27,477 bases of DNA from positions 1-27,477 of the IMG/VR virus record IMGVR_UViG_3300027762_000030. The stretch is one strand, 5' to 3'. The notes under the pieces are model-generated. The model saw only the letters and a list, made by a program, of their open reading frames with translations, did not search any database and had not been told where the DNA came from. Made by a program: the position numbers and the translations under genes. This document shows, piece by piece, positions 1 to 27,477 of this stretch (positions are counted from its first letter, which is position 1; each line of letters begins with the position of its first letter). The stretch is from a virus.

Positions 1-18
1 CGAGAAAAGACGGCGGAC

Positions 19-204
19 ATGCAATTGAGGCAGGCCGGGCTATGGTTGGCGATAGGGTTTGGGGCCGCGTTGACTGTGATCCTGTTCCTGTTTGCGGTCA
101 GCGTATTAATCACGAAGTACCGCCGGGATACCATCCGCTTTTTGGAGGTGCGCAGGGCGCTGGCTTTGCCGATTGGGAACGTGGTAGAGGCGGAGGAATT
201 ATGA
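19..204 (+). CDS. Small single-span membrane protein of unknown function
   Basis: This 61-residue protein has one long hydrophobic stretch at about residues 7-31, followed by a basic segment (KYRRDTIRFLEVRR). That pattern suggests a membrane anchor with a positively charged cytoplasmic tail. Its stop overlaps the ATG of the following methyltransferase in an ATGA arrangement, which supports its being translated in the same operon. The ribosome binding site is weak (only a loose purine stretch upstream), and the window edge hides what precedes it. No family was recognised. Small membrane proteins of this kind are common in phage early regions, but no function can be assigned. Confidence 0.5.
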   Translation: MQLRQAGLWLAIGFGAALTVILFLFAVSVLITKYRRDTIRFLEVRRALALPIGNVVEAEEL

Positions 205-854
205 ACGAAGTTTGGCGTGTCCTTGACTTATTCTGTGGTGCTGGCGGTGCGGCAATGGGCTACCACCGCGCTGGATTTGATGACATAACCGGCATTGACA
301 TCAAGCCTCAGCCGCATTATCCATTCAAGTTTATCCAGGCGGACGCGCTCGAATACCTGGCGGAGCATGGCTCGGAATATGATTTTATCCACGCCAGCCC
401 GCCATGTCAGCATTATTCTTCGATGCAACACATTCTAAAGAATAAGCACAAATGGCCCGACTTGATTGACCCGACAAGGCAGCTGCTTGTTGCAAGCGGT
501 AAACCGTATGTTATCGAGAACGTAGAGGGCGCGCCATTGAACATAAGCGTTATGTTGTGCGGTTCGATGTTTGGGCTGGGAATGATACGCCATAGGATAT
601 TTGAGACTAGTTTCAACTCGTTTGCGCTTCTTCCGTCATGCAACCACCACAAGGGTATGTATGACCCGTGGCATTATGGAACTGACCAGCTTGTAAAAAT
701 GTCGGAGGGCATGGGTATTGATTGGTTTATGACCCGCGATGAAGTGCGAGAGGCAATTCCGCCTGCATACACGGAATGGATCGGTAGGCGGATGATGATG
801 GAGATTTCAGTAGGTGCAAAAAATGCACATACTGAAAATGGACAGGAATTGTAG
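201..854 (+). CDS. Phage DNA (cytosine-5-)-methyltransferase
   Basis: The gene encodes a SAM-dependent C5-cytosine DNA methyltransferase. The C5-MTase motifs appear in order: motif I DLFCGAGGAAMG (residues 9-20) for SAM binding, motif IV SPPCQ with the catalytic Cys69, motif VI ENV (106-108), the motif VIII-like RHRIFE (130-135) and a C-terminal IPPAYTEWIG (186-195) typical of phage members. At 217 residues it is shorter than restriction-associated enzymes and has little room for a target-recognition domain. The start at 201 follows GGAGGAATT and overlaps the upstream stop; a longer reading from 42 would run through the upstream gene. No partner nuclease is visible, so it is probably an orphan enzyme that modifies phage DNA, perhaps against host restriction. 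The target sequence cannot be predicted. Confidence 0.9.
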   Translation: MNEVWRVLDLFCGAGGAAMGYHRAGFDDITGIDIKPQPHYPFKFIQADALEYLAEHGSEYDFIHASPPCQHYSSMQHILKNKHKWPDLIDPTRQLLVASGKPYVIENVEGAPLNISVMLCGSMFGLGMIRHRIFETSFNSFALLPSCNHHKGMYDPWHYGTDQLVKMSEGMGIDWFMTRDEVREAIPPAYTEWIGRRMMMEISVGAKNAHTENGQEL

Positions 855-875
855 ACTATCGAACAGGGAAATTCT

Positions 876-2897
876 TTGACAAACTACACTGCTGCACTGA
901 CGTACGCGCAAAAAGGATGGGCGATATTCCCGGTACACAACATTGCCAACGGACATTGTACGTGTGGGAAAAGTTGTGACAGCCCAGGTAAACACCCGCG
1001 CACAATGCACGGGATCAGCGACGCGACCACAGACACCACCCAGGTTGACAAGTGGTGGCGACAATGGCCGGACGCGAATATCGGGATGGCTACGGGTGCT
1101 GTATCGGGGGTGTGGGTGCTGGACATCGACCCCCGGCATGGCGGGGATGAAAGCCTGGACTTGCTGGAGCAGAAACACGGGCGATTGCAGGCCACCATCG
1201 AGAGCCAGACCGGAGGCGGGGGGCGACATTTGTTTTTCGCCTATGCCCAGGCGGTGAAATCCCGCGCCAACCACCCCGGCCAGGGGATTGACATCCGGGG
1301 GGATGGCGGGTTTGTTGTCCTCCCACCCAGCAATCACATGAGCGGGCGACTGTACGAATGGGAGGCGAGCAGCGAACCGGATGGGAACACTGCCCAGCCT
1401 GCGCCGGAGTGGTTATCCACGTTGATCGGGGGGAAGGATGTGGCAAAGAAGACCGATGCGCCAACCACCAAGAAATACTCCACTGCGGGGGGACGGAATA
1501 CCGCGCTGACTACGATGGCGGGGAGGATGCGCCGGGCGGGGTTGGACGCCAGCGCAATCGAGGCGGCATTGCGGGAGCATAACCGGGTATACTGCGCCCC
1601 GCCTCTGGATGACAGCGAGGTGAGCAAGATCGCCAATAGCGTGGGGCGGTATGCGGCGGGGAGTGTGCCAACCGATGATGAACTGGCGGCGTTGTGGCTG
1701 AAGAACTACCCAGACACCGCCTATGGGTTGGGCGAATTCCGGCGGTATGCGGGGGGATGTTGGCCGATTATCCCGCGTGACCGGGTGGAACTGGAGCTGC
1801 TGCACATCATGGAGGAGGCAAAGCGGGACGGGTATAAGCCAACCTCCTGGAAATTGCGTAGCATCATGGAGATTGCCCGGATCAAAACCAATGTGGAAAT
1901 CGAAAACTGGAATAGCAATAAGGATTTGATCGTATGCAAGAACGGGACATTGCACATCCCGACCATGACATTGATCGCCCACGATAAGAGCCACTACCTG
2001 ACAGCGGGGGTGGCTTATGACTATGACCCGGATGCCACTGCGCCCACCTGGGATTATTACTGCAAGACGATTTTGAATGGCAAAGAGCAATTCCTACAGG
2101 ACTTTGCCGGGTACGCGTTGACGATTGATACCCAGTATGAGCTGGCTGTGTGGCTGTATGGTCCGGCGGGGAGCGGCAAAAGCACCTATATCGAGGGGTT
2201 GCAGGCCATGTTAGGGACACGGGCGGGGCTGCTGGGGCTGAAAGACCTGGAGAAATCCCGCTTTAGTATGACCGACTTGCCGGATAAAACTTTGCTGGTA
2301 AGCACGGAGCAACCGAGTACTTACATGCAGGCCACGGATATTGTCAACGCTTTGATCAGTGGGGAATCGGTGACAGTTGACCGCAAGTTTAGGGATCCAA
2401 TCACCATCCAATCTAATGCTAAAATCTGCTGGGCCATGAATGAACTGCCCCGGGTGGGAGATGGTAGCAATGGGCTATTCCGGCGGGTGAAGGTGGTGGA
2501 GTTTTCCGAACTGCCAGGCGGGGTGCGAAATCCGCATGTCAAGTTGACTATCCGCACAGAGGGGAGCGGGATACTCAACTGGGCATTGGCTGGGTTGATC
2601 CGGCTCCAGGCGAATGGCGGGTTTGACATCCCGCAATCGGTAGTCGATGCCACCAGTCTATTCCAGATGACGAACGACATCCCGGCTGTGTTCGTGGATG
2701 AGTGCTGCATCCGGGGGCGGGAGTTCAGCATTTCGAGCAGCGAGTTATACCGGCAATACCGGACATGGTGCGATGACAACGGGACGAAGGCGCAATCTTC
2801 CGTGTCGATTGCTATGGACTGGCGGAGGTTGGGGTTTACCCGACGTAAGATACCGGCGGGTATGGTGTGGGATGGCTTGAGAATAAAGAGTATTTGA
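876..2897 (+). CDS. Primase-polymerase / SF3 helicase replication protein (prim-pol, PriCT, D5-like)
   Basis: This 673-residue protein joins primer synthesis and DNA unwinding. The N-terminal third is a bifunctional primase-polymerase domain: a CxC...C...GKHP cysteine cluster (28-41), catalytic DID (83-85) and GGGGRH (113-118). A PriCT-like helical segment follows (about 205-262). The C-terminal half is a D5/P4-like superfamily 3 helicase with Walker A GPAGSGKST (429-437), a Walker B-like LLVSTEQ (473-479), a motif C-like MNELP (521-525) and a basic FRRVKVVEF. The end looks like a winged helix. The start is TTG at 876, preceded by AGGGA; the preceding TAG at 852 lies in the same frame, so no longer form is possible without readthrough. 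It probably acts at the repeat/AT-rich block just downstream. A terminator overlaps the stop codon. Confidence 0.93.
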   Translation: MTNYTAALTYAQKGWAIFPVHNIANGHCTCGKSCDSPGKHPRTMHGISDATTDTTQVDKWWRQWPDANIGMATGAVSGVWVLDIDPRHGGDESLDLLEQKHGRLQATIESQTGGGGRHLFFAYAQAVKSRANHPGQGIDIRGDGGFVVLPPSNHMSGRLYEWEASSEPDGNTAQPAPEWLSTLIGGKDVAKKTDAPTTKKYSTAGGRNTALTTMAGRMRRAGLDASAIEAALREHNRVYCAPPLDDSEVSKIANSVGRYAAGSVPTDDELAALWLKNYPDTAYGLGEFRRYAGGCWPIIPRDRVELELLHIMEEAKRDGYKPTSWKLRSIMEIARIKTNVEIENWNSNKDLIVCKNGTLHIPTMTLIAHDKSHYLTAGVAYDYDPDATAPTWDYYCKTILNGKEQFLQDFAGYALTIDTQYELAVWLYGPAGSGKSTYIEGLQAMLGTRAGLLGLKDLEKSRFSMTDLPDKTLLVSTEQPSTYMQATDIVNALISGESVTVDRKFRDPITIQSNAKICWAMNELPRVGDGSNGLFRRVKVVEFSELPGGVRNPHVKLTIRTEGSGILNWALAGLIRLQANGGFDIPQSVVDATSLFQMTNDIPAVFVDECCIRGREFSISSSELYRQYRTWCDDNGTKAQSSVSIAMDWRRLGFTRRKIPAGMVWDGLRIKSI

Positions 2898-2918
2898 CTC
2901 CCCGAAAGGGGAGTTTTT
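2897..2918 (+). terminator. Rho-independent terminator after the primase-helicase gene
   Basis: A perfect 7-bp stem (ACTCCCC / GGGGAGT) closes on a GAAA tetraloop and runs straight into TTTTTA. The first stem base is the last base of the TGA stop codon. It should end the early replication transcript before the origin-like region. Confidence 0.85.
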
Positions 2919-2923
2919 ATTTA

Positions 2924-2941
2924 ATGCAAGGTATGCAAGGT
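2924..2941 (+). repeat. Iteron group A: two direct 9-bp repeats
   Basis: Two exact copies of ATGCAAGGT lie head to tail (2924-2932 and 2933-2941), just after the terminator of the primase-helicase gene. Confidence 0.85.
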
Positions 2942-2970
2942 TATTCTATTAATGTGAAACGGGTTGAAAA

Positions 2971-2987
2971 ATGTCGGAAAACGACAT
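2971..2987. repeat. Inverted repeat inside the origin-like region
   Basis: The arms ATGTCG and CGACAT are perfect complements around a GAAAA loop. A T-run (GAATTTTT) follows, so it could act as a weak terminator or a protein-binding hairpin. Its position between iteron groups A and B makes a replication role possible. Confidence 0.5.
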
Positions 2988-3022
2988 GAATTTTTATACA
3001 CTATCTGTACAATAGTTAGACT

Positions 3023-3049
3023 ATGCATAGTATGCAAGGTATGCAGGGT
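3023..3049 (+). repeat. Iteron group B: three direct 9-bp repeats
   Basis: Three contiguous units: ATGCATAGT (3023-3031), ATGCAAGGT (3032-3040) and ATGCAGGGT (3041-3049). The outermost unit is degenerate and forms part of the palindrome CTATGCATAG (3021-3030). The group faces group C across the AT-rich core. Confidence 0.85.
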
Positions 3050-3108
3050 TTATTAATTAAAAATAGTTTTTTTTAAAATTTTAAAAAATATATATATTAA
3101 ATTAAATA

Positions 3109-3135
3109 ACCTTGCATACCCTGCATACCCTGCAT
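3109..3135 (-). repeat. Iteron group C: three inverted 9-bp repeats
   Basis: On the minus strand the units are ATGCAGGGT, ATGCAGGGT and ATGCAAGGT. On the plus strand they read ACCTTGCAT (3109-3117) and ACCCTGCAT twice (3118-3126, 3127-3135). They mirror group B, so the AT-rich core has three iterons pointing inward from each side. Confidence 0.85.
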
Positions 3136-3138
3136 TAA

Positions 3139-3162
3139 AAAAGCCCCCGTCTTCGGGGGGCT
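3139..3162 (-). terminator. Rho-independent terminator of the leftward operon
   Basis: Read on the minus strand, a GC-rich stem of about 8 bp (AGCCCCC.G pairing with CGGGGGCT, with one extra C/G on one side) closes on a short AAGA-type loop and is followed by a run of T (plus-strand A at 3137-3142). It lies just past the stop of the HTH gene at 3168, so it ends the leftward transcript before the origin-like block. Confidence 0.85.
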
Positions 3163-3167
3163 GGGGG

Positions 3168-3353
3168 TTAGTGGCGACCGGGTTTGGGCCTGTTCTGGAG
3201 GTAGTGATCCAGTCCATCGGAGGGGAGGATCCAATCCCGGCCAACCTTCTGAGCGCCGGGGACATGGCCCGCAGCACAGGCGAAGCGCAGGCCCCGGGGG
3301 GTGATGGTATGTTTTGCGTGGTCACAGGCTTGGGCAATGGTTAGTAGGGTCAT
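3168..3353 (-). CDS. Excisionase-like / MerR-type helix-turn-helix DNA-binding protein
   Basis: This 61-residue protein has the compact winged-HTH pattern of the excisionase/HTH_17 family. An N-terminal helix-turn-helix (LTIAQACDHAKHTITPRGLR) is followed by AAGHVPGAQKVGRDWILPSDGLDHYL, where the G-x-x-P...KVGRDW-I/L-P element is the usual hallmark. The ATG at 3353 has an upstream purine-rich AGAGAG and overlaps the end of the preceding leftward gene by 32 bases, implying coupled translation. It is the last gene before the leftward terminator. Such proteins bend DNA for excision or act as small repressors. No integrase lies in the window, so a regulatory role is as likely as excision. Confidence 0.7.
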   Translation of the reverse strand: MTLLTIAQACDHAKHTITPRGLRFACAAGHVPGAQKVGRDWILPSDGLDHYLQNRPKPGRH

Positions 3354-3492
3354 TGGATTTGCTCTCTTCCAGGGTCAACTGTTTTACAACGGGGGTGGGG
3401 GTAAACTTCTCGTCCTTCACGGTCGGAGCCGTGCCACTGAACAGGGGGAGATCCTCTGTTTGGAACATGGTTTGCTGCTTGGGTTTGTTCAT
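3322..3492 (-). CDS. Small hypothetical phage protein
   Basis: The start at 3492 gives 56 residues beginning MNKPKQQTMFQTEDLPLFSG. It has GAGG about 11 bases upstream and fits 8 bases behind the preceding leftward gene. A longer in-frame reading from 3633 exists but would overlap that gene almost completely. The protein is polar, rich in Thr, Pro and Lys, and probably poorly folded. Its MF-x-x-E-x-LPLFSG opening recalls short phage early proteins, though no named family can be given. It lies inside the leftward operon, so a role in early control or replication is the only contextual hint. Confidence 0.5.
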   Translation of the reverse strand: MNKPKQQTMFQTEDLPLFSGTAPTVKDEKFTPTPVVKQLTLEESKSNDPTNHCPSL

Positions 3493-3499
3493 TGGGTTA

Positions 3500-3709
3500 T
3501 TATCCTCTGTATTTCGGTAGGGTTCGGTAGTATTCTGTGCAATCGTAGCCGGTAGACTTCGGGTTATACGTTCTCGTGCATACTCGGTTAGTGTGAAATG
3601 GCTGTACGTTCGAATGCGCCAGGTTGATTGCATCTTGCCATGATGCGTTATTGATTATCCATCTTCCGCTGAGGTCACTCCATACGCTGTACTTGGTTTG
3701 GTCGTTCAT
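3500..3709 (-). CDS. Small hypothetical protein in the leftward operon
   Basis: This 69-residue product (starting MNDQTKYSVWSDLSGRWII) has a GAGAGAGA purine tract 6-15 bases before its ATG. It is aromatic-rich at the start, polar at the end, and carries two cysteines. It shows no transmembrane segment and no motif that I recognise. The gene is 8 bases upstream of the next leftward start, in keeping with one transcript. Function unknown. Confidence 0.5.
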   Translation of the reverse strand: MNDQTKYSVWSDLSGRWIINNASWQDAINLAHSNVQPFHTNRVCTRTYNPKSTGYDCTEYYRTLPKYRG

Positions 3710-3763
3710 CGTTATCTCTCTCTCTGCGTTTATGCCATGCGCAGCCCGGCGGGTGGGGGGGGG

Positions 3764-4015
3764 TTATAAATTCGACTTGATTTCTTTTTCGAGATCGGTG
3801 ATCTCTTTGAGCGCCCATTCATCAGCCTTGCCAAACCGCTTAACCATATCTTCCGCAGCCATTCGCATGATGTTCAATCGGACATTCAGTATTCGCTGGC
3901 TAAGCCGGGTGCGCTGTGCGCTGGTCATGTTTGAGCCAGGTTTGTCTGCCAGGTATGCCTGGTGGTTGAGTTCTTTCAGGGTATCGCCAAGTTTAATAAA
4001 TGCTGTGTCGGTCAT
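3764..4015 (-). CDS. First gene of the leftward operon; helical hypothetical protein
   Basis: The chosen ATG at 4015 has GGAG nine bases upstream and gives 83 residues. A longer frame from 4090 would cross the promoter and both operators, so it is rejected. The protein is predicted mostly helical, with regularly spaced Leu, Ile and Met and a charged C-terminus (DEWALKEITDLEKEIKSNL) that could form a coiled coil. No HTH motif is evident. As the first gene after a strong promoter with operator palindromes, it could be a regulator or antirepressor, but this rests on position only. A run of nine G (plus strand, 3755-3763) lies immediately after its stop. Confidence 0.55.
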   Translation of the reverse strand: MTDTAFIKLGDTLKELNHQAYLADKPGSNMTSAQRTRLSQRILNVRLNIMRMAAEDMVKRFGKADEWALKEITDLEKEIKSNL

Positions 4016-4054
4016 GTTCGTTATCTCCGTTTCTTTGTTGTCTGAACTGTTTAT

Positions 4055-4083
4055 ATAATACCGCACACGGTAATGAATGTCAA
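4055..4083 (-). promoter_or_regulatory. Leftward sigma70-type promoter
   Basis: On the minus strand TTGACA (4083-4078) and TATTAT (4060-4055) are separated by exactly 17 bp. It points at the four-gene leftward operon, about 40 bases before its first ATG. A perfect operator palindrome overlaps the spacer and the end of the -10 box, so repression at this site is expected. Confidence 0.8.
4059..4072. promoter_or_regulatory. Operator palindrome 1 (TACCG-N4-CGGTA)
   Basis: TACCGCACACGGTA has perfect 5-bp arms and sits within the leftward promoter between its -35 and -10 boxes. A second copy lies 34 bp away, centre to centre. A dimeric repressor bound here would block RNA polymerase. Which protein binds is unknown. 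Confidence 0.7.
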
Positions 4084-4092
4084 TAGGCAAAC

Positions 4093-4106
4093 TACCGCAA
4101 ACGGTA
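4093..4106. promoter_or_regulatory. Operator palindrome 2 (TACCG-N4-CGGTA)
   Basis: TACCGCAAACGGTA is the second copy of the operator, differing only in the 4-bp spacer. It lies just upstream of the leftward -35 box and upstream of the rightward promoter, so cooperative binding could set both. A 7-bp direct repeat, CGTTCTA, follows twice at 4120-4126 and 4130-4136 with a 10-bp period. Confidence 0.7.
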
Positions 4107-4148
4107 AACTCTAATCTACCGTTCTAAAACGTTCTACAATAAATCATA

Positions 4149-4196
4149 CTTGTAATTTACAAGTTTATGACTTATAATCCGATTAATATGATAAAT
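4149..4196 (+). promoter_or_regulatory. Rightward promoter with palindromic operators (copy 1)
   Basis: The 15-bp palindrome CTTGTAATTTACAAG (4149-4163) contains a -35 box TTGTAA (4150-4155), 17 bp from a consensus -10 TATAAT (4173-4178). Three bases later comes ATTAATATGATAAAT (4182-4196), a degenerate palindrome covering the expected start of transcription near 4185. The same arrangement with identical spacing recurs at 20546-20593. It drives the metallophosphoesterase, lysis and packaging genes. Because the -10 box lies at 4173, an ATG at 4167 cannot be the translation start from this promoter. Confidence 0.8.
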
Positions 4197-4994
4197 GCGG
4201 GGACGGTGGTACACATCAGTGATCTGCACATTAACAGCACGGTGGCATTATGTCCGCTGGCGGTTGATCTCGACGACGGCGGGACATACCACCCAAGTCG
4301 GGGGCAGCGGTGGCTGTGGGAATGCTGGCAGGATTTCGTGAACCGGGTGACAGCCATTGAGGGGGAGAAGCTGCTCATCATCGGCGGAGATATGGCGGAG
4401 TTGGACACCAAACGGAGAAGCGTCCAGCTCATCAGCGCGAACAAAGCAACGATCATGCGCATGGTGGGGGACGTGTTGGACCCGCTCACCTCCCAGGTGG
4501 GTGGAGTGGTCGTCATCCGGGGGACGCCGGCGCATGTGGGGAAAAGCTCCTGGATTGAGGAAGCGATTGCCAACGACCTGGATCATACCGTTCGGCAGAG
4601 TAAACAGACGGCCAGCTGGTGGCAATTCCGAGCGGTGATCGGCGGGCAGCGTTTTGATGTGGCTCACCACGCCGGGATGAGTGGCCGGGATGTAGCCAGC
4701 CATAAAAGCCCGGTTGATTTGGCGGAGAGGGCGCTCTGGTATTACCGGGTGATGGTGCAGCAACCCGCCCCGCACTGGGTGATCCGCAGCCACAACCACA
4801 GATATCGAGAGGCGGAGATGCACGGATTGAGAGCGGTATTCACCCCATGCTGGACGATGGCAACTGAGAATGTATACCGGTCTGGGAGCGAGTATAGCCT
4901 GGCGGACATTGGCGGGGTGGTCTGGCAAGGTGGAAAGATGAAAGCGACTATCTACCCGGCGGAGATGAAAAAATTTTGGACGCTGAAGATTTGA
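4188..4994 (+). CDS. Calcineurin-like metallophosphoesterase
   Basis: This is a two-metal phosphoesterase of the calcineurin-like superfamily. The signature blocks are in order: SDLH (residues 11-14, the DxH metal ligands), GGD (67-69), RGTPAH (111-116, in place of the usual GNHD/E), DVAHHAG (157-163) and the terminal SHNH (201-204, usually GHxH). The start is uncertain. The open frame extends to 4167, but that codon precedes the promoter -10 box. ATG 4188 would leave only about three leader bases, giving a near-leaderless message, and GTG 4206 is a further alternative. The substrate cannot be told from sequence; phage members include nucleases, phosphatases and nucleotide hydrolases. It is the first gene of the rightward transcript and overlaps the next gene by one base. 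Confidence 0.85.
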   Translation: MINAGTVVHISDLHINSTVALCPLAVDLDDGGTYHPSRGQRWLWECWQDFVNRVTAIEGEKLLIIGGDMAELDTKRRSVQLISANKATIMRMVGDVLDPLTSQVGGVVVIRGTPAHVGKSSWIEEAIANDLDHTVRQSKQTASWWQFRAVIGGQRFDVAHHAGMSGRDVASHKSPVDLAERALWYYRVMVQQPAPHWVIRSHNHRYREAEMHGLRAVFTPCWTMATENVYRSGSEYSLADIGGVVWQGGKMKATIYPAEMKKFWTLKI

Positions 4995-5209
4995 TGGCTG
5001 AAGTATACGCAGCGTTTGGAGCGCCGGAGTTGGGGCCAGGGGAATTTACTGTGAGTATGTACGCCCGGAAATTCGGGTTGACGAAAGACACAGCGAAGGG
5101 CGCAGTCACAAGAGCATTGGAGGCTGGCGTGATTGTGGAAGTGGGAGATCGAATGATAAACGGAACAAGATGTAAGGGATACAGGAGAAAAGCAGATGGA
5201 GACGATTGA
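4994..5209 (+). CDS. Small winged-helix DNA-binding protein
   Basis: A TGATG junction joins this gene to the metallophosphoesterase stop, so translational coupling is likely. A TTG at 4976 would add six residues and is the alternative start. The 71-residue product contains a winged helix: a helix-turn-helix (YARKFGLTKDTAKGAVTRAL) followed by a wing-like VIVEVGDRMINGTRCKGYRR. This resembles the short wHTH proteins found near phage replication and lysis genes. It is a candidate ligand for one of the palindromes upstream, since a dimeric wHTH would suit a 7-1-7 inverted repeat. That pairing is inference only. Confidence 0.6.
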   Translation: MAEVYAAFGAPELGPGEFTVSMYARKFGLTKDTAKGAVTRALEAGVIVEVGDRMINGTRCKGYRRKADGDD

Positions 5210-5564
5210 ATTTGTAAGCAAGCTGGCTCAGGAATTGGCGGTCGCATTGTTACCCGTTTTGGCCGTGTTTCTCATGCGCTGGATCAAGGTGAAGGGGGAT
5301 CAGGTGCTAGCCCGGATCGAGAAAGAGAAGCCCGATCTATTGGGAGAACTCACCTGGATTGCGGGAATTGCGGTTAAGGCGGCAGAGCAGGCGGGGGCAG
5401 CTGGATTTGTCAACGATAAGAAGGTATATGCCGTCGCAGTTGTCCAGGACTATCTCCGATCTAAAAACATTCCAGTGGACTTCGGACTGATCTCCGCAGC
5501 AGTGGAGGCGGCAGTGATGGAAGAATTCAACCAGTGGAAAACACGCCCCACCCCGGAAGAGTAA
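5196..5564 (+). CDS. Phage holin, LL-H family-like
   Basis: The 122-residue protein has one N-terminal transmembrane segment (about residues 13-28, LAVALLPVLAVFLMRW) and a long soluble helical tail. The tail pattern is that of the LL-H holin family: AVKAAEQ, then KKVYAVAVVQDYL, then IPVDFGLISAAVEAAV. Holins assemble in the inner membrane and open it at a set time to release or activate the lytic enzyme. The start has AGGAG upstream and overlaps the previous stop. The next gene is another small membrane-linked protein, which supports a lysis cassette. No adjacent endolysin was recognised. Confidence 0.8.
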   Translation: METIEFVSKLAQELAVALLPVLAVFLMRWIKVKGDQVLARIEKEKPDLLGELTWIAGIAVKAAEQAGAAGFVNDKKVYAVAVVQDYLRSKNIPVDFGLISAAVEAAVMEEFNQWKTRPTPEE

Positions 5565-5569
5565 CCCCG

Positions 5570-5821
5570 ATGGCAGAAGATGACAACGGGAACGGGAGAA
5601 TAACTCTCGCAGTTCTGGGCGCCAAGTTGGATCGGTTGATTGATGATGTGGCGGAGATCAGGCACGGGCAGGATGGATTGATCAAGCAATGTGCTGCTCA
5701 CGAAGAGCGGATCACAGACAACACAGATGAGATCGACCGACTGCGGAATGTGAGTACAGGATGGAGCGCGATCAATTCACTCGGCGCAATTGTGGCTGTA
5801 GTTTTTGGGTTGAAACAATAG
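5570..5821 (+). CDS. XhlA-like coiled-coil membrane protein (lysis cassette)
   Basis: The start at 5570, five bases after the holin stop and preceded by GGAAGAG, gives 83 residues. A reading from 5534 would overlap the holin. A heptad-like amphipathic stretch (about residues 12-60, LGAKLDRLIDDVAEIRHGQ onward) leads into a C-terminal hydrophobic segment (INSLGAIVAVVFGL). This order, coiled coil then one membrane span, is that of the XhlA/hemolysin-type phage proteins that accompany holins. The assignment rests on architecture and neighbours, not on a diagnostic motif. It could equally be an antiholin or a membrane-docking partner for a lysin. Confidence 0.6.
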   Translation: MAEDDNGNGRITLAVLGAKLDRLIDDVAEIRHGQDGLIKQCAAHEERITDNTDEIDRLRNVSTGWSAINSLGAIVAVVFGLKQ

Positions 5822-5838
5822 TTGAGATCATTGGCTGG

Positions 5839-5916
5839 ATGCTGGCGCTGGGCGTGATGATGACCTATGGTCTATTGATGCTCATCCTGGCGATTATCCT
5901 GATAGGTGTACGATGA
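5839..5916 (+). CDS. Tiny transmembrane peptide in the lysis cassette
   Basis: An open frame from ATG 5839 encodes 25 residues, almost all hydrophobic (MLALGVMMTYGLLMLILAII and a short basic end). Its TGA overlaps the ATG of the small terminase as ATGA, the same junction used by many real genes here. GAGAT lies about ten bases upstream. It may be an extra holin-like or antiholin peptide. The frame is also open further upstream without a good start codon, so the N-terminus is uncertain. Confidence 0.4.
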   Translation: MLALGVMMTYGLLMLILAIILIGVR

Positions 5917-6485
5917 GAACAGTTGAGACCAAACTAAACGCTAAACAACTGGTATTCGTTGAAGCCTATCTGCGGACGTTCCAGAAGACGACTGCGGCAA
6001 AAGAGGCTGGCTATTATGGCACAACCCAGGAAGCAACCCGGCTACTCGCATTGCCAAAGGTGCAGGAGTATATCGCCAAACGAATGTCAGAGCTGGCAAT
6101 GCAGGCTGATGAAGCGTTATACCGGCTGGCGGAACAGGCCCGGATGAGCATTGCTGATTTCATCATGGAGGATCCCAACTCCCCCGATGGATTTACCTTG
6201 AACTGGGAAACTATCCGGGCGAGGGGGCATCTCATCAAGAGCATTCGGTCTGGGAGAAGTGGCCCGGTGATTGAACTACACGATGGGCAGAAGGCGCTCG
6301 AATTGATTGGGCGGAATTTGGGATTGTTCGTTGACAAAGTGCAGGTGGATGAGAACCAGAGCGGCGAGATCACAGTGAGGTTTATACCCAGTGGACATCA
6401 AGATCAAATGGTATCCCCAACCGAGGCAGGCCGAACTCTTGAAAGCGGCGGGTCTGATGGGGATACTGGACGGATCGAAGATTGA
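5913..6485 (+). CDS. terS: Terminase small subunit
   Basis: The 190-residue protein begins with the DNA-binding pattern of the terminase small-subunit family (Terminase_2): LNAKQLVFVEAYL, then TTAAKEAGY, then ATRLLALPKVQEYIAKRMSE. The middle is the oligomerisation region, and the polar, Gly/Ser-rich tail is usual. TerS recognises the packaging site and hands DNA to the large subunit. It overlaps the preceding tiny peptide by four bases and the large terminase by 95 bases, so the three are on one message. Confidence 0.88.
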   Translation: MRTVETKLNAKQLVFVEAYLRTFQKTTAAKEAGYYGTTQEATRLLALPKVQEYIAKRMSELAMQADEALYRLAEQARMSIADFIMEDPNSPDGFTLNWETIRARGHLIKSIRSGRSGPVIELHDGQKALELIGRNLGLFVDKVQVDENQSGEITVRFIPSGHQDQMVSPTEAGRTLESGGSDGDTGRIED

Positions 6486-7794
6486 AAAGCCAGTCTCCAG
6501 GCTGATCGGATATGGCGGGGCGGCATTCGGCGGCAAGACCGACGCAGCTATAGGGCTGGCGATGGTGGCCGCGTTTGCATTTCCCGGCGTGAGGATCGGG
6601 TTGTTCCGGCGAAACTTTACTGAATTGGAAGGACCTGACGGGCCAATAGAAAGAAGCCGGGAACTACTCGCGGGGATCACCGAGTACAACGCCGGGCAGC
6701 ACCGACATACATTTCCCACTGGAAGCCGGCTGTACTTCCACCACTGCGCCACCGAGGATGATCGATACAACTACCAGTCACAGGCATGGGACATTCTGCT
6801 GATTGACGAAGCGACCCACTTCACCTGGCCGATTGTTGACTACCTGATCACACGCAACCGACCGACGATAGACCACCCCGACTTGACCCCGTTTGTGGGA
6901 ATGATGACCAACCCCGGCAATGTGGGGCATGAGTGGTATTCGCAACTGTTTGACGTATTGAAAACATCGGGTGGACATCGGCAAGTGAAACGGGTACTGA
7001 CCCCCAATGGAAAGTATGAGCAAAGCTACTTCATCCCCGCCCTGTTGGAAGATAACCCGATTGGGCTGGAGCGTGACCCCGAATATGCCGACCGGTTAGA
7101 AGCCAGAGACCCGGATGTAGCGCGGGCATTGCGTTATGGTGACTGGTCTGTGTTTGCAGGGCAAGCCTTCCCCACCTGGCAGCATAACCGGATCGCCTGT
7201 CCACCGAGGGAGATACCGCTGTGGTGGCCGAAGTGGAGAGCGATTGATTATGGCTATGAACACCCCTGGGCGTGCGGGTGGTTTGCCAAAGACCCGGACA
7301 AGGACCGGCTGTATGTCTACCGGGCAATCAGTTTATCCGGGCTGACAGATGAGCGGCAGATTGCAATGGTCAAAGACAGCACCGCGCCAGAGGAAAATAT
7401 CCTGTTTACGTTTGCCTCCCCCGATATGTGGGAGCGGAAGAATAAAGATGACATTGTTTTCACCACCGCGGATGTGTATGAGAAAGGTGGTGTGGTGTTG
7501 ACCCGGGCCAATAATGACAGGCTGGGTGGCAAGCGGCGATTACATGGGTTGATGCTCGACAAGCCAGACGGGAAGCCGGGGATCCAGGTATTCGAGCCGT
7601 ATTATTCTGTGTTTGGGTGCATGGTCACATTGATCAAAGACCCGAAGAACCCGGAAGATGTGAAGAAAGTGGACGGGGATGACCCCTATGACATGCTGCG
7701 ATATGGGTTGACTAATCTCAATTTGAATGCCGGGCAGCAGGCGGAGAAGCAAAGACAGGTTTCGCCATTGGTAATGGCAGGAGGAATGCTATGA
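6391..7794 (+). CDS. terL: Terminase large subunit (packaging ATPase/nuclease)
   Basis: This 467-residue protein is the DNA-packaging motor. The ATPase half has a variant Walker A GGAAFGGKT (residues 42-50), Walker B ILLIDEATHF (135-144) and a coupling motif TNPGNVGH (173-180). The nuclease half carries the expected acidic residues in AIDYGYEHP (Asp286), SPDMWE (Asp345) and GDDPYDMLRY (about 429-438). The start is GTG at 6391 with GAGG about ten bases upstream, lying 95 bases inside terS in another frame. Length is normal for the family. The Walker A has FGG where most TerL have a GS/RGS type, a recurring variant in some phage groups. The portal is not adjacent: four cargo genes intervene. 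Confidence 0.93.
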   Translation: MDIKIKWYPQPRQAELLKAAGLMGILDGSKIEKPVSRLIGYGGAAFGGKTDAAIGLAMVAAFAFPGVRIGLFRRNFTELEGPDGPIERSRELLAGITEYNAGQHRHTFPTGSRLYFHHCATEDDRYNYQSQAWDILLIDEATHFTWPIVDYLITRNRPTIDHPDLTPFVGMMTNPGNVGHEWYSQLFDVLKTSGGHRQVKRVLTPNGKYEQSYFIPALLEDNPIGLERDPEYADRLEARDPDVARALRYGDWSVFAGQAFPTWQHNRIACPPREIPLWWPKWRAIDYGYEHPWACGWFAKDPDKDRLYVYRAISLSGLTDERQIAMVKDSTAPEENILFTFASPDMWERKNKDDIVFTTADVYEKGGVVLTRANNDRLGGKRRLHGLMLDKPDGKPGIQVFEPYYSVFGCMVTLIKDPKNPEDVKKVDGDDPYDMLRYGLTNLNLNAGQQAEKQRQVSPLVMAGGML

Positions 7795-8186
7795 GTTTCG
7801 GAAGAGTTGTAGTTGAAGACATCTTGAATGGAAATATCAGAGACAACGGCCCCGCATGGACAACGGTGATGGGGTTGGCCAGCCAGGCGAGATTTACCAG
7901 CGCCGATCAAAGCGCGGCAGTGGCGGCAGTGACCAGCGCCCCAACGACTGGGCAGAAACTTGTGATCACTGACATTGTTGCGGCAGTTGATACCGCCATG
8001 AGATTGGACTTCTCGGAAGAAACGGCGGGGACAATCTTCCTGACGCTGTACCTACCCGCAAATGGATCAATCCAAGTCACCCCGCATGGCAAAATGAAAC
8101 TGAACACAGCGAATAAAAAACTGATGGTACGGTCAAGCGCATCTGGGAACGTTGCTGTTCAGGTGTTGTATTATTCGGAGGCGTAA
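7791..8186 (+). CDS. Beta-rich hypothetical phage protein
   Basis: The 131-residue product starts at an ATGA overlap with terL. It has no signal or membrane segment. Alternating hydrophobic residues (GQKLVITDIVAAVDTAMRLDF, TIFLTLYLPANGSIQVTP, KLMVRSSASGNVAVQVLYYSEA) suggest a single beta-sandwich domain. Short proteins with a closing S-A-S-G-N-x-x-V-x-V-x-Y-x-S-E pattern occur in many phage genomes. They are thought to be capsid decoration or fibre-associated proteins, but I recall no proven function. Position between terminase and portal suits a virion protein. Confidence 0.55.
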   Translation: MSFGRVVVEDILNGNIRDNGPAWTTVMGLASQARFTSADQSAAVAAVTSAPTTGQKLVITDIVAAVDTAMRLDFSEETAGTIFLTLYLPANGSIQVTPHGKMKLNTANKKLMVRSSASGNVAVQVLYYSEA

Positions 8187-8848
8187 TGGGCTATCCGTTT
8201 CGGGGCCATGATGCCCTTAGTGGGGAGGCCTGGTATTTATCAGGCGGCATCGCGGCGGCAGACGTTGCCGGAGTATGGCAACCCAAAGGCGCGGCAAGTC
8301 TGGCTGCATCCTACCTGAGATTAGCGGGGGATGAAGGTTATGCAAACCTTGATCCTGCGGTTGTTGGAAATGGCGTTGCGCCAGGGTTCGGGGCTGATGG
8401 TTGGATTGGGAACGCGTCTTCGGCATTTCTTGATTCTGGCCTAGTGCCTCAATCAACTTGGTCGGCTGTAATAAGGTTTTCGTCCGCATCCAGTTCAACT
8501 CAATGGCTGTTTGGCGAGGCTCTTTCTAGTCGAGAATTTGCAATATCGCCATACTATACCAGCAACGTTGTTATCTATAGGATGGGCGGTTCGGCAAACG
8601 TTGCTTCCGGGCTTGCGTCTGGGGTACTGGCGATAACGCCAACTGATGTATACCGCAATGGCATAGACGATGGAAATATTTCTGGATGGTCTGGCACAAA
8701 TACGTATAAGGTTTACTTCCTTGCCAGGAATTTGTCAGGATCGCCAAGTGGATATTTTGGCGGAATTATTCAGGCAATCGCAATTTACAAGACCACAATC
8801 ACAGCCGCACAAGCGGCGGCAGTATCTAGCGCGGTCGCGCTAATCTAG
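8186..8848 (+). CDS. LamG/concanavalin A-like lectin-type protein
   Basis: The gene starts at a TAATG overlap with GGAGG upstream. The 220-residue product is rich in Ser, Gly and Ala. Its second half has the layout of the laminin-G/concanavalin A-like fold: repeated beta strands (WSAVIRFSSASSSTQWLFGE, YKVYFLARNL), a GYFGGIIQAIAIYKTTITAAQ closing segment and a final helix. That ending is the usual one for LamG domains in phage tail and fibre proteins, where it binds sugars. The N-terminal third resembles no domain I know and may attach it to the particle. A receptor-binding or decoration role fits, given the glycosidase two genes downstream. Confidence 0.6.
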   Translation: MGYPFRGHDALSGEAWYLSGGIAAADVAGVWQPKGAASLAASYLRLAGDEGYANLDPAVVGNGVAPGFGADGWIGNASSAFLDSGLVPQSTWSAVIRFSSASSSTQWLFGEALSSREFAISPYYTSNVVIYRMGGSANVASGLASGVLAITPTDVYRNGIDDGNISGWSGTNTYKVYFLARNLSGSPSGYFGGIIQAIAIYKTTITAAQAAAVSSAVALI

Positions 8849-8857
8849 GAGGATCAG

Positions 8858-9259
8858 ATGGATTACAGACAGCAGATAACTTTAGCACGAACACAAGATT
8901 TCTATGAGCGGGTGATGCAGGCCATGATCGAATACGCCATCACCGTCAGCAAAGAAGAAAGCAGCGGGGATTATGACGTAGACCAAAGACGGGTGACACT
9001 GGCGCAGGACGTATTGAGACGAAGCACGGAACTCTCCCCCCGTTTTTCACATGCGGTTGCCACGATTGTGAAAGACGGAGAAGCAAGCGACGCTGATCTT
9101 AAGGGCGCAGTCGCAAGCGTGTGGAATGCGTTTGCCTGTCTCAACCCACGGGCAGCAAAGCCGGGTACAGTCTCGGACACACCCAAGATTGATGGTGAAT
9201 TTGTGGGAAGTGAAAGCAACGTCCAGACCAAAACGTTTATGCAGAAGATATTCGGATAA
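8858..9259 (+). CDS. Conserved-type small phage protein of unknown function
   Basis: A strong AGGAGG precedes the ATG by five bases. The 133-residue product is helical and polar: an N-terminal Phe/Tyr-rich helix (TQDFYERVMQAMIEYAITV), then QRRVTLAQDVLRRS, then a region ending AVASVWNAFACLNPRA. The pattern of two helices and an x-V-x-S-x-WNAFA element recalls short proteins near structural genes of many tailed phages, which have no assigned function. The tail (about residues 100-133) looks unstructured. It could be a minor head or assembly protein. Confidence 0.45.
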   Translation: MDYRQQITLARTQDFYERVMQAMIEYAITVSKEESSGDYDVDQRRVTLAQDVLRRSTELSPRFSHAVATIVKDGEASDADLKGAVASVWNAFACLNPRAAKPGTVSDTPKIDGEFVGSESNVQTKTFMQKIFG

Positions 9260-9261
9260 GA

Positions 9262-10158
9262 ATGAACCGCCGTGAATTTTTGAAGGCAACGCCAATCATG
9301 GTAGCAGCACCATTCACCCAGTATTTTCCAATAGTCCTTTACCACGCCCCATTTGGCGCACAGATCGAAGGGCGGGTAAAGACCTTTGAGTCTCGGCTGG
9401 CGGAGAATAGAGTATATCAGTGGTCGTTGAAGTGGCGGGATTGGTCGACTTCGCGGGCATTGTACGAAGAGAACGCGGCTACATTGGCGGGGCATCCACA
9501 GATCATCACCATAAAAGTGGTGCCTGAAGAATACAGGTTGTGGCCGGGGTTTGTCGGCTCTCCACCCCGGAAAGATGCTTACCCGGAATTGGCAAAGTTT
9601 GTTCAGGAAATTGTTTACAGGTTCAATCCGGAAACCATTGAACTATTCAACGAACCGAATGTGTTGGTATCGGATGCGTTTGCACCCGAATGTTTTGGAG
9701 CATGGGTTGAAGATGACTGGTATGGTGGTGGCAAGCGGTATGGTGAATGCGTCAAGTATGTTTATGAGCATGTGACCGGGGCCAGACTTTTAGCCGGCGC
9801 GCTGATGATGCACCCGAATAGTATGACATTCTTAAAGGGTGCGTTGGCGGCGGGGATGCGGCCTGATGGTATCAGCTATCACACCTATATCCGGCATGAA
9901 AGCGAATTCGGAAAGTTTATTGAGAATGCCCGGGCAATACGGCAACTGACAAATTTACCACTGACACTCACAGAGACAAGCGTATTAGGTGATGGCAGCC
10001 CGGCTCACATCCAGCGAAAGATAGACTACCTGTATTATCTGCGGGACAACGCTGCTGGATATGTAAACGGATGGAACTGGTACACCATCGGCGGCAATGG
10101 ATGGGAAGATAGTGACCTGGACCCGCAAACAGTTTGGGAGGTATGGAAATCCTTATGA
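9262..10158 (+). CDS. Glycoside hydrolase-like TIM-barrel protein (clan GH-A type) with Tat-like leader
   Basis: The 298-residue protein has the two catalytic signatures of clan GH-A retaining glycosidases: an acid/base motif ELFNEPN (Asn130-Glu131-Pro132) and a nucleophile-type strand LTLTETSVLG (Glu238), separated by about 107 residues as in GH5/GH39-like barrels. Aromatic residues (GISYHTY, NGWNWYTIGG) would line a sugar-binding cleft. The N-terminus MNRREFLKAT matches the twin-arginine consensus (RRxFLK), but the hydrophobic core after it is weak and no clear AxA cleavage site appears. It probably attacks a cell-surface or sheath polysaccharide, for entry or release. A peptidoglycan role is unlikely for this clan but cannot be ruled out. 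Its stop overlaps the portal start. Confidence 0.7.
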   Translation: MNRREFLKATPIMVAAPFTQYFPIVLYHAPFGAQIEGRVKTFESRLAENRVYQWSLKWRDWSTSRALYEENAATLAGHPQIITIKVVPEEYRLWPGFVGSPPRKDAYPELAKFVQEIVYRFNPETIELFNEPNVLVSDAFAPECFGAWVEDDWYGGGKRYGECVKYVYEHVTGARLLAGALMMHPNSMTFLKGALAAGMRPDGISYHTYIRHESEFGKFIENARAIRQLTNLPLTLTETSVLGDGSPAHIQRKIDYLYYLRDNAAGYVNGWNWYTIGGNGWEDSDLDPQTVWEVWKSL

Positions 10159-11804
10159 AGAATAACAGCAACGTAGCCAAGTGGAGAGAAATCCAAGACG
10201 AAGCCCTTGACCTGGAATCGCAACACGTTGGGCGAACAGAACTATTCAACGAGATGGAGGAGATGTACTTCCTCGAACCGGCGGACAAAGGGAAACTGGG
10301 CAGGCTGGGCGACAATACGAAAGTGACCATCTCCCCCGACCCCGCCAACCAGCTTGATGGAGCGGTGAGACTGATGACTGCGACCGATCCCAAGTTCAAA
10401 GTATCGCAGGAGATCCCCGACCGGGATAACATCGAGGACTTTGCCGATGCGATGTGGCGGGGAAGCGGACGGATCAGCGGCATCCCGGCCCATTACGATG
10501 CGATCCTATCCGCCCTGCTGTATGGCGAAACACACATGGGCGTCACGTCTATGCGAAAGATGGCGGAGTTTACCAAAGACAAGGTGAATGCACGAATGGC
10601 GCAGCAAGCCATGATGCAGACCCCGTATATGTTCCCGGTGTGGTCGCCGCGTGATTGCTACGCCAGGTATGGCAGGCTGGGACTGACCGGGCATTTGCGC
10701 AAGACGAGCATGAGCGTGCGGGATTTACGCTATGACTGGGGGGAGCAAGTTGACAGCGTTCTCGGGCATAAGAACAACCGGGATAAGGTGGACTATTATG
10801 AGTGGTGGGACACAGAATACCAGGCGGCATGGGTTGGCGGGTGTGCATCCCCGATACTATGCAAGCCACATGACCTGGCGTTCCTCCCGATTGTGCATTG
10901 CCTGACCGAAGGATCATCGGCGCTCTTCTCTGACACATCCAAACAACTGCGCCCGTTTCTGTATAAGGTGGCGAAGAGTGGTCTTTGGAAGCGGGACAAC
11001 TTATTGATGACCGTCTTCTTCACCATCATCTTTGGCATTGGCGGCAACCCCATGTATAAATTCCGCTCACCCAGCGGCCGGCAATACGATGTGGACTGGT
11101 CGCAACCGGGTGGGGTGATTAATCTTGGTCAGGGTGAGGAGTTTGATTCGCTGATCAAGAATGCCATTGACCCGTCCATCATCCAGGGCAAGCAGATGAT
11201 TGATGAGAAGATGGCTGACAGCACCATGTATAAGCAAGCATTGGGGCAGCCGTTGGGGGGGAGTTCGCCTTACAGTTTGGTGGCCTTGCTTTCACAGTCT
11301 GGACGATTACCACTGGTATCCCCGCAGCAGCGATTGGGCTGGATGATTGCCAGGGCAATGTGGGTGGCCTTCATGTGGATGAAAGAAGAGGGGAAGACCA
11401 AAGCGAAATCCGGGAAGTATGGAAAAGCGATTGAATTTGACCCGGCAGCCATTGGTGATGATTTTGATATTGACGTTGAGTTGGACATCAAACTTCCACA
11501 GGATCAATTGGGGCTGGCGAACGTTGCGAACCTGCTCACCCAGAGCGGGCTGGTATCGCAGGAATGGATTAGATCGGAAGTGCTGAACATCGGCAACAAC
11601 GAGAAGATGAGTGAAAGCGTATTGCGGGAGCGATTTACCGGGATGCTGGCAGAATTCTTATCACAGCAGATGATAGCACAGCAGCAACAACCACCACCAC
11701 AACAGCCCCCCGCAACTGGTGGACTTCCCCCGGAGATGATGGCGGGTGGAATGCAGGGGCCGGAACCTTTGCCGGGAGAAGCGCCACAGAATGGAATGAT
11801 GTGA
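10155..11804 (+). CDS. Portal (head-tail connector) protein
   Basis: This 549-residue protein is called the portal from its size, its position before the head genes, and its internal pattern. An N-terminal helical wing has DPANQLDGAVRLMTATDPKF. The centre holds a W-S-P-R-D-C-Y-A-R-Y-G element of the kind that follows the wing in portal proteins, and a long middle helix region (QGKQMIDEKMADSTMYKQAL). The C-terminus is a low-complexity Gln/Pro/Met tail from about residue 515 (QQQQPPPQQPPATGG). ATG 10155 forms an ATGA overlap with the glycosidase; TTG 10134 and ATG 10143 are less likely starts. Portal dodecamers form the channel for packaging and ejection. Confidence 0.75.
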   Translation: MKNNSNVAKWREIQDEALDLESQHVGRTELFNEMEEMYFLEPADKGKLGRLGDNTKVTISPDPANQLDGAVRLMTATDPKFKVSQEIPDRDNIEDFADAMWRGSGRISGIPAHYDAILSALLYGETHMGVTSMRKMAEFTKDKVNARMAQQAMMQTPYMFPVWSPRDCYARYGRLGLTGHLRKTSMSVRDLRYDWGEQVDSVLGHKNNRDKVDYYEWWDTEYQAAWVGGCASPILCKPHDLAFLPIVHCLTEGSSALFSDTSKQLRPFLYKVAKSGLWKRDNLLMTVFFTIIFGIGGNPMYKFRSPSGRQYDVDWSQPGGVINLGQGEEFDSLIKNAIDPSIIQGKQMIDEKMADSTMYKQALGQPLGGSSPYSLVALLSQSGRLPLVSPQQRLGWMIARAMWVAFMWMKEEGKTKAKSGKYGKAIEFDPAAIGDDFDIDVELDIKLPQDQLGLANVANLLTQSGLVSQEWIRSEVLNIGNNEKMSESVLRERFTGMLAEFLSQQMIAQQQQPPPQQPPATGGLPPEMMAGGMQGPEPLPGEAPQNGMM

Positions 11805-11805
11805 G

Positions 11806-12009
11806 ATGGACATTTCAACTGTACGCAACGCATATTTGAGCGCCAGAGTGGAAGTGAATGGGGTGATCGGGAAGGTGATGGAAGACTTCTTCATGCCGGA
11901 TGAACTGATCAAACTGGCAATGATGAATGCGACCATGCCCCCGGAAGCCAGAGCGTTATTAGATGCAGAGACGCAGGGGAAGATCAAGGAGGTATTGAAT
12001 GGCAAATGA
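11806..12009 (+). CDS. Small hypothetical protein after the portal
   Basis: One base separates it from the portal stop. The 67-residue product is helical (VEVNGVIGKVMEDFFMPDEL, MPPEARALLDAETQGKIKEV), with no cysteines, membrane span or recognised motif. Its end overlaps the next start by eleven bases. A role as a minor head or portal-associated protein is possible from position alone. Confidence 0.55.
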   Translation: MDISTVRNAYLSARVEVNGVIGKVMEDFFMPDELIKLAMMNATMPPEARALLDAETQGKIKEVLNGK

Positions 12010-12730
12010 TCCTAGAAGGCCCAAACCGATTGAGTGGGGCAGTAATAATTTATCCACCCCCGTACCGGGACAAATCCAATGGCCGAGTGGAGGAGGCTTA
12101 TCTACCCCCGCCAAACCACCCCAGCCCATCCAATATGGCGGCGGTCGGACGGGTGTATCCGGGCAGACCACCAAACCAACCGGGATTGGATTGCAGATTG
12201 AAGTATCCGCCGATGGTAGTTACTGGCGCTACACCGTGCCTGGCAGCGGGTGGTATTCGCCGTGGAATATGAACACCACGCCCCCGCCAATGGCAATGGG
12301 TGGCAGTCCGACCGGCGGTACAACCGGAACGCAAAGTACAGGCGGGTACTGGGATCGGAACTATGGTGGCTGGCGCAGCGGCGGGGTGCTGGAAACGGCG
12401 CAAAAGAATTCTGATGGAACCTACAGCAACACAATGAACCAATGGGGACAGCCGATTGGGACGCCCGGACCGTATGGGCAAAAAGGCGGGAAAAGCGGTA
12501 AGCACGGTTCTGGACAGGCGATGAAGCCGGAGGACATCCCATCGGTAGAGAAAATACAGGCGCAAATCTCGCAGATGGAACAGGGGATTGCCAGCGGCAA
12601 ACTCAACAAAGACAGAGCGCAATATAGAATAGCGGCGCTCAACTACATGCTACAGAAGTTTCATGGTGGAGATAGCAGCGCAGGCACACAATCCGGCGTT
12701 GCTGGATCAATTGTACGCTGGAACCCATAA
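11999..12730 (+). CDS. Gly/Pro/Gln-rich low-complexity virion-type protein
   Basis: AAGGAGG lies close before ATG 11999. The 243-residue product is largely disordered: the first 60 residues are rich in Pro, Gly and Ser with repeated small motifs (GGGLSTPAKPPQPIQYGGG), and residues 95-175 again are Gly/Thr/Ser rich. A short ordered patch with IEVSADGSYWRYTVPGSGWY may be a small beta domain. The final 65 residues form a likely helix (IPSVEKIQAQISQMEQGIAS, then YRIAALNYMLQKF). Such proteins between portal and ejection or capsid genes can be structural linkers. No family recognised. Confidence 0.6.
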   Translation: MANDPRRPKPIEWGSNNLSTPVPGQIQWPSGGGLSTPAKPPQPIQYGGGRTGVSGQTTKPTGIGLQIEVSADGSYWRYTVPGSGWYSPWNMNTTPPPMAMGGSPTGGTTGTQSTGGYWDRNYGGWRSGGVLETAQKNSDGTYSNTMNQWGQPIGTPGPYGQKGGKSGKHGSGQAMKPEDIPSVEKIQAQISQMEQGIASGKLNKDRAQYRIAALNYMLQKFHGGDSSAGTQSGVAGSIVRWNP

Positions 12731-12742
12731 AGGGCGGGTGAT

Positions 12743-15700
12743 ATGACCTTTCAACCCATTGAGGCAGAGGGAAGCGGGCAATCCGTTTCTATTGAACAAT
12801 TTATTCAGGACTACCAACCCGGCGCAGATGTAGGCAGCGTGATCGAGGGCGGGGCGAACCGCGAATATTGGGCAAAGCCGGAGAACCTGGGGAAGTGGTA
12901 CGAGACAGTATCCAGCATGGCCCCGGATGAAATGGCCCCGGAATGGCTGGACACCGAAGGATTGACCCTGGCTTATGACTACATGAGCCGATTGAACGAC
13001 GGGAAATCCTGGACGGCATGGGACAAGACCCCCGGTGTGGATGACCCGGTATGGGACTTCCTGAAAGCATTATCTATTCCCCCGGAGGATATGGATATTC
13101 AGACCCCCAACCAGGTGGAACAGATCACCGTCCCCGGCGCGGAAACCACCCCAATGCAGGGCAACTACAGCACATTTGGGATGCCACAAGAGCAATGGGA
13201 TAGCCTGTCAACTTTCCAGCAATGGATGACCCGGATATTTAGCACGGGCGCAACTGCCGGCGCAGCTCAGGGAGCAATAGCGGGATTGCAGGGTGGTGTA
13301 CCGGGAGTAATTCTGGGTGGTGTATTGGGTGGAGTATTGGGAAAAGCAACAGACGCCCCCGCCTCCCCCACCTACGCGGGGCAATACCCCGGCGCGGCGC
13401 AGGCATCCGAAACATATTGGGATCCAAATAAGACCAATGTTGTGGTAAAGGCGTTGATGCTATTGAACGTTGGCGCAGAATTCACCAAACGAGTAGGGGG
13501 AATGGCCGGACTTGCTGGACTATCCGCATTGGGATCAACGGAGAAGGCAATCACCGGAGAGACAGGACTACCCCTGATCACCGAATTGATGGACAACCTG
13601 GGGGCGGCGTGGGATGTATCGCAGTTGGCCTACCGGGTATTACCCAATGAGGAAATCCTGAAAGCAGCCGCGACCACCGTCACCCCGCAAGCGTTTGTGG
13701 TCCGGTTTGGCGCAGAGCAGGCGAAAATACTGGCAGAACAATTCGAAAAACTTGGGATGGATATTCCTGATTGGGTGATGGGCGGGATCGAGAAAGCCGC
13801 ACCCTACCTGGAAGGAAACCCGTGGGCGATTGTCGCAGCCAAAAACAAAGGCCAACCGGAAACCGCCTGGACGATGGGAACCACCGAAGTGCGCGAACTG
13901 GCAGAGTCGGAGATGGGATACCAGGCGCTTACCGAGGCGTTTGATCGGGTGGTTGGCGGCGAGAGTATGGAAAGCGTGTTTACCGACTACCAGAAACGGT
14001 ATGGCTTTGAAGGTGAAATGCGGGAGTTATTCGGAACCATGCTGGCAGACCCGCTTAACTTTGCGGGAGTGGGGCTTTCAAAAACGGGGGCGAAGCTGGC
14101 AAAAGCGACCGGCTTTACGGCTGACTTTGTGAACGCATTGGACAGCTCGTCCGGGCTAATTCACGGAATGCGAACGTACAAAGAAGCAGCGAAACTTACC
14201 CAACCCAAAGACATCCACCTGAACAGCATCGAACGGTGGTTATCCCCCTGGACACCCGAAGGGAAAGCGAAGAGCCTGGAGAAGCCGGTTTATAACAACA
14301 AACTGGAAGCAGCCTGGGGCTACATGACCACGTTGGAACCGAAAGCGCGGGCGATTGAAGTGGTGGACGGAATGGGAACGAACCTGACCGGCGTGTTAGA
14401 CCGGGCGGGATATGACCCCGTGACCATGCAGAAGTTTGTGGACGGGATTGCCAACAATGACCCGCGCGTGATTGCTGAAATCGGGATGCGCACATTGGGC
14501 GGGAGTGAAGCCGCAGCCCTGCCGGTTGCATTGCGGGACTGGTCGCCCAAAGGAAAAGCACTGGTGGAAGTGTGGAGCAAGCGGGCATGGTCCAGAGACA
14601 TCCTTGCGAAAGTTGCGAAGGTAAGTGGGCGAAGTATTGATGATGTGTTGAAATCGCTGGACGATGTAAGCGGAAAAGAATCGGACATCCTGGCAAAACA
14701 GTTTGTAGAAGCCGCCCGCCAATCGGGGGATGAAGCTGCAAGTACAATCGTCCAGGCGTTTGATGCAGGCGACTTCAGTGGAAAGACCTTGCAGGACTTT
14801 GCCAAAACGTATTTGAAAGACAAAGCCCCGCTGACTGAGAGCGAATTCATGGGGCGATACTATACCGGCATGATGGATCACATCGAGAAATGGACGGCGG
14901 AATATTTTGGGGTGAAGCCCGACCACTGGACAATCCGCATGAGCAACACCGTGAAGAACGTCCAGGGCATCTTTATGCTGGACGGATCCCCGAATTACCT
15001 GTTTGAAAACGGGATGGATAACATCGTCAAGCTGGCCTATGAAGGTGTATTGGACTTCGATACCAAAGGGCGGCGGGATGCGTTCTGGTCAGAGTTTGGG
15101 GTTAAATCCCCCCGGATGGAAGAGACGTTTATCAGCCGGGAGAAGAACGTCAAAGGCGCAATTGACGAAGCCGGGGTACAGCCCGGAAAACTGGAGGACT
15201 TTAATAAACTGGTACGCTCTGGCCGACGCAGATTCGGGTTATTCTCCAACGCGTCCTCCAAACTGGAAGGGTGGTCAACCGACACGGCCATGTATCATGG
15301 CGTAAGACAGGCGATGAACTACCTGTGGCGACCTGGGAAGGGATTTGACCGGATACCCCCCGGCCTGGAAAGATCGCTGGATGGCATTCAGCCCGGACTG
15401 GCGAAGGTGATCGAGCGCAAGATTGCCAGCGGGGTAAGCAAAGCGCAGATTGAAAAAAGCATCTGGGAAGCAGCCGGAAAAAAGACGGTTGATGAAATCC
15501 TCGGAGAAGCGTCCGAAACCCTGGGCGTGGATGATGCGATGGCGCGGGATGCCATGCAGAAAACCGGGGCGTATGACTACCTGAAAGACAACATCCCGGA
15601 AAATGCCACCGATGCAGACATCGACAAAGCATTTGCAGGACTGGCGAATCACATCTCGGAAAAGATGGACGAATGGACAGACCTGAGAATAAAAGCCGAA

Positions 15701-18700
15701 GCCGAGAAAGCGGCGAACATCGCCAAGACCGAAGGCCCGCTGGGGATCGTTGACCTGTACGATGAAGCCGCCCTGGACGAGGCCACCACCCACATTGGCG
15801 GGTATGATGGTTGGGAGCGGGTGTACGAACTGCAAGACATGATGACCCCGGAAGAGTTTGGGCGGATGTTGAAGAACCAGCGCAGCCTATCCGATGCGGC
15901 GCACAAACGAAGCTGGAAGAGACGCCGGGCAAATTACGTGGGGATCACCGAACAACTGGGGATTGATGGACAATACGCCAAGACCCTGGAACTCAACCTG
16001 ATCGACCAGGAAAAGAACTGGTCTGAATTCCATAAGCTGAAATGGGACTTGTGGAAAGACGCCAAGAAATCTAAGGACACCCCCGAATGGGCAATTGTGC
16101 GGGATGAAGTGCGGGCGAAAGTGCGGGCGGCATTCCAGGACGCCACCAGGGTTGAACTGGAATTGCAACGCAAGCTGGATGCAGAACTGGTGAAGACGCT
16201 GGAAGCGTGGTATGGGCCGGAGGTAAGCAAGATTGCCCAGACCTGGCGGGAAGGCGTGGCAAATATCCGGGAGGACATGACCCAGAGAATGTTGGCGCAC
16301 CGGGAAGAAGTTGACCAGATCAAGAAGCCCGAAGAAAAGCGGGCAGCGTGGGACAAGTTTCTGACCGAGGAATACAAGCCCGCCATTGTGGAACGGATGC
16401 ATCAGAACATCACCGGCGCGCATGAGGTTTATAAACTGGCAAGCGCAGCCACCCCGAAAGAAGCCCCCGCCCCCATCAAGAGCGCGGAAGAGATTGTAAG
16501 CACTGCGAGGGCGGAGTGGTTGGAGCAGGCCCGGGCTGATGTGGTGGTGAAGAAACACGGCCTGACCCCGGATGAGATGGGTACAGTCAACCAGATACGG
16601 CAGATTGCCAGTGAGTATGGATTGGCAAGCGCGAAGGCAGACGGATCACCTGACCCCGGATTTGATAGACATTTACTTGCTACGGTAAATAAGTATCTTG
16701 GTACAGACACGAGTCGGGTTGCAGACTTATCGCCGGATCAGGTGCGGCAGGCGTTTGAAGAAAGAGCAAAAGCGAAAGCACCGCGGGTGGAGATGGAAGC
16801 GGCAAGAGTGGTAGAGACGCCAGCCGTGGAGCCACCAAAGTCAGAATTCGCCATCAAACGCGAGGAACTATTCGACCAGACCCGCGGAGAAATGCCACCG
16901 GAAATCTCGGAAGCAGTAAAAGCAGAAGCCGAGATGATGTTGGAAGAACTCAAACAAGGCGAAGCGGGCAAGCGGGTATTCACTTGGGTGGACTACCAGA
17001 GCCAGCCCATTGTCACGGGGCAGCCATCAACAAATGCGCAATGGTATCGAGACCTGTACTTCGATAAGAAGCTGAACAAGAAAGCGGTTTACACAGCCCT
17101 GGAGCGGATCATTGAGGACAAGGGGAAGGATGACGTTCGCTATAAGAATGTGCGAGAAGTCAAAGACCTGTTACTTGATCGTTTGATAAATGGCGCTGAA
17201 AGTGAACTTGCCGGGCAAACTCCCCCAGACCCCAAAATCCTGACGTTTTTAGGCGATATGGAAGGGGCGGCGGATGCATTAGTACAGTGGATGGACTTGT
17301 ACGAAGCGAACGGCACGCCCATGCCCTATGATGAAATGGTTAAGCTGGCTGGATCGGAGGAGGGATTTGCTCGTCTGTTGGACATCATGGATGAGATGCA
17401 AGCGAAGAAGCAACCTCCCCAACCAGAGGTGGTTGTTGATGATTCAATTCCATTTTTGCAGACTGAAGCCACCCAGCCACAGGTGGAAGCAGAGCGGGCG
17501 GCTGAGATGCCGGAGCAGGCGGCGGCTAGTGGGTCATCAACAAAAACTTTTAGCCCTGTTTATGATGACTATGTAAAACCATTTGCCGATAGATTGGCTG
17601 AAAGTAACGATCTATTAAGCATAGAACAGTTACTTGAAATGTCGAAAGGTGAAATCACAAATAATATAAAAAATCTCCAAAAGAAATATTTTGGGGATGA
17701 CATCGAGTTTACCGAACGAGCTGTATTTGATTGGGCTATGTCGCAATACTACAGACAATTATTCAACTCAATTGATCCGCATGCTTTAACTTCTGAGAAG
17801 TTCTACAAGTTATATACTCCCGTCGAAATAATTGATGGCGAAACAAGAATCTATTCAAGAGAAGAATTCCCCTATCTAGTTGATACGTTTCAAAAGTACG
17901 GGAAGAAGTGGTTTATTGATGTAAATAGCGGCAAAGCAACGCCTATGGGGAATTACAGCTCAGAATACCTGAACGGTATTAGCGCAGATGATTTATTCGA
18001 GCTTCACGCAGCATTTGTTGAGCGCGCCCTCTCCGAAGGCAAGCCCGTTCCTGCTGAAGTGCTGGCAGACTACCCAGACCTGGCGGCGAAGTATTCGCAG
18101 CCCACCCCGCCAAAGGTAGAAGCGCCACAGGTGGAAGCGACCCAACCCCCACCCATTGAAGAAGTGACCATTGAAGAACCAATCACCCCCGCACCATTCG
18201 CACTTCTGGAAGAGCCAACATTAGAGGAGATGGCCGGGCGGATTGAAGAACTGGAACGGGAAACGATACAAGCGAAAGTGGAGGAATGGGGCGGGGAAGT
18301 CAGCGAAACGGCAAACCCCAACCCCAACCCTGTTGGTGACGCTCCCCCCGGAACCGTCACCGGACTATACCCCCAGGACATCGGGAAACTCTTCGAAAGC
18401 GGATGGAACGAAACCATCTATCATTTGATTGACACCATGCAGGGACGGATGAAGGGCGACACCGGCAATGCCGTGAATTTGAAAGACGCCAACCTATCCC
18501 CAGAACAGGTGAAGGAGGTAAGAAGATATCTCGAAACACAATACGCCAAACTGACAGACGCCAAACTGACAGCTACACGATACGCAAAAGTAAACCGGGA
18601 CATTGCCCTGCTCGACTACACCAAACGCTATGGCGCGGACAACATAGCGGGGATCGTCTTCCCCTATCAGTTCTGGTTTACCCGGAGCGCGATGGAATGG

Positions 18701-20545
18701 GCGATGCGGGCGATTGATCACCCCGCTTATCTCTCCCAATACAGCCGGATAAGAGACGCCCAGGAGCGGATGAGCAAACAGATGCCCGGGTTCCCGGCGC
18801 GATTGCGCGGCAAGATGTCTATCCCATTCCCGTGGTTGCCGGAAGGGTGGGGGAATACCATCTACGTTGACCCGCTCAAACGGATGTTTAGCTTTGAACA
18901 GATGTTGAATCAGACCATGCGACCACTGCAACAGGATGAAGCCAACCGGATCAGTAAGGCGCAATTCCTGATTCGACAAATGGCGGAAGACGGGCAGATC
19001 ACCCAGGCGCAGATGAGCGAAGCCCTGAACAACAAAGCCGGCCCGATATGGGAGAAAGCCATCACCCAGGCGCAGATGGAAGTGGAAGCGGAGATCGCCA
19101 ACCCGATTGACCTGGTGAACACCATGAGCGGGTTTAGCTGGCCGCTGCAAGTTGCCTACCAGAAAATCATGGGGCGGGAAAGCAAGATCAAAGCCCCGCC
19201 TTCTCTGCAAGCCGTCACCAACATCACCAGCTTTTTTACCCCCGGCGGAGTGAATGCGGGTGGGTGGTTACAGAAAGCCCTCGGCGCGCCGGAGCGCGGG
19301 TTCCTGTTCAATTACTACATCGAACGGGAATTATCGAACATGGTCGCAAACGGGGAAGCGAACATAGAAGAGGTGATGCTGGCAATGGTAGACCAGCAGG
19401 GGGAATTGTGGCAGGAAGCGATGAGCCGGACGGGAAAGCAAGCGGCGGTCAAGTCGTATACTGCCACCCTATCACTTGACTTGTTCCCGGAAGGCGAACA
19501 AGAACAGCGGATACTGCAACAGGAATTCAGCCAGGCGATAGAAAACGGGACAGTGGCAGAATTCTTTGACGCCAACCCGGAATACGAAGCCCGGATGATG
19601 CTCACCAACTGGGACGACCCGGAAGAACGGGTGAAACGCTACCTGATTGGATCCATCTGGGACGCCTACAATGGCCTGAGCGAACTGGAACGACGGGAAG
19701 CGACCGACCAACTGGGAGAACTGTTCCAGGAAGCGTTCCTGAATAAAGAAACCCGCTCTTACGATGCAATTGATTTGGCAACGATCACGGAATGGACGCA
19801 GCTATTAGGCGGCAAAGTGCCAGACACCGCCCCCGCCGTGCCACAAGGGAGTTTGGAACTGCCCGGCCAGGCCGAAAGCGGAGCATACAGCACCTACCTG
19901 GAAACTCGCAAGACACAATTCCCGAATATCGACCTGATCCAGAGCATGTACTACAAACTGCCCCCGGCCATGCAAGATCAGTTCAGACAGAATAACCCCA
20001 TGCTGACCGAATACCAGGAATGGCGGGATATGTTCATCGCAGAAAACCCCGACCTGATCCCGTATATGATCGGAGAAGAGAGCCGCTTATCCGGCGTCCC
20101 GGAAGAAATCTTGACGCAGGTGTACGCATACAAAGGTGAGAAAGCCCAATACTTCCCCAAGATCGGACTGACCCAGGACAAGTATTATTCATTGACCGGG
20201 GCAGCTCGCAAAGCCTACCTGTTGGACCACCCGGAATTACGGCAATACTGGGACTGGCAGAAAGCACGGCTGGCGCAATCACCGGAAATTATCCCCCATG
20301 TCAAGAGCAGCGACACGATAGCAAAGGCAGTATTGGGAGATGACTACACCGCCGGATACCGGGTGGATAGCAACCTGTTCGATGGATATGTCAGCACAGA
20401 ACTATTCGCCCACACCCTGACCGGCAAACCGCTGGGCGAAGGCGCGCGGGCAGAACTCTACTCCCTGTGGAAAAAGGAAAAGAGCGGCCTGCCCTATGAC
20501 GCGTGGTTGGCGCAGGTATTGGAACTATTTTCTTATCAGCAATAA
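12743..20545 (+). CDS. Giant (2600-residue) mosaic virion protein, candidate ejection/polyvalent protein
   Basis: One uninterrupted gene fills 28% of the window. Visible parts: a polar N-terminus; a glycine-zipper membrane-type segment (168-200); helical blocks with FGTMLADPLNFAGVG and a NYLFENGMDNIVKLAYEG pattern; highly charged coiled-coil stretches (about 900-1230); Pro/Glu-rich linkers near 1235, 1350, 1575 and 1790; a compositionally different insert (about 1598-1750); the motif GKPVPAEVLADYPDL at its end; a conserved-looking block with IVFPYQFWFTRSAMEWAMRA and FPWLPEGW; and two related C-terminal repeats (about 2375-2515). Giant proteins with such blocks lie beside portals in phages and are thought to be packaged and injected. 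No catalytic motif was recognised, so its enzymatic status is open. A second promoter begins right after its stop. Confidence 0.8.
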   Translation: MTFQPIEAEGSGQSVSIEQFIQDYQPGADVGSVIEGGANREYWAKPENLGKWYETVSSMAPDEMAPEWLDTEGLTLAYDYMSRLNDGKSWTAWDKTPGVDDPVWDFLKALSIPPEDMDIQTPNQVEQITVPGAETTPMQGNYSTFGMPQEQWDSLSTFQQWMTRIFSTGATAGAAQGAIAGLQGGVPGVILGGVLGGVLGKATDAPASPTYAGQYPGAAQASETYWDPNKTNVVVKALMLLNVGAEFTKRVGGMAGLAGLSALGSTEKAITGETGLPLITELMDNLGAAWDVSQLAYRVLPNEEILKAAATTVTPQAFVVRFGAEQAKILAEQFEKLGMDIPDWVMGGIEKAAPYLEGNPWAIVAAKNKGQPETAWTMGTTEVRELAESEMGYQALTEAFDRVVGGESMESVFTDYQKRYGFEGEMRELFGTMLADPLNFAGVGLSKTGAKLAKATGFTADFVNALDSSSGLIHGMRTYKEAAKLTQPKDIHLNSIERWLSPWTPEGKAKSLEKPVYNNKLEAAWGYMTTLEPKARAIEVVDGMGTNLTGVLDRAGYDPVTMQKFVDGIANNDPRVIAEIGMRTLGGSEAAALPVALRDWSPKGKALVEVWSKRAWSRDILAKVAKVSGRSIDDVLKSLDDVSGKESDILAKQFVEAARQSGDEAASTIVQAFDAGDFSGKTLQDFAKTYLKDKAPLTESEFMGRYYTGMMDHIEKWTAEYFGVKPDHWTIRMSNTVKNVQGIFMLDGSPNYLFENGMDNIVKLAYEGVLDFDTKGRRDAFWSEFGVKSPRMEETFISREKNVKGAIDEAGVQPGKLEDFNKLVRSGRRRFGLFSNASSKLEGWSTDTAMYHGVRQAMNYLWRPGKGFDRIPPGLERSLDGIQPGLAKVIERKIASGVSKAQIEKSIWEAAGKKTVDEILGEASETLGVDDAMARDAMQKTGAYDYLKDNIPENATDADIDKAFAGLANHISEKMDEWTDLRIKAEAEKAANIAKTEGPLGIVDLYDEAALDEATTHIGGYDGWERVYELQDMMTPEEFGRMLKNQRSLSDAAHKRSWKRRRANYVGITEQLGIDGQYAKTLELNLIDQEKNWSEFHKLKWDLWKDAKKSKDTPEWAIVRDEVRAKVRAAFQDATRVELELQRKLDAELVKTLEAWYGPEVSKIAQTWREGVANIREDMTQRMLAHREEVDQIKKPEEKRAAWDKFLTEEYKPAIVERMHQNITGAHEVYKLASAATPKEAPAPIKSAEEIVSTARAEWLEQARADVVVKKHGLTPDEMGTVNQIRQIASEYGLASAKADGSPDPGFDRHLLATVNKYLGTDTSRVADLSPDQVRQAFEERAKAKAPRVEMEAARVVETPAVEPPKSEFAIKREELFDQTRGEMPPEISEAVKAEAEMMLEELKQGEAGKRVFTWVDYQSQPIVTGQPSTNAQWYRDLYFDKKLNKKAVYTALERIIEDKGKDDVRYKNVREVKDLLLDRLINGAESELAGQTPPDPKILTFLGDMEGAADALVQWMDLYEANGTPMPYDEMVKLAGSEEGFARLLDIMDEMQAKKQPPQPEVVVDDSIPFLQTEATQPQVEAERAAEMPEQAAASGSSTKTFSPVYDDYVKPFADRLAESNDLLSIEQLLEMSKGEITNNIKNLQKKYFGDDIEFTERAVFDWAMSQYYRQLFNSIDPHALTSEKFYKLYTPVEIIDGETRIYSREEFPYLVDTFQKYGKKWFIDVNSGKATPMGNYSSEYLNGISADDLFELHAAFVERALSEGKPVPAEVLADYPDLAAKYSQPTPPKVEAPQVEATQPPPIEEVTIEEPITPAPFALLEEPTLEEMAGRIEELERETIQAKVEEWGGEVSETANPNPNPVGDAPPGTVTGLYPQDIGKLFESGWNETIYHLIDTMQGRMKGDTGNAVNLKDANLSPEQVKEVRRYLETQYAKLTDAKLTATRYAKVNRDIALLDYTKRYGADNIAGIVFPYQFWFTRSAMEWAMRAIDHPAYLSQYSRIRDAQERMSKQMPGFPARLRGKMSIPFPWLPEGWGNTIYVDPLKRMFSFEQMLNQTMRPLQQDEANRISKAQFLIRQMAEDGQITQAQMSEALNNKAGPIWEKAITQAQMEVEAEIANPIDLVNTMSGFSWPLQVAYQKIMGRESKIKAPPSLQAVTNITSFFTPGGVNAGGWLQKALGAPERGFLFNYYIERELSNMVANGEANIEEVMLAMVDQQGELWQEAMSRTGKQAAVKSYTATLSLDLFPEGEQEQRILQQEFSQAIENGTVAEFFDANPEYEARMMLTNWDDPEERVKRYLIGSIWDAYNGLSELERREATDQLGELFQEAFLNKETRSYDAIDLATITEWTQLLGGKVPDTAPAVPQGSLELPGQAESGAYSTYLETRKTQFPNIDLIQSMYYKLPPAMQDQFRQNNPMLTEYQEWRDMFIAENPDLIPYMIGEESRLSGVPEEILTQVYAYKGEKAQYFPKIGLTQDKYYSLTGAARKAYLLDHPELRQYWDWQKARLAQSPEIIPHVKSSDTIAKAVLGDDYTAGYRVDSNLFDGYVSTELFAHTLTGKPLGEGARAELYSLWKKEKSGLPYDAWLAQVLELFSYQQ
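18543..18572 (+). repeat. Perfect 15-bp tandem duplication inside the giant gene
   Basis: ACGCCAAACTGACAG occurs twice in direct succession, adding the residues AKLTD/AKLTA in frame. It is a recent in-frame slippage or duplication within the C-terminal half of the giant protein. Confidence 0.8.
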
Positions 20546-20593
20546 CTTGTAATTTACAAGCGATTGTTGTATAATAGCATTAATCTGATTAAT
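20546..20593 (+). promoter_or_regulatory. Capsid-operon promoter with palindromic operators (copy 2)
   Basis: CTTGTAATTTACAAG (20546-20560) is identical to the palindrome at 4149. Inside it is a -35 box TTGTAA, 17 bp from TATAAT (20570-20575). Three bases later comes a second perfect palindrome, ATTAATCTGATTAAT (20579-20593), centred 33 bp from the first. Transcription should begin near 20582, leaving a 28-base leader with AAGGAGG (20600-20606). It sits directly after the stop of the giant gene and would give the scaffold and capsid genes their own, stronger supply of message. Confidence 0.85.
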
Positions 20594-20609
20594 CGGATGA
20601 AGGAGGATT

Positions 20610-21251
20610 ATGGAAGGGCAAGAATTGAAAGTTGTTGCACCGCCCGCAGGCCAAACGGGTACTCCCCCGGCAACGGGACAGAGCGAGGCTGCAACTCAAC
20701 CGACAGTCACCCGTGATGAAGTCTTAAAACTGGTGGGAGAAGCAGAAGAAAAAGCATTCCGCCGGGCGCAAGGTCTGATCACAAAAACAAACACACGCAT
20801 TCGGAGCGAGGTAACAAAACTTGAACAGCAGCTTACCAAAGCAGGCGTGACGCTGGATGGAAATCAGAAAGCGGCGCTGGAGCAGCAAGTTACTGACCAG
20901 GTTCTTACCGAGGAAAACTCAGCGGCGGGGGAAGGCCAACCACCGTCCACACTGACAGACCCCTCATTGGTCGATCCGATTACCAAAGTGGCGCAGCAAA
21001 TGATGGATGAGGCTGGGGTGGTCATCTACGATAATGACCCGGAAGCGAAACTCATTGACATGAGCGACCCCTACAAATTCCTCAAATCATTGCCGGCTGC
21101 CATTGAAGTCAAGAAAGCGCGTGAAAAATCCCCCGTGAAAGATGCGACCAGCACCCCCGGATTATCTGGGGCGGGCGGGCCGACATCACCATACTCAGGC
21201 AAAAGCGGGTTGGACCTGATATCTGAACATTTCAGATCGAAAGGTCTCTGA
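20610..21251 (+). CDS. Scaffolding-like protein
   Basis: The 213-residue protein precedes the major capsid gene and starts after a near-perfect Shine-Dalgarno (AAGGAGG). It has a Pro/Gly/Thr-rich disordered N-terminus, a central charged helical region suited to a coiled coil (DEVLKLVGEAEEKAFRRAQG, IRSEVTKLEQQLTKAG), an acidic middle and a Ser/Gly-rich tail ending in a basic helix (DLISEHFRSKGL). High polarity, a helical core and a short basic C-terminal helix upstream of the capsid gene are the usual signs of a scaffold that guides capsid assembly. No diagnostic sequence motif exists, so the call rests on architecture and position. Confidence 0.7.
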   Translation: MEGQELKVVAPPAGQTGTPPATGQSEAATQPTVTRDEVLKLVGEAEEKAFRRAQGLITKTNTRIRSEVTKLEQQLTKAGVTLDGNQKAALEQQVTDQVLTEENSAAGEGQPPSTLTDPSLVDPITKVAQQMMDEAGVVIYDNDPEAKLIDMSDPYKFLKSLPAAIEVKKAREKSPVKDATSTPGLSGAGGPTSPYSGKSGLDLISEHFRSKGL

Positions 21252-21276
21252 CCCTTAACCAACGGAGGGTAACAAC

Positions 21277-22257
21277 ATGGCATATACTTTAGCCGATTAC
21301 GCACGACTGGCGGAATCTCCGCTGAAGGCGGGCGTGATTGACATTCTGCGGATGGCATCGCCCATCCTGGACAGCCTTTCATTCAGTGACGAAGGCACGC
21401 TTGACATTGAACTCTTGCGCACCAAGAGCCTGCCGACCGTGTACAGCCGCAAAATTGGCGGCACGTTCACCGAGAGCAAAGGCCAGATTGAACCGGTGAA
21501 AGACCGGATCATCAACTTCGGTGGATACATCGACATCGACAAGACCCTGATGAAAGCCAAAACGCAGGTGGATCAGAAGGCGCTGCAAGTCTCGATGTTC
21601 ACCAAGGCCATGGGCGCGTATTTCAACAACGTCTTCTTCAACGGCACACCGACCAGCGATTACGACTCTTTAACCGGGTTGTGGTATCGACTGGTCAACT
21701 ACCTGCCCTCGGCGCAGTCTATTGCAGCCGGGAGTATTGACATCTCCCCGGACAGCGCAACCCTGGCGGCTGACAAAATCAAACTGGTCGATTACGTCCA
21801 TCAACTGATGGATGTCACCGGTCACGGCGATGGCGGGCCGGATATTCTCTATATGGGGCGCACCCTGAAACTGCGCTTTGAATCGGCCATGCGCCAATCC
21901 GGCATGTTGGGAACCACGACCGACAGCTATGGTCGCACGTTTGCCACGTTTGGCGAAGGCGGCCCGAAGATCATGGAAGCGGGGGTAACTGACCCGCTGG
22001 ATTTGACCGCCCAGGTGTTGGGTGTGGCTGAATTGGCTGATGGAACTGCTCTTACCGGCGGAGCATGTAGCTCGATTTACTCCGTAAAATACGGCGGAGA
22101 ATACGTTAACGGTTTCCAGGTCTACCCGATTGATGTTCAGGACATCGGCCTGCTGCAAGCTGGGAACGCCTACCGGGTGACGATTGACTGGACGCCCGGC
22201 ATCTACATGGTCTCGCCGTTCTCGGTTGGCCGCATTCATGGCATCGTGGCCGCGTAA
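21277..22257 (+). CDS. Major capsid protein (HK97-fold type)
   Basis: The 326-residue product begins MAYTLADYARLAES with CGGAGGG upstream. It has an N-terminal arm and helix, then a TVYSRKIGGTFTESKGQIEP segment like the E-loop and a long P-domain helix region (KALQVSMFTKAMGAYFNNVF). A late Gly-rich A-domain (GGEYVNGFQVYPIDVQD) leads to a C-terminal beta strand with TIDWTPGIYMVSPFSVGRI. This order, its length and the upstream scaffold fit HK97-fold capsid proteins, whose fold is conserved while sequence is not. It should be the most abundant virion protein. The next gene follows within ten bases. Confidence 0.83.
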   Translation: MAYTLADYARLAESPLKAGVIDILRMASPILDSLSFSDEGTLDIELLRTKSLPTVYSRKIGGTFTESKGQIEPVKDRIINFGGYIDIDKTLMKAKTQVDQKALQVSMFTKAMGAYFNNVFFNGTPTSDYDSLTGLWYRLVNYLPSAQSIAAGSIDISPDSATLAADKIKLVDYVHQLMDVTGHGDGGPDILYMGRTLKLRFESAMRQSGMLGTTTDSYGRTFATFGEGGPKIMEAGVTDPLDLTAQVLGVAELADGTALTGGACSSIYSVKYGGEYVNGFQVYPIDVQDIGLLQAGNAYRVTIDWTPGIYMVSPFSVGRIHGIVAA

Positions 22258-22267
22258 GGAGGATGAA

Positions 22268-22624
22268 ATGTTAGATGCAAATCTCGTGCTTAAAACCTCT
22301 GGAGCGCAAACCTCCAGCGTCACCAGCGCAACCGGCGTTGATTTCGGCGGAGCGGATGTCAACCCGATCACGTATGTGTTGAACTGCACCACCCTCACCG
22401 GCGCAACTGGAACGTTAGCCGTCAAAATCCAGGAGAGCGACAACAACTCGACCTGGCGGGACTTTGTTAGCTTCCCGACCCTGACCACTGCCGCGGGGAT
22501 CCACCGCGTGACGGGCAAATCTGACGCCCGCTATCGCCGGTACTACTCCACCCTGGCTGGCACATCGCCCAACTTCACCTACTCGGTTTACCCTGAACTT
22601 GGCGGCGAATATACCAAGTTCTAA
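22268..22624 (+). CDS. Capsid decoration-like small beta protein
   Basis: AAGGAGG precedes ATG 22268 by five bases; a longer frame from 22184 would lie inside the capsid gene and is rejected. The 118-residue protein is beta-rich with many Thr and Ser. Its centre (TGTLAVKIQESDNNSTWRDF, then SDARYRRYYSTLAGTSPNF) has the pattern of small phage beta-sandwich proteins found immediately after capsid genes. These often bind the outside of the head as decoration or cement. A terminator follows, so it closes the capsid operon. Confidence 0.65.
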   Translation: MLDANLVLKTSGAQTSSVTSATGVDFGGADVNPITYVLNCTTLTGATGTLAVKIQESDNNSTWRDFVSFPTLTTAAGIHRVTGKSDARYRRYYSTLAGTSPNFTYSVYPELGGEYTKF

Positions 22625-22650
22625 GACGGGGTAGATCACTTATTACCCAG

Positions 22651-22682
22651 GCCCGCCTGCTATCTAGTGGGCGGGCTATTTT
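22651..22682 (+). terminator. Terminator closing the capsid operon
   Basis: The arms GCCCGCC (22651-22657) and GGCGGGC (22670-22676) are perfect complements around a 12-base loop, followed by TATTTT. It lies 27 bases after the decoration-like gene and isolates the scaffold-capsid unit, which begins at the promoter near 20550. Confidence 0.8.
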
Positions 22683-22698
22683 GATAAGAAAGAGGACA

Positions 22699-24180
22699 AT
22701 GCAATACATCACCGACTACAAAAACATTCACCGGGGCAGATGCTTTATCCTCGGAAATGGCCCATCCCTGAAGGGTTTTGACTTCAGCCAGTTGAATGGC
22801 GAACTTGTGTTCGGAACAAACAGGATATATCTTTCAGGATATACCCCGGATTATTACGTATGTGTCAACAGCCTGGTACTCAACCAATTCGGGGACGAGA
22901 TCGGGAACCTTGACTGCGATAAGTTTCTAAGTGGCAGGGGGGTGGTCCAAAACCAAAGGGGGAAAGTCATCACCCTGGATACCGGAGAAGCGAACCCCGG
23001 CTTTTACTCCCCCGAAAAAGCCATTTGGGAGGGGTATACCGTCACCTATGTCGCCCTGCAACTGGCATTCTACATGGGATTTGAACAGGTGATCCTGCTG
23101 GGGGTAGACCACGACTACGGGGACACCGGAAGCCCGAACGAACGGGAAGTATTCGAAGGCGAAGACCGGGTACATTTCCACCCGGACTACTTCACGGGGT
23201 ACGAGTGGCACACCCCCGATTTGAGAATGAGCGAACTGGCTTACAGCTTAGCCAGCAATTATTATCAGAAGCATGGACGGCATATTATCAATTGCTCGGA
23301 GAAAACGGAATTAGAAATATTCCCCGTGCTGCCCATGGCGCATGTTCTGGGGCCACGATACCGGGTGAGCGCGGTGGTATCCGCCTATTATGCAGAACCC
23401 TATATTGAGGAATGTTTGCGCGATTTGCGCAACCAGAGCGAACCGATTGAGATCGTGGTCGTTTGCCAAAAAGGGGGGATGGAAGAGGAAGTGGCAAAGG
23501 CATGGAAGGTGGAGCAGCTCATCACCACCCCGGATGTCCCCAACCTGGCAACCGCCTGGAACCTGGGCGCAAAGAAAGCACGGGGGAAGTACATCATCCC
23601 CGCCTGCACAGACGACCGGCTGAAGAAGAACACATTGGGGATCATGGCGGACTTCATGGATGGCAGACCAGACATTGATTTGGTCTATGCGGATGTGTTC
23701 GTCAGTTGGGAGCCAAACATCCCATATGATACTTTTGTAGCCAATAACCCGGAGGTGGTGGGGGGAAGACACGAAGGCCAACCGGGGGTATATATCTGGC
23801 CGGACTACAGCCGGGAAGCATTGGGGCGGAATTGTTTCATTGGCCCACAACCACTATACCGGGCATCCCTGCATCAGCGGGTGGGGTGGTTCGATGAAAG
23901 CCTGACATCGGCAATGGACTATGACTTCTGGTTGAGATGTGCGCGGGAAAAGAACTTCTACCACCTGCCCCTGGTGATGGGGGTGTATCAAGCCCGCCCG
24001 GACAGCCTGGAATACCGGACGAAAGACATCAGCATGAGAGAAAGTTTTCAGTCACAGCGAAAAGTTTCTGAGAAACAGATCAGTGTTACCGTATTTGGGG
24101 AAGATGTGCGGATTGAAGTGGGGCATAGTTGGGGATTTATCAGCAAAAGTGATTTGAAAAAGTTGGCGGTGAAGATATGA
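22699..24180 (+). CDS. Two-domain glycosyltransferase (GNGPSL-type domain fused to a GT2-like domain)
   Basis: The 493-residue protein has two enzyme-like domains. The N-terminal half (about 1-215) carries RCFILGNGPSLKGFD (GNGPSL at 19-24), FGTNRIYLSGYTPDYYV and VILLGVDHDYGD, the pattern of sialyltransferase-like/DUF115-type proteins. The C-terminal half (about 222-430) is a GT-A family 2-like glycosyltransferase: VSAVVSAYYAEPYIEECLRD opens the nucleotide-sugar fold, ATAWNLGAKKARGKYII precedes a TDD in place of DxD (304-306), and AMDYDFWLRC (405-414) is the usual acceptor-side motif. ATG 22699 follows AAGAGG; TTG 22681 would extend it by six residues. It may glycosylate virion proteins or alter the host surface. 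Donor sugar is not predictable. Confidence 0.78.
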   Translation: MQYITDYKNIHRGRCFILGNGPSLKGFDFSQLNGELVFGTNRIYLSGYTPDYYVCVNSLVLNQFGDEIGNLDCDKFLSGRGVVQNQRGKVITLDTGEANPGFYSPEKAIWEGYTVTYVALQLAFYMGFEQVILLGVDHDYGDTGSPNEREVFEGEDRVHFHPDYFTGYEWHTPDLRMSELAYSLASNYYQKHGRHIINCSEKTELEIFPVLPMAHVLGPRYRVSAVVSAYYAEPYIEECLRDLRNQSEPIEIVVVCQKGGMEEEVAKAWKVEQLITTPDVPNLATAWNLGAKKARGKYIIPACTDDRLKKNTLGIMADFMDGRPDIDLVYADVFVSWEPNIPYDTFVANNPEVVGGRHEGQPGVYIWPDYSREALGRNCFIGPQPLYRASLHQRVGWFDESLTSAMDYDFWLRCAREKNFYHLPLVMGVYQARPDSLEYRTKDISMRESFQSQRKVSEKQISVTVFGEDVRIEVGHSWGFISKSDLKKLAVKI

Positions 24181-24869
24181 AAAACACCATCATCACTGTT
24201 TTCTTATCAATGGCAATGGCCGGATGCCTGCTCTTGATTGGCGCAGCTACGGTCGGAGTTGTCTGGTACACATGGCCAACATCATCGCCGGAAGTCCAGT
24301 ATCAAGAGCGGGTGGTGGAAGCGCCGGTAGAAGTCGAACGCGTTATAACGCAAGTGATTGAGAAGATTGTCACGGCTACCCCCGCCCCCGAAGCGTTGCA
24401 GTATCCCATCGAAAACGCTTTATTACCCACATCCACAGCCACACCCACAGAAATACCCTCACCACCCTGTACCAATATTGCCTGGGTGGTAAGCCAACCA
24501 GTGAGTGACCTACAAGCGGGGGCGTTGGAAATTGGCAGAATAAAACGCTTGCATTTCATCATTCGCAATGAGGGCAGCTGCCCCTGGGATGGGTACGTGT
24601 TGACCAGCGCGGGGGTATTGCCTGACATCCCGATCCCGTTCACACCGCCGGGAGGCCTGGCTGATTTCAGCATTGACATCACAGTAAGCCGGTCATTCAT
24701 TGCCCGCTTTGCATTGATGGCGGCAAACGGGGATCTGTTCGGCGTTCTCAACACCACCAGCCCGGACATGATCATTTACTATCGGCTGGATGCGTACACG
24801 GGTAAGAACGTGATCCAGGTTCCACCTGCATTGGGCGGCGGGACGATTACCTGTACAGGCGCGGGCTGA
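24177..24869 (+). CDS. Membrane-anchored stalked protein with an NBR1-like Ig domain
   Basis: The 230-residue protein starts at an ATGA overlap with the glycosyltransferase. It begins with a hydrophobic anchor (residues 5-33) containing MAMAGC, a poor lipobox; a continuing hydrophobic stretch favours a signal anchor. A Val/Glu/Arg stalk follows (VVEAPVEVERVITQVIEKIV), then a Thr/Pro linker (TSTATPTEIPSPP). The rest resembles the NBR1-type Ig fold, with LHFIIRNEGSCPWDGYVL as its typical N-x-G-x-C-x-W core. Stalks and linkers of this exact style are common in secreted proteins of Chloroflexota. It is probably displayed outside the infected cell membrane. Possible roles include superinfection exclusion or surface masking; none is demonstrated. 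Confidence 0.65.
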   Translation: MKNTIITVFLSMAMAGCLLLIGAATVGVVWYTWPTSSPEVQYQERVVEAPVEVERVITQVIEKIVTATPAPEALQYPIENALLPTSTATPTEIPSPPCTNIAWVVSQPVSDLQAGALEIGRIKRLHFIIRNEGSCPWDGYVLTSAGVLPDIPIPFTPPGGLADFSIDITVSRSFIARFALMAANGDLFGVLNTTSPDMIIYYRLDAYTGKNVIQVPPALGGGTITCTGAG

Positions 24870-24915
24870 AGACGAACACGGTAGGCCGGTGGCTTACGGA
24901 GATAGGAAAACAAAA

Positions 24916-25563
24916 ATGATCTATTGGGGTGTCCTCCTCGAACGAGGCATGTACGACGAAGCGGTAGACAGCTTATTGGGAGTAGCCTCCCGATGCGGAT
25001 CGCAGAACTGGACCCGGATCAGCGTGCCGCACACCGCAACCGAATGGGCGCGGGAACAATTTACGGAAGCGTTTATGGAAAGCACCAGCGACCCGTATGA
25101 CACATTGGTGATGTTGGATGCAGACCACAAATACCCCGCCAACGTGGTGGAAAGACTGGCGCTTGACCCGCACCCGGATTATGGGGTAGTGGCCGCGCTT
25201 GCATTCTGCCGGGGAGAAGACAGCCGCCCGGCGTTTTACATGAAAGACAGCGAAGACCCGGAATTCTGGTACTCAACGAGCAAGATACCGGAGAATAAAA
25301 TCATCCCGGCGGACATGGTGGGAACCGGGGCGATAGCGATTCGGCGCTGGGTATTCGACAAACTGCAACCACCCTACTGGAAGAAAATGTATGATGTGGT
25401 ACGCGGCGGGGAGGATTGGTACTTCTCCCTGCAATGTGAGAAAGCGGGGATTGCAAGGTACGTGCATACCGGCGTGGAGATCCCGCACATTCGTTTGGGA
25501 ACTGTGACAAGAAAAGACTGGGAGAAATATTGCTATGACAACCTTAGCATCAGCGACACTTGA
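24916..25563 (+). CDS. Second glycosyltransferase-like protein (GT-A type)
   Basis: ATG 24916 is preceded by GGAGATAGG; a GTG at 24889 is the alternative start. The 215-residue protein has a DxD-type metal/nucleotide-sugar motif in TLVMLDADHKYP (Asp68-Ala-Asp70), then GTGAIAIRRWVFDKL, RGGEDWYFSLQCEKAG and a closing HIRLG histidine, the usual order for small GT-A enzymes. It lacks a membrane segment. It is the third carbohydrate-linked gene after the capsid operon, and overlaps the adaptor-like gene by 29 bases. With the upstream fused enzyme it may build a glycan on virion or host surface. Confidence 0.7.
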   Translation: MIYWGVLLERGMYDEAVDSLLGVASRCGSQNWTRISVPHTATEWAREQFTEAFMESTSDPYDTLVMLDADHKYPANVVERLALDPHPDYGVVAALAFCRGEDSRPAFYMKDSEDPEFWYSTSKIPENKIIPADMVGTGAIAIRRWVFDKLQPPYWKKMYDVVRGGEDWYFSLQCEKAGIARYVHTGVEIPHIRLGTVTRKDWEKYCYDNLSISDT

Positions 25564-26332
25564 CCTGGCCCGGCTGATCACCAGCGTGGTGGAAGGGACA
25601 GCCACCGGGGGATCGGCAACCACCCTGCTTGATACCGGGGTCACTGAAGAGGATGACTACTTCAACGGCGGAACCATCTGGCCTTTGAGCGGGAACAACG
25701 CCGGAAAGAGCGCAGTCATCACCGATTGGGCGAAATCGACCGGGACATACACCTTTGCCACCATGACCCTGGTCAACGCGGCGGGTAATCTATACGCATC
25801 CTGTAATGCAGACTTCCCCCGGTATGTTTTGATTCAGGCGATCAATAAAGCGTTAAGGGCCATTGGAGGAATACCGGCGCAAGATGCTACTTTGGTGACA
25901 GTGGCAGACCAGGAAGCCTACACCCTACCGGCGGGCGTGATCGATGTACGGAAAGTGGAAGTGGCAATGATGACCACCGCACCATACCAATACGTCCCGC
26001 ATTTTGGCTGGCGGCAAATTGGAACCACGATTGCATTTGACACAGAGCGCGCCCCGGATGAAGCCGATTACAAAATCAGGCTGACCCATGTGGCATTGCC
26101 CACCACGCTTACAGCGGACACAGACGCGATCTCGAATTACATCTACCCTGACCGGCTAAGCTGGAAAGCGGCGGTACATGCGCTGAGATGGCGGGTACAA
26201 CGATATCGGGAAGACCGCCCCGACCTGATCAAACTGATGAATGAAGCCCTGGCGCAAGAAGCCCTGATGGATGCGCGCTATCCGATCTATGGCTTACAGA
26301 AGACCCCGCACATGGGGGGATATTATGAGTGA
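25535..26332 (+). CDS. Head-tail adaptor/connector-like structural protein
   Basis: The 265-residue protein opens with a Thr/Ala/Gly-rich beta segment, then a helix (FPRYVLIQAINKALRAIGGIP) leading into DQEAYTLPAGVIDVRKVEVA, and a second helical region near the end (DRLSWKAAVHALRWRVQRYR, then LIKLMNEALAQEAL). That combination of a short helix, a Y-x-LP-x-G-V-x-D/E-V strand and a late Arg/Trp-rich helix is typical of tail-tube or adaptor proteins that dock on the portal of short-tailed phages. Start ATG 25535 lies inside the previous gene with GGGAGAAA upstream. The assignment is by pattern and position downstream of the capsid genes. Confidence 0.6.
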   Translation: MTTLASATLDLARLITSVVEGTATGGSATTLLDTGVTEEDDYFNGGTIWPLSGNNAGKSAVITDWAKSTGTYTFATMTLVNAAGNLYASCNADFPRYVLIQAINKALRAIGGIPAQDATLVTVADQEAYTLPAGVIDVRKVEVAMMTTAPYQYVPHFGWRQIGTTIAFDTERAPDEADYKIRLTHVALPTTLTADTDAISNYIYPDRLSWKAAVHALRWRVQRYREDRPDLIKLMNEALAQEALMDARYPIYGLQKTPHMGGYYE

Positions 26333-26429
26333 TTGCTGGCTATCAAAGAAGCCGCATATCATTGTCATTGCGATTATCTTAACCATCCTGGAGAGTATCT
26401 ATGACCGCATCCGCCAGCCCAACCAATAA
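26325..26429 (+). CDS. Tiny single-span membrane peptide
   Basis: The 34-residue frame starts eight bases before the end of the adaptor-like gene. A short basic N-terminus (MSDCWLSKKPH) is followed by IIVIAIILTILESIYDRIRQ, a single membrane span ending in basic residues. The downstream tail gene begins inside its end. Its position in a close-packed series supports expression, but it is so small that chance cannot be excluded. Confidence 0.4.
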   Translation: MSDCWLSKKPHIIVIAIILTILESIYDRIRQPNQ

Positions 26430-27477
26430 GAGAAGCAGCCACCACGTTGTACTGACCCAGGGAGCAACGTCAGTGGGATTGATCCTATGCAACAGCCAGG
26501 GCAAAGCCGAACCGCGCGCATTCAGGCGGCAAGAATACCAGCAGAGCGCCTTGCAGATTTCGACCGGGCAGCAGAAACATGCGGACTTCTCCGGGTTCTG
26601 GAAGTACATTGAACAGAACGATTGGAGCGGAGGCCGGGGGGCAAACGATTTTGACAAGGATACCAGCATGTATCTTGATGGCTACCAGATCAACACCATG
26701 CGACCGGGGGAGGTGATCTTGGGGCCGAAATCTACCATTGTCAGTTTTGGCGCTCTTGTATCAATGAGTAACAACATCGGAATACATTACAATACAAAAG
26801 CCTGCTACTTTTCCGGCGCAGTAACCGGAAGCACCGTTTACTATCGCACCAATAATAATGCCACTGTGACCATCACCGTAAAGGATGTCACTGTTACACT
26901 AAGAAAAACATCTGGAAGCGCAACCGCCGGGATTATGAGCCTGGGAATAAAGCCAGATGGCGGAAGCGAAGTATGGTCTGATAACAGCATATTTATCCCG
27001 TCTATCTCATCCGACGCGACATCCTACAAATTCACTTTTGCAGCGGGAGTGGCACTGACATCCGCTCAAGATTTTTACCTGACATTCAAAAACACAGGCG
27101 TGACCAGCAGCGCCGGAATTACCATTGCGCATCAAGAATCGGGATCGGAATGCGAACTATCCGTAAGCACAGACGGATCAACCTATACAGACACAGGTGG
27201 ACTACCACAAACCCCAAGTTACGTCATGACCAATGGTGGATCAGCAAAGAACAGAGCGCATCTATTCGAGTATAAGGGGGCGCTCTACTATGCGATGCAG
27301 AACAACAATGGCACATCCAGCAAACTCTATTTGAACGGTGATCATGGACTGGCAAAGACCGGGGCAACCACAACCGGAGTGACCATCAAAGGCCAGGCGT
27401 CATGGGCAACAGACGAGGCCATAGGATGTATCTGTGTGATTGTATCGGGAACGGGATCCAGCCAACCCCAAAACTGG
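26401..27477 (+). CDS. Tail/virion protein, 3' end cut by the window
   Basis: An open frame from ATG 26401, with GGAGAG six bases upstream, runs to the window edge without a stop (359 residues seen). The start has a TQGATSVGLILCNSQGKAEP strand, then FSGFWKYIEQNDWSGGRG and YQINTMRPGEVILGPK. This W-x-x-I-x-Q-x-D-x-SGG-x-G pattern is found at the N-terminus of large beta-rich phage tail proteins. The visible remainder is beta-rich, Thr/Ser/Gly-heavy, with regular strand spacing, consistent with a propeller or fibre. Its true length and C-terminal domain lie outside the window. Confidence 0.55.
   Translation, partial: MTASASPTNKRSSHHVVLTQGATSVGLILCNSQGKAEPRAFRRQEYQQSALQISTGQQKHADFSGFWKYIEQNDWSGGRGANDFDKDTSMYLDGYQINTMRPGEVILGPKSTIVSFGALVSMSNNIGIHYNTKACYFSGAVTGSTVYYRTNNNATVTITVKDVTVTLRKTSGSATAGIMSLGIKPDGGSEVWSDNSIFIPSISSDATSYKFTFAAGVALTSAQDFYLTFKNTGVTSSAGITIAHQESGSECELSVSTDGSTYTDTGGLPQTPSYVMTNGGSAKNRAHLFEYKGALYYAMQNNNGTSSKLYLNGDHGLAKTGATTTGVTIKGQASWATDEAIGCICVIVSGTGSSQPQNW

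Follow-up and report, generated by a model that had tools for sequence, protein, structure and literature searches.

The two late promoters of an uncultivated temperate phage share a palindrome over their -35 boxes, and we propose, with slightly better than even confidence, that a repressor encoded in the phage's own immunity region would bind it as operator and silence the early promoter and both late promoters directly. The window, the whole stretch of DNA that was analyzed, is a virus record of 27,477 bases. The same phage is represented by the IMG/VR contig IMGVR_UViG_3300009037_000010 (42,284 bases), whose proteins are identical to those of the window and which matches both window ends exactly. 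Because this contig carries a 123-bp repeat at both ends, its map closes into a circle of 42,161 bp. The part of the genome outside the window encodes a tyrosine integrase, a CI-like XRE protein and an Arc-like RHH protein. The phage is judged temperate from the integrase and from the XRE protein, which matches phage repressor families, and a repressor-like gene and an integrase, the expected companions of a CI-type operator, thus lie within one genome. The integrase gene is adjoined by the 3' end of what by eye is a tRNA-Pro(GGG) gene (L033, reverse complement, about 2715-2770); this end is probably the attachment site (attP) and could serve to identify the host.

The 15-bp palindrome CTTGTAATTTACAAG is identical at 4149-4163 and 20546-20560, as the initial annotation had reported, and copy 1 is longer, a perfect 17-bp palindrome (Table 1). 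In both copies, TATAAT follows 9 bp past the palindrome (4173-4178 and 20570-20575), and the -35 TTGTAA lies within the palindrome, 17 bp upstream of the -10, again in agreement with that annotation. A full-genome search for the composite CTTGTAATTTACAAG-N9-TATAAT-N3-ATTAAT, which it had suggested, returned exactly two sites in the whole 42-kb genome, those starting at 4149 and 20546. With up to three mismatches allowed, the window holds five matches against 0.57 expected, a number reached by none of 100 shuffles; the five are the two sites, each on both strands, and one site with three mismatches.

Could late promoters P1 and P2 be recent duplicates of one segment, without a common regulator? 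Just two strong copies exist, as such an origin would predict. However, the 9-bp spacers TTTATGACT and CGATTGTTG between palindrome and TATAAT, described earlier as completely different, are alike at 2/9 positions, which is the chance level, and the flanks are unlike. Furthermore, relatives keep the promoter pair with other sequences, which already contradicts a duplication and makes it highly improbable. Promoter P1 is the best genome-wide match to promoter P2 (38/62 positions, against 32 for the next), and this rank and the pair kept by relatives uphold the earlier view that the common bases were selected rather than recently duplicated.

Table 1. Features of the late promoters, their transcription units and the immunity region (window positions unless L033 is given).
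Feature	Position	Strand	Remarks
Operator-like perfect 17-bp palindrome ACTTGTAATTTACAAGT at late promoter P1	4148..4164	.	Covers -35 box; best 17-mer of closed genome
Operator-like palindrome ACTTGTAATTTACAAGC at late promoter P2, 15-bp perfect core	20545..20561	.	Second-best 17-mer of closed genome
Late promoter P1, TTGTAA-17-TATAAT	4150..4178	+	Drives phosphoesterase/HTH/holin/terminase unit; upstream genes leftward, terminators facing
Late promoter P2, TTGTAA-17-TATAAT	20547..20575	+	Drives scaffold/capsid unit; relatives have promoter at same place
Conserved -10/start-region element TATAATnnnATTAATnnnATAAAT of promoter P1	4173..4196	+	Downstream part has 13/15 bases in common with promoter P2
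Conserved -10/start-region element TATAATnnnATTAATnnnATTAAT of promoter P2	20570..20593	+	
Terminator-like hairpin 3' of primase gene	2896..2915	+	Separates early genes from promoter P1
First gene of P1 unit, metallophosphoesterase-like	4167..4994	+	Weak Metallophos match, below cut-off
Holin (5196-5564), small ORF, terminase small (5913-6485) and large subunit (6391-7794)	5196..7794	+	
P2 unit: scaffold-like gene, major capsid protein (21277-22257), small protein (about 22220-22624)	20610..22624	+	Scaffold by position only
Strong terminator-like hairpin closing P2 unit (scaffold/capsid/small protein)	22650..22677	+	
CI-like XRE protein, 114 aa, read leftward	L033 11738-12082	+	Matches to phage repressor families
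Arc-like RHH protein, 56 aa, first gene of rightward early operon	L033 11464-11634	-	Weak RHH match

Promoters P1 and P2 each agree with the sigma-70 consensus at 10/12 bases with 17-bp spacing and are thus expected to work without an activator. Early rightward transcription appears to stop at the terminator that follows the primase gene, and a terminator facing it (3162-3142) closes the leftward genes (3168-4015); the holin and terminase genes therefore need a promoter of their own, which is promoter P1. The ATG at 4167 falls inside this promoter, so the real start of the first gene is probably ATG 4188 or GTG 4206. Promoter P2 sits between a 2600-aa gene and the scaffold-like gene, and GC hairpins occupy the place corresponding to the end of the P2 unit in G005, G006, G008, G012 and G013. 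The 2600-aa gene (12743-20545, between the portal and scaffold genes) takes up nearly a fifth of the 42-kb genome, and its versions in relatives run to 1800-3000 aa. A 298-aa glycosidase-like ORF with a signal-like start, as judged by eye, is located between the terminase and portal genes (9262-10158). At 4055-4107, a divergent leftward promoter (TTGACA 4083-4078, TATTAT 4060-4055) carries two different palindromes, TACCGCACACGGTAA (4059-4073) and TACCGCAAACGGTAA (4093-4107), 34 bp apart, which form a putative second operator family facing promoter P1. In this connection, G003 carries TTTACCGCAAGCGGTAAA inside a gene.

Past the -10, ATTAATATGATAAAT (4182-4196) and ATTAATCTGATTAAT (20579-20593) are identical at 13/15 bases. 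The initial annotation had described a second, ATTAAT-rich palindrome here; the shared bases hold, but the palindrome is good in copy 2 only, and copy 1 pairs at just 5/7 arm positions. The perfect TAATCNGATTA lies at 4175-4185 in copy 1 and at 20581-20591 in copy 2, so that, measured from the -10, it sits 9 bp farther upstream in copy 1. The common part is better given as TATAATnnnATTAATnnnATWAAT, with a 9-bp period in both copies, and may thus be a start-region element or a tandem site rather than another operator like the first. Its reading as a further copy of that operator was rejected because the half-site (ACTTGTAA versus ATTAATC) and the register differ, the latter also between the two copies, and the paired operators 33 bp apart that had been proposed for one regulator fall for the same reasons. 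What survives of the proposal that one regulator coordinates the lysis/packaging and capsid transcripts is the single control element common to both promoters. The conserved ATTAAT element is not explained by the repressor proposed here, which counts against it. MerR-type activated promoters carry their palindrome in an over-long spacer of 19-20 bp, and MerR-type control was rejected on the basis of the 17-bp spacer at both promoters.

Which protein would bind the palindrome? Every 17-mer of the closed genome was ranked against ACTTGTAANTTACAAGT. The best one after those of promoters P1 and P2 is ACTTGTAGATAACGAGT (13/16; L033 11660-11676), which lies in the XRE/RHH intergenic region and starts one base past the -10 of an early promoter (TTGACA-17-TATATT). 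The octamer ACTTGTAA occurs genome-wide only at the two late promoters and in the XRE/RHH region, and 4 of the 19 ACTTGT hexamers of the genome fall within 56 bp of that region, forming the densest cluster in the genome. When the region was shuffled 3000 times, 0.6% of the shuffled sequences equalled the best match, and none reached the four hexamers. These ranks are genome-wide and thus independent of a prior choice of region, although each site is degenerate. The -35 of the early promoter falls within CTTGACAAGTCACAAG, which was given no weight because it is largely the -35 consensus itself. As in a CI-type system, the same site, in degenerate form, recurs in the divergent immunity region, and the sites overlap core promoter elements, covering the -35 at promoters P1 and P2 and lying just past the -10 at the early promoter. 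The immunity-region sites, with 13/16 at best, have another layout than the late-promoter sites, which counts against the proposed immunity-region repressor.

The XRE protein is the likeliest candidate binder and the RHH protein the second. The former is favored by the long dyad and by the TQQ that its helix has in common with the 434 repressor, to which it aligns with weak overall similarity (E 0.26). In the 434 repressor, glutamines read the outer A-C of the half-site; the half-site of the palindrome likewise begins A-C, and we treat this possible correspondence as a lead. A structure of the XRE protein predicted without an alignment was poor (mean pLDDT 57). In IMG/VR, XRE homologues were found only in this phage, and no RHH homologue was found either. 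The wHTH protein (4976-5209), which the initial annotation had suggested as a binder, gave no family match and is a weaker candidate than the immunity-region regulators.

From the computed sites, their genome-wide rank, the layout of the transcription units and the conserved pair in relatives, we infer a binding protein, its repressive action and its timing. The repressor's targets would be degenerate sites at the divergent early promoters together with its two best sites, which lie on the late promoters; there, an operator covering the -35 box would block RNA polymerase. In the lysogen, the early, lysis/packaging and capsid genes would all be held off directly. Induction would release the two late promoters together, both of them good sigma-70 promoters; promoter P1 would then serve the holin/terminase unit, and promoter P2 would boost synthesis of the abundant scaffold and capsid proteins. 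The simplest reading of a site that covers the -35 of self-sufficient promoters and is common to them and the immunity region is a repressor operator, and the confinement of the element to this phage is as expected for immunity-specific operators.

However, late genes of most temperate phages are under an activator or antiterminator rather than directly under the immunity repressor, which counts against our proposal. The palindrome could instead be the site of a dedicated late-gene activator encoded in the early operon, in the manner of the ArpU/RinA/Ltr-type or P2 Ogr-type activators of other phages, and its likeness to the immunity region would then be partly chance or autoregulation. Late timing normally needs an activator. 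Nevertheless, we consider an activator unlikely because the weak or absent -35 of RinA/ArpU/Ogr-type promoters, where the activator site replaces it or lies upstream, is not what promoters P1 and P2 present: both keep an intact -35 and the 17-bp spacing, with the palindrome on the -35 and not upstream. Moreover, the same half-sites occur in the immunity region, and no ArpU/RinA/Ogr-like protein was recognized among the proteins searched, several early proteins being without a family.

A capsid profile search yielded about a dozen related contigs, and the same search of genome contigs found no relatives. The palindrome, at up to two mismatches, is absent from every related contig found by the capsid profile. 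The initial annotation had treated absence from related phages as evidence against its motif; the absence is real, yet relatives carry their own common element on the same two promoters. Across all IMG/VR, the composite motif occurs in this phage only, and a literature search on the palindrome returned no paper. The motif does have eight matches in 84,980 bacterial and archaeal genomes, and such bacterial occurrences, together with phage binders that are so far candidates from sequence only, would suit the site of a host regulator through which the phage senses cell state. We find this improbable, since the eight matches precede unrelated genes in mostly AT-rich genomes and look like chance, at about the number that base composition would give, and since the element is in no related phage.

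Most relatives with sequence 5' of the scaffold gene have a promoter there; in G003 and G011 other sequence occupies the corresponding place, and no scaffold promoter was found there. Both regions are present in this phage, G006, G013, G008 and G012, of which G006 and G013 are close, and for each of them a 54-base segment spanning the scaffold promoter was aligned with every 300-base window on both strands. In 5/5 genomes (this phage and four relatives at 43-49% capsid identity), the best window was located upstream of the terminase operon. The elements of the pair differ, being CTTGTAATTTACAAG here, CTTGYAAAATAA-GACAATT in G006 and G013, and GGWAGAAAMAA in G008 and G012, where it stands close before the -10, with tandem copies upstream of the terminase promoter. 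Judged from these alignments, the late promoter pair is conserved, and its presumed control element is lineage-specific. In G006, moreover, the palindrome CTTGACAACTNNTGTCATA covers the -35 of four promoters (37207, 39421, 44353 and 46311; L055-L057, contig oriented with capsid +), a putative separate regulon within its early genes. A sequence resembling this palindrome, TGACATCCTATGTCA, lies upstream of the terminase promoter in G006 and G013. The G008 terminase promoter has four tandem copies of about AATAAATGGAAGAAAAAA, 22-25 bp apart, up to the -10 (L058 3104-3225), and this array looks like a set of activator sites.

The same two late promoters lack a -35 in G008 and G012 and therefore look activator-dependent, and the tandem sites before their -10 resemble activation, which lends support to an activator in the present phage as well. 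Repression is thus not the rule of the group, a further point against the repressor that we favor. We tentatively suggest that in this little-known phage group the two late promoters stayed fixed while their control was swapped wholesale, one lineage being wired directly to the immunity repressor, whose lysogeny control would thereby extend to capsid genes without a late activator or antiterminator, and sister lineages to tandem activator-like sites. Few phages, mostly those of cultured hosts, have had their late-gene control worked out in detail, and here a compact three-region regulon of an uncultivated temperate phage was read from its sequence alone. If confirmed, it would represent natural rewiring between repressor-only and activator-type late control.

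The proposed system resembles several known ones. In mycobacteriophage L5 and Cluster A, a single immunity repressor is believed to have multiple sites of action in the genome, and the site sequence varies between related phages along with immunity type (PMC6550527, PMC9283540). The multi-place action proposed here and the lineage-specific site are similar. However, L5 sites are asymmetric, number about 30 per genome, lie mostly outside promoters and are oriented with transcription, whereas this phage has two strong symmetric sites exactly on late promoters and a weak immunity-region cluster; an L5-type stoperator system was rejected on these features. The C1 lysogeny repressor of phage P1 acts on operators at scattered promoters by direct repression (PMC8198154). 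Dispersed operators and direct repression would be shared, but the late genes of phage P1 also need the activator Lpa, and none such was recognized here. The C1 sites are asymmetric. Like 434 and lambda CI (HTH_3/XRE), the present candidate is encoded by a small HTH repressor gene divergent from the early operon, with symmetric operators, and TQQ stands in both the 434 and the XRE helix; it differs in its 114-aa length and weak similarity. In lambdoid phages, late genes are under Q antitermination and not under CI operators on late promoters. The ArpU/RinA/Ltr late activators of Firmicutes phages are phage regulators on the promoter of packaging/assembly genes (PMC13123087). A phage regulator at such a promoter, here a candidate only, would be common to both; the present phage differs in that no such activator was recognized among the proteins searched and the -35 is intact, and G008 and G012 fit that mode better. 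Multi-site repression is thus already known; the present case would be a variant of it that differs in having its two best symmetric sites on late promoters, and it adds a clear case of a conserved promoter place with replaced control.

Follow-up and report, generated by a model that had tools for sequence, protein, structure and literature searches.

A giant phage protein with two conserved arms and an exchangeable middle, encoded among head genes and likely to act as a carrier of injected cargo

The DNA analyzed here, referred to as the window, is the 27,477-nucleotide stretch of the IMG/VR record IMGVR_UViG_3300027762_000030. The only open reading frame in the window of at least 1,000 amino acids begins with an ATG and continues uninterrupted for 2,600 codons, encoding a protein of 291 kDa with a computed pI of 4.8 (the giant; Table 1). 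A single 7.8-kb gene between portal-side genes and the scaffold had been proposed in a preliminary description, and the frame confirms it, with the understanding that "portal" and "scaffold" are positional names. The window DNA recurs, without a single mismatch along its 27,477 bases, in another contig, which is 42,284 bases long; the giant gene is thus not an assembly chimera private to this record.

Table 1. Features of the giant gene and of neighboring genes in the window (residues refer to the giant).
Feature	Position	Strand	Basis
Portal by position	10134..11804	+	Profile A10 upstream of giant in 37/57 loci; no functional PHROG or Pfam match
Giant gene	12743..20545	+	ORF call; 2,600 aa
N-arm, conserved all-helical region (residues 27–1233)	12821..16441	+	Profile matches in 44/52 distinct giants; AlphaFold2
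Glycine-zipper/hydrophobic segment (residues 169–205), possible membrane hairpin	13247..13357	+	Pfam match below cut-off; GxxxG counts
Long charged helices closing the N-arm (residues 957–1199)	15611..16339	+	Model
Putative cargo slot (residues 1234–1884)	16442..18394	+	Flanked by the two arm profile matches
Pro/Ala linker near residue 1235	16445..16507	+	Sequence composition
Slot module A (residues 1285–1345)	16595..16777	+	In 7/57 giants searched
Linker near residue 1350	16763..16882	+	Sequence
Slot module B (residues 1381–1482), helical	16883..17188	+	Matched in 13/57 giants, 12 of them distinct; model
Disordered linker near residue 1575	17411..17560	+	Stretch with pLDDT < 50; Pro-rich
Slot module C (residues 1641–1800), ending in GKPVPAEVLADYPDL motif	17663..18142	+	Comparison among giants
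Pro-rich linkers near residues 1780–1877	18080..18373	+	Sequence and model
C-arm, conserved all-helical region (residues 1885–2507)	18395..20263	+	Profile match in 52/52 giants (search seed)
C-terminal repeat copy 1 (residues 2396–2442)	19928..20068	+	Self-alignment
C-terminal repeat copy 2 (residues 2474–2520)	20162..20302	+	Self-alignment
Scaffold by position	20610..21251	+	No PHROG match
Major capsid protein	21277..22257	+	phrog_212, E 2.9e-35
SU10-like adaptor, short-tail marker	25535..26332	+	PF24175, E 1.9e-10, 42 bits vs cut-off 27
Nozzle-like tail protein by position, running off the window	26401..27477	+	Profile A9 after adaptor in relatives

The landmarks that had been read along the chain were recovered by calculation. 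The four linkers (near residues 1235, 1350, 1575 and 1790) lie where they had been placed, and those at 1575 and 1790 also have pLDDT values below 50 in the structural model; the charged coiled coils correspond to long modeled helices (residues 957–1191), and the two copies of the C-terminal repeat align with a score of 86, whereas the best of 1,000 shuffles reached 43. The glycine zipper (residues 169–205) gives a Pfam E value of 3.3, which is under the cut-off, and holds at the level of the family described below: GxxxG runs occur within the first 420 residues in 19 of 35 complete giants, compared with a mean of 2.5 and a maximum of 6 after shuffling. Likewise, the view that the giant has no recognizable enzyme motif is borne out by whole-chain Pfam and PHROG scans, which gave zero matches above cut-off, and by a Pfam scan of its slot. 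The best PHROG match is to a family without function over a glycine-rich stretch (E 0.005).

Genes for the small and large terminase subunits are found upstream of the giant (phrog_51, 2e-29; phrog_979, 6e-34). When all 57 loci are counted, duplicates included, 37 have a match to the portal profile upstream of the giant and 43 have the capsid protein downstream of it, always on the strand of the giant; many of the loci with misses end too early, and other misses may be profile failures. The order terminase, portal, giant, capsid, adaptor and nozzle-like gene is unbroken wherever the markers were found. The nozzle-like protein has no Pfam match in three relatives and no PDB sequence match, and searches of the PDB with the adaptor, nozzle and portal profiles returned no credible chain. 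SU10 is a short-tailed phage, and the presence of an SU10-like adaptor therefore indicates, from sequence, that the phage carrying the window giant is probably short-tailed.

This genomic context makes it very improbable that the giant is the tape measure of a long-tailed phage. As expected of a tape measure, the giant is long and helical and is encoded by the largest gene, and it displays weak matches to the Pfam family TMP_3 (E 0.34, 11 bits vs a cut-off of 41) and to BFVD entries so named (E 0.08 or worse). However, its gene precedes the capsid gene instead of following tail-tube genes, the SU10-like adaptor is of the podovirus type, the complete relative MW202608 was deposited as Podoviridae, and the length of the giants, from 1,844 to 7,000 residues, varies partly through the insertion of enzyme domains. 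A clear whole-chain structural match to a tape-measure protein, which the preliminary description had named among the observations that would overturn its reading, was looked for with Foldseek, and none was found at E ≤ 0.001.

The 42,284-base contig also encodes, according to annotation matches, an "integrase" and a "metallo-endopeptidase", which we take to be a tyrosine recombinase and an M23-like peptidase, respectively. The presumed recombinase on the same contig would fit a mosaic gene devoid of any delivery role, such as a factor for lysogeny or superinfection that is produced inside the cell, a reading that the conserved position within the head-gene block across relatives renders exceedingly unlikely. 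As for the host, a first genome scan gave no match to the giant, and a second one retrieved a single Chloroflexi MAG contig of 9.4 kb that consists mostly of the giant's own frame. Among 396 genomes of the same class, four match, three of these weakly or in part. We regard the Chloroflexi MAG match as a host lead, not as a host assignment.

Several other elements of the neighborhood were recorded. The 64-base gap after the giant contains a promoter-like site (20547–20575; TTGTAA, a spacer of 17, TATAAT; 10 of 12 matches) that overlaps a CTTGTAATTTACAAG palindrome and is followed by an AAGGAGG ribosome-binding-like site preceding the scaffold-position gene; 2 such promoter-like sites were found in a 400-base region, vs 0.3 expected. 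The gene at 9262–10158, between terminase and portal, starts with a twin-arginine-like sequence (PF10518, under the cut-off at E 0.0017) and resembles, by eye, a secreted glycoside hydrolase. Between capsid and adaptor are located a fused MptE-like/glycosyltransferase-2 gene (22681–24180) and a gene that is glycosyltransferase-like by eye and has no Pfam match (24889–25563).

Sequence searches show that the window giant is no orphan but a member of a little-known family. Of 50,697 phage records, five match, each 41,774 bases long with identical giants; deposited as Podoviridae sp. ctptF532, they are apparently one genome. The remaining members were collected from IMG/VR by scans with single sequences and with C-arm alignments. 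After removal of five loci whose giant is identical to another over the whole shared length (L027, L028, L029, L038 and L071), the set comprises 52 distinct giants including that of the window, every one from metagenome-derived phage contigs. Thirty-nine distinct giants are complete within their loci (1,844–3,718 residues), and four longer ones were read through from the records (4,103, 4,413, 4,595 and 7,000 residues).

The giants are composed of two conserved regions, the N-arm and the C-arm, that flank a slot of variable content. The C-arm, which was the search seed, is matched by its profile in all 52 giants. The N-arm profile, built from five members, matches 44; five misses are due to the end of the locus (L014, L019, L036, L054 and L064), and in one of these, L036, the N-arm appeared on reading the whole ORF in record G020. 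Three complete, distant giants (L070, L073 and L074) have no match to the N-arm profile. The slot encompasses about 650 residues in the window giant, about 20 in L020 and 4,934 in G020. In a pairwise test of the 38 giants with long N-arm matches, both arms could be aligned over half or more of their length in 501 of 703 pairs, and the alignable part of the slot stayed below one quarter in 430 of these 501. The closely related L021 and L031 (N-arm identity 83%, C-arm identity 96%) are distinguished by a clean in-frame cassette of 219 residues that is present in L021 alone and sits at the start of the slot.

Individual members depart from this plan in detail. The L021 cassette (giant residues about 1172–1390) has no recognized function, and a weak KOW match may fall there. 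L057 and L058 have an insertion inside the end of the N-arm (residues about 1350–1680), slightly before the usual slot. In L013 the giant appears as two overlapping frames, 937–4644 with most of the N-arm and 4580–12022 with the slot and C-arm, which reflect either a genuine division of the gene or a frameshift introduced in assembly. The 7,000-residue giant with the 4,934-residue slot (L076/L077; record G020, locus L036) is encoded on an 86.7-kb contig and consists mostly of sequence without a recognized identity. In L080 (record G019, locus L035), residues about 4010–4321 show several additional, weak matches to the final portion of the C-arm profile, and the number of C-terminal repeats therefore seems variable in the family.

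Structural models of the window giant were calculated with AlphaFold2 from alignments without L003. The N-arm is predicted to be all-helical at modest confidence (mean pLDDT 70, pTM 0.39). The model of the slot and C-arm has a mean pLDDT of 70.5 and a pTM of 0.52, with an all-helical C-arm in which pLDDT values are mostly 85–96 from about residue 2140 to 2520. A hydrophobic segment is present within the first 450 residues in 23 of 35 complete giants and missing in 12 at the threshold used. For neither arm could a Pfam or PHROG family be assigned. A sequence search of solved structures with the profiles of the two arms gave no credible match, and Foldseek searches of BFVD with both models, and of the PDB with the C-arm model, returned no match at E ≤ 0.001. 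With VIA-align, the best alignments were Z 6.2 over 60 residues for the slot/C-arm model and Z 9.8 over 160 residues for the N-arm model (rmsd 5.6, to a designed helical protein), scores that, for helical bundles, may reflect just a common arrangement. The Pfam domain LPD38, a candidate match, was not found in any of 51 records, and the controls gave no signal either.

The slots of the relatives contain recognizable effector domains. A Pfam scan of 47 of the 52 slots revealed, among other families, ddrB-ParB in 8, ART-PolyVal (ADP-ribosyltransferase) in 8 and GGDEF in 3, along with single matches to PBECR5 and to a Strawberry-notch-type helicase. When whole records were searched, ART-PolyVal was found in 8 of 50 (7 over the cut-off, with L066 below it), ddrB-ParB in 8 of 50 and GGDEF in 4 of 50; PBECR5 and Helicase_C_4 were found in one record each of the 27, mainly with long-slot giants, that were searched for them. 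Two of the four GGDEF matches keep the GGDEF letters, and the others read ADEF and SGDEF. The HExxH zincin motif, a motif match and not a Pfam hit, is present in 19 of 52 slots, vs 0.125 expected from shuffled slots, and is absent from the arms. Every one of the 25 domain segments mapped to residues is located between the arms, among them the GGDEF domain of G020 (residues 2516–2589 of 7,000). Disparate effectors can share one chain, as in L052, which combines ddrB-ParB, ART, GGDEF and HExxH. At least one tested effector was detected in 23 of the 52 giants (22 without the sub-cut-off L066), and none of those tested in the other 29.

The linkers between modules, together with the zincin motif, could also be explained by a polyprotein that its own or a phage protease cuts into separate head proteins. 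We find this improbable, since the slots of the window giant and of 32 other giants lack HExxH, and the virion RNA polymerase of phage N4 (N4 vRNAP), which does have an HExxH motif, is packaged uncut, according to the text available of PMC5512222. A capsid-internal structural protein is a somewhat stronger contender, although still unlikely: the giant would organize the inner core or portal vertex and stay in the particle, the slot being tolerated filler and its enzymes acting in assembly. The location among head genes and the all-helical arms would suit such a role. On the other hand, ART, ddrB-ParB, GGDEF and PBECR5 have no evident use in assembly, and these domains are among those published for predicted injected proteins (PMC5512222, in part).

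The slot of the window giant matches no Pfam family at E ≤ 0.01, and its comparison with 50,697 phage records gave nothing meaningful (best E 9). Three modules are nevertheless distinguishable between the Pro-rich linkers. Module A is common to 7 of 57 giants and module B to 13 of 57 (one of them a duplicate), the latter being predicted to be helical, largely at high confidence; the last part of module C, which ends in GKPVPAEVLADYPDL, is shared, among the giants compared, only with L040. The window cargo would thus comprise three or so small modules of no recognized activity. The host-takeover activities suggested in the preliminary description find a counterpart in the ADP-ribosyltransferase, ddrB-type ParB, PBECR5 nuclease, GGDEF, helicase and zincin motifs of the relatives' slots, and not in the window's own modules, in which no enzyme was recognized.

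Conserved arms with an exchangeable, effector-bearing middle make the giant look like a carrier that loads cargo into the particle and delivers it into bacteria. The position and modular build that had suggested a packaged and injected protein stand, as does the placement inside the head-gene block; for loading in the head, ejection, membrane insertion of the N-arm and delivery of the slot, we rely on the plan shared with N4 vRNAP. We consider it likely, on this analysis, that the giant belongs to the ejection proteins of a short-tailed phage, is packaged in the virion and carries exchangeable internal cargo. It would be made late, together with the head genes, and the C-arm would load it at the portal vertex, by analogy with N4 vRNAP, whose C-terminal region is required for encapsidation (PMC5512222, partial text). 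At infection the giant may pass the tail threaded like a string of beads; the N-arm, with its membrane-seeking hydrophobic/glycine-zipper segment, would insert in the cell membrane, and the slot, held on flexible Pro-rich linkers, would become exposed in the cytoplasm and act on host defence or host machinery. Where present, the zincin may release the cargo.

A broader proposal, which we put forward tentatively and hold to be somewhat less probable than its opposite, is that the arms constitute a general loading-and-translocation chassis: any slot content, with lengths between about 20 and almost 5,000 residues, would be packaged and threaded into the host, and effectors would be exchanged as in-frame cassettes that leave the delivery machine untouched. 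Should this be true, the modules of the window giant would be effectors of new kinds. Reading the slots of relatives is a route to unknown early phage effectors, and the giants offer a testable system for the possible passage of chains of up to 7,000 residues through a phage tail.

The comparison with known systems reveals likenesses to several of them, with no significant sequence or fold link from the giant to any known ejection protein. The proposed role and the short-tail context are those of the T7/P22 ejection proteins (N4 paper, PMC12633501, in part), from which the giant differs in being a single chain and in the lack of a sequence or fold match. MuF-family polymorphic toxins also combine a conserved delivery part with a variable effector and are linked to temperate phages (PMC12226406, from partial text). 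By contrast, Pfam scans detected no MuF domain in the window giant or in four relatives, and the variable region of the giants is internal and not C-terminal, the C-arm profile being found in 52 of 52.

N4 vRNAP (gp50; Schitoviridae) is an ejected three-part protein of about 3,500 residues, as stated in the accessible portion of PMC12633501. N4 is short-tailed, as the window phage probably is, and its vRNAP is, like the giants, a very large chain with a similar plan, in which a helical, membrane-associated N-terminal part and a large helical C-terminal part enclose a catalytic middle. Unlike it, neither the window giant nor the families listed for 47 slots include a T7-like RNA polymerase domain. 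A profile comparison with the whole N4 protein gave a best probability of 6.8%, and one with nine C-terminal regions, from N4 and eight relatives, 3.7%, neither of which is significant. In tests for homology to the C-terminal region of N4 vRNAP, the signal was slightly above reversed controls, not collinear and not significant. With homology not established, the giant is better said to work like N4 vRNAP than to be one.

The closest thematic precedent is that of the polyvalent proteins, predicted injected multi-effector chains of phages and conjugative elements described by Iyer et al. 2017, who already reported polyvalent proteins with GGDEF domains and in portal contexts (PMC5512222, as far as its available text goes); ARTs near head genes were described in 2022 (PMC9503650, likewise in part). 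The giants resemble them in being encoded among virion genes and, in the relatives, in bearing ART-PolyVal, ddrB-ParB, PBECR, zincin-like HExxH, GGDEF and helicase domains beside portal and capsid genes. They differ in that effector domains occur only inside a single internal slot, flanked by two conserved arms, and in that the window giant's own slot has no recognized effector. Literature searches pairing polyvalent proteins with podovirus or portal, with ejection proteins and with MuF/polymorphic toxins, in sources of partial text with thin coverage of subscription papers, yielded no fixed-arm, internal-slot family, and under the same coverage no paper joining the terms polyvalent protein, ejection protein and phage. 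The polyvalent theme is therefore known, and the chassis with fixed arms and an internal slot may be new. Polyvalent proteins were defined by their effector domains, with little known of what brings them into the particle and into the cell; in the giants, constant arms around a variable middle allow the carrier to be told from the cargo by sequence alone.
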